Source of the DNA: Vicia villosa
Lineage: Eukaryota > Streptophyta > Magnoliopsida > Fabales > Fabaceae
Direction of reading: 5' to 3'
NCBI RefSeq assembly: GCF_029867415.1
Contig: NW_026705774.1
Location: forward strand, 310,001 to 374,000
DNA: 64,000 nucleotides
Shown: positions 1 through 64,000 of the stretch, one piece after another
How the letters are laid out: every line of letters begins with the position of its first letter
Position numbering within the stretch: the first letter of the stretch is position 1
The notes under the pieces: generated by a model
The model's input: only the letters and a program-made list of their open reading frames with translations
What the model was told of the DNA's origin: nothing
Database searches by the model: none
Translations under genes and position numbers: made by a program

Positions 1-330
1 CAGACACAAATATCATACTATATGTCCCCATAGATATCCATTTACATCCCTAATTCTCCAAATAAATATAAGTTGGCTCAATTAGTTAGTATTCCCCAAA
101 TAAATAGAAGTTAACTCAGTTAGTATTTCTCATATAAATAGGAGTGTATGAGACCGTCACTAGGTATGTTATTATTTCGGTTTTTCATTTTAGAATTTAG
201 GCATTGAGAGAATTGTTTTCTCAGACTGAGGAGCAGTAGCTTTGAAAATACGAAAATACTTTATATTTTCTTAGTCATTAATAAAATAATTCTCTTCATC
301 ATATTCTATCTTACATCTTATTCTATCTAA
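1..330 (+). repeat. LTR-like sequence at the window edge
   Basis: The stretch has a TATA-like ATATAAATAGGA near 134-145, an AATAAA-type signal near 281, and a pyrimidine-rich end with repeated TCTTA/TCTAT words near 300-330, an arrangement typical of a copia LTR. The words ATTAGTTAGTATT and CTCAGTTAGTATT repeat near 80-130. The other end and any internal region lie outside the window, so this is a tentative solo LTR or LTR fragment downstream of cyclin C. Confidence 0.3.
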
Positions 331-603
331 CATCTCCACTCCCCTCACCTCTTACAAGTTAGTTGGGGTTTAATAAGTACCATGCAATTCTACTTTTGAC
401 ACATGCTGAGAACTTACAAATAGATGAACAAATTAACTGGGTGGGAATCTTTCCTCATCAAGAATCATATTGTATTTTTCATCCAGTTGACTCTGAATAA
501 TACACTTGACTGATCACAACAGCCAAATACTATGTGCACGTACTATTCAAAACTACAAGAAAGCCCTCTAAAATACAACATGTCAATAAAAATATAACTT
601 TCT

Positions 604-609
604 TTTATT
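604..609 (-). promoter_or_regulatory. Candidate poly(A) signal of cyclin C
   Basis: AATAAA on the minus strand, 77 bases beyond the cyclin C stop codon at 686-688. Its position and sequence suit a plant near-upstream element. No cleavage site can be seen directly. Confidence 0.4.
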
Positions 610-685
610 CATTCTGACCAGCCACTAGCAAATTATTCCATTCCAGTTCCACATATTCCACAACAAAACTTTTCCGGACTCGAGC

Positions 686-3600
686 TCATAGCTTGTGGAG
701 AGCAGCATTGATTCTCTCATCAGTGAACATTCTGTTGCTTTCATAAAAATCAAGTATCTCCATTGATATGTTCTTGATCTGTCAAAGAATAAACAAACAT
801 CCTAAGACATACAATTTGATTTCTCTATCAAACAAATGCTCTCAATGCAAATAAGTATCTCGTGTACAAATTACTATAGTGGTAACTGTGTTTTTAGATA
901 ATCTCATTGCAAATTTTAAATTCTAACTTCAATGTGCCATACTACAAATATCAATAATAGTGGATCAGATAGTCTACAAGAGAAACTCGTTAATTTCTTT
1001 TTTTAATTTGGCATGGATTTCAGTCGGTTTTGAACACACAAGAAACTCGTTAATTAGGACCAATGATGACAGTGTAAGGAATGATTCTGCTAGAGTTGCT
1101 AAGTCAGGAATTTTAGTATGCATATCGCTGATCAGAATGGTAGTATATTTAATGCAGCTTACCACTTCGTTTTTCAACTTAGGCGTGTATGAGGAGAAGA
1201 ACAACAAAAATTACCGGGCTTGTTACTGCTGCATATTGTACCTCTGATGACTCCATAACAGTTGAAACAATGTTAAGTTCTCTTGGACCGAAGTTTGCTC
1301 CCATGGCGATTCATTCACCATCTCCTCCAACAGTGATAAAAGGATGTTACAAGGAGATCGACAACCGGTGTCTCTAACCATGGTGGACCGATGTCTGGCG
1401 GTTTCGGCAATGGTGCTGGAACCAGTGGGACTGATGTTTTGCAGATATCTCCGACCATCACACATGGATTGGCATATGACGGTTTTGATTCATTCATCAC
1501 ATCGTCTAATTCATTCTCAACCACCGTAAATTTTTACTCCCCTTATCTTGCTACGAACTACGGAGAGTTTGTTCATGCAAATTCTTGGGTCTCTTCCCAG
1601 TTGTCCGACCCTTAATCCTCTTACACTTCGGGTTTTCTTCATTCTTCATCATACCATGGGCTTGTAAGTTGGTACTGTCTTCCCCAATTGTTACACCCTT
1701 TGTCAATCTCTTTGAATCTTCTGATTAGAGCTATAGAAAATGGCTCCTAATCTCCATCAAAGATCTCTTGGTACCAAGAGTGAAACCAGAGCATTGGTCT
1801 CACCCTACATGTCCATGAAAGCCCACTGCACGGATGAACTTCTTGCTACCCAAAGAACCCCTTGGCTCTTGCTACCCATCCTAGAGGATCCTTTCTATAA
1901 AATCTGGAACTATTTTTTTAGCCCACATGTCACCTATAGTCAGTAACACTAGTTTCCACTCTCGAACCCGATAAGTCGAACCAGTAAATAGAAACCCAAA
2001 AACATAATTGTATAAAATCAGCATATTATTTACTAAATGATCATGATTACAAGAGTTTCCTCCTATAATCCCCAAAGTAAAGCTTGTAAAAATGAAAGTA
2101 ATTTTCACGTTGCCCAACCCTTAAGGTTTGTAGGAGAAAAGATATTGCATCTCTTCCCTCTTGCTATCCTTCTCATTCATATAATTGGTATTCCCTTCTA
2201 ACAAACTAGCCATATCAACAAATGTAATCAACTCCCGTACTCAACACATTCATTGGGCTTAGGCCCAAACCCGGTACGTAACAACTTATTTATGTAGACC
2301 ATCACCATATACTTATAAATATGTTTTTTAATCCACGTAAAATACCTTCCTATCAAACTTAGTTACTACCAGTTTTTTTATTCATGTATAGTCTTCATTT
2401 GGTGATTTCAAGGACTAAATCTAGATGAAAATGTTCACCAATATCAAATAGGGGACTAAACATGGATGAAATTTTTGTGGAGACTAAACTTGACAGTATA
2501 ATATTTTATAGATACTAAAAATATATTTAATCCAGTGGAATACTCACCACATTCATATCAACTCGAAGTTCTTCATACCAGACAGTGGTGTCTTTCTCCC
2601 TTAGTACACTAGCAATGTATATGCAAGCTAAGGCAATCAGATGTGGTGGATGTACAAGCATTAGGTCCATCTTGTATGTGTCATTAACAAGCCCCCTGTC
2701 CGCATCGGCATTCATTTTTAGTTATTTTCATAATTGAATTCAACAAATCAATGATATAACGGAAGTTACAAGCAGTAGCCAAATGACACAGCATAACAGA
2801 CATGTCAAAAACAAAGGCGAGATTCATTATCATTGCTATAACAACTTTATGCATCAACACAGAGGACTCTTACCAAGTTAGTTGAGTCATGCTTAAATCA
2901 TTCAGACCAGCATCCTGAAGAAACCTGGAGAATTATCATTATAGTAAGTGTAAAATTACAAATAAATGTAATCTTAATGCAAAAATGAAGGATCAGTTCG
3001 GCCATTCACAGTATCTGGAGCTTCGAATGCCCAACACTTCGGCATTTTGATACTCCTACATCTAACTAGGCATTTATTTAGTTAAGAAAATTCAAAGGAA
3101 AAAAAGAAAGGGACGTAAGTGATAAAGACCAGGGTATAGTTGGACATATAATGGGTATATGTGACGTTTGTCCTTACTAGACTCAGTGTATGCACAAAAT
3201 GGACAAACACTTTTATCAAACACTTACCCAGAGAGGGAACGGTAGGGGTGGAATACAACCAGGTAATAGTTCAATGCTTCTAAAATCTTCATTTCCATTT
3301 CAAGTATGTCCTTGATTTCATACCTATACTTATCATCAGCATCTGCATACGAGATCGTTCGTTCAGAACATAAAGGAAATATACCAACAAGAGACAACTT
3401 TGAAAACAAATAACTCACTTTTAAAATCAGAAGTTAATATGATGCAAAATAAGACGAATTTATAGACTAACTAACAGCTTACATAATTTCTTAATGTAAA
3501 ATACAAGCAGCCTAGCCTGCACTGTGCTTTCTTCTGCTTTTGATGCTAGATACAAGCAGGTTGGAGCTACCAGGCGTGGATCATATTCTGTCATACTCTT

Positions 3601-6600
3601 CCTTAAAACAAAAACAAAAAATATAAAGATAGCGCTTAGATGATACTCACTTTGTCTCATATTAAGCGTCGTTTCAGGTTATACATATTTCTTAAGAAAA
3701 TAATCGAGTAAGCTAATTTTTATGATAGCACTAATATTGACATCGGTTTTAATGAAACAAAAAGAGAAACTGCTTCTTTATAAATCATGATTTCAAAAGA
3801 AAAGAAATTTATGAACTTTAAACTTGCGATAATACTGACTCAACTTCATAAATAGAGCAAAACAATACAAACAATCCACCATCTTAAAAATAAAACAGGA
3901 AATTTCTATGATTTCAGGAGTGTACTCTTTCAACCGGCTTAGAAATTTAAGACGCATACCTTGTGTAAACACGCCTCATGTAAGTAACTGCAGTAGCAAC
4001 AACCCTGAAAGATTGAACAACATTTCAGTTACAACAGTTTGTTGTATTTTTGGAAAGTTAGTTACAAAAAGGTGCACAGCTTGCTTTATAGAGTCAAGCT
4101 GTGACCTGCAATAGTAGGTAATTGTAGATACAACTGCCAGGTGTCAGTCTAAAACTGACTGACTTGCTTTTCACAATCCTATTCTACTGAATACTCTAAT
4201 ACCCCCCCCCCCCCCCCCCCCCCCAAGTTAGTTACAAAAAGGTGCACAGCTTGCTTTATAGAGTCAAGCTGTGACCTGCAATAGTAGGTAATTGTAGATA
4301 CAACTGCCAGGTGTCAGTCTAAAACTGACTGGCTTGCTTTTCACAATCCTATTCTACTGAATACTCTAATACCCTCCCCCCCCAAACTCATGGGGAGCTA
4401 GCAACCCTGAGTTTGTGTCTAAATTCAAGAAATTTAAGAGAGGAGAGAGGTTTTGTAAGGACATCAGCAATCTGATCCACGCCTGGAATGTGTGCAACAA
4501 CAATCTTTTTGGCAAGCACTTTCTCCCTGACAAAGAAAAGGTCAATCTCCATGTGCTTGGTACGAGTGTGCATAATAGGATTGTGAGCTAGCAAAATAGC
4601 TGATTGATTATCACACAATACAACAGGTTGTTGAATAGAAATACCAAGTTCAGTGAACAAGGTTTGCAGCCAAAGTAAATCAGCAGTAGCCTGTGCAAGA
4701 CTCCTGTACTCTGCCTCAGTGCTGGATCTGGCAACAACTGGCTGTTTCTTAGACCACCATGAAATCAGGTTAGCACCAAAGTAAATAGCAGCACCTGAGG
4801 TGCTCCTCCTATCATCTGGATCTGAAGCCCAGTCAGCATCACAAAACACTTTGATGGTAGGCAGCTGAGTGGAAGAAAGAGGGGACAGATGCAAGCCAAA
4901 ATTGATAGTCCCTTTGAGATATCTGAGGATCCTTTTTACTGCAACCCAATGAGTCTCAAGAGGATGAGACATAAATTGGCAGACTTTGTTGACTGAGTAG
5001 GCTATGTCAGGTCTGGTAATGGTGGCATATTGAAGAGCCCCTACAACAAACCTGTACATGAATGGATCCTGAAGAGCAGGGGAGCCAGTCTTGATGAGTT
5101 TGCAGGAAGATTGCATAGGGGAATTAACAGAGCTGCAGCCAGTCATTTTGGTTTTATGCAACAGATCCCTAACATATTTAGCCTGTGTGAGTAGCATAGA
5201 ACCATTAGAGGCAGATTTGACCTCTATACCTAGAAAGTAATCCAAGGCACCAAGGTGTTTGATAGAGAAGGAAGTGTTAAGCTTGGTGATAACCTCTTGT
5301 AACATGCTGGAGTTGCTGCCAGTGATGATAATATCATCAACATATACTAAGAGATAGATGGTATCTTTGTTAGAGGAGAAAACAAAAAGTGAGGGATCAC
5401 ACTTGCTAGGTTTGAAGTGCAGTTGAAGCAGAGCTTGTTGCAGCCTTTCAAACCATTGTCTAGGAGCCTATTTAAGGCCATAGAGAGCCTTGTGCAGCTT
5501 GCAAACTAGGGAAGGATTAGACTGAACAAAGCCAGAGGGTTGTTCCATGTAAACTTCCTCAGTGAGAAGACCATTCAGAAAGGCGTTATTGACATCCAAC
5601 TGTTGGATGGACCACTGCCTTGATAAAGCCACAGTTAGGATAAGCCTGATGGTGATTGGTTTGACCACAGGGGAGAAGGTCTCATTGTAGTCAAAGCCTT
5701 GCTTTTGGTGAAACCCCTTGGCCACAAGGCGTGCCTTATACCTGTTGACAGAACCATCAGGGTTCTCTTTAACCCTAAAAACCCACTTACAACCAATAGG
5801 TTGTCTATTAGGGGGAAGAGGTACCAGTGACCAGGTCTTATTCTTGCACAGTGCATCATATTCAGCTTGCATTGCACTCTTCCACTTGTCATCAGCAAGA
5901 GCCTGCTTGACAGTTTTGGGCTCAGACTGTGTCAGTAATAGCCTAATAGGGAGGGCTGAAGTCTTGGTTGAACAAAGCCTGACTTGGCTCTAGTAGTCAT
6001 TTGATGTTGATTAATAGGCTTCTGCACAACAGGGACAGCATTAGGAGGGATAGAAGATGAATGACTAGCTTCTGTAGACACAGAAGAGGTAGGAGAAGTG
6101 GAGGGTGATTGAGAAGAGGAGAACAAAGGTAGAGTTTCTGAAGCTGCAGTAGGGGATGAAGCAGGACTTTGAGAGGAAGACAGACTGGTAGAAGAAGTGG
6201 AGGAATTGTGTTGAGGTGAAGGTAAGGATGTATCCTTCTGGTTAGAGGAAGTAGGTGGAGCAGGGGGTGAAAAGGGCACTGCTGTAAGAGGAATGGTGAT
6301 AAGAACCAAAAAATGGAACAGAATTGAAAATATGAAAACTGAAATTTATGTAGATAATATTGGAATATTACAACACAGGTTTTCGAGAGCCTGTCTCTCC
6401 ACAATTCAAATTCTTCCTAAATTTTCTGAATGCCTTCCTAATTCTGATTTGCTTCTATTTATACTGTATTTACATCTGTTCCTAATTGGCACAATTAATT
6501 TGAAGGGTTATAACTGTTAGATTTGATGCTGTTTGGTTCCAAGGGTTGCATCCCTTCGGGTGGGTGTGTCTGTTCACCAAGGGTCACGCCCCCTGATTCG

Positions 6601-9600
6601 CATCTCCTGACTCTGCACTCCTTGGGAGTCGCTGCCTGCGTGTGTAAAACTTGGTGATGGGTGGCCTAGGCTTATCAATACCCCCGCCTAAAAGATTCAC
6701 CTTGTCCTCAAGGTGAAAATTTGGGAAGACCTCTTGAAATTTAGCCACAGATTCCCAACTATTTTCACTTGTAGGCAGATTCTGCCATTTAACTAAGACT
6801 TCCACGTTGCCAGGTTGTAATTCACGAATATCTAAAACAGAGTCCGGATAAACCTGTAATTCCTGATCCTCAGATAGCATAGGTGGTAAAGGTTGGGATT
6901 GGAAAGAATCACCAATGGCCTTCTTGAGGAGAGAGACATGAAATACTGGATGAATTTTACTATGAGATGGAAGATCCAATTTGTAAGCAACAGCACCCAC
7001 TTTTTTTAACACCTGGAAAGGACCATAAAATCGAGGCGAGAGTTTTTCATTAATCCTTTTAGCCAAGGATTTTCTCCTGTAAGGTTGCATCTTTAAGAAC
7101 ACCCAATCACCGATTTCATATGTTATATCTCGGCGGCGTTTGTTGGCATTTGTGCGCATGACATCTTGGGACTTCAACAAATTCTCTCTCAGAGCCGCCA
7201 ATAATTCATCTCGAGCAATTGTAAGTTTGTTGACTTCTTCAAGGCGGGACGGAATGGTGGATCCCTTAAGAATGTGAGGTGGATCACGTCCATACAATGC
7301 TTTGAAAGGGGACATTTTGGTTGAAGCATTATAATTGGTATTAAACCAGAATTCAGCCCAGGGAAGACAAGAGACCCATTTCTTAGGCTTAGTACCTGTT
7401 AAGCATCGTAAATAAACCTCCAAGCATCGATTGACAACTTCCGTTTGTCCATCCGTTTGAGGATGGTATGCCGAACTGAATTTTAGTTGTGTACCTGCTG
7501 CTTTAAAAAGGGCTTTCCAAAAATTACTTAAAAACAAAGGATCACGATCTGAAACAATGGAAGACGGAAATCCATGCAATCTTACAACTTCCTGTAGAAA
7601 AACTGCAGCAACATCGTTAGCGGTGTAAGGATGCCCTAATGGTATGAAGTGGGCATATTTGGTGAGCCGGTCAACCACCACCAGAATTGTATCCTTCCCC
7701 ATGGATTTGGGTAGTCCTCCAATAAAATCCATCGAAATGTCTGTCCATACTTGAGTAGGAATTGGTAATGGCTGTAGCAGTCCTGCCGGTGACAAGTTAT
7801 CGCTTTTGTTTCTTTGACAGACTTCGCAAGCTGCAACAAAATTTTTGATGTCGGTTTTCATCCCTTCCCAATAAACTAGATCTGCTATTCTTTTATAAGT
7901 CCTGAAGATTCCTGAGTGTCCTCCTACCAAGGATGAATGGAATTCTTTTAAAATGATGGGAATTCTGGAGGATGATTTTGACAACACCAATTTCTCCTTG
8001 TAAAATAGTTTCTGATCCCTTAACGTGTAGCCAGCATGAGACATGGGATTGATAATTAGGTCTTGCATGATTTTTTGTAACTTGACATCTTGTTTGATCT
8101 CTTCAACCCATTCCTCGAAATCGTGAATTTGTAAGACTGTCATGGCACAATAAGAACTTCTCCTGGATAGGGCATCGGCGACAGAATTTTCCTTCCCTGG
8201 TTTGTACTGTATTTCAAAATCATATCCTGCTAATTTGGAAATCCATTTGTATTGTTCCTCACCGATCATTCTCTGCTCTGTCAAAAATTTCAAACTTTTT
8301 TGGTCAGTTTTAATAATAAAATGATTTCCCAACAAGTAGTGTCGCCATTTCTGGACTGCTTTTACGACTGCCATTAATTCGCGATCATACACTGATTTCC
8401 TCTGATTCCTTTCTGATAGGGTAGTACTCCAAAAGGCCAGGGGTCTTCCTTCTTGCATTAGAACAGCCCCTAGTCCGGTTCCGCAAGCATCTGTTTCAAC
8501 CACAAAAGGTTTTGAAAAGTTGGGTACTGCTAATGTAGGTAAATTGGTCATGGCTTGCTTTAGTTGTTCGAATGCAAGTTCTGCCTCTGGACTCCATTGA
8601 AAGGCATTTTTCTTCAACAGGTTGGTCAATGGCCTTGCTATTCTTCCATAATCATGAACGAACCTCCTATAATAGCCAGTAAGGCCTAGGAATCCCCTTA
8701 AGCTAGTGACATCCTTGGGTGAAGGCCATAACGTCATTGCTTCCAGCTTCTTAGGATCTGCGGATACTCCTCCAGCAGAAATAACATGTCCCAAATATTC
8801 CAAGTTATCTTGGCCAAATGAGCACTTCTTGCCGTTGATCTTCAATTCATTTTGTTGGAGTAACGTTAATACATTTTGCAGATGTTGCTTGTGTTCTTCC
8901 ATAGAAGGGCTGTATATTAGGATATCATCGAAGAATACCAAAACGTATTTTCGGAGTACTGGCCTTAATACTTCATTCATTAATGATTGAAAAGACGAAG
9001 GTGCGTTAGTAAGTCCAAATGGAAGTACCAAAAATTCATAATGACCTTCATGTGTTCGAAAAGCAGTTTTTGCAATATCCTCTTCCTTCATTCTGATTTG
9101 GTGGTATCCGGATCTTAAATCCAGTTTTGAAAAGATGTTGGCCCCTCCTATTTCGTCTAACAACTCTTCAATCACCGGGATGGGAAATTTGTCGGGAACA
9201 GTGATTTTGTTCAAGGCCCTGTAATCTACACAAAACCGCCAACTACCGTCTTTCTTTCTGACTAGGATGACAGGACTAGAATAAGGACTCGTAGATGGTC
9301 GGATGATTCCCGCTTCTAACATTTCTGCAACTAATTTTTCAATTTCTGTTTTTTGATAGTGAGGATATCTGTATGGTCTGATATTCGGTATTTGGGCTCC
9401 TTCTTTGAGGTGAATGGCATGGTCTTGACGCCGATGAGGAGGAAGTCTTTCTGGGGGTTCAAAGATGGAAGGGAAATCATGTAGCACATCTTTTAATTCT
9501 GACGGGATTGAATCCTTCCAATCTATCTCTGCTTGAATATGACGATAATCGATAAAGAACCCTTCTCCTTGCTGCAAAGCTTTCAACATAGAATTAAGTG

Positions 9601-12600
9601 AGGCATCTTTCTTTGAAAGTTCTGGCTCTCCCTTTAAAATCACCTTTCTTCCATTAATCTTAAAGCCCAACGTCAGTTGTTCAAAGTTGGCACTAATCTC
9701 TCCTAGGCTTGCTAACCATTCCATGCCTAAAACCACATCCACGCCTCCAAGGCCGAATAAGAAGAACTGTTGTTGTACTTGTACTTCTTGCACTTTCAAG
9801 GGAACCTTTCTGCATACTCCCTTACATTTGATTTTGTGACCATCTCCAACTTCTACAACGTATGATGGAGTGTCTTCCACTTCTAATTGTAATTTTTCCA
9901 CTAGCTCTGATACCAATTGATAAGAACCAAAAAATGGAACAGAATTGAAAATATGAAAACTGAAATTTATGTAGATAATATTGGAATATTACAACACAGG
10001 TTTTCGAGAGCCTGTCTCTCCACAATTCAAATTCTTCCTAAATTTTCTGAATGCCTTCCTAATTCTGATTTGCTTCTATTTATACTGTATTTACATCTGT
10101 TCCTAATTGGCACAATTAATTTGAAGGGTTATAACTGTTAGATTTGATGCTGTTTGGTTCCAAGGGTTGCATCCCTTCGGGTGGGTGTGTCTGTTCACCA
10201 AGGGTCACGCCCCCTGATTCGCATCTCCTGACTCTGCACTCCTTGGGAGTCGCTGCCTGCGTGTGTAAAACTTGGTGATGGGTGGCCTAGGCTTATCAAA
10301 TGGGCATAGGTAAAGAAGAGGAAGGATTAGAAGATAAAAGAGGTTGTAAAGAAGAAATAGAGGAGGATTTAGGTGTAGAGGATGGATTAAAAGTGGTAGA
10401 TTTAGAGAATAGCTCAAGGAAAGGGAATCTGGACTCATTGAATAGGACATCTTTAGAGATGAACAATCTGCCAGTAGGAGACATGCATTTGTAACCCTTG
10501 TGAGAGGCAGAATAGCCCAAGAAAATACACTCATGAGACCTGAACTCCAGCTTATGAGCATTGTATGGCCTTAGTAGAGGAAAGCAGGCACAACCAAACA
10601 CTTTTAGGAACTTGTAATCAGGGACAGTCTTGAATAAGAGTGTGAAAGGCACCTGAAAATTAACAGATGAAGATGGAAGCCTGTTAATGAGATACACAGC
10701 TGTACAGAATGCAAAATCCCAGTAAGATATAGGCAAGGAAGCATGACTTAGCAGGGTTAGACCCATGTCAACAACATGTCTATGCTTCCTCTCCACCACT
10801 CCATTCTGATGGTGTGTATGAGGACAGATAATTCTGTGCTGAATGCCCAGATCAGCAAGGTATTTAGAAAAAGGTCTAAATTCTCCACCCCAATCTGACT
10901 GCACAGCCTTGATGGGAAAGCCAAGTTGCAATTCAACAAGGGCTTTAAACTGTTTAAACACATTTAGGGCCTCAGCTTTGGACTTGAGCAAGTAGAGCCA
11001 AGTGAATTTAGAGAATGCATCTACAAAGGAGATGTAGTATTTAAAACCTTGAGTGGAAGGCTGTGGGGAAGGACCCAAAGATCACAATATAACAGTTCAA
11101 GAGGAGACTTATAGACAGTGTGTGAAAGAGGAGAATATAACTTGTGAGCTTTGCCAACACAACAAGCAGTACAAAAAGAATCATGCATTTTATTATGAAA
11201 GGGAAGATTACAAGTTTGCATTACAAGTTTAAGAGCATTGACATTAGGATGGCCTAGTCTTAGGTGCCATAAATTGGACAAAGAAGGAGACATAGCAGTA
11301 GCATTAATGCTAGGTACAATATTATTGGAACTAACTAAAGACTTGGCAGACTTGGAGACAGCAAGAGGAGGAAACTCATATAAACCATCTGAGCCAACTT
11401 TGCCAACAAGAAGGACAGCATTAGACACCTGAGATTTGACAAGACAAGTGTCAGCACTGAAGAGAAAGTAAACATGGTTATCTTTGCAGAATTGACTAAC
11501 ACTAATCAAGTTTTTAGTGATGGAAGGCACATGTAAGAGATTTTTAAGAGAAAGAGATGTGTGAGGTTGACAAGTAGAGAAAAAATTACTAGAACCAGTA
11601 GAAGAAATTGGCAGACCTTGACCATTTCCTATAAAGATTTGGTCATGTCCTTCACAAGGAGTTTGTTGCTGAAGATTGGCAACATCATTTGTGACATGAA
11701 AGGATGCACCTGAGTCAGGATACCAAGTGGCAGCAGCTTGAACTGGAGCAGTATTGGCAATAAAAGTGCTAGGAGTCAAGGTAATAGCAGCTGGCCTAGC
11801 CTGAGCAGTGGCAGTTGGTCTTGTCCACACATTAGCAGGGATTTGAGCAAAAGCAACCTGAGGAGTAGACCAAGGAGCAGGAGCATAAGGACTGCTTGCA
11901 CAGGCAACTTGAGGCTGAAACTGTTGATTGAACCTGTGCCAACAGTTCAAAGCAGAGTGTCCAACCTTAGAGCAAACTTGACATTGAACTCCAGAGACTC
12001 TTCCACCTCTACCTCTGCCACCTCTACCACCTCTATTGGATCTCCCTCCTCTGAAGGAGGAGTAGTCAGGTTCAGGTGAAGGTGCAGGAGTGACTGCAGA
12101 GGGAGTATCAGAGGTACTAGACTTGGACACATCAGGTGAAGATGATGAAGTTTGGGAAGCAGCATGAGTAGGATTCAGTGAAGCTAGATCAGGAGGAGGT
12201 TGTTTCTTGAACTTATTCAACCTCAACTCATGTGCAATAAGCATAATCTCAACTTCATCTAAGTCCATATCTCCAAATTTACTTTCAACAGCAGAAACAA
12301 CAGAGGCATACTCACTTGGTAGACCTTCAAGGATCACATCAATGTGATGCGTGACCGGAACAGGATCTCCAATCGAAGCAAGAGCATCAACGATCGTGCG
12401 AATCTTCAACAGATAATCAGAGATCGGTTGTGAATCAAGTGTCGCAGCACGTAGTTCAACACGAAGTTGCCTCGCACGCGCGCGCGTCTGTTTCTGGAAG
12501 TAATTGAACAAGCGATCTCAAAGCTGATGTGAGTGAACGCAACCAAGAACTCTGGACATGATTTCGCTTGATAATGTTGATTGAAGCCATGACAGCAACA

Positions 12601-14736
12601 ACTGATCCTTCTGAAGCCACGACGTGTACACCGGATTGACGGTGCCGGAGTGACGATCCTCATCGGAGAGAAACTTGGAAGGGATTCGCGGACAGACGAC
12701 GAGATCTGTGAGGTTATGCGCGTTGATGTATGGCTCAACTTGTTGACGCCATAGATGGAAGTTCTTTTCATCTAGTTTGTAGGCGATCTTCAGCGCGGAC
12801 AGAAGACGGCGAGATTCGTCTAGCACCGCCGTCGCCGACGGAGTAGATGAGGTAACGTGAGCGGAAGACGGTGATCCTGGCGGCGATTCCATGGATCGAG
12901 AAGCTAAACTGATACCATATTAAAGAGAGAGAAGATAGATGAACTTTGCATTTCAGTTACAACAGTTTGTTGTATTTTTGGAAAGTTAGTTACAGAAAGG
13001 TGCACAGCTTGCTTTATATAGAGTCAAGCTGTGACCTGCAATAGTAGGTAATTCTAGATACAACTGCCAGGTGTCAGTCTAAAACTGACTGGCTTGCTTT
13101 TCACAATCCTATTCTACTGAATACTCTAATACACTCTTTTACACGTCAGTATAAACTCTCTAAGGAGGAAGGCAAGGATTTCTTAAGTTCCTCAACCCTT
13201 ATTATTAATTGGAATATGAATGCTATAGTTCCTTTTTAATTTGAACAATTGCCATTTAAGTCTAATCAGATTATGAATGTTATAGTTCCAAAAACTTTTG
13301 AACCTAGCCAGATTATGAAACTTGACATGAATTGCAAGAATCAATGTAATACCCTAATGTTACATAAATAACCAACTTCCAATAAACACATAAAATCGTA
13401 AATTTTACAAATAAATTTCATTCATATTCTGTTTGTCCAAAGGAATAGAGTTCACACCTTTGCCTCACTTTTACTTGTTGAGCCAACTTCAGAATATCTG
13501 CACAAGCAAGAAAAGAAAACGCGGGAAATCAGTAACATTAAATAATGAGAATTACTTTTATAGCAAATGAAAGACATCAGTACAATTTCCATAGTGATTT
13601 ACTTTTATACAGGTTTGAATTCCTAAAGTCCAAACACAAGAATCAGAAAAGAAAATCATGAAAAACATTATAAGATTTAAGAGAGCAATAATCGGTATAA
13701 GAAATTCTCTTCGCAATGCATTGTGGCTGTTGGCCTATTCAATTCGTGATCACAGTTGGATACAGAGTGAGATGTCATTGGCACATTTATCCATACTAAG
13801 AAAACACGCTTTGGGCAATATTGAAGTGTTATCGATTGCATATGGCAGACTATGGCGGAAAGCACACAAACCACCATTTTTTACCATCTTTCACAAATTG
13901 GCCACGGCAATTGTCAAAATATCCATAAGCGCAATCCACCATGGCACCACCATGACCGATATTTGACGACACTGCAATAATGGCCACATGGCGTTTCACT
14001 TTTACACTAGACTTTGTTTGGCAATACAAGTTCAATATTTTTACACGAGTGCTACTATACAGTACTAGTAACAACAACAACAACAACAACAACCAAGCCT
14101 TATCCCACTAAGTGGGGTCGGCTACATAGATCAACTTTCGCCATAATGTTCTATCTAGAATCATGCTTCTATTCAAATCGTTAATCACAAGATCTTTTTT
14201 AATAACTTCTATTATAGTCTTTCTAGGTCTTCCTTTTCCTCTAACTATTTGACTTCTCTCCATCTGATCTACTCTCCTTACCACCACAAAATCTACCGGT
14301 ATTCTTTCTATCTCCATCATGATATTCGAGTACTAATTCCTTAACCCTTTTTATAAATTTTAAGTAATCACTTAATTCAAAAACATAAACCGCACCGTCC
14401 CAAACCATTCTCTCCAAAACCCTCCATTCAACATAAAAATCGAAGAAATACACATAGAGGTAGAATAAAAAAGAGAGCATACAATTTGACATGTGCATCT
14501 TAATGAGCTTAAAATCCTCAAGTGTGACACCCTTTTCTTTGTCAAGTGGATTCACCATATCCACATCCTCTTGATCCAGAAGGTGCTTGCTGCAAGAGAC
14601 ACAACACAACATCAAGCAAATCAGAATCTCAAATTAACCACACAAACCCTACACAAATGACATAAAGAGAAAAAAGATAGAATCATAAAAGAGATGAAAC
14701 ATACTAATGAGATGATGTCCAGAAATTGGCAGCCAT
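686..14736 (-). CDS. CYCC1: Cyclin C (Mediator CDK8-module cyclin), nine coding exons
   Basis: C-type cyclin, the partner of CDK8 in the Mediator kinase module that tunes RNA polymerase II transcription in the nucleus. Coding exons on the minus strand: 14736-14705, 14589-14483, 13497-13458, 4004-3960, 3601-3483, 3342-3228, 2924-2874, 2695-2548 and 778-686. Every junction has GT/AG on the minus strand and the phases add to 750 nt, giving 249 residues plus TGA; family members are about 250 residues. Exon 1 encodes the typical [11 protein letters not shown] start. The cyclin box contains [20 protein letters not shown], then [20 protein letters not shown] and [14 protein letters not shown]. The reading frame is intact although intron 3 carries a 9.1-kb nested retrotransposon and intron 2 a LINE fragment. 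The symbol is from family resemblance. Splice sites were read by eye, so a shift of a few bases is possible, but the joined product is unmistakable. Confidence 0.93.
779..2547 (-). other. Cyclin C intron 8 with an orphan ORF remnant
   Basis: Intron between exons 8 and 9. On the plus strand, 1189-1615 has two overlapping open frames (one starting at 1391, rich in S/T/G, ending at 1615) and a third at 1740-1946. They are less AT-rich than the rest of the intron. I do not recognise the encoded peptides and see no catalytic motif. They may be remains of a captured gene or of a transposon. The rest of the intron is ordinary AT-rich sequence. Confidence 0.4.
4014..4374 (-). repeat. Rearranged 3' LTR with internal tandem duplication and poly-C tract
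   Basis: The complete LTR copy (4014-4200) is followed by 23 C residues at 4202-4224, then a second copy of LTR positions 4055-4200 at 4225-4371, then a second C-rich tract at about 4375-4383. On the minus strand this reads as polypurine tract, partial LTR, G-run, full LTR. Confidence 0.8.
4388..6296 (-). pseudogene. Copia RT-RNase H region, disrupted
   Basis: Continues the copia polyprotein after the nested insertion. The Ser/Pro-rich linker (6296 to 5932) runs out of frame before RT, so a frameshift lies near 5935-5960. RT (from 5872) shows the [28 protein letters not shown] region and [22 protein letters not shown]-to-TAG-type stop at about 5466-5468 follows the ALYGLK motif. RNase H is open from 5305 to 4388 with FCDADWASD, the AEYRSLAQA region and the conserved [14 protein letters not shown] tail. 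Lineage assignment is from memory of family motifs only. Confidence 0.85.
6297..6677 (-). repeat. 3' LTR of the gag-less chromovirus
   Basis: 381 bp, identical by eye to 9918-10298. It contains the last ~30 codons and stop codon of the pol frame (stop at 6584-6586) and is preceded on the minus strand by the GGCGGGGGTAT polypurine tract. Confidence 0.95.
6584..9916 (-). CDS. Chromovirus pol: partial protease, RT, RNase H, integrase, chromodomain
   Basis: Open frame of 1110 codons read from a TTG that overlaps the primer-binding site. The first residues (VSELVEKL) correspond to sequence just downstream of the protease D-S-G-A-T-H-x-F motif, so the catalytic aspartate and all of gag are absent. 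[10 protein letters not shown] protease-end motif lies near residue 65, RT spans roughly 170-420 with the FFDDILIYS active site near 330, and RNase H begins at about 470 ([13 protein letters not shown]). The integrase HHCC finger is at about 665-715 and its catalytic core at about 740-900 ([26 protein letters not shown]). The chromodomain lies near 1010-1080 ([16 protein letters not shown]). The stop lies about 90 bases inside the 3' LTR. There are no internal stops. As it stands this product could not form capsids. Confidence 0.9.
9918..10298 (-). repeat. 5' LTR of the gag-less chromovirus
   Basis: Begins TGATAAGCC and ends GTTCTTATCA on the minus strand. It is identical by eye to 6297-6677 and followed by two bases and the initiator-tRNA primer-binding site. 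TATAAATAGAAGC on the minus strand near 10070-10084 is a good promoter TATA element. Confidence 0.95.
10304..12892 (-). pseudogene. Copia gag-protease-integrase region, disrupted
   Basis: Starts with [10 protein letters not shown] at 12892. Gag is cut by a nonsense codon near 12512-12517 where the family has tryptophan. It then continues with a gag/UBN2 region, a CCHC knuckle ([15 protein letters not shown]), a protease motif ([11 protein letters not shown]), a GAG-pre-integrase LWHLRLGHP motif and the integrase zinc finger. A one-base loss near 11070 shifts the frame inside integrase. The integrase core resumes from 11078 with the conserved D...D...E context. The frame is then interrupted in a low-complexity linker by the chromovirus at the AATGG duplication, and continues in frame at 6296. 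Confidence 0.85.
12918..13133 (-). repeat. 5' LTR of the intronic copia element
   Basis: Matches 4023-4200 almost base for base, from the CTGAAATG block through to the TATTAGAGTATTC end. It lies directly before the TGGTATCAG primer-binding site (minus strand, 12917-12909). About 20 pyrimidine-rich bases at its 3' end have no counterpart in the 3' LTR. Confidence 0.8.
13134..14482 (-). other. Remaining cyclin C intron 2/3 sequence
   Basis: Apart from exon 3 (13458-13497) and the LINE fragment, these introns are AT-rich with no recognisable coding sequence. A slightly GC-richer block at about 13830-14000 contains CCACCATGGCACCACCATG-like words and could be an old DNA-transposon scrap, but I found no terminal repeats. 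Confidence 0.5.
14068..14328 (-). mobile_element. 5'-truncated RTE-type LINE fragment in cyclin C intron 2
   Basis: The minus strand encodes the last ~70 residues of an RTE-like LINE polyprotein, including [18 protein letters not shown] and the terminal [12 protein letters not shown], then the CCGACCCCACTTAGTGGGAT 3' motif and a (GTT)n tail at 14068-14093. AGTACTA at 14061-14067 and 14329-14335 looks like the target-site duplication. Only about 260 bp remain, so it is a dead 3' fragment. Confidence 0.82.
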
Positions 14737-16099
<1,363 letters not shown>

Positions 16100-17345
16100 G
16101 CTTTACGGAATTCGGATTATCAAAGGTCTATAATTCCATAACAGTCATCTTCATTAATATTTTCAGAAGTGCTAGAAGCACTATCAATTTCAAATAATAC
16201 AGTCATAGCTTCCTTAACCTTGCTTAAAAATTCTTTATGACTTGAAGCAACAGATAAAGAGGCAAGTAATTTTGATCAATCTAACAAGAATGATGTATCT
16301 TCTGGAGAGATGGTCTTTTCTTTACAAAGACCATGATGAGACTTGAATCAAGTATCAAATCTTGATGGAGAAAGAAACTTTGGGTTAAACTTTAACCACT
16401 ATTTAACAGAAAAATTATTTACTAATAATTGAGTGGAAGAGGACCCTTCCCATAATGGTTTAGTTGAAAAGGTCCAAGATGAAATCCACATAATTCCAAA
16501 AACAGCACAAAAATATAATAAAGACTTATAATGAGGACAAGTAGTTTTTTCTGTAAAATTGTTGAAGGCTTTAGAGGCATAATCCATAAATTTAACTAAA
16601 ATTGGCCCAATAATTTGGAACAACTGAATAAACCAATTAGGAAAAATTAGTGAAATATCTTTGCTAAACCATATAAACCGAGTGTGGTTAAAAGGTTCAA
16701 CAGACAACAGATTGAACCAAGCATCTATGTAATCAAAGTAAGAAATGTATTGTGGAGTAAAGGTTCTATACAAAGATTTTAATTCTGATGAAGTTTGTTT
16801 CCAATCAAAAGGAGATAAACCTTATTAATTTTGAATTTAGAGAACTTGACTTTAGATTTATCAACCTGATTTGTCTGATAGGTAAGAGTAATAGACTTGG
16901 AATCAACCAAGATAAATTCGTAGAATTTTCTGGTCTTAGATGGATCTTTAGGTATGAAGAAAAATCCCAGAGGGAAAATTCTTGAAATATTTTGTAATAA
17001 CGATGAATTTGGAGTACATTAATTTGTTTCTAAAGGTAATATTGGTATAGACAAATCTTTAGTAATGAAAGTTGATTTTGGTAAGGAAGGAGGAGGAGTA
17101 TAATACGCTAATTTAGACGGGGAAGCTTTCTGAAGGGTTAATGAGCTAGTAATTTGAGAGGTAAAAGCCAATGGGGTTAATAAAGTAGGCTTAATAGTTG
17201 TCAGAGGAGTAGCAGGAACATGAGAGGCAACTTTGGAAATAAAAGAAGGAGAACCTAAAATTATTTCCTTATCTTTTTTATCTTGAATAATGGTATATAA
17301 ATGGTTCTTAAGTTGGGTATAAAGTCTGACACATAATTTATACAA
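16100..17345 (-). pseudogene. Caulimovirid-like coding remnants downstream of RT
   Basis: Two open pieces (17345-17019 and 16773-16399) plus a Ser-rich acidic stretch at about 16,380-16,130. The 16773-16399 piece, rich in W, F and Y (TFTPQYISYFDYIDAWFN), resembles the region that lies upstream of the coat domain in plant endogenous pararetroviruses. Finding it after RT fits a circular permutation or tandem copy. Assignment is from memory of motif style and is moderate. Confidence 0.5.
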
Positions 17346-18170
17346 CTTAAGAATGTTTGCAATTGGGTTTTATCTTTTAATTTGTCTGTAAATTTACTAA
17401 TAAATTCCAAAGACCCACTAATGGGGGTATACATGCCCTGGGAAATATCAAAACCCAAAAATATTACCTTAGATTGAAATATTTTAAGTTTTTTTCTTAT
17501 AATACTAAACCATTATCCTTAATTATCTCATAAAATTAGTTCATATGTTGTATATGTTGGTTTATAGAATCTGAAAAATACTAATATGTCATCTAAATAG
17601 ACTATGGTGAAGTGAGAATAATCATTAAATATAGTGTTCATAATATTTTAGAACTCAGACGGAGCATTTTTTAATCCTAAAGACATGACATTCCATTCAT
17701 CGTGACCAAAGGGCACCACAAAAACGGCTTTATATTTATCTTCTTCTTTTAATTGTATTTGATAATATCCCGATTTAAGATCAAACTTTGAAAAAATACT
17801 TTTATTATGTAATTGGTTTAACAAATCCTTTTTAGGTATGAGATACCTAATCCATTGTAATGTTTTGTTTAAAAGTTTGTAATTTATTACTAACCTATGA
17901 CTTCCTCTTTCTAATTCAGAAGCATTAATAACATAAAAAGCTGAGCAACTCCAAGGAGACTTACTAGGCCTAATCAAGCCTTTCTCCAAGGATTCTTTTA
18001 TTTCTTTTTTACAGTAATCTAAATGTTGTTTTTTCATTTGTATTGGCCTGACTTTAGTAGGGATATTTACTTCCTTAAAGTCAGGTTCATATGGCAAAAA
18101 GATAGTGTGCACTTTTCTTTTCCAAAAAGCATTTGGTTGTTCTGAACAAAGTTCCTTTATAAATTTATTA
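17261..18170 (-). pseudogene. Pararetroviral reverse transcriptase remnant
   Basis: RT fingers and palm are open from 18112 to 17648, with the SKSPWSCSAFYV-type motif and NAPSEF just before an in-frame stop at 17648. A YLDD catalytic motif follows in the region 17,560-17,620 after that stop. The thumb and connection region (FLSCINYVSDFIPNLRT) is in another open piece at 17458-17261. RNase H is not recognisable. At least one nonsense codon and one further break separate the pieces. Confidence 0.85.
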
Positions 18171-18475
18171 TGTGCTAGATTGTGACCCGCGCGTTGCGCG
18201 GTTATTAATCATAAAATGTTTTTTATTTGAAACTTAAGCTTTTGTGAAATTAAAATTAAAGATTTTAATTCTTTAAAAATTTAATGTATTATTATTCAAA
18301 TAAAATATAAATTAATAATTTTATTTATTTTAGACAGTGTTAATTATAGAAATTTTTTCTTAAAATATGAAGAGAAAAATTAAATGATAAATTTTTTTGC
18401 TAAATCAAGAGATAATCATGATTTTTCTTGCAATTATAATAACTTGTTGACCGAAGAAAAAAAGACATTTTAAGT

Positions 18476-18965
18476 AGAGAAAAATATTTTCCAATTTACT
18501 TCCTTCAATTTTTATGCGATTTCTTTGCCTGTGACACTCTTAATTCGAGTTGTTACACCGGTATTTCATTTTAGATTGTTGTTCTTGTTACAACAATTAT
18601 CTTCATTTCATTTTAAAAATCTACAAAACACATGAATCTTTAACAAAAATTTAAAGTTGTACGTGAACGTTAACATAGGATTGAATTAGCAAAGTATAAA
18701 CAATAGATCAACCCTAAAGAGAGAGAGAAATATTTACCAATTTACTCTCTTTAATGTATATGACATTTATTTTGTATGATACTCTTGATTTTAGTTGTTT
18801 AAACTCATATTTCATTGCCAATTGTTCTTGTCATAACAACTATCTTCGTTTCATTTTACAAATCTGCAAAACATACGAATCTTAAACAAAAATTTAAAAT
18901 TGTATGTGTACATCCACATCAGATTGAAATAGCAAATTATAAAAAAAAATAGATCAATCCTATAA
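18476..18965. repeat. Two tandem ~247-bp units inside the Helitron-like insert
   Basis: Unit 1 (from about 18476) and unit 2 (from about 18723) share GAGAAATATTTACCAATTTAC, TTCATTTTA..ATCT.CAAAACA and AGATCAA.CCTA.A blocks in the same order, with roughly 15-20% differences. Confidence 0.75.
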
Positions 18966-19599
18966 ATTGAAATTAAAATTAAGATCATAGAAAATAGAAA
19001 GAAACAATATGAAATCAAATAAAAATAATAATATAAACAACTCTCATAATTTCTTAAATAATGAAGATACATTTTATTTGATGGAGAGACTTGTGTTTTT
19101 TGTGACAACAGTGAAGATGGTTTTTTTTCTTCATGTCCTTGATGGAGAGACTTGTTGCAGTTTACTATGAATTTCTTTTTTTTTTTTAAATTGAGAACAA
19201 TATTATGATTTAACTGAGCTATATAAATAGAGATAAATAAAAGTTATTGTGATTTAGTAACCGAAAACTAATAACTAATTATTACGTATAAAACTTAATA
19301 ACGTTTTTATTGAATGCGTTATTTATTTTGTAACATAGAAATTTTGACATTAAAAGAAAAGTGATTTGATTGAATACTATTAATTATTGATAATTGATTT
19401 TAATTGATTGTTATACAACAACTGACTTTAAAATTTTGAGAGGTTATCAAATTTAATGATTTTCAATAAATTTGCTGTTTGGCATCCCTATGTTATATCT
19501 TGCATCGATTTTTTTTTTTATTTCAACGGTTCTGTATAATTTAAATCCTAATATTATCATTTTTTTTATTTTTCATAGTGTTGGCTCAATATTATATTA

Positions 19600-19759
19600 T
19601 TATTATTATTTATTTTCATTATGATTATTATAATTAATTTTTTTAAAAACAATTATTATTTTGAGATTTTTAATAGTTGTAATTGAATATTATATAATAA
19701 TAATTATTATTATTCATAACAGTGGTAGTTGGATATTATCTTATTATTAATATTATTAT

Positions 19760-19846
<87 letters not shown>

Positions 19847-19939
19847 TATCATTATTATTATTATATTTTATTATTATAACTGAATACTATAATATTATAT
19901 ATTATTTATATTATTATTAATTGTGGTGAATGAATATTA

Positions 19940-19981
<42 letters not shown>

Positions 19982-20420
19982 GAATTTATTATATTTTAAA
20001 AAAATTATAGCCGTGACTCAATATAATATTATTGTTTTTGTTTTTATAGTTATTATGATTATAATTATTATGATTAATTATTTTCCATAATAGTTTTTAT
20101 TTATATATTTTTTAATAGTGGTAATTAAATATTATATTATTATTATTTATAATAGTTGTAGATGGATATTATATGATTATTATTATTATTTATTATTTAT
20201 TATTATTAGCTAAATATTATATTATTATTATATATTATTTATATTATTTTATTATTATTTATATATTATCAAATTTAATCGAATTTTCAATAGTTTTGTT
20301 GTTTGGTATCCCCATGTTATACATTGCATCAAATTATTATATATTATTTATATTATTATTATTATTATTATTAATGCTAGTTGTTTATTATTATTATTAT
20401 TATTATTATTATTTATTTTT
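19600..20420. repeat. Dense (TTA/TAA)n low-complexity region
   Basis: Several perfect TAA or TTA runs (for example about 19758-19845 and 19934-19981) separated by ATT-rich sequence. A ~70-bp block with TTTGTTGTTTGG.ATCCC.ATGTTATA occurs at about 19449-19510 and again at 20270-20330. No coding content. Confidence 0.85.
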
Positions 20421-20572
20421 AATGTAGAGATAAATTAGTGGTTAGAACAATGGTTTTAATAATATTATTAAAAAAAAATGGGATATAAAAATTGAAAATT
20501 TTAAAATCATGCCACATAGGTTAGAATTGTGTTCAAAGTTGCTAAAACCATGCCACATAAGCATTAGGGTTT

Positions 20573-20597
20573 CAAGGTTGCCATCATGACAACCTTG
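20573..20597. repeat. Perfect 8-bp stem hairpin near the insert's 5' end
   Basis: CAAGGTTG, nine spacer bases, CAACCTTG. It lies about 8 bp inside the inferred 5' terminus of the Helitron-like insertion. Confidence 0.7.
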
Positions 20598-20619
20598 CAT
20601 TTAGATTAAGTAGATATCT

Positions 20620-21096
20620 TTAAATTTTTTCTTGAATACTTAGGGATTGAAGTTGATCTTCTATCTTTTTATAGTGTATTTCTTTATTAATAAAATTAAT
20701 ATGTTTTCTTTTATTGTTAATTTGATTAATAAATGATATAGCTATATTGTTAACGGTGAAATGGTAGAGTAAAGCTAGGAAAATGATGGACTCATGAATA
20801 TTTCTTACTAAAAGAAGAGGGGTTCAATAACAAATTTGATATTTGTAGATTTTAGCACTAGATGATTTATATGAAACTTGTAATTTATTACCATTGGCTC
20901 CTCGTAAGGATTCTTTAGTTTTTTCATAATATTGGGTTGGAATTAACCCTTCTTGGATGTAGTTTAAATCTGCTCTAGAATCTATCAATACAATTAATTC
21001 ATAAGTTTTATCTTTAACAATGAGATTTATTTTACTATACCATTTGTGTGATATTAATTTTTCTATTGTGTTAATATAGTCTTCTTCGTTACTCAA
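20620..21096 (-). pseudogene. Pararetroviral aspartic protease remnant
   Basis: Open from 21096 to 20824, with the protease active-site context reading IDSRADLNYIQEG where active enzymes have D-S-G. The glycine is replaced by arginine, which should abolish activity. An in-frame stop at about 20824 precedes recognisable continuation of the domain down to about 20,620, where the Helitron-like insertion begins. Confidence 0.8.
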
Positions 21097-21132
21097 AATA
21101 ATAGCTTCTTCATTATTTCTAGTTGAGCTAGA

Positions 21133-21900
21133 TTAGGCTAATAAATTTTGATTAAGTTGATTTTGAATAATCATGTTTCCTTGTAACTCTAAAAGTTTAA
21201 TTTCTATCTCATCATCCTGGATTGTTAGAGTTCTAATTTCATTTTTTAAATTACTAATTTCTTTTAGTAAATCTTTAATAGAAACAGTCTTTTCAACTGG
21301 TTTCTTAAATAGATCCATAACATTTTTAAATTTTACTTTCTGAATATTCTTTTTAGAAATATCATTCTCGTCTATAATATTTTTAACGTGTCTGATGAAA
21401 GCATTCTTGCTTTCTGAGTCTTCCATTTTGTCTAATATTCCTATTAAGGTATTAGCTTGATTATTTGTTAAAACATTAATTCTTTTGTTACAATTATCAC
21501 AATTGCAGAAATCTAGACCTAAACATTCATCAAAATTTGAATCTAAATTTTCTGAACTATTAATTTGATGTATTTCGTCGTAAGATGATTCTTCAGAGGA
21601 TAAAGATCTCTCTTCCTATGAGTTTAATAAGATATTACTTAAAGTAGTTATTAAACTTTCTTTTAATTCTTCGGAAACGTCTAAGTTACTTAGTTGATTA
21701 ATTTTTTCTTGAACTTTGTATTTATTAGCATAATGACCAAAACGACCACACTTATAACATTTAACATCTTTGTCTTTAGGTTTAGGTTTATTATTGCGTT
21801 TTTGTAAGATTTTTTACCATGATTTTTTTTGTAAGGTTTTTTTATAGAATTTTGAATTGTCTTTATAAGATTGCTTCTTACGATAATGAAAGTTTTTTCT
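21133..21900 (-). pseudogene. Pararetroviral coat-protein region with CCHC zinc knuckle
   Basis: A lysine- and arginine-rich stretch is followed by CYKCGRFGHYANKY at about 21,765-21,715 (last position altered), then an acidic Ser/Glu-rich stretch and a coiled-coil-like Lys/Glu/Ile-rich region (21426-21133). This is the usual caulimovirid coat-protein C-terminus upstream of the protease. At least two in-frame stops are present. Confidence 0.7.
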
Positions 21901-22751
21901 TCCTTTACTAACAGCTTTTTTACTCTTAGGGTTCGGTTCGGTCCGGTTCAGGCTCAAACTATTGAGTCAAGCCAACCCACATGTGAGAAGTGCACTCCCA
22001 ACTTCCGACCGTTTTGTCATTCGGTTTTTCCGATTCGGTTTATTTCAGTTCGGTTAACAAACTCGGTTTTTTCTGTTAGCATTTTATTGGCCCATAACAA
22101 ATTTTAAGCCCAATTTTTAAATCAGTTGATCTCTTTTTTACAATTTAAGTTAGTCATATTAGTTATTGGGCCAATTTAAAATTGTGGCCCAACTTAAATC
22201 ATTAATTTTTCATTTTCAAATTTAAATTTGTAATTGAATTACTTTCATATTATTTAATATATTTTCATTAAAAACAAAATTATATTAAATATTGATTAAA
22301 TCTAAATTTTTCTTAAAATTATTTAAAATAAAACATTAAAATAACATAGTTAATAAAACATAGCATTTACTATTTAGTGATTCTCAAATTCAACTCTATA
22401 ATATTATACATTCAAATTTGAGAGCATTCATATGGTGAGAATAATCTTGTTATGTCCAATGTTTGTGATTTCATTCTTCCTCCAATTTGGTTTATATAAA
22501 ACCTTTTTAAAAATTAAAAGAAAGTGATAATAGTACAATAACTACCATTCAACTAATAAATCAATAACCACAATTAATAAATATTAACGATAATCACAAT
22601 TTTAATGCTATTTAAGGTTAATTAGAATTTTAAATTAAAACTCATAAATTCAATATATTAAAACCATGATTAATTTCTTATATCATTATTTGATTTTACT
22701 CTCTAACATTAAAATTCTTAAATTCAAAATTAATCATCCATTCTTATCAAA
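21901..22751. other. AT-rich stretch with a short GGTTCGG-rich segment
   Basis: 21929-22065 is rich in CGGTTCGGT-like words, the rest is AT-rich. No coding sequence, LTR ends or terminal repeats were recognised. Confidence 0.4.
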
Positions 22752-22795
22752 ACTAGTAAGAAATTCGTGATGTCGCACGGGTACTGTCTTGGTTC
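22752..22795 (-). mobile_element. Helitron-like 3' terminus
   Basis: On the minus strand the sequence reads CCCGTGCGACATCACG (imperfect hairpin), then AATTTCTTACTAGT. A hairpin about ten bases before CTAG followed by T is the usual Helitron 3' end. The element body would lie at higher coordinates (22,795 to possibly 23,640), where the sequence is AT-rich and non-coding. I could not place the 5' TC end. Confidence 0.42.
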
Positions 22796-23733
22796 ACATT
22801 ACATGTCTATAAGATAATTATTTATAAAGTATAAATTTCATTTTTCAATTGATTGATATTCAGCAAAAAAAATAGAGAGGAACATTAAAATGAACAGTCT
22901 ACAGTTGGTATCTCATAGATACGTCCACATCTATCCATAAATCCATATGGGTTAACAAACTCTAGTTGAACACAAATGAGTTAATTCTAAAAATTTTCAA
23001 TCTTAAAATGTATGACAACCCCCGTGTGTCAATTTATAGAAATATATGTAATTTATTCTCATTTATACAAATAATTGAATTTATTACTTTCATAAAATTA
23101 TTTGTTTATTCCCTTTATAAAAACAATTGTAACTTATTCAGTATATAAAATTTCCAATATCAACAAATTCTTATCTTTTATCATTAATTTTTGTGATTAC
23201 CATTTATCATTAAATTTTCATGACTATCATTTAACATTTTTTTTATCATGATTACAATTATGAAGTTAATTTGAAAAGATTTTGATAAGTTTTAGTTATT
23301 TCATAAGTTTAAAAAAAGATTACAAAATCTCAATTGATTTTGTTTTGTTTTATCAACCTTTGTATAAAAATCTAAATAATCTCAAAATAAATTTTATCCC
23401 AGATAAGGATCTAAATAATTGCAAAATAATTTTTATTCTTATTTTTTTAATGATAAATTAAATATTTAACCTTGAAATCAAAAAAGTTATAACTTGTAGT
23501 AAGAAGAGTAATAATAGTTTTTTCAGATACTTTAGTTCTTAGGTTTAATATTCCTTAGAAATACATGATTTTTATTAATATTTCATAAAAATACATGATT
23601 TTAATAAAAAAAATTAGTAACAAAGGATACCAGTAGTAGTGAGGGGACGATTATAGATATCTCTGATCATCATCTGACTCGTTATAAGGTAAGGAGTGTG
23701 ATTGTAGCATCTCAAAAGGACTATTATGTTAGC
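22796..23733. other. AT-rich sequence without recognised genes
   Basis: May be the body of the Helitron whose terminus is at 22752-22795. A direct repeat AATACATGATTTTNATNAA occurs near 23560-23610. Nothing else seen. Confidence 0.4.
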
Positions 23734-23741
23734 CTTGGGTG

Positions 23742-24134
23742 TAGGGATGACAACGGGTCGGGTCGGGTGCGGGTTTCGCACTACCCAAACCCACACCCGA
23801 AATCGACACCCGAACCCAAACCCAAATGCTGTTCGGGTGGCAAAATAACACCCACGCCCACACCGTTGGGTTCGGGTTTTTTCACCTAAACCCGAACCCG
23901 CAGCAAAATAAATAAAATACATTTTTTTCTACAATTTTCCTACAACTTTCCACAATATATATATATAAGCGGGTGTGATTTCGGGTTTCGGATGCGGGTT
24001 TTACACTACCCAAACCCGCACCCGAAATATCGGGTGGCACCCGAACCCAAACCCAGTGAACTCAGGTTTTCACCCGTTGACTCGGGTTCGGGTGCGGGTG
24101 GGCCTGACGGGTTTGAGTCTGCTTGCCATCCCTA
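23742..24134. mobile_element. hAT-type MITE with 8-bp target duplication
   Basis: 393-bp element with terminal inverted repeats TAGGGATGACAA at the left and the complement of TAGGGATGGCAA at the right. It is flanked by perfect 8-bp direct repeats CTTGGGTG at 23734-23741 and 24135-24142. Both features are diagnostic of the hAT superfamily. The interior consists largely of degenerate GGGTTCGGGTGCGGGT words in both orientations around a short AT-rich centre. No transposase. Confidence 0.9.
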
Positions 24135-24238
24135 CTTGGGTGTTATGCTTTGAATGTGGCTGAAGGGTTGCAAAATACATTAACAAGAACCTTTAGGGAT
24201 GCGTTCGAAGGCTGGTGGAGTCAATGATGGTTGAAGAA

Positions 24239-24325
24239 TCATACTTATGGGCTTGTTAGATTACCTAGGCAGAAAAAGGTAATTGGAAATAAGTGGATGC
24301 AAAGATTTAAGGGTGTCTTAAACTT
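24239..24325 (+). pseudogene. Copia RT scrap
   Basis: The plus strand reads YGLVRLPRQKKVIGNKWMQR, matching the start of copia RT where the family has xWxLVxLPxxKxxIGxKWV. Only about 30 codons survive. Confidence 0.6.
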
Positions 24326-24427
24326 GATCAAGGTTATTGATTAGAGTTTCAATAAGGTAGAGAACAACAAAGTTGTTAATGATTAAATTGACATCAACAC
24401 AGTTTCAAGTTAAGGTGGAGATTACTG

Positions 24428-25430
24428 AAGTATGCCTTAAAACCTTTTTTGATGAAGATAAAGAAAACATATTTGGAGAATGCATAAACTAGAAAATCAA
24501 AAATTCTAGAAAGTAGAAAAATCAAAAATTGGGAAATTCGGGTCAGGATGTACAGGAGCCGCAATTGCGGCGGCTGATGGAGCTCCGACGAGCTCTGACT
24601 ATTGGATCGCGTACGACGATAACCTTAAAATTGGGAAAGGTGGCATTTGCAGGCGGCAGATCGTACCGTGAGGCGGCGACCCCGAATCCCCGAGCAGGCG
24701 GCAGAGCCGTGGCTGCTGGAGTGCAGACGACGAACGACAACAGGATTCAGGCGGGGCGGTGGCGACAGCGGAGCCATAATGGTCGGCGGCACTAGTGGTT
24801 TCGTACGATTGGGTCGCAGTCAATCTGATTTCAAGATTTTCGAAAATTAAACATTTTCTCGATTTGCGCGTTTTGGACTTTTTCAGTTCGTTCCATGTAT
24901 CCATTAGCTAATGGATTGTGTTTTCTGCTTTGTTTGATGGGTTTTAGCTATTATAAATAGGATTCTCTTATATTATTTCAATGTGACAATTTTAGAGCTT
25001 TAGAATAAAAGGGAGAAATAAGAGTTTAGAGAAGCCTTTGTAATTATCTAGAAGGATCACACAATACTTCTTGATACATTTGGTTTGAGTAATTCATGTA
25101 TTGAGAGTTCGAGAGGTTATGAAACACTTGAAAAGAAAATAAGGGTTTTTTCTTAAGAACTCTGAAGGATAAAGTTATTTTCTTGTAACTCATTTATGAT
25201 CTTTTGTAACAATTTTTAGAGTATAGTGAATTAGAGAGTTGCCCCCTCCCAATGCATAGACCTTTTTATCGAACATGATAACCAAACCTTTCTCCTTTTT
25301 CTCGCCTTATTCTGTTATATTTTTTACTTATTGATTATTATTGTTAAAGATCATCTATCTCAGTTGTTACTATTTTTGGCCTCACATATTAATATCTTAT
25401 TTTAATTGAAGCTTGTCATTTTTACAACAG
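24428..25430 (+). repeat. Probable copia LTR containing a GC-rich block
   Basis: Follows a polypurine-like AAGGTGGAGATT at about 24413-24424, directly downstream of the RT scrap. It starts TGAAGTATGCC, has a TATAAATAGGATTC promoter-like site at about 24952 and a long U-rich transcribed tail. The end is estimated at ACAACA near 25430. A GC-rich block (24540-24830) with open frames on both strands sits before the TATA element. Confidence 0.4.
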
Positions 25431-28400
25431 TGTCAAACAACCAAACTTGTTATCTATTGTACAATAAGTGAATGTAACTTTCTTAATGTAATAAAAAGTA
25501 GTAGTACTTTTTAAATTTTAGTATTGAAAACTTTTCCTTAAAAAAAAAGTTGTCAGAAAATAAAATATATAAACTGAAAGATATTTTTTAATGATAAAAA
25601 AACATTCAATAGAGTAAAATAAGTTGAGATTTCATTACATTGAAATTAGTTGAGATAGTCATGTAATACTTACATTTTATGGGTACATGTATGTCATGTA
25701 ATACTTTATTGCAAGTTAGTTAGTATATGCATTTATTAATGCACTATGGTAATTGCATGATGGTGGTTTACTAGTAGATCACGAGTCTTTAGGATGTTGG
25801 AAGCTTAGCCTATAAATATGAAACTGCAACATTGAAAAAAGTTGAGATTTTTATGGTATAAATTTTAGCCTATTAATTGTTGTTAAATTATTTTCATATA
25901 CAAGTTCCTGAATTTTATTTTCTTTTATATATAATAAGTTGCTTCAGTACTTATTGAGAATATCTCAATCCACTCTATAATATTCTTAGGCACTTAACGA
26001 AATTTTATTTTTGCCTCTGACTTTCGTAGATGCACCTTTTTTTTATTTAATATTGATTTGTTCCGTAGGTGCATCTACGAAACCGTTAAATAAAAATTGC
26101 GTAGATGCATCTCGGAACAAATCAAAGTTAAATTTAAAAAAATTGTTTCTAGAGATACACCTCCAAAAGCAGAGGTATTTTTAGAAACGCACATGGTGCG
26201 TGAGAAACCCCACGGACAAGACCGACCCAAACAATTTGGAGACCCTGTTTAAATCTTTAAAAAGACCAAAAAATACAAAAATTTAAAAAAATATTATTTT
26301 AATTGTGGGTAACGTTAAATACTTATTTTTTAATAAATATTTTAATTGAAATTTAACATGTATAAGTATTAGTTTTGATATTTTTTTCTTATAGAATTTC
26401 TCTATTACTAAACTTTTATCACTTATCAATCTTAAAATGTGTCAATTCACTGATGAATAAATAATGATATTTTAAATTTTAAATTTTAAATTTTAAAAAT
26501 GATTTTAATGAGACTCTAAAAAATTTAAAGACATTATGTTCAAGATCTTATTGAACTTATACATACAGAATTTAAAACCCACTCCTACAAATATATATTT
26601 TTAATAATATATTAGTATTTTTTATAGAAAATATTTATAGATTTTATTAAGAGTTAAAATAATAATAATTCGAAGAAAAGTTAAGTGAGTGAAAATGTTA
26701 TAAAACTTTACAAATAATAAGTTAGACAAGATTAACTTAAGTTATTAAAAAATTGTTTATACATAATAATTTAATTCATTAAATTATTATCAATTTAATG
26801 ATAATGATTTAATTAAAAATAATAAATACTTTTCTAACTTTTAAACATGTTATTACAGATTGAATTCAATCATGCATTTTTAGAAATAAAATTTATATTT
26901 ATATTTTAAAAAATGATAAATTAGTTAATTTTATGATTAATTTTAAATATTTAATTATAATTCAAAAATTATTATCTACCATTTTTAAAAAATGATTAGA
27001 TAAAATAACAGATCTTTTTATGTCAAAGATGTAGAATAGATAAAAAAATTCATGTTATATAGAACACTGTTTTTATTACATAGCATAAAAATCAACTATG
27101 TAAAATAAAACTAAAAGATACTTAAAACCTACTTTTAGAAAGCTTTCACTATATAGCTAAAATCTAAACGGCTTATGTTATTTTGTGTTGTGTCACTGTT
27201 TGCACATGCACAAGGCCTGACCTGCCTATGGAATGACAGAATCTCTATTGGAATATGTGTCCTCAAATGATCCAAAAACTAGGAAGAAGTAAGATCATGA
27301 AGATCTTTCATTTTCTTTTAGAAGGAAAGACAATCGAGCAGTAACCACTTTTATCCCAACTGGATTGATTATATGGTGCACCCTTTATCTATGATTTTTG
27401 AAGTTTGATAGTGTGAACAAATATATGTATAAATGTTAAAGTTTGATATTGTAAACAAGTATATTTATAATTATAGTGTATAATGATAATTAATGAGTAT
27501 GACACTACTCCGTTAAAATTTAATAAACTATGTAAATATGCTCATGCAAATTAAACATTAAGATTAAAAAATCAAACCTATAACCTAATATTCAATAACA
27601 ATCTTCAAAATAAAAAAATTATATTTTTCTCTTATTTTTAATCAATTTTCGATTTTTTATTTAGACGTTTTTTAAAAAATATTAATTTTTCATTTTTCCA
27701 CCTTTTATTAAAAACATGGTAAAATAATTATAAAAATAAAAAAAATAAAAAAATTTTGTTTAGTTTTTAAAGTTGCACTGTTAAGATAGAATTTATTTTT
27801 GGAAAAAAAATCAATACAATTGATTTGAATATATTAAGAATTAAAATCAAAATTAATTTAATTTTAATTTTTTATTATGTTAATCAATACAGTTAATTTA
27901 GTCCTTGATTGAGGATTGGGAAGAGGTGTGGGCATTTGTATGCTACCAAACCCTAAACTTTCCACCATAAAAATCAAGATACAAATAAAATTCAATCAAT
28001 CAACAATGAAATTTGACACTGTCATTACTTTACATTTTCAATATCAAAACTTTTGACACTATAAATCAAAATCCATTTAGAGAAACATTAGTGTATTTTT
28101 TGAAATCCATGGGAAGTTGTATTGTGACACTTTGAACAACAACTTGCGTTCGACAAATTTGTGCGACAGACCCGTTCCAAGCTATCAGAAACACAGAGGT
28201 CTATCTTTGCCTTTGCTTCTTTGCCTTTGCTTCTTGGCAAATCTCTCTAAGCAGAGAACACAAAGGTCTAGGTTAGATGCATACCAATTACGTGAATCAT
28301 TTCTCACCCTCAATCCATGGCCAATATCATTACAATCTTATAATCAATTAAACTCGGTTAAATCTTATAATTAATTGGAGAAAGACTGACAAAGGTAAAA

Positions 28401-29534
28401 TAAAAATAATAGAGGATGAAATAATTATGCTCTAAAACCACTCATTGGGTACTGTGTGTTAATCCTCCCCATGTCATGTTTCTATGATGTTGGATAAAAA
28501 TAAAGTATTTAGACGAAAAGACAGTGATATACTTGAAATTTCAATATAAAGTTAGCAAAAAGGCTTCAAATTCATAAATCGCACATCCTTAATCATTTGT
28601 AAACCCAGCTGCAGAAATAAAACTATTTCAAGATATAAAATACTTGGCATATTTGTAAACTCAAATACAGAAATAAAATTCCAGGTCGCTTACAAACCGT
28701 ACAAACAGTCTAGAGATACAAATCATTAATTGAATTCTGAGATTTAAACATGATGATTTTCACATCATGCTTAGGTTATGTAGATAGATTATTGAAAAAT
28801 TAAGAAATCAAGTAACAAAAATTGCAAATGTACCTATGAAATTCATTAAAAAAAGACCTTTCATATTTTGTGTCAGATATTACTCTCTAGAAGAAACCGC
28901 AAATTGAATTGAAGTAAACCAAATAGAGAACAGATAACACAGAGAATAAAATTGCTAGACATAAGAGGAAAATTAGGGGTTGACATCGAGTTCATCTGCG
29001 TCCAGTTCACCAACCTCCAATACTCCGCCCTTAACCACCTGCAAAAACAAACCCAAACTAAACCCTAAACCCCTTTAACTAATCCAAAATCTATTGACTA
29101 ATCAAATTAATTAAAAATTAACCAATGAGAAGAGGAACTGAGAAACCCATGAAGGATTGAACAGAGCGTTTGCGAGAATTAGACTCTGTTTCGTTTGCTT
29201 TTGTTTTTGTTCGGTTTTAATGAGAGGGTAAGATGCATTTAATCGGTTTTGGGAAAAAGCAAAGAGTATGGTTTAGTGAATTTGAGAAGTAAAGAGATTT
29301 TTGAGAAAGATGAAGAAGAGGGAAAGAATGTTCTGTTTCAGATCTAGGGCGATGGACCAAAAATAAGGCGTGGTGGTGGAACAAAAACAAAAGAATTGAA
29401 ATGGTTTTGGATAAATCTGTTGAATTTTTGTTCCAAATGTAATTGTGAAAATATTTTAAAAAATAGAGAATTGTAACATGTACCTTATTTGATGAAATCT
29501 AGTTTTGATCACATATCATGAGATTGGTAATTTT
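25431..29534. other. About 4 kb without recognisable genes
   Basis: AT-rich intergenic DNA. Around 26,030-26,200 words such as GTAGATGCATCT recur in both orientations. Open frame 28117-28374 (85 codons, plus) has no family resemblance. A GC-richer patch at 28,985-29,160 has splice-like signals on the minus strand but does not join into a frame. No element ends were found. Confidence 0.4.
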
Positions 29535-32500
29535 TCATACATCATGCTCAGCCAAAATGTCGAGTTCTCTTCGAATCATGAAGAAGGGTTCTTTTGCAAG
29601 CGGTTTTGTAAAAATATTCGCTAGTTGATTATGTGTTTCAACGAATGAAACTTCGACGTCACCTTTAAGAATATGATCGCGTAGGAAATGATGTCGTATG
29701 TCAATATGTTTGGTTCTTGAGTGCATGACCAGATTATTTGTAATATTGATTGCAATGTGTTGTCACACTTTAGAGGAATGCATCCAAGATTTTAGTCGTA
29801 GTCACTTAGTTGTTGTTTTAACCATAAGATTTGAGCGCAACAACTTCCTGCTGCAATGTATTCTACTTCAGTCATTCTAAGAGAGACACATGCTTGTTTC
29901 TTGCATGACCATGATACTAATGTGTTTCCTAAGATGTGACAAGTTCCACTCGTACTCTTGTGATCAGCTTTGCAACCTGCATAATTCGCGTTAGAATAAC
30001 TAAGTAAATCACATACACTACCTTTTGGATACAATAGAGCGATATTTGTTGTTCCTTGAGATATTTCATGATCCTTTTACCGTCATGAGATGTGAGTCCT
30101 TCAGATTTGCTTGAAAGCGGGCACGCAGACATACACTAAACATTATGTCAGGATGACTTGTCGTCAAATATAATAATGACCAACCATACCTCAATATTTT
30201 GTAATATCTATCGAAACACCAGATTCATCTTGATCTACATATGTACCGGATCCCATAGGATTAGCCATTATTTTGCAATTATCCATATCTAATATTTTCA
30301 ATAGTTCCTAGCAATACTTAGATTGATTTATGACGATACCATTTTTTAGTTGCTTAATTTTAAGCCCATGAAAGTAGTTCATCTTTCCCATCATAGACAT
30401 TTCGAATTCTCCTTGCATTATTGATGAGAATTCTTAACACAATTCTTTGTTTGTTGAACCGAATATGATGTCGTCAACATAGACTTGAACTAATAAAATA
30501 TAATTTTTAATTTTCTTTATAAACAAAGTCTTGTAAACTTTACCTTTTTTAAAACCTTTTTTTGCATAGAAAGTTGCTAAAACGATCATACCATGCTCTT
30601 GGTTCTTGCTTTAAACCATAAATAGCCTTTTTCAACTTGACGACATGTGAGGGATTCTTGAAGTCTTCAAAGTCAGAGGGTTGTTTGACATAGACTTCTT
30701 CATTGATGTATCCATTCAAGAAGGCGCCTTGACGTCCATTCGAAAAAGCTGAAAATTTAATGAGCAAGCATAAGCAAGTAAAAGACGAATAGCTTTTAAC
30801 CTTGCAACCGAAGCGAAATTTTCTTCAAATTCGATTCCTTTTTCTTGATTATACACTTGAGCCACAAACCTTGCTTTGTTTTGAACAATTATACCATTCC
30901 CATCAAGCTTGTTCTTAAACACCCATCTGGTACCTACGGTGTGTTTATTACTTGGCCTAGGAACAAGTTCCCAAACTCGATTCGTTTCGAATCAGTTTAA
31001 CTCTTCTTGCATAGAAATTATCCATTAGTTGTCTCTTAAGGCTTCATTAACTTTGGAAGGTTCAATTTAAGAGACAAACGCCATGTTCAAACAAGCATCT
31101 TGAAGATTTAGTCTTGTTGTAACGCCTTGACTAATATCACCAATGACTTTATCAATTGGATGATCTCTATGAGTTATCCATTCCTTAGGTAGATCATTGA
31201 CATTTGACTCTTGTTGAATAAGTTCTACTTGATGTTCCGATTGATTCTCATTGTTGAATTTGGAGGTATCTTCTTGAGGAATTATTACTATATCATCATC
31301 ATTACAAAAAATAATATCCTCCTTGGAACATAATATTTATTTTTTGTATATCTAGGAACATGCATTGATTTACTTTCTCTTGGGGTTAGATTCATCAAAA
31401 TATACATGCATTGATTCTTCAATGTTTAAAGTTCTTGTGTTAAATATTCTAAAAGCTTTACTAGAAAGAGAATAGCCCAGAAAAATACCTTCATCAGATT
31501 TTTCATCAAACTTACCAAGATTGTCTTTGTCTTTGTTTAAGACAAAAAATTTACATCCAAAAATGTGGAAGTAAACAATGTTTGGTTTCCTTCCTTTAAA
31601 GAGTTCATACGGAGTCTTCTTCAAAATAGGTCTAATATTAACTCTATTACTTACAAAACATATTGTGCTAACCGCATCCACTCAAAAGTACTTAGGAAGA
31701 TTTGAATCGCTAAGCATTATTCTTGCAAGTTCCACAAGAGACCTATTATTTCTCTCCACCAATCCATTTTGTTGAGGAGTCTTCGGTGCTGAGAAATTAT
31801 GAGATATTCCATGTTCTCCGCAAAATTCTTCAAAAGAAGCATTTTGAAATTCTCCACCATGATCGCTTATTATGGAGTAAATTGTTAGTGATTTCTCATT
31901 TTGAATTTGCTTTACATTTTTCTTGAATGCCTTGAATGCATCACTTTTTTGCACTAAAAAGAATGTCCAAGTGTATCTAGAGAAATAGTCAACAATAACT
32001 AAAGGATATACATTACCTCCGAAGCTTCTTGTTCTTTATGGACCAAATAAGTCCATATGCAACAATTGTAGTGGCCTTGTAGTGGACACCATATTCTTAG
32101 ATTTGAAAGTTGATTTTGTTTGTTTCCCTTTTTGACATGCATCACAAAGTCTATCTTTGATAAACTTTATCTTAGGCAATCCAACGACAAGATCATGCTT
32201 GATTAGTTTATTCAAGTGTTCCATATGAATATGACCAATTCTTTTGTGCCAAAGCCATAAGTCATTATTGTTCGCCATGAGACATTTTACCTTCAAAGAT
32301 AAATCATCAAGGGAAATCATAAATATATTATTAACTATTTTACCTTTAAGTGTAACCTCATGTGTGACTTCATATTCTATTAAGCATTCATCTTTAGTGA
32401 ACTTGATCTTGAATCCTTTGTCACAAAGTTGGCTAATACTAAGAAGATTGTGCTTTAGTCCTTCAACATAAAGAACATATTCAATGGATGTGAAAGGTGG

Positions 32501-33245
32501 TGCACCAACTTTTCCTATGCCAAAAATCTTTCCTTTATTTTTATGTCCATAAGTAACATAACCCTTATCCTTAAGCTTTAGATTTGAAAATTTGTTGATG
32601 TCTCCCGTCATATGCTTGGAACAACCACTATCAAGATACCATAGATTTGATGTGGTCTTTAAGCATACCTATAAAACAAATTGAGTTTTGTTAGGTACCC
32701 AAATTGCGTTGGGTTCTTCGTAATTAGTACCTTTCTTTACCCACACATAATGCCCACTTGCCTCACTGAAGTTTCTAACATAGAAAGCATTAGGTGTATG
32801 GCCACTTACACCATAATAAAAACATGTAGGAACAAAGTTACTTCTATATCTAGGAACATAAGATTTATTTTTAGAAAATCTTTTCTTAGGATGATGATGA
32901 ACCCCTTTAGGCTTGTTCACTTTCTCTTGGGATGTTTGGTCACTATCCTTAACAAAGATAGTTTTGTTAGAACTTGGTTTTAAAAACTTTGAATAACCAA
33001 GCCCACTTTTATCATTTGAATATCTTTGTTGACTAAGGACACCCTCCAAACTAATTTTCCCTTTTTCATATCTTTCAAGAACTCTCTTTAATTGGACAAT
33101 TTGGAAATAAAGTGATTCACTATTATTGCATGTAAATTTTTGTTTTTCTTTATCAACATATTATTGTTTTTCAACCTCGAAATCTTTTTGCATAGTATCA
33201 ATTTTTTCTTCAAGATATTTGATTTGTTTCTCTTGTGTTGATACC
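29535..33245 (-). mobile_element. Decayed Sirevirus-like Ty1/copia element (internal region)
   Basis: Minus-strand order: gag coiled-coil and CCHC-like region (33,245-32,669), protease/pre-integrase (32611-32036, with LWHKRIGH and the CDACQKGKQTKS finger), integrase (31954-31370, SDHGGEFQNASFEEFC, TPQQNGLVERNNRSL, then the IFLGYS region), RT (30,960-30,190) and RNase H with the terminal MHSRTKHIDIRHHFLRDH (to 29535). The pieces sit in different frames with numerous stops. No LTRs are recognisable at 29,400-29,530, so the 3' end is lost. At the 5' side it is interrupted by an Ogre-type LTR. Confidence 0.85.
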
Positions 33246-35095
33246 TGTAGTAGGGAAATTTGTGAGACTAAAGCCATTGATTGACTTAGCTCATATTTTA
33301 AACAGAGTCGCCATCACGCTTTATTGTTTCCAAAGGAAACGGGAGAAAGAGCGAAATAAAACCCACAGAAGTTTTTAAAAGCAAAACTAATAAAATTATC
33401 AGAGATTTGGGTACGGGGGGTTTGTTATGTAAGGGGAAGGTTTTAAGCACCTCTCAAATCTACGGTACTCCGTAGGAACCTTTTTATTGTTTATTTGTAT
33501 TAAAACTGCTTTTGTGTTTTTTGTTTAAATAGAGTGGGAGGATGCGAAAAGAAGATTTTAAAAGTAAGCTCGGTAAGACATTGCATCTCAGGCCTACATA
33601 CCCCTTAAATGCAGTAGAGAAGTCAAAATTGTGTAGCTCCCCTTAAAAGGAAAATAAAGAGCCAAGTGGCAAAATATTTTTGGTGTTTAGCTTTAACAAT
33701 ACTCAAGAGATTTTTAAAATGTTAAGCTTTAACAATACTTAACAAGTTTTAACAAAAGGATCCAAGCTTTAACAATACAAGGCTAGGGTTTAAAAGAAGT
33801 TGGTTGAGCTTTAACAATACAAAACCAAGGGTTGATTTAAAAAGGTTGAGCTTTAAGAATACAAAACCATTTTCAAAAACAAGTGAGGTGCAAAGCTTTA
33901 ACAATACTAAGCACAAATATAAAATAGTTTGGAAGAGAGAGTGAGTACCTTGACAATTTTCGTTAATATCATTCCCATTCCTTTGGATATTTAGGCAACA
34001 ACTTAAGCAATCAAATTATGAATACCTCAAGTGATGTGTGTGATAACATGTGTGTCATAAAGGTAAATAAGTGATATATCAAAAAAATCAATGTATAAGA
34101 CTCAAATATAAATGATGGATAAGAGGATGTTTATTCCTTTGAATCATTTCATGTATGAATGAATATGATGGATGATGGATGGATATCTCATGCATGTGGT
34201 TAGTAAACAAAGCATGTATATACAATGATAATACCATGAATAAATCATAAATGTAAAAGGATAAAAATATCAACAAGTATGTACAAGTATATAAACAAGG
34301 AGAGATCAAAGCAACAAGAAATATTAACATGGCATTGCTAGAGATCAAAGGAGTTTCAAATTAGGGTTTTCTTGAAATTAGGGTTTTGAAATACACCTAA
34401 TCCTAATTGATTTTAAAGTTGATTAAAAGACCAAACCCTAAAGGAGAGTTGGTTTAAGGGAACATGGTATTGTCAAGGTGACTTTAACCGGGCCCTAAAT
34501 GATTCACATAAGAGATTGGTAAGTTACTTTGTGAAAAATATTAAAAGAAATTGATTTTTAAAGGTTTTAAAAACATATAAAATACTTGTTTTTTATTTAA
34601 TTTTAAAATGATCAAATAATAAATATTTTTGGGATTTTAAAATATATTCATAAAATAAACAAGTTAAATATGGGATGTGCACAAAATTAGATCAAAATAC
34701 CTATTTTTGCTATTTTTAAATGATTTACCAAAGTTGTAAAAGAAGTGAAGAAAACAAGTGGTAAAAAAAAGGTTGGCCCTAGCAAGGTTTGAGCCCTGCC
34801 CTAAGGGTTATTGACCCAAAACATAGCCACTGAGCCAAAGCACTTTAACTGTTAAACAAACACGCGCGCAAATATATATTAAAAAACAAGTTCTAAACCT
34901 AGGTTGAACTTCATCTCCAACCTTGGTTTTTCACATTTCAGAAAATTCAAACATGATCAAAACTTAACCATTTCCAGAAATTCAAAAGGGAAACATGTTC
35001 AGAATTAAACCACGATTCTAAATATGTAAATAACATCAATTTATATTAACTGTGGCTCTTTAATTTTTCCAAAAACTTCAAGAACCCTGAAATTC
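33246..35095 (-). repeat. Truncated Ogre/Tat-type LTR (Ty3/gypsy)
   Basis: On the minus strand it parallels the large Ogre LTR at 38037-62149. Both contain a tRNA-like segment followed by an AT-rich region, and near the end GGTGCT(T/A)A.ACCTTCCC, a CCC..TACCC(A/G)AATCTCT block and CCT..TTGGAAACAATAAA. It ends CCCTACTACA at 33246. Its 5' half is missing where a copia LTR begins at 35096. Confidence 0.6.
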
Positions 35096-35971
35096 TGGTA
35101 TCAGATATGTGATGTCGAATGAGATGTCACGACACAATATCAGTTGATAACGATTATGGAACAAGACGGAAGCAGTAATGAAAATAATAACAGTGCAGAA
35201 AGGTAAAGAACACACGAAATTGTTTACCCAGTTCGGAAAAACCTTCCAACTCTGGGGGCTACCAGGCCAAGGATGAAACCAATATACGCTAATATCAATT
35301 CGAAGCTAAACTTCCCCGTTTACAACTTCTCACTTAATCACTACCCTTCCTATGACTTCTACCTAAGACTCACCTAGGTATGAGGCACTCCTTAAATTCC
35401 CTCCGTCACAAACCCGTGACATATAACACAAACAATAAAACAGAAGAAACTCTTCCAAGACATACAATCCTCAATGCTTAAAAGCTTATGAGAACGAAAC
35501 TACTCTCCTATAACCCTAAAAACACAAATATCAGTTCCACCTAAAACAAGGTTACAACCCTTCTATTTATAAGTTTAATATCGAATGGACTGGGCTTCAA
35601 AACGCAGCAAAGAGGCTGCTAAAAATCTGCTACTTGTTCTTCAAGAAAATAGGTCTTCAATCCAAGCTTTCCTATATTGTCTCCAATTGTAGAAAGTGTG
35701 GAAATATCTTGATTGAATCAATCTTGGATAACACATCAACTAATTGATTATTCCTGAATATTCTATAGCTGAAACACGAGATTCCTATAGCAATAAAAAC
35801 GCTTGATTGACTTGACAGATCAGCTTATGCAGACAGGATGTCATACCAGACATGTTGTGACATCTTGTTTGACATGTTGAAGTCTGAATGCTAGGACATC
35901 TTGCATTTCTTTCAACATGTTCTTGCTAGGTATGTTTTACCAAAATGCATGCCAACCTCAGAGAAACTACA
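35096..35971 (-). repeat. Copia 3' LTR
   Basis: Minus strand: begins TGTAGTTTCTCTGAGG directly after the polypurine tract CCAAAGGGGGACAT (35984-35972) and ends CTGATACCA. TATAAATAGAAGG on the minus strand near 35560-35575 serves as a TATA element. GATGTC/ACATGT words recur. The internal region upstream (35,985-36,240) has lost its coding part, so only the 3' end of this element remains. Confidence 0.6.
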
Positions 35972-36272
35972 ATGTCCCCCTTTGGCACATTTTGGCTAAA
36001 ACAACCAAATAAACTTGTCATCAGAACTACAACAGCGGAAAAAACATTTCAGTAGCAGGGGTTAGCATAGCATATAGAATCTTCAGACCAGCTCCCTATC
36101 AAAACCAACACACACACACACACACCAGAACGAGAACAAGCACCTCCTGTATACTTGTTGATTCTCTGAATTATGTGATTGGCATTTATGTTTAACTAAA
36201 ATGTAGTAGCAGCAATATGTAATAGGATGTATAGAACTTGCAAATATAAACAGGTGCAAAACAGGTACAACA

Positions 36273-36855
36273 ACAAGATGTTATATGGAATGTTGAGACA
36301 TGTCCTATGACAGCATGTCTTATGAGATGTCATATGCAGAAACTCATGACATCGCGCCTGCTGAGCTGAAATATGAAGATTCAGTATGTACTCAACAGAT
36401 GCAAAATATTCTATGAAATATTATGCAATCCTATGTGGTACAGGTTTAAAGGTCAAGAGAATCAAGTCAGAATATTGAAGATTATGCAGTTTCTAATTAT
36501 GGAGATAATTTAGGAAACTTATGATTGAAGACCTTTCTTTTAGCAGAAGTTTTCTGCTGATTTGTAACAGCAAATAAGGCTGTGATTGAAGGCCCAAGTC
36601 CATTTGGGAATAGGTTATAAATAGGAAGTTTTGTAACCTAGTTTAGTAAGCAAGTCGGGTTTTAGAAAGATGTAATCATTAGGGTTTGTCAAGGTAGATC
36701 ACCCGAGTTATGGGATGGCTGCCATGTTCTTCTCAAAACCTATAGGTAAGAGAAGTATTGTTCTCACTCAAAACCTGTAGGTAAGAGTTGAGTGATTTGT
36801 TTCTTGATCGAAGCTTTTAAGCAAGATCAAGTTTTTGTATTAAAGTGCGTAAGTG
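36273..36855 (+). repeat. LTR-like fragment of uncertain family
   Basis: Plus strand: starts TGTTATATGGAATG, has GACATGTCCTATGACAGCATG-type words, a TATAAATAGGAAG element near 36640 and the repeated phrase CTCAAAACCT(A/G)TAGGTAAGAG at about 36734-36790. It abuts coding exon 5 of the PMD pseudogene. No terminal CA or target duplication was found. Confidence 0.35.
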
Positions 36856-39800
36856 GAGAAGAGTCATTCGAATGACTTTCCTCAGCACACACAGGGGAGA
36901 CGATGGTTGCAATAGGTTGGGCATCTTCGAGGATTTCAGAAAGGACAGGAGATTTGCATTGAGGGACACCTGTTACGTAAATCAAAGTTTGTTAAGACAA
37001 GAAACCATCAAAAAGTTGTTTGTCAATCAAAGGGACAAATGCATACCTTGAAGGTTCCCAAGATCAATATTGAGGTTTGAAGTGTTGAGATCAGAAGTAG
37101 CGGTGCCCACGTCATCCTGTATCGACAAGGTAAGAGATAAACTTGTTTGTTGAAGTTAAGTATGAAAGATGATTATGTTATAAGGTCCAAGTACCTTGGT
37201 TGGGACGTTATCTGGGCTTGAATTATGGATTTCCATAATGGGAATAGCACAAGCGACCTTTGCAGGTGATTCATCAGAAGATATCTTATCACTCGATGAA
37301 GTAAGTTTCGAAGTTCCAGATTCCTTTTCTTTAGCAAAAGGTATGGTAGCCTTCTGTCTTTTCTTCGATGCTTGTCTGGTACGAGGAGGAGATTTATCTT
37401 CATCATCTGAAATATTGGTGCAAGAAACTTTCCGCTTTGAAGGGGTCGGAGGCTTCGAACTCTGGAAATGCACAGTAATTAAAGTAAGTAATATTCATAA
37501 AATTACACAAGTCAGAATGTGAGGTATGAATATACCGTGAGTTTTTTTCCAGTGGTGATGGAGTCACTCCCACTTGTCTTGGTGCTTTTCGAAGCTCCAG
37601 CGCCTTTCTGGGCAGGGGTTTCCTTGATACTTTTCTTTCGAGTAACAACTGTGAACAAGATAGAAATCAGTATGTGAGTAAAGAAGGAAAATTAGTTGAA
37701 GGATTGTCTAAACCCCAACCTTCAGGTATTGGAGTCAAGACGCGAACGTGTTCAAGATCTATATGAAGACGTCCTTTGAAAGTATCTAGGGTATGCTTAG
37801 TCGGGACCACTCGTTCAGCGTGTTTTTTAGATTGTTCCTGAAGGATTTTAATGGCATTCCCACACACAAACCAATATGGAAAAGGAGGACTTAAAGCCAC
37901 ACCAAAATCAGCACTAGGTAGTGGAGGGAATTTTGGAGGATTAAGTTCGAAAGCCACTTCATAACGTAGTTCAGGACGAACATACGTGGGCAATTTCAAC
38001 TTATCCAGTTTGGCAGAAAACTTTTCACGTAAAGTGTGTCATACCCCAAATTTTGACCTAAGATACCACCTCATATCATTTGCATATGCATCATTTGCAT
38101 CTCTAACAAATTGCATAGCTTGTGTTTGCTACTTGTGACTCAGCAGGATTTAAACAAGAAATCACTCATCAGTACAAGTAACAACCAATTAGGGTTTTGT
38201 TCTCCCTTCATCTCAAAGGAACTATCTTCATCAACAATCAACATTTGGTCCTCAAAGATTCATTTCAACAAGCTCAGAGACTTTGAATCAATCAGATTAG
38301 GGTTTTGACTGAAGATATCATACCCCTGACTTTTGCTCAGGATTTGACCTAATGACTTGGGACATGACCTCAAGACCCCAAGTACATCATTTTGACCTAA
38401 TCTATTGGCTCAAGACATCCCCTACACAGGGACTGATCAACAGTGAAATTTCAAATCATCAGATTAGGGTTTTTGAACTATCAGGGACTGAAATCAGGGA
38501 TCACATTTGGGAAACCCTAAAAAGCTCCAGGGGATCAGTCAAAGGTTTCAATCATCTTCAAATAATCCCTATGACAATATCCAATGGAAATTACATCTCA
38601 ATTCAAGACCCACAGTCATCAATTTCATCAGGTCGACAATTAGGGTTTTTTGACCTAATTCACTTGAACCACTGACTTTTTAATCAGAACATGGTGCCAC
38701 AACTTAAAATATGGCTCAAGGTCCTCCAATAACTCAATGTGATCCATTCATACCATTCATTTGGTGAGGATAGCCTGGTTCATTTAAAATCTCCAGAAAC
38801 GCGATTCGTCTGAAAAAGTCAAATGTACAAGATCACCATTGACTTTTGGGGAATTTTGGTCAACCATGACTTTTGAAGTTTTGAATCATCAATATATGAT
38901 ATATGAAGTCATTTGATCAAGAAAAATCAAGAAAATCAATCAAGAATCAAAAAGTCAAAAGTTTGACTTTTATACTTAGAAAATTTTCTAAGTGTTTTTC
39001 ATTGGTTTTTTCCAAACTTTGGAAGGGAATAACTCAAAATTTCACCTACAAACTGAAAAAAACTTCCATCATGAAAGTTGTAGATTTTGATCCAATGAAC
39101 AACTTTGTCACATAAAATGATTTTCCAAAAGATCAACCATTTAAGAGATATGGAGCTTCAAAGTTGGTATCTTTTGAAAATTTCACTTGAAATCTCATTT
39201 TTCTCAAAGTTCATGGATCTTTTTCACCCATTTCCTTAAAGGTCTTGAAGAAACTTTCAACTAGGGATTTGAAGTGCATAACATGAGCTTTCCAAAATGT
39301 CCAAGAGCATGAAAAAATATGGAGCATAGCTATGGCTTTGAATTATGCATTTAGTGATCATTTTCACTTGAAATTTCAAACCATTTTCACTAAGTTTCAA
39401 TACTATATGACCTATAATGCAAGTAATGATGCATCAATGCAATAATTGAGAGATATTTTCTGATTTGAAGATCAGAGTGGAAGAGGATAAGAAGCTTGGA
39501 AGATTAACCATGGTTAAGTCACTTTTAACCATTTGCATTTAATGTAAAGATTCCATTTTATCTCCAAATGCCAAATCACCATTCTTTGATCAACTTGCAA
39601 AGCTCTGCATTCAGAATCCTTGGCCTATAAATAGAGGTTCAAATCACTCTTCAAATCACACCAAAACCTCACAATCATAGGTTTTCTCTCTTCTTTCTTA
39701 AGTTGCAAGTTTCATGAGTTTCAAAGAGGTAGAAAACTCAACCTCCAAATCCTTGAAGTTATGGCCAAAGTGATGGTTCTAACATCTCATAAACATCATA

Positions 39801-40569
39801 TGGGATGTGTTTGATCCACTCACACCCCCCAAAAACACTTAAAACTCAGAATCACTCTTCAACCTCCATGTTTGCATATGGTGAACCTTATCATGCCAAT
39901 TCTCATACCAAGCCATATATGTCCAAACTAACCTTCTAAACATCATCCATATGCTTCGTATGAACTGTTCCAACCATCATACATGATCTGAAACACCAAA
40001 ATCATCAAATTCGATCCTCACTCCATAGCTCTGCAGATCGGGTCCCATGGCTATGCTCAGATGAATTCAGTCCACTCCAAGCATTCAGACATGTTCTATA
40101 ATCATCATTGAAGCTATCCAGATCATTACAAAGCATCTGCAACACCTCCAACTCAGAATTCAATCTCCAGTTTGGCCGTTTTTGAAGGTAAGCCTCATGA
40201 ACTTCAAACTCCTACCTACATGCATCATAAATGAAAAATTGAGTTGCCATCTTGTTTCTGCACTATCACTGATCAATAGCCCTCAATCAATTTCACAATT
40301 CATCAATCATACACGATTTCATGTTCAAATTCAGAATTAGGGTTCTTCGTGTTCATCACAAAATTGATCACCTTAGAGAAAAAATAAATGAATTATGAGG
40401 ACACCATCATGATCCTCGTGAAAAAACGAGTGAGATAGACCCTTCACTTGATCAATTTGGTTCAGTTTTCAGAATTTTCAAAAATCAAATTAGGGTGTGT
40501 TCTTGGCGCCATTTTTTGCGAAGGAAATTTGAAAATTGAGTTTGTAATATAATCTATTCGTTGCAAATG

Positions 40570-40665
40570 TTAAACAGACCACGCGCGTGGTCCAGTTGGC
40601 TAAGTTTTTAAGTAATGACCTCAAGGTCACGAGTTCAACACTCCTAAGGGCCAAACCATTCTTTT
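40570..40665 (+). other. tRNA-like sequence inside the Ogre LTR
   Basis: GTGGTCCAGTTGGCTAAG resembles a pol III A box and GAGTTCAACACTC resembles a B box, at about tRNA spacing. A counterpart lies at about 34,762-34,850 (minus) in the other Ogre-type LTR. It does not fold as a complete tRNA. Confidence 0.45.
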
Positions 40666-41137
40666 TTATCACTTATTTTCTTTAATTTTTTTACATAACT
40701 TCATCCATTAATTTAACCAATCAAAATTCATCATTTCCACTTCATTTTTTGCACACTCTTTGTTTAATATATATATTTTATGAACATCCAAAAAAAATCA
40801 CAAAAAATATTTATTTAATACATTTTTAAATGGATTTAAAATGACATGTTTTTAAGTGTTTTTAAATACTTTAAAAATTGTTTTTCATTTGATTTTTCAA
40901 AAATTAACAACTTGTAAATATTTTGTGATCAAAACCCTAATTATTTAGGTATTAATTAAGTATAATATTTGCTTTTATCTTAATTAAATTGATTTCTTTC
41001 AAAATTTCAAACCATTTTAAAACAAACGATCGTCGTTTTCAAAACAAATCGCTTTCAAAACCATTTCTTTTTGGTTCTCCTTTCAAAAACTCTTGATTAA
41101 ATCTTTTTGGATTGATCAATTGGTTTTCTAAAAAACC

Positions 41138-41570
41138 GGGGCATCCCTTATGGTATAAGTCCCATTCCTTTGTATAAATTTAGGTTTTTTCATTGTATAT
41201 ACGCCTATCTTTTTATACCGCGATCCAAATTGATTTAAACCCTCGAGTAACAAGATCAAAATTAGGGTTTTTTCTTCAAAAATCAATCTGGGCCTCCACA
41301 TAGGTATAAGTCCCATTCCTTTACATGAAATTAGGTATTTCATTGTACATACACTTTTTTTTGTACATACCTCGATCAGTTTGATTTTTAACCTTGAATA
41401 ACAAATCAAAAATGAAGGTTTTCTTTAAATCTTCCCAAAAATACCATGGGCCTCCATGTAGGTATAAGTCCCAATCCCCTTTGTAAATACTTGTTTACAT
41501 AGCTTCTGAATAAACTCAATGGGCCTCTCCCCGAGTATAAGTCCCGAGCCCCCGTGCATACAAACGGATC
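41138..41570 (+). repeat. Tandem GGGCCTCC...GTATAAGTCCC repeats in the Ogre LTR
   Basis: Four imperfect units begin near 41138, 41289, 41449 and 41520. Each opens with GGGC(C/A)TC and contains GTATAAGTCCC; the first two share a further ~100 bp including TTTCATTGTA(T/C)ATAC. Confidence 0.75.
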
Positions 41571-41786
41571 ATGCTTACAGGTATATTTCCTTCATAAACT
41601 CCATTATATACACACACTTTGTCATATATATGTAATTGTTCATACTTGTTCATGTTTGTCCATGTTTGTTCATACTTGTACATATTTGTGATTGTGTTAT
41701 ATATACTTGTTCAACTTAGTACAACACTAGGTTCTGTTAGAACAAGATTTGTTCTGATCAATATTCTTAGTTTTGATGATAACAAG

Positions 41787-43925
41787 TGTAACACCCCACA
41801 CATATTTGTCTAGAATAATATGCATAAAGTATCATAAATGGTTCATAAGACAACAAATACATAAAGTTTTGCAGCAGAAAGTAGAAGTACACGATTACAA
41901 AAGCCGAATGTATCATGGCCAAAATACAAGTACATCATGTAAGTACATATCCAAAATACATAAACTAGCAAGCACGATAAGAACTAGAAGAATATCCAAG
42001 CATCGCCAAGAGATCTAATCCATCTTTCCCTTACCGCGATCTTGCCTCGAACCACCTGAAAAATAAATAATTGGAATGGGATGAGATTACTAAATCTCAG
42101 TGAGTCCGCCTATCCTATTAGTCCACTCGGATCTAAAGGGAACGTACAAAAAAAAAATACACGAATCCACCATGGATTCGGGGTTACTCTCACTTCCGGT
42201 ACACGCACGGAGTAAACAAGCGACTCGTCCACCATTGGACTTGTCTCAAGCAAATACACATTGTATAGCAACCAAGTATGCAAAACCCGCATCCATAACG
42301 GGGAATCCAGAAGTACGTTAATACCACTAGACTAAGTTACTAACACACCCTCGGTGGGTTCACCCACGCCTATATGTCGAGAGACTTACACAAGCACCCT
42401 GCAAGAATGGTTAAACGGGTTCGCACAAGCCTACGTGGCTGCGAGGTGACCTTGCCTAAGAGGCGACACCGTCCCATTAACCATATGTACGCACGTGGTG
42501 TTAACAGCAAGTGTAACACGCCGTCTCGACGCATGAGCCCATCCGGGTAGGAACCTAATGATGTAGCCTACATGGCATCATTAGAGATGGTTTACCTGTT
42601 ATGCGTAGGCTTACTTAGCCGCATATCGCCATCATACCGAGCACGCGAGTGTGTATACAGCAAGTGAGTAAAACGCCTCCAGGCCCTCACAAGCACACTG
42701 CAACGGTAGTTCAGGTATGCGCCTCTGGGATCCAAGATCAGGGCAGTCCCACAGACAACTCAAGGACCCGTGGTCCGAATCGTAACTTAGTACCTGGTCT
42801 ACTTCGATTCAGCACACGTACATAAACAAGCACTAAAGCATACAAGCACACAAACCCGATTGTTTAACCGAAACAATGGGCATTAATAGAATGATCATAA
42901 TTCATCATAATATAGCATTCTTATTTCAGCATAACATGGTAGTCAGAAATAATGAACTAATTCAGTCTAATTATACGCAAGTTGCATAGCATCAGTGTCG
43001 CACTTTAACTGAAGGTATGTCAGATACACCGGAAAATAATATTCCAACACCGATACTAATTTTCCTAGATAGTACACTCAACTAGCTTTCTAACGGTATA
43101 TGGTACGCGTCGAACGGACGCACGAAACGGGAGATATGAATTTCCCAAGATTGCTGAATTTTTACCCTGCGCCCAGGGTAATCGGTTACTGGTCCCAGAG
43201 TAACCGATTACTGGCTTCAAAAATGCCCATCCACGCCAAATTACACAGGGTAATCGGTTACCCAGGTCCCAGTAACCGATTACTCTGATGCAGAATCAAT
43301 TTTCTGCGTTTTAGGAACTCTAAACCAGTCCCAAACAACCTGTAGATGATCCCCTACACTTGTATAACAGTCCAAACGAATTTGCATCACATAATTGCAA
43401 ATAGAAACATTAGCATACAAAGAATAGGGCAAAACAAACAGATTTAGCATCATTGATTAACACTTCACTCATAATCCCTAAACCCCAATTGAACCCTTAC
43501 ATGCAAAACTCCCAAGGTCACTAACTATGGACTCACCTTAGGAGTGAAGGAGATGATGAAAACAGAGCTGAAACAAGATGAAGATGATGATGGAAGCAAG
43601 GTTTTGGGACAGAATCTGCTGCATGCAAGTGAGCTTGGACCAAGTGTTGGAACTTTCTCCTCTTCCTCCCCCTTTCCACGTTTTGTCTCTTCTTCCTCTA
43701 CTAAACAAAATTCTGGTTTTTGGAAAGAAGAGAATGATCAACCAAACATGTCCCAAGTTATATTTAAGGGTGAAAATACTATTATGCCCCTCCTATTGCC
43801 ACTAATAGGTTTAGTTAACACCATAAACCAATTAGTAGAAATATATATCATATTCATCCATCTTATTTCATACTAATCATATTAGCAAATATAAAGATTG
43901 AATAAATATAATATCGGGTATTACA
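41787..43925 (-). repeat. 3' LTR of the Tekay/Del-type chromovirus
   Basis: Same 2139-bp sequence as the 5' LTR with two visible substitutions. Begins right after the polypurine tract on the minus strand. Confidence 0.97.
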
Positions 43926-43970
43926 TTCTCCCCCCCTTAAATAGAATTCGTCCTCGAATTCAAAGGAAAC

Positions 43971-46900
43971 TTACCAAAACAAGTGAGGATAGGATTCCCG
44001 CATCTCTGACTCAAGTTCCCAAGTAGCCTCCTCAGGACGCGTCCCATCCCACATCACCTTCACGATAGGTATCTCCTTACTCCGGAGGGACTTGCTAGCA
44101 CGCTCCAAGATACAGCAAGGTTGAGGATCATAGGAAAGATCTGGTTCTACCTCCACAGAATCCGGGAGGATAGGATGAAAGGTATCAGGCACGAACTTTC
44201 GGAGCTGAGATACGTGGAATACGTCATGCAGCCCGGATAGTGAAGGTGGTAATGCCAACTGATAAGCCACTTCACCTACCCGACTCATAATCTGATACGG
44301 TCCCACATATCTCGGACTGAGTTTACGCGTTTTGAACGGTCCTCCCAACCTTAATCTTGGAGTGACCTTCAAATACACATGATCACCCACTTCAAATTCC
44401 AAAGGTCTTCTCCGCTTGTCCGCATAATTCTTTTGTCGGTCTTGGGCTTTCTTGAGATTATCTCGGATCATCTTAACTTTCTTGGTGGTTTCTTGTATAA
44501 TTTCCGGTCCAAGAATACTCTTCTCTCCTACCTCGGCCCAACACAAGGGTGATCGACATTTTCTCCCGTATAGAGCTTCATAGGGAGCCATACCCAAACT
44601 AGCATGGTAACTGTTATTGTATGCGAACTCTATCAATGGCAAATGATCTTTCCAACTCCCACCTTCTTCTAGAATGCAAGCTCTCAACATATCCTCTATC
44701 GTCTGGATCGTCCTCTCCGTCTGCCCATCGGATTGAGGATGGTTTGACGTACTCATATCCAATCTAGTCCCTAATTCCTTATGAAACATCTTCCAAAATC
44801 TTGAAGTGAATTTTGGATCACGATCAGACACTATACTGGACGGAACGCCATGCAACCGTACAATCTCTGCTATGAAAAGCCTTGCGAGATGAATCACCTT
44901 GTGAGTGGTCTTTACAGGCAAAAAGTGAGCAGACTTAGTCAACCTGTCCACTATTACCCATATCGAATCATGTCCGCCTCGAGTACGAGGTAATCCCACA
45001 ATGAAATCCATAGAGATAGAGTCCCATTTCCACGTCGGTACCTCCAGTGGTTGTAACATTCCTCCTGGTTTCTGATGCTCAATCTTAACCTGTTGACAAA
45101 TGGGACATTGTGCTACATACTCTGCGATCTCCTTCTTCATCCCTGGCCACCAAAAGTCTTTCCTCAAGTCTTGATACATTTTGGTCGACCCAGGATGAAT
45201 AGAAAATCTACTCTTGTGTGCTTCATCCAGAATCAAACGCTTCAATTCAGAATCATTAGGTACACACATCCGTTGCTTAAACAAGATTACTCCATCAGGT
45301 GCTCTCACAAAATTAGGCATGCCTTCGCTCGCTTGCAATTGCTTATCATACCCTTGGAATATCCGAATTCTTTCTCGTAGCTCATTCTGAATGCTCAAAT
45401 TACTGATCAACACACCATTGGGTGTCCATTCAAACTGAAGATTTAGATTGCGAAACCTTTCCAATAAGTCATGTTCTAACATCATCAACTCTGCAACTCG
45501 AAATTCCTTCCTACTTAACGCATCTGCAACTTTGTTAGCTTTTCCTGGATGATACTTCAATTCAAAGTCATAATCCTTGAGGTACTCCATCCATCTCCTT
45601 TGTCGCATATTCAACTCCTTCTGGTCGAAAAGATATCTCAAGCTTTTATGATCACTGAACATCTCAAAGTGAACGCCATATAGGTAATGTCGCCACACCT
45701 TGAGTGCAAAAACTATTGCGGCAAGCTCGAGATCATGGGTCGGGTAATTCTCTTCATGAGATCTCAACTGTCGAGAGGCATAAGCTACCACCTGGCCATC
45801 TTGCATCAATACTCCACCTAAACCCTTCTTAGAAGCGTCACAGAACACCTCATAGGATCGGTTTGGATCCGGAATCACTAACACGGGTGCAGTAGTCAAC
45901 TTCTTCTTAAGTTTCTGGAAACTCTGCTCACACTCGGAGTCCCATTCAAAAGCAACCTCCTTACGCGTAAGCTTTGTCAAGGGTAGGGCTAACTTAGCAA
46001 ACCCCATGATAAACCTCCGGTAATAACCAGCCAAGCCTAAAAAGCTTCTGACCTCAGTCACGCTTTTTGGCCTCTCCCAATTTACCACCGCTTCTACTTT
46101 AGAAGGATCCACTGCCACGCCTCCTCCAGAGATGACGTGACCAAGAAAACTCACTTCAGATAGCCAGAATTCACACTTACTGAACTTGGCATACAATTGT
46201 TTCTCTCGAAGAGTAGATAACACAATCCGCAAATGCTCCTCATGATCCTCGGGAGTACGAGAATACACAAGAATGTCATCAATGAAGATTACTACAAACT
46301 GGTCCAGATATGGTTGAAAGATTCGATTCATGTAATCCATGAAAACAGCCGGAGCATTAGTCACACCGAATGGCATAACCAAAAACTCGTAGTGACCATA
46401 TCGTGTCCTGAATGCAGTCTTAGGCACATCAGAGCTCTTCACTCGGATTTGATGGTACCCTGACCTAAGATCAATCTTCGAGAATACACTGGCTCCTTTC
46501 AACTGATCTAGGAGGTCATCAATCCGTGGTAAAGGATATTTGTTCTTTATGGTGACTTTGTTCAGCTGACGATAATCGATGCACAGGCGCATACTTCCGT
46601 CTTTCTTTTTCACTAAAAGAACAGGGGCTCCCCATGGAGAAACACTGGGTTGAATAAAATGCTTAGCAAGAAGCTCTTCCAATTGACGTTTCAGTTCTCT
46701 GAGTTCAATAGGAGACATCCTATAAGGAGTGATGGAAACTGGGGCTGTCCCAGGAACAAGATCGATTGAGAATTCCGCTTCTCTTTCTGGAGGAAGAGAA
46801 GTGATATCCTCAGGGAATACATCAGGAAATTCGCACACCACCGGAATCTCCGACAATTCAATCCTCACAGAAGGCTCCTTGGAAAGAACTAAAAGAAAGG

Positions 46901-48377
46901 ATCTTTCTTGAGAAAAGAGATAATTAACCGTGCTGATTGTACCTTCTATTAACTTGGTAATTGCATCATCGGAAGAAATCTCTTCAGCAGGAATGAATAT
47001 GGCCTTCTCTTTGCAACCAATGTACACTGAGTTAAGAGACAACCAATCCATCCCTAGGATAACATCAAGCTTCTTGAGGGGTAAACAAATTAAATCAATC
47101 GGGAAGTCACGACCATTAAAAGACACCGAACAATCTTTACAAATCAGTCGAGCTTCCACAGTATCATCCGTTGCCGAAGAAATAATCATGGGAGTGGGTA
47201 ATGGAGTAACTTCCAAACCAAGTCGATAAACACACTCGGTAGAGACAAAAGAATGAGTGGCTCCACAATCAACTAAAACACATAAAGGTTGATTGTTAAC
47301 ATAGCACGTACCCGCAATAAGATTGTTGTTTCCCTTTGCCTTCCTTGAATCCAAAGTGTAGACACGACCTGCAGTCTTTCCTGGAGCTCCCTTCTTTGGG
47401 CAATTCCTCATCACGTGACCTTGCTCGCCACACTCAAAACATCTGACAGGATAAACTTCACAATTTCCAGTGTGCTTCCTCCTACACTTATCACAAAAGG
47501 GTGGTCGGGGGAAACGGTCACCGTGGCTTTGCTTCATCTTTGGTGGAGGATTACGGGGCCTCAAGTTTTGAGTAGATCTCCCTTGCTCTCTGAAATTAGC
47601 CCTGTTCTGGTTCCTCTCTTCCTGAACCCTTTTCAAACTGTTTTCAGCAACATAGCATTGTCTTAGACATTCAGCATAAGTGGTGAACTCTCTTTGGGAA
47701 ACGCTATGGGCAATGTCGGCCCTCAAACCCATCATGAACTGATCGATCTTCCATAATTCATCTGGAGCATAAACAGCCTGTCTGGAGTAGTCTGCCAAGT
47801 CCTCGAACTTCTCTGCATATTCTGAAACAGACATGTCACCTTGTTTGAAGTTCTGAAATTCTCGCTCCTTCTGAGTTCTCACACTATTAGGAAAATACTT
47901 CTCCAAGAATGCAACCTTGAAGTGTTGCCAATCCTTAGGAATCTCCTGTGTGGTGAAATAAGTGGATGCAGTGTTCCACCACCTAAGAGCTGGTCCCTTC
48001 ATTTTCTGAGTAGCAAAGATCACCTTCTCTTCTTCAGTACACTGAATAGCTTGAAACACCCTCTCCATACCAGCTAACCAATCATGAGCCAAGAGTGAGT
48101 CAAGTCCACCAACGAACTCCGGAGGATCCATCCTGAAGAAGGCACGAAAATCTGGTCCAGCTGCAGCTTGAGGTACGGGAGCTTGAGTAGGAGGTTGTTG
48201 TCCTTGCATGCCTTGCATCATTTGAGCCATCATCTGGTTCTGCTGCATCATCTGCTGCATCATCTGTTGCCAAGGCACGCCTGCACCTCCGGCTGATTGC
48301 TCGGGCTCCACATTCCTTGTTCTGGGCCTTCCGGGGCCTCTGCGTTGCTCAGCCATCTCCCTGTCTGTCCTACGCAT
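43971..48377 (-). CDS. Chromovirus gag-pol polyprotein, 1468 codons, intact
   Basis: Likely true start is [11 protein letters not shown] at 48356, seven codons inside the frame. Gag (about 1-300) has [20 protein letters not shown] and the [10 protein letters not shown] region, then two Cys/His clusters ending in the knuckle [16 protein letters not shown] (~315). Protease has VDCGATHSF (~370), RT spans ~555-745 with FIDDILVYS, and RNase H starts at ~860 ([13 protein letters not shown]). The integrase finger and core lie at ~1060-1290 ([34 protein letters not shown]). The terminal chromo-like domain is [12 protein letters not shown] to [16 protein letters not shown]. The residue before the catalytic glycine of the protease is Cys instead of the usual Ser/Thr; the aspartate is kept. 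No stops or frameshifts. Confidence 0.96.
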
Positions 48378-48512
48378 GGAATCAAGTTGATCAGGCTTAA
48401 TACCATAAATAAGACATAAGGAATCTTACTGATTATACACATATGAGGCAGAATTGTACTGCATTATGATGTGTCTTAGCAAAGTCGAGGATCGACCTGC
48501 TCTGATACCAAC

Positions 48513-50651
48513 TGTAACACCCCACACATATTTGTCTAGAATAATATGCATAAAGTATCATAAATGGTTCATAAGACAACAAATACATAAAGTTTTGCAG
48601 CAGAAAGTAGAAGTACACGATTACAAAAGCCGAATGTATCATGGCCAAAATACAAGTACATCATGTAAGTACATATCCAAAATACATAAACTAGCAAGCA
48701 CGATAAGAACTAGAAGAATATCCAAGCATCGCCAAGAGATCTAATCCATCTTTCCCTTACCGCGATCTTGCCTCGAACCACCTGAAAAATAAATAATTGG
48801 AATGGGATGAGATTACTAAATCTCAGTGAGTCCGCCTATCCTATTAGTCCACTCGGATCTAAAGGGAACGTACAAAAAAAAAATACACGAATCCACCATG
48901 GATTCGGGGTTACTCTCACTTCCGGTACACGCACGGAGTAAACAAGCGACTCGTCCACCATTGGACTTGTCTCAAGCAAATACACATTGTATAGCAACCA
49001 AGTATGCAAAACCCGCATCCATAACGGGGAATCCAGAAGTACGTTAATACCACTAGACTAAGTTACTAACACACCCTCGGTGGGTTCACCCACGCCTATA
49101 TGTCGAGAGACTTACACAAGCACCCTGCAAGAATGGTTAAACGGGTTCGCACAAGCCTACGTGGCTGCGAGGTGACCTTGCCTAAGAGGCGACACCGTCC
49201 CATTAACCATATGTACGCACGTGGTGTTAACAGCAAGTGTAACACGCCGTCTCGACGCATGAGCCCATCCGGGTAGGAACCTAATGATGTAGCCTACATG
49301 GCATCATTAGAGATGGTTTACCTGTTATGCGTAGGCTTACTTAGCCGCATAACGCCATCATACCGAGCACGCGAGTGTGTATACAGCAAGTGAGTAAAAC
49401 GCCTCCAGGCCCTCACAAGCACACTGCAACGGTAGTTCAGGTATGCGCCTCTGGGATCCAAGATCAGGGCAGTCCCACAGACAACTCAAGGACCCGTGGT
49501 CCGAATCGTAACTTAGTACCTGGTCTACTTCGATTCAGCACACGTACATAAACAAGCACTAAAGCATACAAGCACACAAACCCGATTGTTTAACCGAAAC
49601 AATGGGCATTAATAGAATGATCATAATTCATCATAATATAGCATTCTTATTTCAGCATAACATGGTAGTCAGAAATAATGAACTAATTCAGTCTAATTAT
49701 ACGCAAGTTGCATAGCATCAGTGTCGCACTTTAACTGAAGGTATGTCAGATACACCGGAAAATAATATTCCAACACCGATACTAATTTTCCTAGATAGTA
49801 CACTCAATTAGCTTTCTAACGGTATATGGTACGCGTCGAACGGACGCACGAAACGGGAGATATGAATTTCCCAAGATTGCTGAATTTTTACCCTGCGCCC
49901 AGGGTAATCGGTTACTGGTCCCAGAGTAACCGATTACTGGCTTCAAAAATGCCCATCCACGCCAAATTACACAGGGTAATCGGTTACCCAGGTCCCAGTA
50001 ACCGATTACTCTGATGCAGAATCAATTTTCTGCGTTTTAGGAACTCTAAACCAGTCCCAAACAACCTGTAGATGATCCCCTACACTTGTATAACAGTCCA
50101 AACGAATTTGCATCACATAATTGCAAATAGAAACATTAGCATACAAAGAATAGGGCAAAACAAACAGATTTAGCATCATTGATTAACACTTCACTCATAA
50201 TCCCTAAACCCCAATTGAACCCTTACATGCAAAACTCCCAAGGTCACTAACTATGGACTCACCTTAGGAGTGAAGGAGATGATGAAAACAGAGCTGAAAC
50301 AAGATGAAGATGATGATGGAAGCAAGGTTTTGGGACAGAATCTGCTGCATGCAAGTGAGCTTGGACCAAGTGTTGGAACTTTCTCCTCTTCCTCCCCCTT
50401 TCCACGTTTTGTCTCTTCTTCCTCTACTAAACAAAATTCTGGTTTTTGGAAAGAAGAGAATGATCAACCAAACATGTCCCAAGTTATATTTAAGGGTGAA
50501 AATACTATTATGCCCCTCCTATTGCCACTAATAGGTTTAGTTAACACCATAAACCAATTAGTAGAAATATATATCATATTCATCCATCTTATTTCATACT
50601 AATCATATTAGCAAATATAAAGATTGAATAAATATAATATCGGGTATTACA
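48513..50651 (-). repeat. 5' LTR of the Tekay/Del-type chromovirus
   Basis: TGTAATACCCG to GGTGTTACA on the minus strand, next to the primer-binding site. It contains four GTAATCGGTTAC/GTAACCGATTAC words at about 49904-50009. Confidence 0.97.
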
Positions 50652-50656
50652 ACAAG

Positions 50657-51811
50657 GATATGAATTTTGTGTGAGATAATGTGGTACTCTAATACATTGC
50701 AATTTCCCTTTCAGGAAATATATAAAGAGTATGCACAAATCAGCGCTCAGAAGCTTTGTCTCAGAAGGTTCAGCATGCAACATCAGAACATGGTCTGGCA
50801 AGACATCAGAAGATGGTCAAGGCAGAATCAGAACATGGGTCTATGGAAGCATCAGAAGAACTTGAGATCAGAAGCAGCAGCACTGAAGTTCTCATGGTAT
50901 CACGCTCAGAAGCACTTCAAGGTCAGAAGACAGGAAGATACTATGCACCAAGCTGTTTGACTCTAATGATATTCAAATGTTGTATACACAAACATCAGAT
51001 CAGAAGAAAGTACAGGTGGCAGGCTACGCTGACTGACAAAAGGAACGTTGGAAGCTATTAAAGGCAACGTCAGTAGACACAGTGTGAACAAGGCTCGAGG
51101 TAGTTGACAAAAGCGTGAAACATTAAATGCAATGCTGTACGGAATATGCAAAGCATTAAATGCTCCCAACGGTCATCTTCTCAAGTGCCTATAAATATGA
51201 AGTTCTGATGAGAAGCAAGGTTGACGATTTGCTAACAATAAACTTGCTGAAACGCTGTTCAAACTCAAAGCTCAGAAACTTCATCTTCATCAAAGCTCAC
51301 TACATTGCTGTTGTAATATATTAGTGAGATTAAGCTTAAACGTTAAGAGAAATATCACTGTTGTGATTATAGCTTTTCAGAAGCATTGTAAAACTCTTAT
51401 TTGATTACATTAATTTGTAAGTAACTAGAGTGATCAAGTGTTGATCAGGATACTCTAGGAAGTCTTAGCTTGTGTCTAAGCAGTTGTAATTAGAGTGATC
51501 ACGTGGTGGTCAGGATACTCTAAGAAAGTCTTAGCTTGTGTCTAAGCATTTGTTCCTGGAGTGATCAGGTTGTGATCAGGATACTCTAGAAGACTTAGTC
51601 GCGGACTAAGTGGAAAACCATTGTAATCTGTTGCGATTAGTGGATTAAATCCTCAGGTGAGGTAAATCACTCCGTGGGGGTGGACTGGAGTAGTTTAGTT
51701 AACAACGAACCAGGATAAAAATAACTGTGCAAATTGTTTTTATCGTTCAAGTTTTTAAGACTACACTTATTCAAACCCCCCCCCCCTTTCTAAGTGTTTT
51801 TCTATCCTTCA
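50657..51811 (+). repeat. Main part of the Sirevirus 5' LTR
   Basis: Matches 59727-60882. It includes three ~65-bp units at about 51428-51612 (each with GAGTGATCA...GATCAGGATACTCT and TCTTAGCTTGTGTCTAAGCA-type parts), CTATAAATATGAAG near 51189 as TATA element, and a C-run near 51776. The first 52 bp lie at 41735-41786, beyond the nested chromovirus. Confidence 0.93.
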
Positions 51812-51897
51812 ATTGGCATCAGAGCGCCGGTTCTAAGGTGCAAGCACTTAACCGTGTTTAGAAAAGATTCAGGAAGAGAAAAACGCTTCAGTAAAAG

Positions 51898-54800
51898 ATG
51901 GCTGGTGAAATTTCAACAAATACATCTGCATCTACATCTGGCTCTGCTAAGCAATACAACGATAACAATGGTTATACTAGACCACCAGTACTTGATGGTG
52001 AAAACTTTGAATACTGGAAAGATAAACTGGAAAGTTACTTTCTTGGTCTAGATGCTGATCTATGGGATCTTCTGTTGGATGGTTACAAACATCCTGTTAA
52101 AACTACTGGTGTAAAGCTCACAAGAAGCGAAATGACTGATGATCAAAAGAAAGAATTCAAAAATCATCACAAATGCAGGACTGTTTTGCTGAATGCTATC
52201 TCTCATGCTGAGTATGAGAAGATATCTAACAGGGAAACTGCCCATGATATATATGAGTCATTGAAAATGACCCATGAGGGAAATGCTCAAGTCAAGGAGA
52301 CTAAAGCTCTTGCTCTAATCCAGAAATATGAAGCCTTCAAGATGGAGGATGATGAAGATATTGAGAAGATGTTCTCAAGATTTCAAACTCTAACTGCTGG
52401 ATTGAGAGTTCTGGATAAAGGCTACACCAAGGCTGATCATGTAAAGAAGATTATCATAAGCTTACCCAGAAGATGGGGTCCAATGGTGACTGCATTCAAG
52501 ATTGCCAAGAATCTGAATGAAGTTTCTTTGGAAGAGCTTATCAGTGCCTTGAGAAGCCATGAAATAGAGCTGGACGCAAACGAGCCTCAGAAGAAAGGTA
52601 AGTCTATTGCATTAAAATCTAATGCTAAAAAATGCACTAACGCTTTTCAGGCTAGAGAAGAAGATCCTGAGGAATCAGAATCTGAAGAAGAAGATGAACT
52701 GTCCATGATCTCTAGAAGGGTAAACCAACTCTAGAAGAGCAAGCAAAGGAAGTTCAGAGGCATCAGAAGTTCAAAGAGATTTGAACGTGGAGAATCTTCT
52801 GGGGACAGAAGATCTAACAAGAAGAAGGCTGTCTGCTATGAGTGCAATGAGCCTGGACATTACAAGAACGAGTGTCCAAAACTTCAGAAGGAGAATCCCA
52901 AGAAGAAGTTTCATAAGAAGAAAGGTCTTATGGCAACATGGGATGATTCTGAATCAGAATCAGAATCAGACTCTGAAGAAGAGCAGGCCAACTTCGCGCT
53001 GATGGCTACAGAAGATGATGGATCAGAATCTACATCAGAATCAGATTCTGAAGAGGTATTTTCTGAACTATCTAGAGAAGAGTTAGTTTCCAGTTTAACA
53101 GAACTTCTGGAACTCAAGGCTCATCTTAGTATCAAATACAAAAAGCTGAAGAAGCAGTTTGAATTTGAAACTAAGAAGCTGGAAGTGGAAAATTCTGAAC
53201 TGAAGGAAAAAGTTTTAAATCTATCCAAAGATAGTGGATCTCCTTCTGAAACAGAAAAATCCATTCCTAGCATGAATCATATTCTGAAAGAATATGACTC
53301 GAGCTTCAGAAAGTTCTTATCTAGAAGTATTGGCAGAAGTCATCTTGCTTCTATGATATATGGTGTTTCTGGAAACAGAAGGTTTGGTTTTGGCTATGAG
53401 GGTGATACCTCACATAAATTTGAACCTATTGATGATCTGAAAATCACATACAAGCCATTGTATGATCAGTTCAAATATGGCCATGCACATGATATTAGGC
53501 TCACTTCACATGCATAGAAGTTTAACACTGTTCACACCAAGAAGCTTGTGACACATTCTAAGAAATATCATGCTGACAAACCTAAAGAATATCATGCTGT
53601 TCCTCCTGTTAAATATTTTGCTAAACCCAAGTTCAATCAGAACTTGAGGAGAACTAACAAGAAAGGACCCAAGAAATTGTGGGTACCTAAGGAGAAGATA
53701 ATTTCTGTTGCAGATATCCTTGGCAGCAAAGAGGACAAAAAGCAAAATGTCATGGTACCTGGACTCTGGGTGCTCGCGACACATGACGGGAAGAAGGTCT
53801 ACATTCCAAGACCTGGTGCTTAAACCAGGTGGAGAAGTCAAGTTTGGAGGAGATCAGAAGGGCAAAATCATTGGCTCTAGAACCATAAGTATTGGTAACT
53901 CTCCTTCCATAACTAATGTACTTCTTGTAGAAGGATTAACGCATAACTTATTGTCCATAAGTCAATTAAGTGACAATGGTTATGATATAATCTTCAATCA
54001 AAAGTCTTGCAAGGCTGTAAGTCAGAAGGATGGCTCAATCCTATTTACAGGCAAGAGAAAGAACAACATTTATAAGATAGATCTTTCTGATCTTGAGAAG
54101 CAGAAGGTAACTTGTCTTATGTCTGTTTCTGAGGAGCAATGGGTCTGGCACAGAAGATTAGGACATGCTAGTTTGAGAAAGATTTCTCAGATTAACAAAC
54201 TAAATCTGGTCAGAGGACTCCCAAATCTGAAATACAAATCAGATGCTCTTTGTGAAGCATGTAAGAAGGGCAAGTTCTCTAGACCTGCATTCAAGTCTAA
54301 GAATGTTGTTTCTTCCTCAAGGCCGTTAGAACTCTTGCACATTGATCTGTTTGGCCCAGTCAAAATGGCATCTGTCAGAGGGAAGAAATATGGATTAGTC
54401 ATCATTGATGATTATAGCCGCTGGACATGGGTAAAGTTCTTGAAACACAAGGATGAGTCTCATTCAGTGTTCTTTGAATTCTGCACTCAGATCCAATCTG
54501 AGAAGGAGTGCAAAATCATAAAGGTCAGAAGTGATCATGGTGGTGAATTTGAGAACAAATTCTTTGAGGAGTTCTTCAAAGAAAATGGTATTGCCCATGA
54601 TTTCTCTTGTCCTAGAACTCCACAGCAAAATGGAGTTATAGAGCGAAAGAATAGGACTCTACAAGAAATGGCTAGAACCATGATCAATGAAACCAATATG
54701 GCTAAGCATTTCTGGGCAGAAGCAATAAACACTGCGTGTTATATTCAGAATAGAATCTCTATAAGACCTATTCTAAATAAGACTCCTTATGAATTGTGGA

Positions 54801-55294
54801 AGAACAGAAAGCCCAACATTTCATATTTCCATCCTTTTGGATGTGTTTGTTTTATTCTGAATACTAAAGATTATCTTGGTAAGTTTGATTCTAAAGCACA
54901 AAAGTGTTTCCTTCTTGGATATTCTGAACGCTCTAAAGGCTACAGAGTATACAATACTGAAACATTGATTGTAGAAGAATCAATCAATATCAGGTTTGAT
55001 GATAAGCTTGGTCTTGAAAAACCAAAGCAATTTGAGAATTTTGCAGATTTTGATATTGATATATCAGAAGCAGTAGAACCTAGAAGCAAAGCTGCAAAAG
55101 CTGGCAGTCTCAGAAGCAATGGATCAGAAGATCAAGTTGCTGCATCTTTAGAGAATCTCAGGATTTCTGAAGAACCAACAGTCAGAAGATCACCTAGACG
55201 TGCTTCAGCTCATTCAGAAGATGTGATCCTTGGAAAGAAAGATGATCCTATCAGAACAAGATCATTTCTAAAGAATGACAATCAGAAGCAGTGA
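51898..55294 (+). pseudogene. Sirevirus gag-protease-integrase, disrupted
   Basis: Starts MAGEISTNTS shortly after the primer-binding site. The gag UBN2-type domain (LDGENFEYWKDKLESYF) runs to a TAG at 52732-52734; the same frame continues with the zinc knuckle CYECNEPGHYKNECPK, an acidic Ser/Glu region and a coiled coil to a second TAG at 53515-53517, and on to about 53,750. A two-base loss there shifts to the frame that encodes the protease YLDSGCSRHMTG, the WHRRLGHASL and CEACKKGKFSRP finger, and the integrase core (DDYSRWTW, SDHGGEFEN, TPQQNGVIERKNRT), ending at 55294 after the GYSERSKGYRVYN region. RT should follow and does not. Three defects make a full Gag-Pol impossible. Confidence 0.9.
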
Positions 55295-55694
55295 TCAGAA
55301 TCAGAAGGCGTAAAGTCTATTCAAAAATTTACTGCTGTCATCTATTATCTGATGGTGAACATGTGTATGTACGGTTAGTACAAAGCGTGCAGTTGAAAAG
55401 ACGCCGACCTAGGTAACTGTGTTAAATCATTTCATTTACCACGTTCTCTCACCTAACGTCACTTATCATTTAATGTAAATTGATTTCTCGTGATTCTGTA
55501 ACTGTTCATTTTCTAATCTTATTTCATTTTTTTTAATCCGTATCTATATTTTCTTTTCAAATCATCTCATATATCTTTTCCGCTCCTTGTCCCTCTTTCT
55601 TCTTGCATACTCTCTATTGAAACCTTCTTAGTCGCTTCTAAAACCCTAACCGAAAACCCAGAATTTGTTCTTCCTTGTTGTTCATTCTGTTTCA
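55295..55694 (+). other. Junction where Sirevirus RT/RNase H is missing
   Basis: 400 bp of non-coding sequence connects the integrase C-terminus to the env-like ORF, ending in a pyrimidine-rich leader. No RT or RNase H motif can be found here or between the env-like ORF and the 3' LTR, where a complete Sirevirus would have roughly 2 kb of coding sequence. Confidence 0.85.
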
Positions 55695-58457
55695 ATGGCT
55701 GCTTCTTCATCTCAAAATGTTGATTCATCTACTCCTCTCCATATTCAAGATGAAGAAAATCAGGAACTCACTCCAGTCGTTGCGTGCTCCATTCCTAAGG
55801 ATAAATTAGAAGTTCTATGTGAACTCATGGTTGATTTTGATAACATTGAAGAACACGATTTTCATCTCAAAGAAGATATAATTTTTCAAGGATGGACTTC
55901 GTTGTTCGCTGAGTTCTGTGGACCAGTCTACCCAGATCTTGTCAAGGAATTCTGGGTACATGCAGTTGTCGCCCCTAAATCAATCTTGTCCTTCGTCCAT
56001 GGAAAGTTTGTGGTAGTGTCTGAGAACATCCTAAGGATGATGTTTGATCTGAGAAACGCTGAGGGAGCTTTTGAAATCGATCAAAGGGTAAATTGGAAAG
56101 ATGTTTTATCTACTCTCTACCCAAACATAAATGAAACAAAGAATGTCAAGGACTTGAGAGATCTCTACAAAATCTGGACCAAGATTCTTCTTGGGTGTTT
56201 CTATCACAGGAAAGGGACACATGCTTCTGACTTCATCAACAATGAGCAAAAATACATTCTGTATTGCATTGCCACTAAGAAGAAGGTTGATGCTATCTAC
56301 ATTATCTTCAACCATATGTGGAAGGCTGTGAAGGAGTCCAGAAATGCCTTCAGAGAAAAAAGTTGTACCATCATTCCGTTTGGTAGAATTATCTCAAATC
56401 TTTTGGCTCATTCCAAGATTGTTGAGGACTTGGAATCTGAAGGTATTATCAAAGACCTTGCTGTCACCTCTGGGGCCTGCCTGAATGCTTTCACGTTAAA
56501 GAAGATGAAAGTGATTAAGGCTATCATTAAGACTCCCCAACCTCTTGCTGGAACAAGAATCAAAAGAAAACCCGTTCTAGCTGTATTTGGAACCTTCTTC
56601 ATTAGTGAGGTACCAAAAGTCAGAACGAGGTATCTGAAGTCACAAAAAGAGGATAAAAGTCTTAAAGATCAAGAGAAAGGTGCTCCAATTATAGTAAATC
56701 GCAAGAAGGAAGAAAGGACCAAAAGAAAGTTTGATCATCCTGCTGCTACCACTGAGAAAGAAGTGGTCCCAGAAGAAGTCATTGCAAAGGTTGTTAAGGC
56801 TGTTTCTGTTGATTTTGAGAAGAAAAAGAAGGAAGCTGAGAAAAAGAAGAAGAAGTCAAATAACAATGCTGAGATTGTTGAAGTTGTTGAGAAGAAGAAA
56901 ACCAGAAAAAGGAAGATGATTCTTCAAGAATCTGATGAAGAAAATGTTGTTCAAGAGGCTGTGAATCAACAGGAAGTTCTGGCAAGCGTTAGAAGGAAAG
57001 AGATCTCTAGTGGCAAAACAAAAATTGTTGAAGAGCCGAAGAGTAAGAAGCAGAAGAAGACTGAGGCTGTGGTCAAAGCTCTTCAGAAAGCATCCAAAGG
57101 TATATGTATTTCTGAACCTGATTCTACTCCTGCTGGTATTTCAGAAGTTGCACCAATAGCGGTTGCCCCTATCCCTGAACCAGAAAAAGACACATCAGAA
57201 TCACCTATAACTATCCATGTTCTTACACCTCCATCTTCTCCTGTAACCATTCGTTCTTCTCCACCCACCATCAATCCTGTTCTGGATATACCACCCCTTC
57301 AAACTCTCTTTCCACCTCACACAAATATCTCCATCTCTCAACCTCCTCCCCATGCCAACTTTGAACCCATTCCTTCTACCTCTCAAAACTACCATAGTGG
57401 TTCTGATCTTCCAACCTCTGCATCACATGAACAGCTACTCCGTGATTGCAACTACACTCCCAAGCCTCGTCCTGAAGCTGAAGTGGTAGTGTTAGATTCT
57501 GATACTGAAGCAGAATCTTCTTATAGATTGGATAGAGAACCTCAACCTTATTTCATCCCCAACCCTGCCTTTTCAAAAACCAAAATAAAATCCCGCCTTG
57601 TCCACCCTATTGGTGTAATTTTTGAAAAAGTAAAGAGGAATCTCAGAAGTATCTTTGACACCCTCAGAATTGTTGAAAGTTCTGGCCTGAATAACGTCGC
57701 TATGAGGAAGTTCTGGAGGATCTTACGCAGAGAATCAGATGCTCTATTTATAGAACTTCAGGAAGCCTGTGTTGAAGCTGCTCCATGGCCTCGTGGAATT
57801 CTGAGAAGCTATGAAGACTTCTGGTTTGCCCGTCTCAGAGGAAGATATACCTTGGAAGAAAAGCCCTTGGTGGATGAATTGGAAGTAGCAAGATTGGCTG
57901 CTGCATTGGAAGCTAATCCTTGCAGGGAAATTGTGGTCTGGAGACCTCAATATCCAGTTCTGCTCGGGGATTTCAAGACCCTCTTTGACTTTTTGAGGGA
58001 AAACCCTTCTATGGAAGACCCAAGCTTGGTCATTCCAGAAGTTGTTGACCCACAAGAAGTTGAAGGTCCTTCTGCCCCCAGGAATCTAGCTGCCATTCTT
58101 CAGGCACTTGAGAATGGAGATTCTGAGATTCCGGCTGCAGAATATGAAGATGCTTCTATGCAAGAAGCAGATGTAGAGGATCATGTTGCTGAATCAGTTC
58201 CTGTTGAGAAAAATCCTGTAAATGATCTGACTATGGAAGCCACGGATCAGAATGCCATCCCTGTGGATAGAAGCTGTGAAGCTTCTTCTGATGAACCTTC
58301 CCGTCTTGCAAGGACTCTGGAAGTTCTTCAGAAGAACCAGGATGAGCAAAGCTCAGTCAATGCTGAGTTTAGAGCTTTCATAGAGAAGCATAATGAGCAC
58401 AACAATGGGGTTCAAGAGATGCTGGCCAAGATCTTGTCAAGGCTAGGGTCATCTTAG
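55695..58457 (+). CDS. Sirevirus env-like ORF, 920 codons
   Basis: Begins at MAASSSQNVD (the open frame extends ten codons upstream without ATG). Residues ~30-290 form a globular region with KEFWVHAVV and KSILSFVHGK, similar in style to the putative plant transposon proteins found beside Athila and Sirevirus pol. Residues ~300-480 are Lys/Glu-rich and probably disordered or coiled, and ~485-600 are Pro/Ser-rich (ITIHVLTPPSSPVTIRSSPP). The rest is acidic, with a C-terminal coiled coil (LEVLQKNQDEQSSVNAEFRA). I see no convincing transmembrane segment or signal peptide, so an envelope role is unproven. There are no stops or frameshifts, unlike gag-pol upstream. Function unknown. Confidence 0.85.
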   Translation: MAASSSQNVDSSTPLHIQDEENQELTPVVACSIPKDKLEVLCELMVDFDNIEEHDFHLKEDIIFQGWTSLFAEFCGPVYPDLVKEFWVHAVVAPKSILSFVHGKFVVVSENILRMMFDLRNAEGAFEIDQRVNWKDVLSTLYPNINETKNVKDLRDLYKIWTKILLGCFYHRKGTHASDFINNEQKYILYCIATKKKVDAIYIIFNHMWKAVKESRNAFREKSCTIIPFGRIISNLLAHSKIVEDLESEGIIKDLAVTSGACLNAFTLKKMKVIKAIIKTPQPLAGTRIKRKPVLAVFGTFFISEVPKVRTRYLKSQKEDKSLKDQEKGAPIIVNRKKEERTKRKFDHPAATTEKEVVPEEVIAKVVKAVSVDFEKKKKEAEKKKKKSNNNAEIVEVVEKKKTRKRKMILQESDEENVVQEAVNQQEVLASVRRKEISSGKTKIVEEPKSKKQKKTEAVVKALQKASKGICISEPDSTPAGISEVAPIAVAPIPEPEKDTSESPITIHVLTPPSSPVTIRSSPPTINPVLDIPPLQTLFPPHTNISISQPPPHANFEPIPSTSQNYHSGSDLPTSASHEQLLRDCNYTPKPRPEAEVVVLDSDTEAESSYRLDREPQPYFIPNPAFSKTKIKSRLVHPIGVIFEKVKRNLRSIFDTLRIVESSGLNNVAMRKFWRILRRESDALFIELQEACVEAAPWPRGILRSYEDFWFARLRGRYTLEEKPLVDELEVARLAAALEANPCREIVVWRPQYPVLLGDFKTLFDFLRENPSMEDPSLVIPEVVDPQEVEGPSAPRNLAAILQALENGDSEIPAAEYEDASMQEADVEDHVAESVPVEKNPVNDLTMEATDQNAIPVDRSCEASSDEPSRLARTLEVLQKNQDEQSSVNAEFRAFIEKHNEHNNGVQEMLAKILSRLGSS

Positions 58458-59092
58458 ATTGAGTCTTAGTTGTTTTGTTTTTGCTGCATCTGTTTAGTGC
58501 ATCTTGTCTTCCTTCTCTTCGTGTACTTCTGTACTTGTCTGTTTGAGCTTTAATGAAAATCATCTTAGATTGTGTGTTTCTTTTTGTTTTTATCTGAATC
58601 TTTTATATTTTTGATGATATGACAAAAAAGGGGGAGAAATATGTGATAAATGATTTGATTTAATCAGTTGCTTTACTAACAGAACTTGCAAAGTTCTATG
58701 TTTTTAAGTTGTGCTGTTGCAGGAATTGAAGATTCTCTTTAAAGATCAACATGAGAAGCAACAAGATAAATCAAGTTCTTGGATTCTTGAAGCAAGCTGA
58801 GTGCTATGAAGCTTCAAAATCAGGATCAGAAGCAAGAAGGAAAAATGTTCAGATATTCTGATGATAGAATATGATCTAAAACATTATGTCTATTTGTTCT
58901 GATACATTCTATATGGCTTATATGGCTCTGATACATATTATGTGTTCTGAAACATATTTTATGTTCTGATTCATTCATGCTGACTTTTGTCGTTTAGTTT
59001 TGTTCTGTAACATTTCAGGATGTAGAGATGCTTTGATGAAGCTCTGGTACATTCAACAATGTTCTGATACATTCTAGCATGAAGTGATGAAA

Positions 59093-59440
59093 GAAGAAAT
59101 TCAAGCTCTGAAGCTGTCCCAATGGAAGCAGGAATCAGAAGCTGTGAATGTTCTGAAGATCAAAGAAATTCAAGTTCTGAAGCTGTCCCAATGGAAGCAG
59201 AAATCAGAAGCTGTGAATGTTCTGAGGATCTAAAGAAATTCAATGTTCTGAAGCTGTCCTATGGAAGCAGGAATCAGAAGCTGTGAATGTTCTGAAGATC
59301 AAAGAAATTCAAGTTCTGAAGCTGTCCGATGGAAGCAGAAATCAGAAGCTGTGAATGTTCTGAGGATCTAAAGAAATTCAATGTTCTGAAGCTGTCCTAT
59401 GGAAGCAGAAATCAGAAGTCATGAATGTTCTGAAGATCAA
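59093..59440 (+). repeat. Five tandem ~69-bp repeats upstream of the Sirevirus 3' LTR
   Basis: Units starting at about 59101, 59170, 59240, 59309 and 59378 share AAGAAATTCAA..TTCTGAAGCTGTCC, ATGGAAGCAG(A/G)AATCAGAAG and GTGAATGTTCTGA(A/G)GATC. Alternate units resemble each other best, giving a higher-order period of ~139 bp. Confidence 0.9.
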
Positions 59441-59512
59441 GCACTGTGAACGTCTCTACTGAAATACTCAGGGAAGTCTTTTATTTATAAAATTCTTCTA
59501 GTATTAATTGCA

Positions 59513-59674
59513 GGGGGAGATTATTCATCTCAGGGGGAGATTGTTAATCTCAGGGGGAGACATATTCACATGCTTATGCTATAGCTGTGTAAATTGTCTT
59601 TAGCCGTCTGCTCTTTCTGATCGCAAATTCATATCATTTATATATGTTTTTGTCATCATCAAAAAGGGGGAGAT
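59513..59674 (+). promoter_or_regulatory. Multiple polypurine tracts of the Sirevirus
   Basis: Three copies of (T/G)CAGGGGGAGA at about 59511-59560, then the tract adjoining the LTR (AAAAAGGGGGAGAT, 59661-59674). Another copy (AAAAAAGGGGGAGAAAT) lies near 58625. Repeated polypurine tracts are a described Sirevirus feature; the last primes plus-strand synthesis. Confidence 0.85.
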
Positions 59675-60882
59675 TGTTAGAACAAGATTTGTTCTGATCA
59701 ATATTCTTAGTTTTGATGATAACAAGGATATGAATTTTGTGTGAGATAATGTGGTACTCTAATACATTGCAATTTCCCTTTCAAGAAATATATAAAGAGT
59801 ATGCACAAATCAGCGCTCAGAAGCTTTGTCTCAGAAGGTTCAGCATGCAACATCAGAACATGGTCTGGCAAGACATCAGAAGATGGTCAAGGCAGAATCA
59901 GAACATGGGTCTATGGAAGCATCAGAAGAACTTGAGATCAGAAGCAGAAGCACTGAAGTTCTCATGGTATCACGCTCAGAAGCACTTCAAGGTCAGAAGA
60001 CAAGAAGATGCTATGCACCAAGCTGTTTGACTCTAATGATATTCAAATGTTGTATACACAAACATCAGATCAGAAGAAAGTACAGGTGGCAGGCTACGCT
60101 GACTGACAAAAGGAACGTTGGAAGCTATTAAAGGCAACGTCAGTAGACACAGCGTGAACAAGGCTCGAGGTAGTTGACAAAAGCGTGAAACATTAAATGC
60201 AATGTTGTACGGAATACGCAAAGCATTAAATGCTCCCAACGGTCATCTTCTCAAGTGCCTATAAATATGAAGTTCTGATGAGAAGCAAGGTTGACGATTT
60301 GCTAACAATAAACTTGCTGAAACGCTGTTCAAACTCAAAGCTCAGAAACTTCATCTTCATCAAAGCTCACTACATTGCTGTTGTAATATATTAGTGAGAT
60401 TAAGCTTAAACGTTAAGAGAAATATCACTGTTGTGATTATAGCTTTTCAGAAGCATTGTAAAACTCTTATTTGATTACATTAATTTGTAAGTAACTAGAG
60501 TGATCAAGTGTTGATCAGGATACTCTATGAAGTCTTAGCTTGTGTCTAAGCAGTTGTAATTAGAGTGATCACGTGATGGTCAGGATACTCTAAGAAAGTC
60601 TTAGCTTGTGTCTAAGCATTTGTTCCTGGAGTGATCAGGTTGTGATCAGGATACTCTAGAAGACTTGGTCGCGGACTAAGTGGAAAACCATTGTAATCTG
60701 TTGCGATTAGTGGATTAAATCCTCAGGTGAGGTAAATCACTCCGTGGGGGTGGACTGGAGTAGTTTAGTTAACAACGAACCAGGATAAAAATAACTGTGC
60801 AAATTGTTTTTATCGTTCAAGTTTTTAAGACTACACTTATTCAAACCCCCCCCCCCCTTTCTAAGTGTTTTTCTATCCTTCA
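59675..60882 (+). repeat. Sirevirus 3' LTR
   Basis: Uninterrupted copy, TGTTAGAACAAG to TATCCTTCA, directly after the polypurine tract. It shows the intact state of the 5' LTR before the chromovirus arrived, including the uninterrupted AACAAGGATATG target. Confidence 0.96.
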
Positions 60883-60887
60883 GGTTC

Positions 60888-61256
60888 CCCATAGCCTCCT
60901 ATTGGGCTTCGTGCAAAGAATCTCCCTTAGTTTAGGTTAGGACATAGAGTATGGTTTCCCGGTGAAATCGCTCTAAGAGCTCAAACCAACTATACCATGC
61001 CTCCTCTTGGGCTTCGTACAGACGACTTGTCCCTCCCATAGCCTCCTCTTGGGCTTACAATGCAAGGACCCTCGATTGTCCCTCCCATAGCCTCCTCTTG
61101 GGCTTACAATGCAAGGACCCTCGGATAGCCTCCTCTTGGGCTTCGTACAAGGACCCATGGGCTTCTTATAAGCATCCCCAATATCCAAATCAAATACCCT
61201 AGGAGATTAGACATTTATCATCTCTATGATAGGAGTATCTCTTCTATATCATCACA

Positions 61257-61289
<33 letters not shown>

Positions 61290-62149
61290 CTTAACTTTTT
61301 TGCCACAAGGCTGGCTAATCAATCAAACCGTTTTTCCACCAGGCTGGCTGATTAATCAAAGTTTTTGTCACAAGGCTGACTTCATTGAAACTTTTGCCAC
61401 AAGGCTGGCTGATTAATCAAAACTTTTTGTCACAAGGCTGACTTCATTGAAAGTTTTTGCCACAAGGCTGGCTAAACAAAAAAACATCTTTATCATTCTA
61501 AGCGCCATAAGTGGCATGGCCCAGGGCTTATAATGAAAAGATTTTCAAACAAAATCAAACAGATGTATGTGATGATATAGATTAGATACATCGAACATTG
61601 AGATGACATTTGTCTCTTTTCCTTTGCTTCCACTAGCATAAGTGGGAACTACGATTGCTCTGACTTTCTCAACATCCCTTTGAGAATACGTAGGCACAAG
61701 GTCGTATCCTTGGCGAGCAAAACTTCTCCCTCAAACCACTCAAACCTTAGCACCCGTAGACCCCGAGCTACAGATGCTCTGATTCCCTCTAAGGGATATG
61801 TATGCAGAGGATCGCGATGATCTTTGCGAGCATAATCAAACAAGCACCCTAGGTCCCACCTATCTCACAAGAACCTCTCCATAACATAGAATGAAACAAA
61901 CATAACAAAGAAACCTATAGAGTACTATAGATACGTTGGGTGCTAATACCTTCCCTTTGTATAACCAACCCTCTTACCCGGAATCTCTCCCCCACTTTTT
62001 TAGGTTATTGCAACTTTTTTCCTTTTCCTACTTTGGAAACAATAAAAAGTTTGGTCGAAACAAAAGAAAAATCATTTTTTGAGCACTCGAGCCCAAAGAA
62101 GGCATCAGGTGTCTCATCCCGAAAAAAGATACGATTTTTCCCCGCGACA
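60888..62149 (+). repeat. 3' part of the Ogre solo LTR with short tandem repeats
   Basis: Contains several copies of CCATAGCCTCCTCTTGGGCTT (about 60,889-61,145), an ATCA microsatellite (about 61,258-61,288) and several copies of GCCACAAGGCTGGCTGATTA-like units (about 61,300-61,475), ending in CCCCGCGACA. Confidence 0.85.
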
Positions 62150-64000
62150 AAGTGACCGCAGCTTCACGAACGGTTCGACTAAGATCATCAGGCCTGTAGA
62201 TAGTTTCAAAGAAATTTTGAAAGGCTTGGATTTCTTTAATATGAGTCGAGGTACCTTTATGGAAGTTAGTCTGCACATCAGCAAAAGCTTCAGTTAGTTC
62301 TTGAGTAAGGCTCTCAGCATCGAAGATTTGCGTAGTATAGTAATCTGTCCACCATTGATGAAAATCTATGGAAGAATAAAAGGCAGGTTCGAAAGAGACG
62401 GGAGAGAGAGTGGTGATGCCAACATATTTGGAGATTTTAGACTGGTATTCATCTTCCGCTAGATGCACAGTGTGTAGACACATGTGATTCCTTTTGTCGT
62501 ACATACACTTTGGTTTCAGTTGAACCAATCCAAATTGTCTCGATACCAAATTTGGTTGGTAACAAAGAAGACAGCAGTGACTTTTGGGAGATCGAAGTCG
62601 GTGATATAATAGCTTTGGGGTAAGGAAAGCTTCCCAGGACCCACTTTCCTTTGCACAAATGGAGCCATGGAGGGGCTAAATTGATACCGTTTGGCGAACA
62701 TCATCATGTATGCTAAGAAGGTTTCGCAAAGCTTGCCCGTTTCTTCTTTTGGAGTCAGAAGAGCCAATCTGGTTCCTTCTACTGTTCGATTTTTTATATC
62801 CGGATCTTCCTCATTTACAATACCTTTGTATGGGAGATAAGCTTCGAAGGTGGCATTGAGCCATAACTGCAATAACCAGAAGGGGCCAACAAAGAGAAGA
62901 GATCCTGTTTTGTAATTCTTAACAAGGTCTGTTGCTTCACCAAGATTTTCATAGAGAAATCCTAGAATTAATTGGCAACTTTTTCCCAGCATTTATCTGG
63001 TTATCCATACAGAGATATCTCTTTGCTACTTGTGTAGACCTAGAACAAAAAACACATCTCGAAAGCCAGAGTGCTAGAAATGCAATGTGTTCCTCATCTG
63101 TGACTTCTGTGGTCGTTTGGACATGGTATCTTTGGATAAAAGCAGTATAAGTGACTGTTGCTTCATTAAAGTGGATGGTGTCAGTATCCATGAAGTTGGG
63201 ATCGAAGGTTTCTCCTGTTTGTCGAAGTCCTGTGATAGCGGCTACGTCGAAGAGAGTAGGGGTAACCATTCCACATGGAAGATGGAAAGTATTGTGAGAA
63301 GCATCCCTAAAATGAATTGACGCTACTAACATGGTTTGGTTATATTCTAAACCTGTTTTGGATAACTGGATTAAGTCATAAATCCCTAGTTGTTTCCAAA
63401 AAGAAGCCTTTTGTTTTTCCATTTTAGTTAGCCAAGCGTAATACAGGTCGGGATCTTTTGCTAAAGGGATTGACCTAAAGACTTTCACGAAATTGGTTAC
63501 ATAGTTTAACCTAATTTTTTCTAAGGTCATAGTGGCTTCAACCGGAGTGCCATCTGCATTGTCAGTGTTAGCTAAGATTGGGTGGCCATCTTCATCTATT
63601 TTATTCTTGCTAACCAAAGGCCTAGTTTTGTAATAAGCAGGGAAAAATTTACCCAGAGAAGGGTTATTTCCTCCAGGTAAAGGACCCATGAAGGCATGAA
63701 TTTTCCCACAAAGTTCAAAAGGGATGATTACCTGAGAAGCGTAGATTGCACGAGTCTCTGCGGCGTTCGGGTCTGGAACGTGTTGTTGATTCCCTATTTG
63801 TGTAGGATTTTGAAGCTTCTGAATAGGTTGGAGAACGTTTGAAGTTGAAGAAGATGCCATGGATGAGATTGCTTTAAGAACTGGTTTAAACGAAACCAAA
63901 GGGTTTTTCTTTTTCTGTGATGATAGGAGGAGAATAGAAGTGAAGGTTATGTGAGGGTAAAAGTTCAAGTATTTAAAGGTTTAACGAAAACCCTTTCAAA

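What the first reader, a model, noticed from the sequence alone, without database searches (positions are those of the whole stretch)
41735..60882. RT-less Sirevirus with young LTRs and an intact env-like ORF
The element has no RT or RNase H, and gag-pol has two nonsense codons and a frameshift, yet its LTRs differ by only about ten bases and it has a clean target duplication. A deletion after insertion is possible, but the tidy junction between integrase and env-like ORF suggests a non-autonomous family copied by RT supplied in trans, with the env-like ORF under different constraint from gag-pol.
Basis: partly seen in the sequence, partly recalled or inferred. Interest (0 to 1): 0.8.

Follow-up and report, generated by a model that had tools for sequence, protein, structure and literature searches.

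The report
Reverse-transcriptase-less retrotransposon family in vetch
In a vetch genome, a jumping gene that has lost its own copying enzyme has still spread to dozens of places, apparently by borrowing that enzyme from a close relative which in turn lacks the full "envelope-like" gene that this one keeps.

Summary
Window 41735-60882 is a Sirevirus-type copia element with a nested gypsy element in its 5' LTR, a 5-bp target duplication and LTRs differing at 10 sites. So this is a mobile RT-less family (B1), not a private deletion. Correction: the "frameshift" is a gag/pol frame change shared by all copies compared, and the two stops are mostly private. Two more families emerged. Family A (RT-bearing, ~90% identical, young) lacks the full envelope-like ORF in 8 of 8 copies read. 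Family B2 lacks integrase and RT in 6 of 6 read, yet its envelope-like ORF looks constrained (omega 0.17 in the one pair compared). RT supply in trans by A is the best explanation (inferred, not shown). A mutual two-part system is the boldest reading not excluded.

The parts
41730..41734 (.). 5' target-site duplication GGTTC
   Evidence: identical to 60883-60887
41735..41786 (+). first 52 nt of the 5' LTR
   Evidence: 100% to 59675-59726
41787..50651 (-). nested Ty3/gypsy element inside the 5' LTR (LTRs 41787-43925 and 48513-50651; open frame 43971-48377 on the minus strand, RT before integrase; TSD ACAAG)
50657..51811 (+). rest of the 5' LTR (50652-50656 is the gypsy TSD copy)
   Evidence: 10 mismatches to the 3' LTR
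51812..51830 (+). primer binding site region next to the 5' LTR
   Evidence: sequence; the PBS assignment rests on the recalled TTGGTATCAGAGC type, no tRNA match was computed
51898..53823 (+). gag frame (PF14223), with in-frame stops at 52732 and 53515 in this copy
53702..55294 (+). pol frame: PF22936 barrel (protease region by recalled motif), GAG-pre-integrase, integrase core, SH3; overlaps the gag frame; ends at TGA 55292-55294
55279..55280 (+). join where RT and RNase H are missing: integrase C-terminus to linker (placed to within a few bases)
   Evidence: alignment to RT-bearing copies; same join in 30 of 30 loci read
55280..55694 (+). non-coding linker before the env-like ORF, 82-86% identical to the B2 linker
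55695..58457 (+). intact envelope-like ORF, 920 codons, PF20167 in its N-terminal part
58629..59672 (+). five AGGGGGAG polypurine octamers (58629, 59512, 59532, 59552, 59665), the last 2 nt before the 3' LTR
   Evidence: motif as in PMC2829016
59094..59440 (+). array of ~70-bp repeats in the 3' linker
59675..60882 (+). 3' LTR
60883..60887 (.). 3' target-site duplication GGTTC

Best explanation
This is one copy of a multi-copy, recently mobile, non-autonomous Sirevirus family (B1) that carries gag, protease, integrase and an envelope-like ORF but no RT/RNase H. Its RNA is most likely packaged and copied by RT/RNase H supplied in trans from a co-resident RT-bearing family (A), about 90% identical, that shares LTR, gag, integrase and polypurine signals. 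B1 looks like a mosaic: an A-like 5' part (LTR to integrase) joined at the integrase/RT boundary to a linker and env-like module like that of a second, more reduced env-bearing family (B2). Template switching between co-packaged RNAs is the likely way it arose. Shown: shared junction, distinct TSDs, young LTRs, absence of RT, existence and youth of A, signs of constraint on gag, integrase and env. Inferred: that A is the donor, co-packaging, and template switching.
For: 40 of 40 scored genome hits cross the junction; same TGA in 30 of 30; 5-bp TSDs that differ in this copy and 3 of 4 other singly inserted copies with both ends, LTR differences 10-17 per ~1210; no RT match in 30 of 30 junction loci nor between the LTRs in the pieces of 10 copies. 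The representatives of protein clusters P0021 (10 members) and P0022 (5 members) end at the same position as the window ORF; the members themselves were not seen. RT-bearing family: 150 of 150 scored RNase H hits at 99-100% identity; integrase end 90-91%, LTR 88-90% to the window; in three copies LTR pairs with 3, 6 and 8 mismatches and TSDs TCTAG, GCTTG, ACTAT. Constraint: shared variants have lower N/S than singletons in gag (p=0.023), PR-IN (p=0.0007) and the env 5' half (p=0.001). Mosaic: linker 82-86% to B2 in 6 of 6, only 54-93-bp patches to A in 6 of 6 tested.
Against: No expression, particle or transposition data. RT from another Sirevirus family is not excluded. One of four singly inserted copies with both ends has no perfect TSD. 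Env over its whole length in 11 copies shows no significant shared/single difference (p=0.26), and among shared variants there are 2 stops in gag and 1 in PR-IN. Search lists hold only the best-scoring copies, so copy numbers are lower bounds and intactness is over-represented. Some shared variants may predate RT loss or come by recombination. A's linker can be aligned to the window's with many gaps, so fast change of A's linker after losing env could mimic a mosaic; no trees were built.
Confidence: 0.85

Rival explanations
1. Private deletion: an autonomous Sirevirus inserted here and later lost RT/RNase H.
For: Young LTRs, damaged gag frame in this copy.
Against: The same junction and stop at tens of loci, sampled ones with other flanks and TSDs.
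Confidence: 0.02
2. Two-part (bipartite) retrotransposon: A supplies RT/RNase H, the B families supply the envelope-like protein, and both benefit.
For: Complementary gene content: A lacks the PF20167 part in 8 of 8 read; B1 and B2 lack RT but keep env; env looks constrained even in the IN-less, RT-less B2 (omega 0.17 in one pair; 0.08-0.13 over the first 250 codons between B1 and B2). Nearly all Sireviruses of several other eudicots carry the gene (passage of PMC3414828), so its loss in A is unusual.
Against: Nothing shows that A uses the env-like protein; one A copy has its own short env-like ORF with only the C-terminal part; most maize Sireviruses do without it (same passage).
Confidence: 0.13
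3. Plain parasite with a passenger env: B RNAs hijack A's RT and the env-like ORF is merely carried along.
For: Known precedents of parasites lacking part of gag-pol, barley BARE2 and RLC_Giselle (passages); within B1 env is not more constrained than gag or integrase; 5 of 11 B1 copies have a broken env.
Against: Between two B2 copies that both lack integrase and RT, env shows omega 0.17 at dS 0.25 over 500 codons; 121 of 121 scored B2-type hits have no stop in the matched 332 residues (a biased sample).
Confidence: 0.2
4. The RT-less form came from a spliced RNA that was reverse transcribed, removing RT/RNase H as an intron.
For: A subgenomic splice is known for BARE1 (passages).
Against: The window keeps the linker letters AATCAG, which a splice at the nearest AG would have removed; the linker matches B2 better than A.
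Confidence: 0.05

Closest known systems
Sirevirus genus (SIRE/Maximus lineage) of copia retrotransposons
   Same: copia domain order, pol in another frame than gag, env-like ORF after pol, repeated AGGGGGAG octamers with the last next to the 3' LTR, 5-bp TSD
   Different: RT and RNase H are missing from every B1 copy read
RLC_Giselle / RLC_Inga of barley (PMC5738225, passages read)
   Same: Copia non-autonomous family with potentially intact gag, proposed to depend on a close autonomous relative
   Different: Giselle lacks RT and integrase; B1 keeps integrase and an env-like ORF. B2 (gag plus env, no integrase core, no RT) is closer to Giselle but has env
BARE2 / BARE1 of barley (PMC3735527, passages read)
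   Same: A family-wide conserved lesion, with RNA packaged in particles although the element makes no Gag
   Different: BARE2 lacks Gag; B1 keeps gag and lacks RT/RNase H
Athila element with a PF20167 ORF in sunflower (PMC11728184, passages read)
   Same: Extra ORF with partial similarity to Transposase_32 (PF20167)
   Different: An Athila (recalled: Ty3/gypsy), not copia; that ORF has 487 aa; the passages read do not call the element RT-less

Membership tests
Sirevirus (copia) | copia gag and pol domains, integrase before RT | tested here: met
   PF14223, PF22936, PF13976, PF00665, PF25597 in order; RT follows integrase in RT-bearing relatives
Sirevirus (copia) | multiple AGGGGGAG polypurine octamers, one adjacent to the 3' LTR | tested here: met
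   five octamers, the last 2 nt before the 3' LTR; motif from PMC2829016 passages
Sirevirus (copia) | pol in a +1 frame relative to gag in many members | tested here: met
   shared frame change in the window and the 10 other copies compared; stated for Sireviruses in PMC2829016
Sirevirus (copia) | clustering within Sireviruses in an RT tree | not tested
   no RT in this family; an RT tree of family A was not built
Sirevirus (copia) | env-like protein with transmembrane and coiled-coil segments (as in PMC3414828) | tested here: inconclusive
   best 19-residue mean hydropathy 1.48 in the window ORF, 1.31-1.65 in three close relatives and 1.06 in a distant one, so no clear membrane span; coiled coil not tested; structure model useless at pLDDT 32.6
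Non-autonomous LTR retrotransposon | multiple retrotransposed copies lacking an essential pol function | tested here: met
Non-autonomous LTR retrotransposon | a related possible donor with matching LTRs in the same genome | tested here: met
   family A, LTR 88-90%, integrase end 90-91%
Non-autonomous LTR retrotransposon | demonstrated mobilisation in trans | not testable with these tools
   needs RNA, particle or transposition data

The most novel reading that the evidence does not exclude
A divided, mutually dependent retrotransposon: an RT-bearing family without the full envelope-like gene (A) and RT-less families with it (B1, B2) are packaged together and exchange functions, with mosaics such as B1 produced by template switching. 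The envelope-like protein would then be a needed shared part, not decoration.
Probability: 0.14. Interest if true: 0.85.

Novelty: new variant of a known kind. Interest (0 to 1): 0.62.

Why it matters
What the envelope-like ORF of plant Sireviruses does is an old open question; PMC3414828 calls its role highly controversial and says it may not be a true envelope gene (passage). Here two families lack RT, one of them the integrase core as well, yet keep this ORF with signs of purifying selection, while their likely RT donor lacks its full form in the copies read. That separates the env-like gene from pol function in one genome and makes its role testable by asking what B RNAs or particles lose without it. 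It also gives a natural case of RT supplied in trans with integrase retained.

Tried and rejected
Rejected: private post-insertion deletion; frameshift as decay; env-like ORF under clearly different constraint from gag-pol within B1; splice origin of the junction (weakly). Led nowhere: viral-contig scans with integrase and env found no relatives; AlphaFold model of the env-like ORF, mean pLDDT 32.6, so no fold search was run; the junction pattern census did not complete, so copy numbers stay lower bounds; a Pfam scan of the short A-family env-like ORF failed for wrong coordinates and was not repeated. No element with both RT and the full env-like ORF was seen, but only 8 of 150 RNase H hits were read downstream and 6 of 121 B2-type env hits upstream, so this is weak evidence of absence. 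Paper searches aimed at RT-less or non-autonomous Sireviruses (open-licence papers only, listings seen) showed no title or abstract describing such a family; full texts beyond those named below were not read. Papers: passages read of PMC3414828, PMC2829016, PMC5738225, PMC3735527, PMC4659654, PMC11728184, PMC11963269; abstract and outline of PMC3701649; the rest seen as listings only. The soybean non-autonomous elements of Wawrzynski 2008 and Du 2010 are recalled, not read.

Full report
What is in the window. The finding spans a Sirevirus-type copia element, 41735-60882, flanked by GGTTC on both sides. Its 5' LTR is interrupted after 52 nt by a gypsy element (41787-50651, TSD ACAAG, LTRs with 2 differences in 2139; RT before integrase in its open frame). 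The copia LTRs differ at 10 of 1207 compared sites, about 0.3 million years at the recalled grass rate of 1.3e-8. Pfam finds copia gag, then PF22936, GAG-pre-integrase, integrase core and SH3 domains, and PF20167 in the long downstream ORF; no RT model matches the ORFs scanned. Five AGGGGGAG octamers lie in the 3' linker, the last 2 nt before the 3' LTR, as PMC2829016 describes for Sireviruses (passages).

Organism. Contig C2 of the genome has 230603863 bases, the same length as the contig of a Vicia villosa protein; the genome is 2.03 Gb. I take it as Vicia villosa or something very near.

The junction is family-wide. A 701-base query across the integrase end, linker and env start gave 40 scored hits of 4111 first-look candidates, this copy included, and 40 of 40 cross it at 96-100% identity. 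In the 30 loci held, the stop codon TGA at 55292 is present in 30 of 30. For ten other copies I fetched the 5' and 3' sides separately. Four singly inserted ones had both ends: three have perfect and different 5-bp TSDs (AAAAG, ATCTT, TATAG), one has none that is perfect; their LTR pairs differ at 10, 16, 11 and 17 of about 1210 sites. Four others lacked one usable LTR, and two lie in a tandem array. A query with the RT/RNase H of a close relative hit nothing in the 30 junction loci, and in the pieces of the ten copies only stretches outside the LTRs (3 pieces). The representatives of protein clusters P0021 (10 members) and P0022 (5 members) end at the same position as the window's pol ORF; the member sequences were not seen.

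The frameshift is normal. In the 10 other copies compared (one without the 5' half of gag) pol lies in the same other frame; where the gag frame is open to its end the two overlap by about 120 nt. PMC2829016 states that many Sireviruses have pol in +1 frames relative to gag. The in-frame stops are mostly private: the first in 0 of 9 other copies with data, the second in 1 of 10. Copies with open gag and pol frames in the compared piece exist, so the family as a whole has not lost these genes.

Constraint within the family. I sorted variants among copies into singletons (mostly after insertion) and shared ones (mostly arisen in the spreading lineages) and compared N/S with the expectation from the same substitution types. 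Shared variants gave 0.35 in gag (10 copies), 0.26 in PR-IN (30), 0.46 in the first half of env (28), 0.52 in env overall (11). Singletons gave 0.72, 0.60, 0.93, 0.66. The non-coding linker read as codons gave 4.99 (14 shared sites) and 0.86. Fisher tests, shared against single: gag p=0.023, PR-IN p=0.0007, env first half p=0.001, env overall p=0.26, linker p=0.09 in the other direction. Against the reading: 2 shared stops in gag and 1 in PR-IN (plus one site where the majority has the stop). So gag, integrase and env show signs of constraint while the RT-less family spread; env is not more constrained than pol. The env piece (from codon 21) was open throughout in 6 of 11 copies, this one included.

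The RT-bearing relative (A). Searching the genome with the RNase H part of P0023 gave 150 of 150 scored hits at 99-100% identity without stops; by my count of the table, 94 have a pol frame of exactly 1064 codons. Only the best hits are listed, so this favours intact copies. In the 8 loci held, the integrase end is 90-91% identical to the window up to 55275; after the RNase H stop comes a linker that in 7 reaches the window's post-env region within 1500 nt, and in the eighth does so in the neighbouring piece. None has a match to the PF20167 part; protein-level matches to env occur in 2 of the 8 (and in the piece that continues one of them) and only to its C-terminal part. One has a short ORF (at least 355 codons) resembling env residues 614-882 at 37%; three have open stretches of about 140 codons with another start, not scanned for homology; four have shorter ones. 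In three copies LTR pairs differ by 8, 6 (with 27 gap positions) and 3 sites, with TSDs ACTAT, GCTTG and TCTAG. Their LTRs are 88-90% identical to the window's. Between window and A, omega is 0.14-0.18 in the first part of gag (3 copies) and 0.13-0.14 in the integrase end (4 copies), dS about 0.37.

Where the RT is missing. Against A, the window follows integrase to the residues FLKN and then continues near 55280 with the linker about 60 nt after the RNase H stop. About 1.6 kb is absent, almost exactly RT plus RNase H, and the new stop comes from linker sequence.

A second reduced family (B2). The env start of protein P0005 gave 121 of 121 scored hits at 92-95% identity, none with a stop in the match (again the best hits only). 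In 6 of 6 read upstream, gag runs to the protease region, the integrase core is gone, a broken integrase end remains, and then come linker and env; no RT match. Over the first 500 codons, B2 env against window env gives omega 0.17 and 0.20 (two copies, dS 0.76-0.86), with 0.08-0.13 in the first 250 codons (dS 1.0-1.3) and 0.31-0.33 after that. The two B2 envs against each other give omega 0.17 at dS 0.25. The gag tail of B2 against the window gives 0.44-0.75 in 6 copies. As both B2 copies lack integrase and RT, the env-like ORF seems to have stayed constrained without pol, unless the losses were independent and late; this rests on one pair.

Mosaic structure. Window linker 55276-55694 is 82-86% identical to B2 over nearly its whole length (6 of 6) but matches A only in 54-93-bp patches (6 of 6 tested), whereas LTR, gag and integrase are about 88-91% to A and the gag tail 78-81% to B2. 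A looser alignment does follow A's linker with many gaps. This fits an A-like 5' part joined to a B2-like 3' part, as template switching between two co-packaged RNAs would give; rapid change of A's linker after losing env is the alternative. That the linker is closer to B2 than the env synonymous sites are is not explained.

Mechanism. RNA of B1 carries the same LTR type and polypurine signals as A; A's RT/RNase H copies it, and B1's own or A's integrase inserts it. These steps are inferred; insertion by retrotransposition is shown by LTR pairs and TSDs. Precedents are the Gag-less but packaged BARE2 (passages) and barley RLC_Giselle without RT and integrase (passages). Unlike these, B1 lacks only RT/RNase H and keeps an env-like ORF whose full form the likely donor lacks. 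Whether the donor profits from that ORF is open. [quoted passage not shown]

Verdict. Observation confirmed; main interpretation supported; new variant of a known kind. After checking the calls I mended several details (gypsy LTR differences, what was seen of the protein clusters, scope of the omega values); none required a change of odds.

Noticed in passing
41787-50651: Nested Ty3/gypsy element with an open 1468-codon frame on the minus strand (gag, protease, RT, RNase H, integrase by Pfam) and LTRs differing at 2 of 2139 sites, very recently inserted.
   Followed up: partly
L006 and L010 (C769), pieces L039, L040, L047, L048: Two B1 copies in head-to-tail array about 9.1 kb apart, sharing an LTR with a 45-bp extra stretch; another primer-binding-site-like sequence follows the next LTR, so the array may be longer.
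   Followed up: partly
L056 with L062: One RT-bearing copy has a short env-like ORF without a match to the PF20167 part; other copies keep less or nothing recognisable, a possible series of env loss.
   Followed up: partly
55641-55649: The leader before the env-like ATG contains AAACCCTAA, a telo-box motif known (recalled) from plant promoters and leaders; the ORF may have its own promoter.
   Followed up: no
P0216 (Trifolium pratense): An annotated clover protein combines an RNase H part with PF20167, hinting at RT-bearing Sireviruses that still carry the ORF in other legumes.
   Followed up: no
window 4430-5938 and 29547-31084: RT-like sequences on the minus strand outside the element, presumably of other retroelements.
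   Followed up: no
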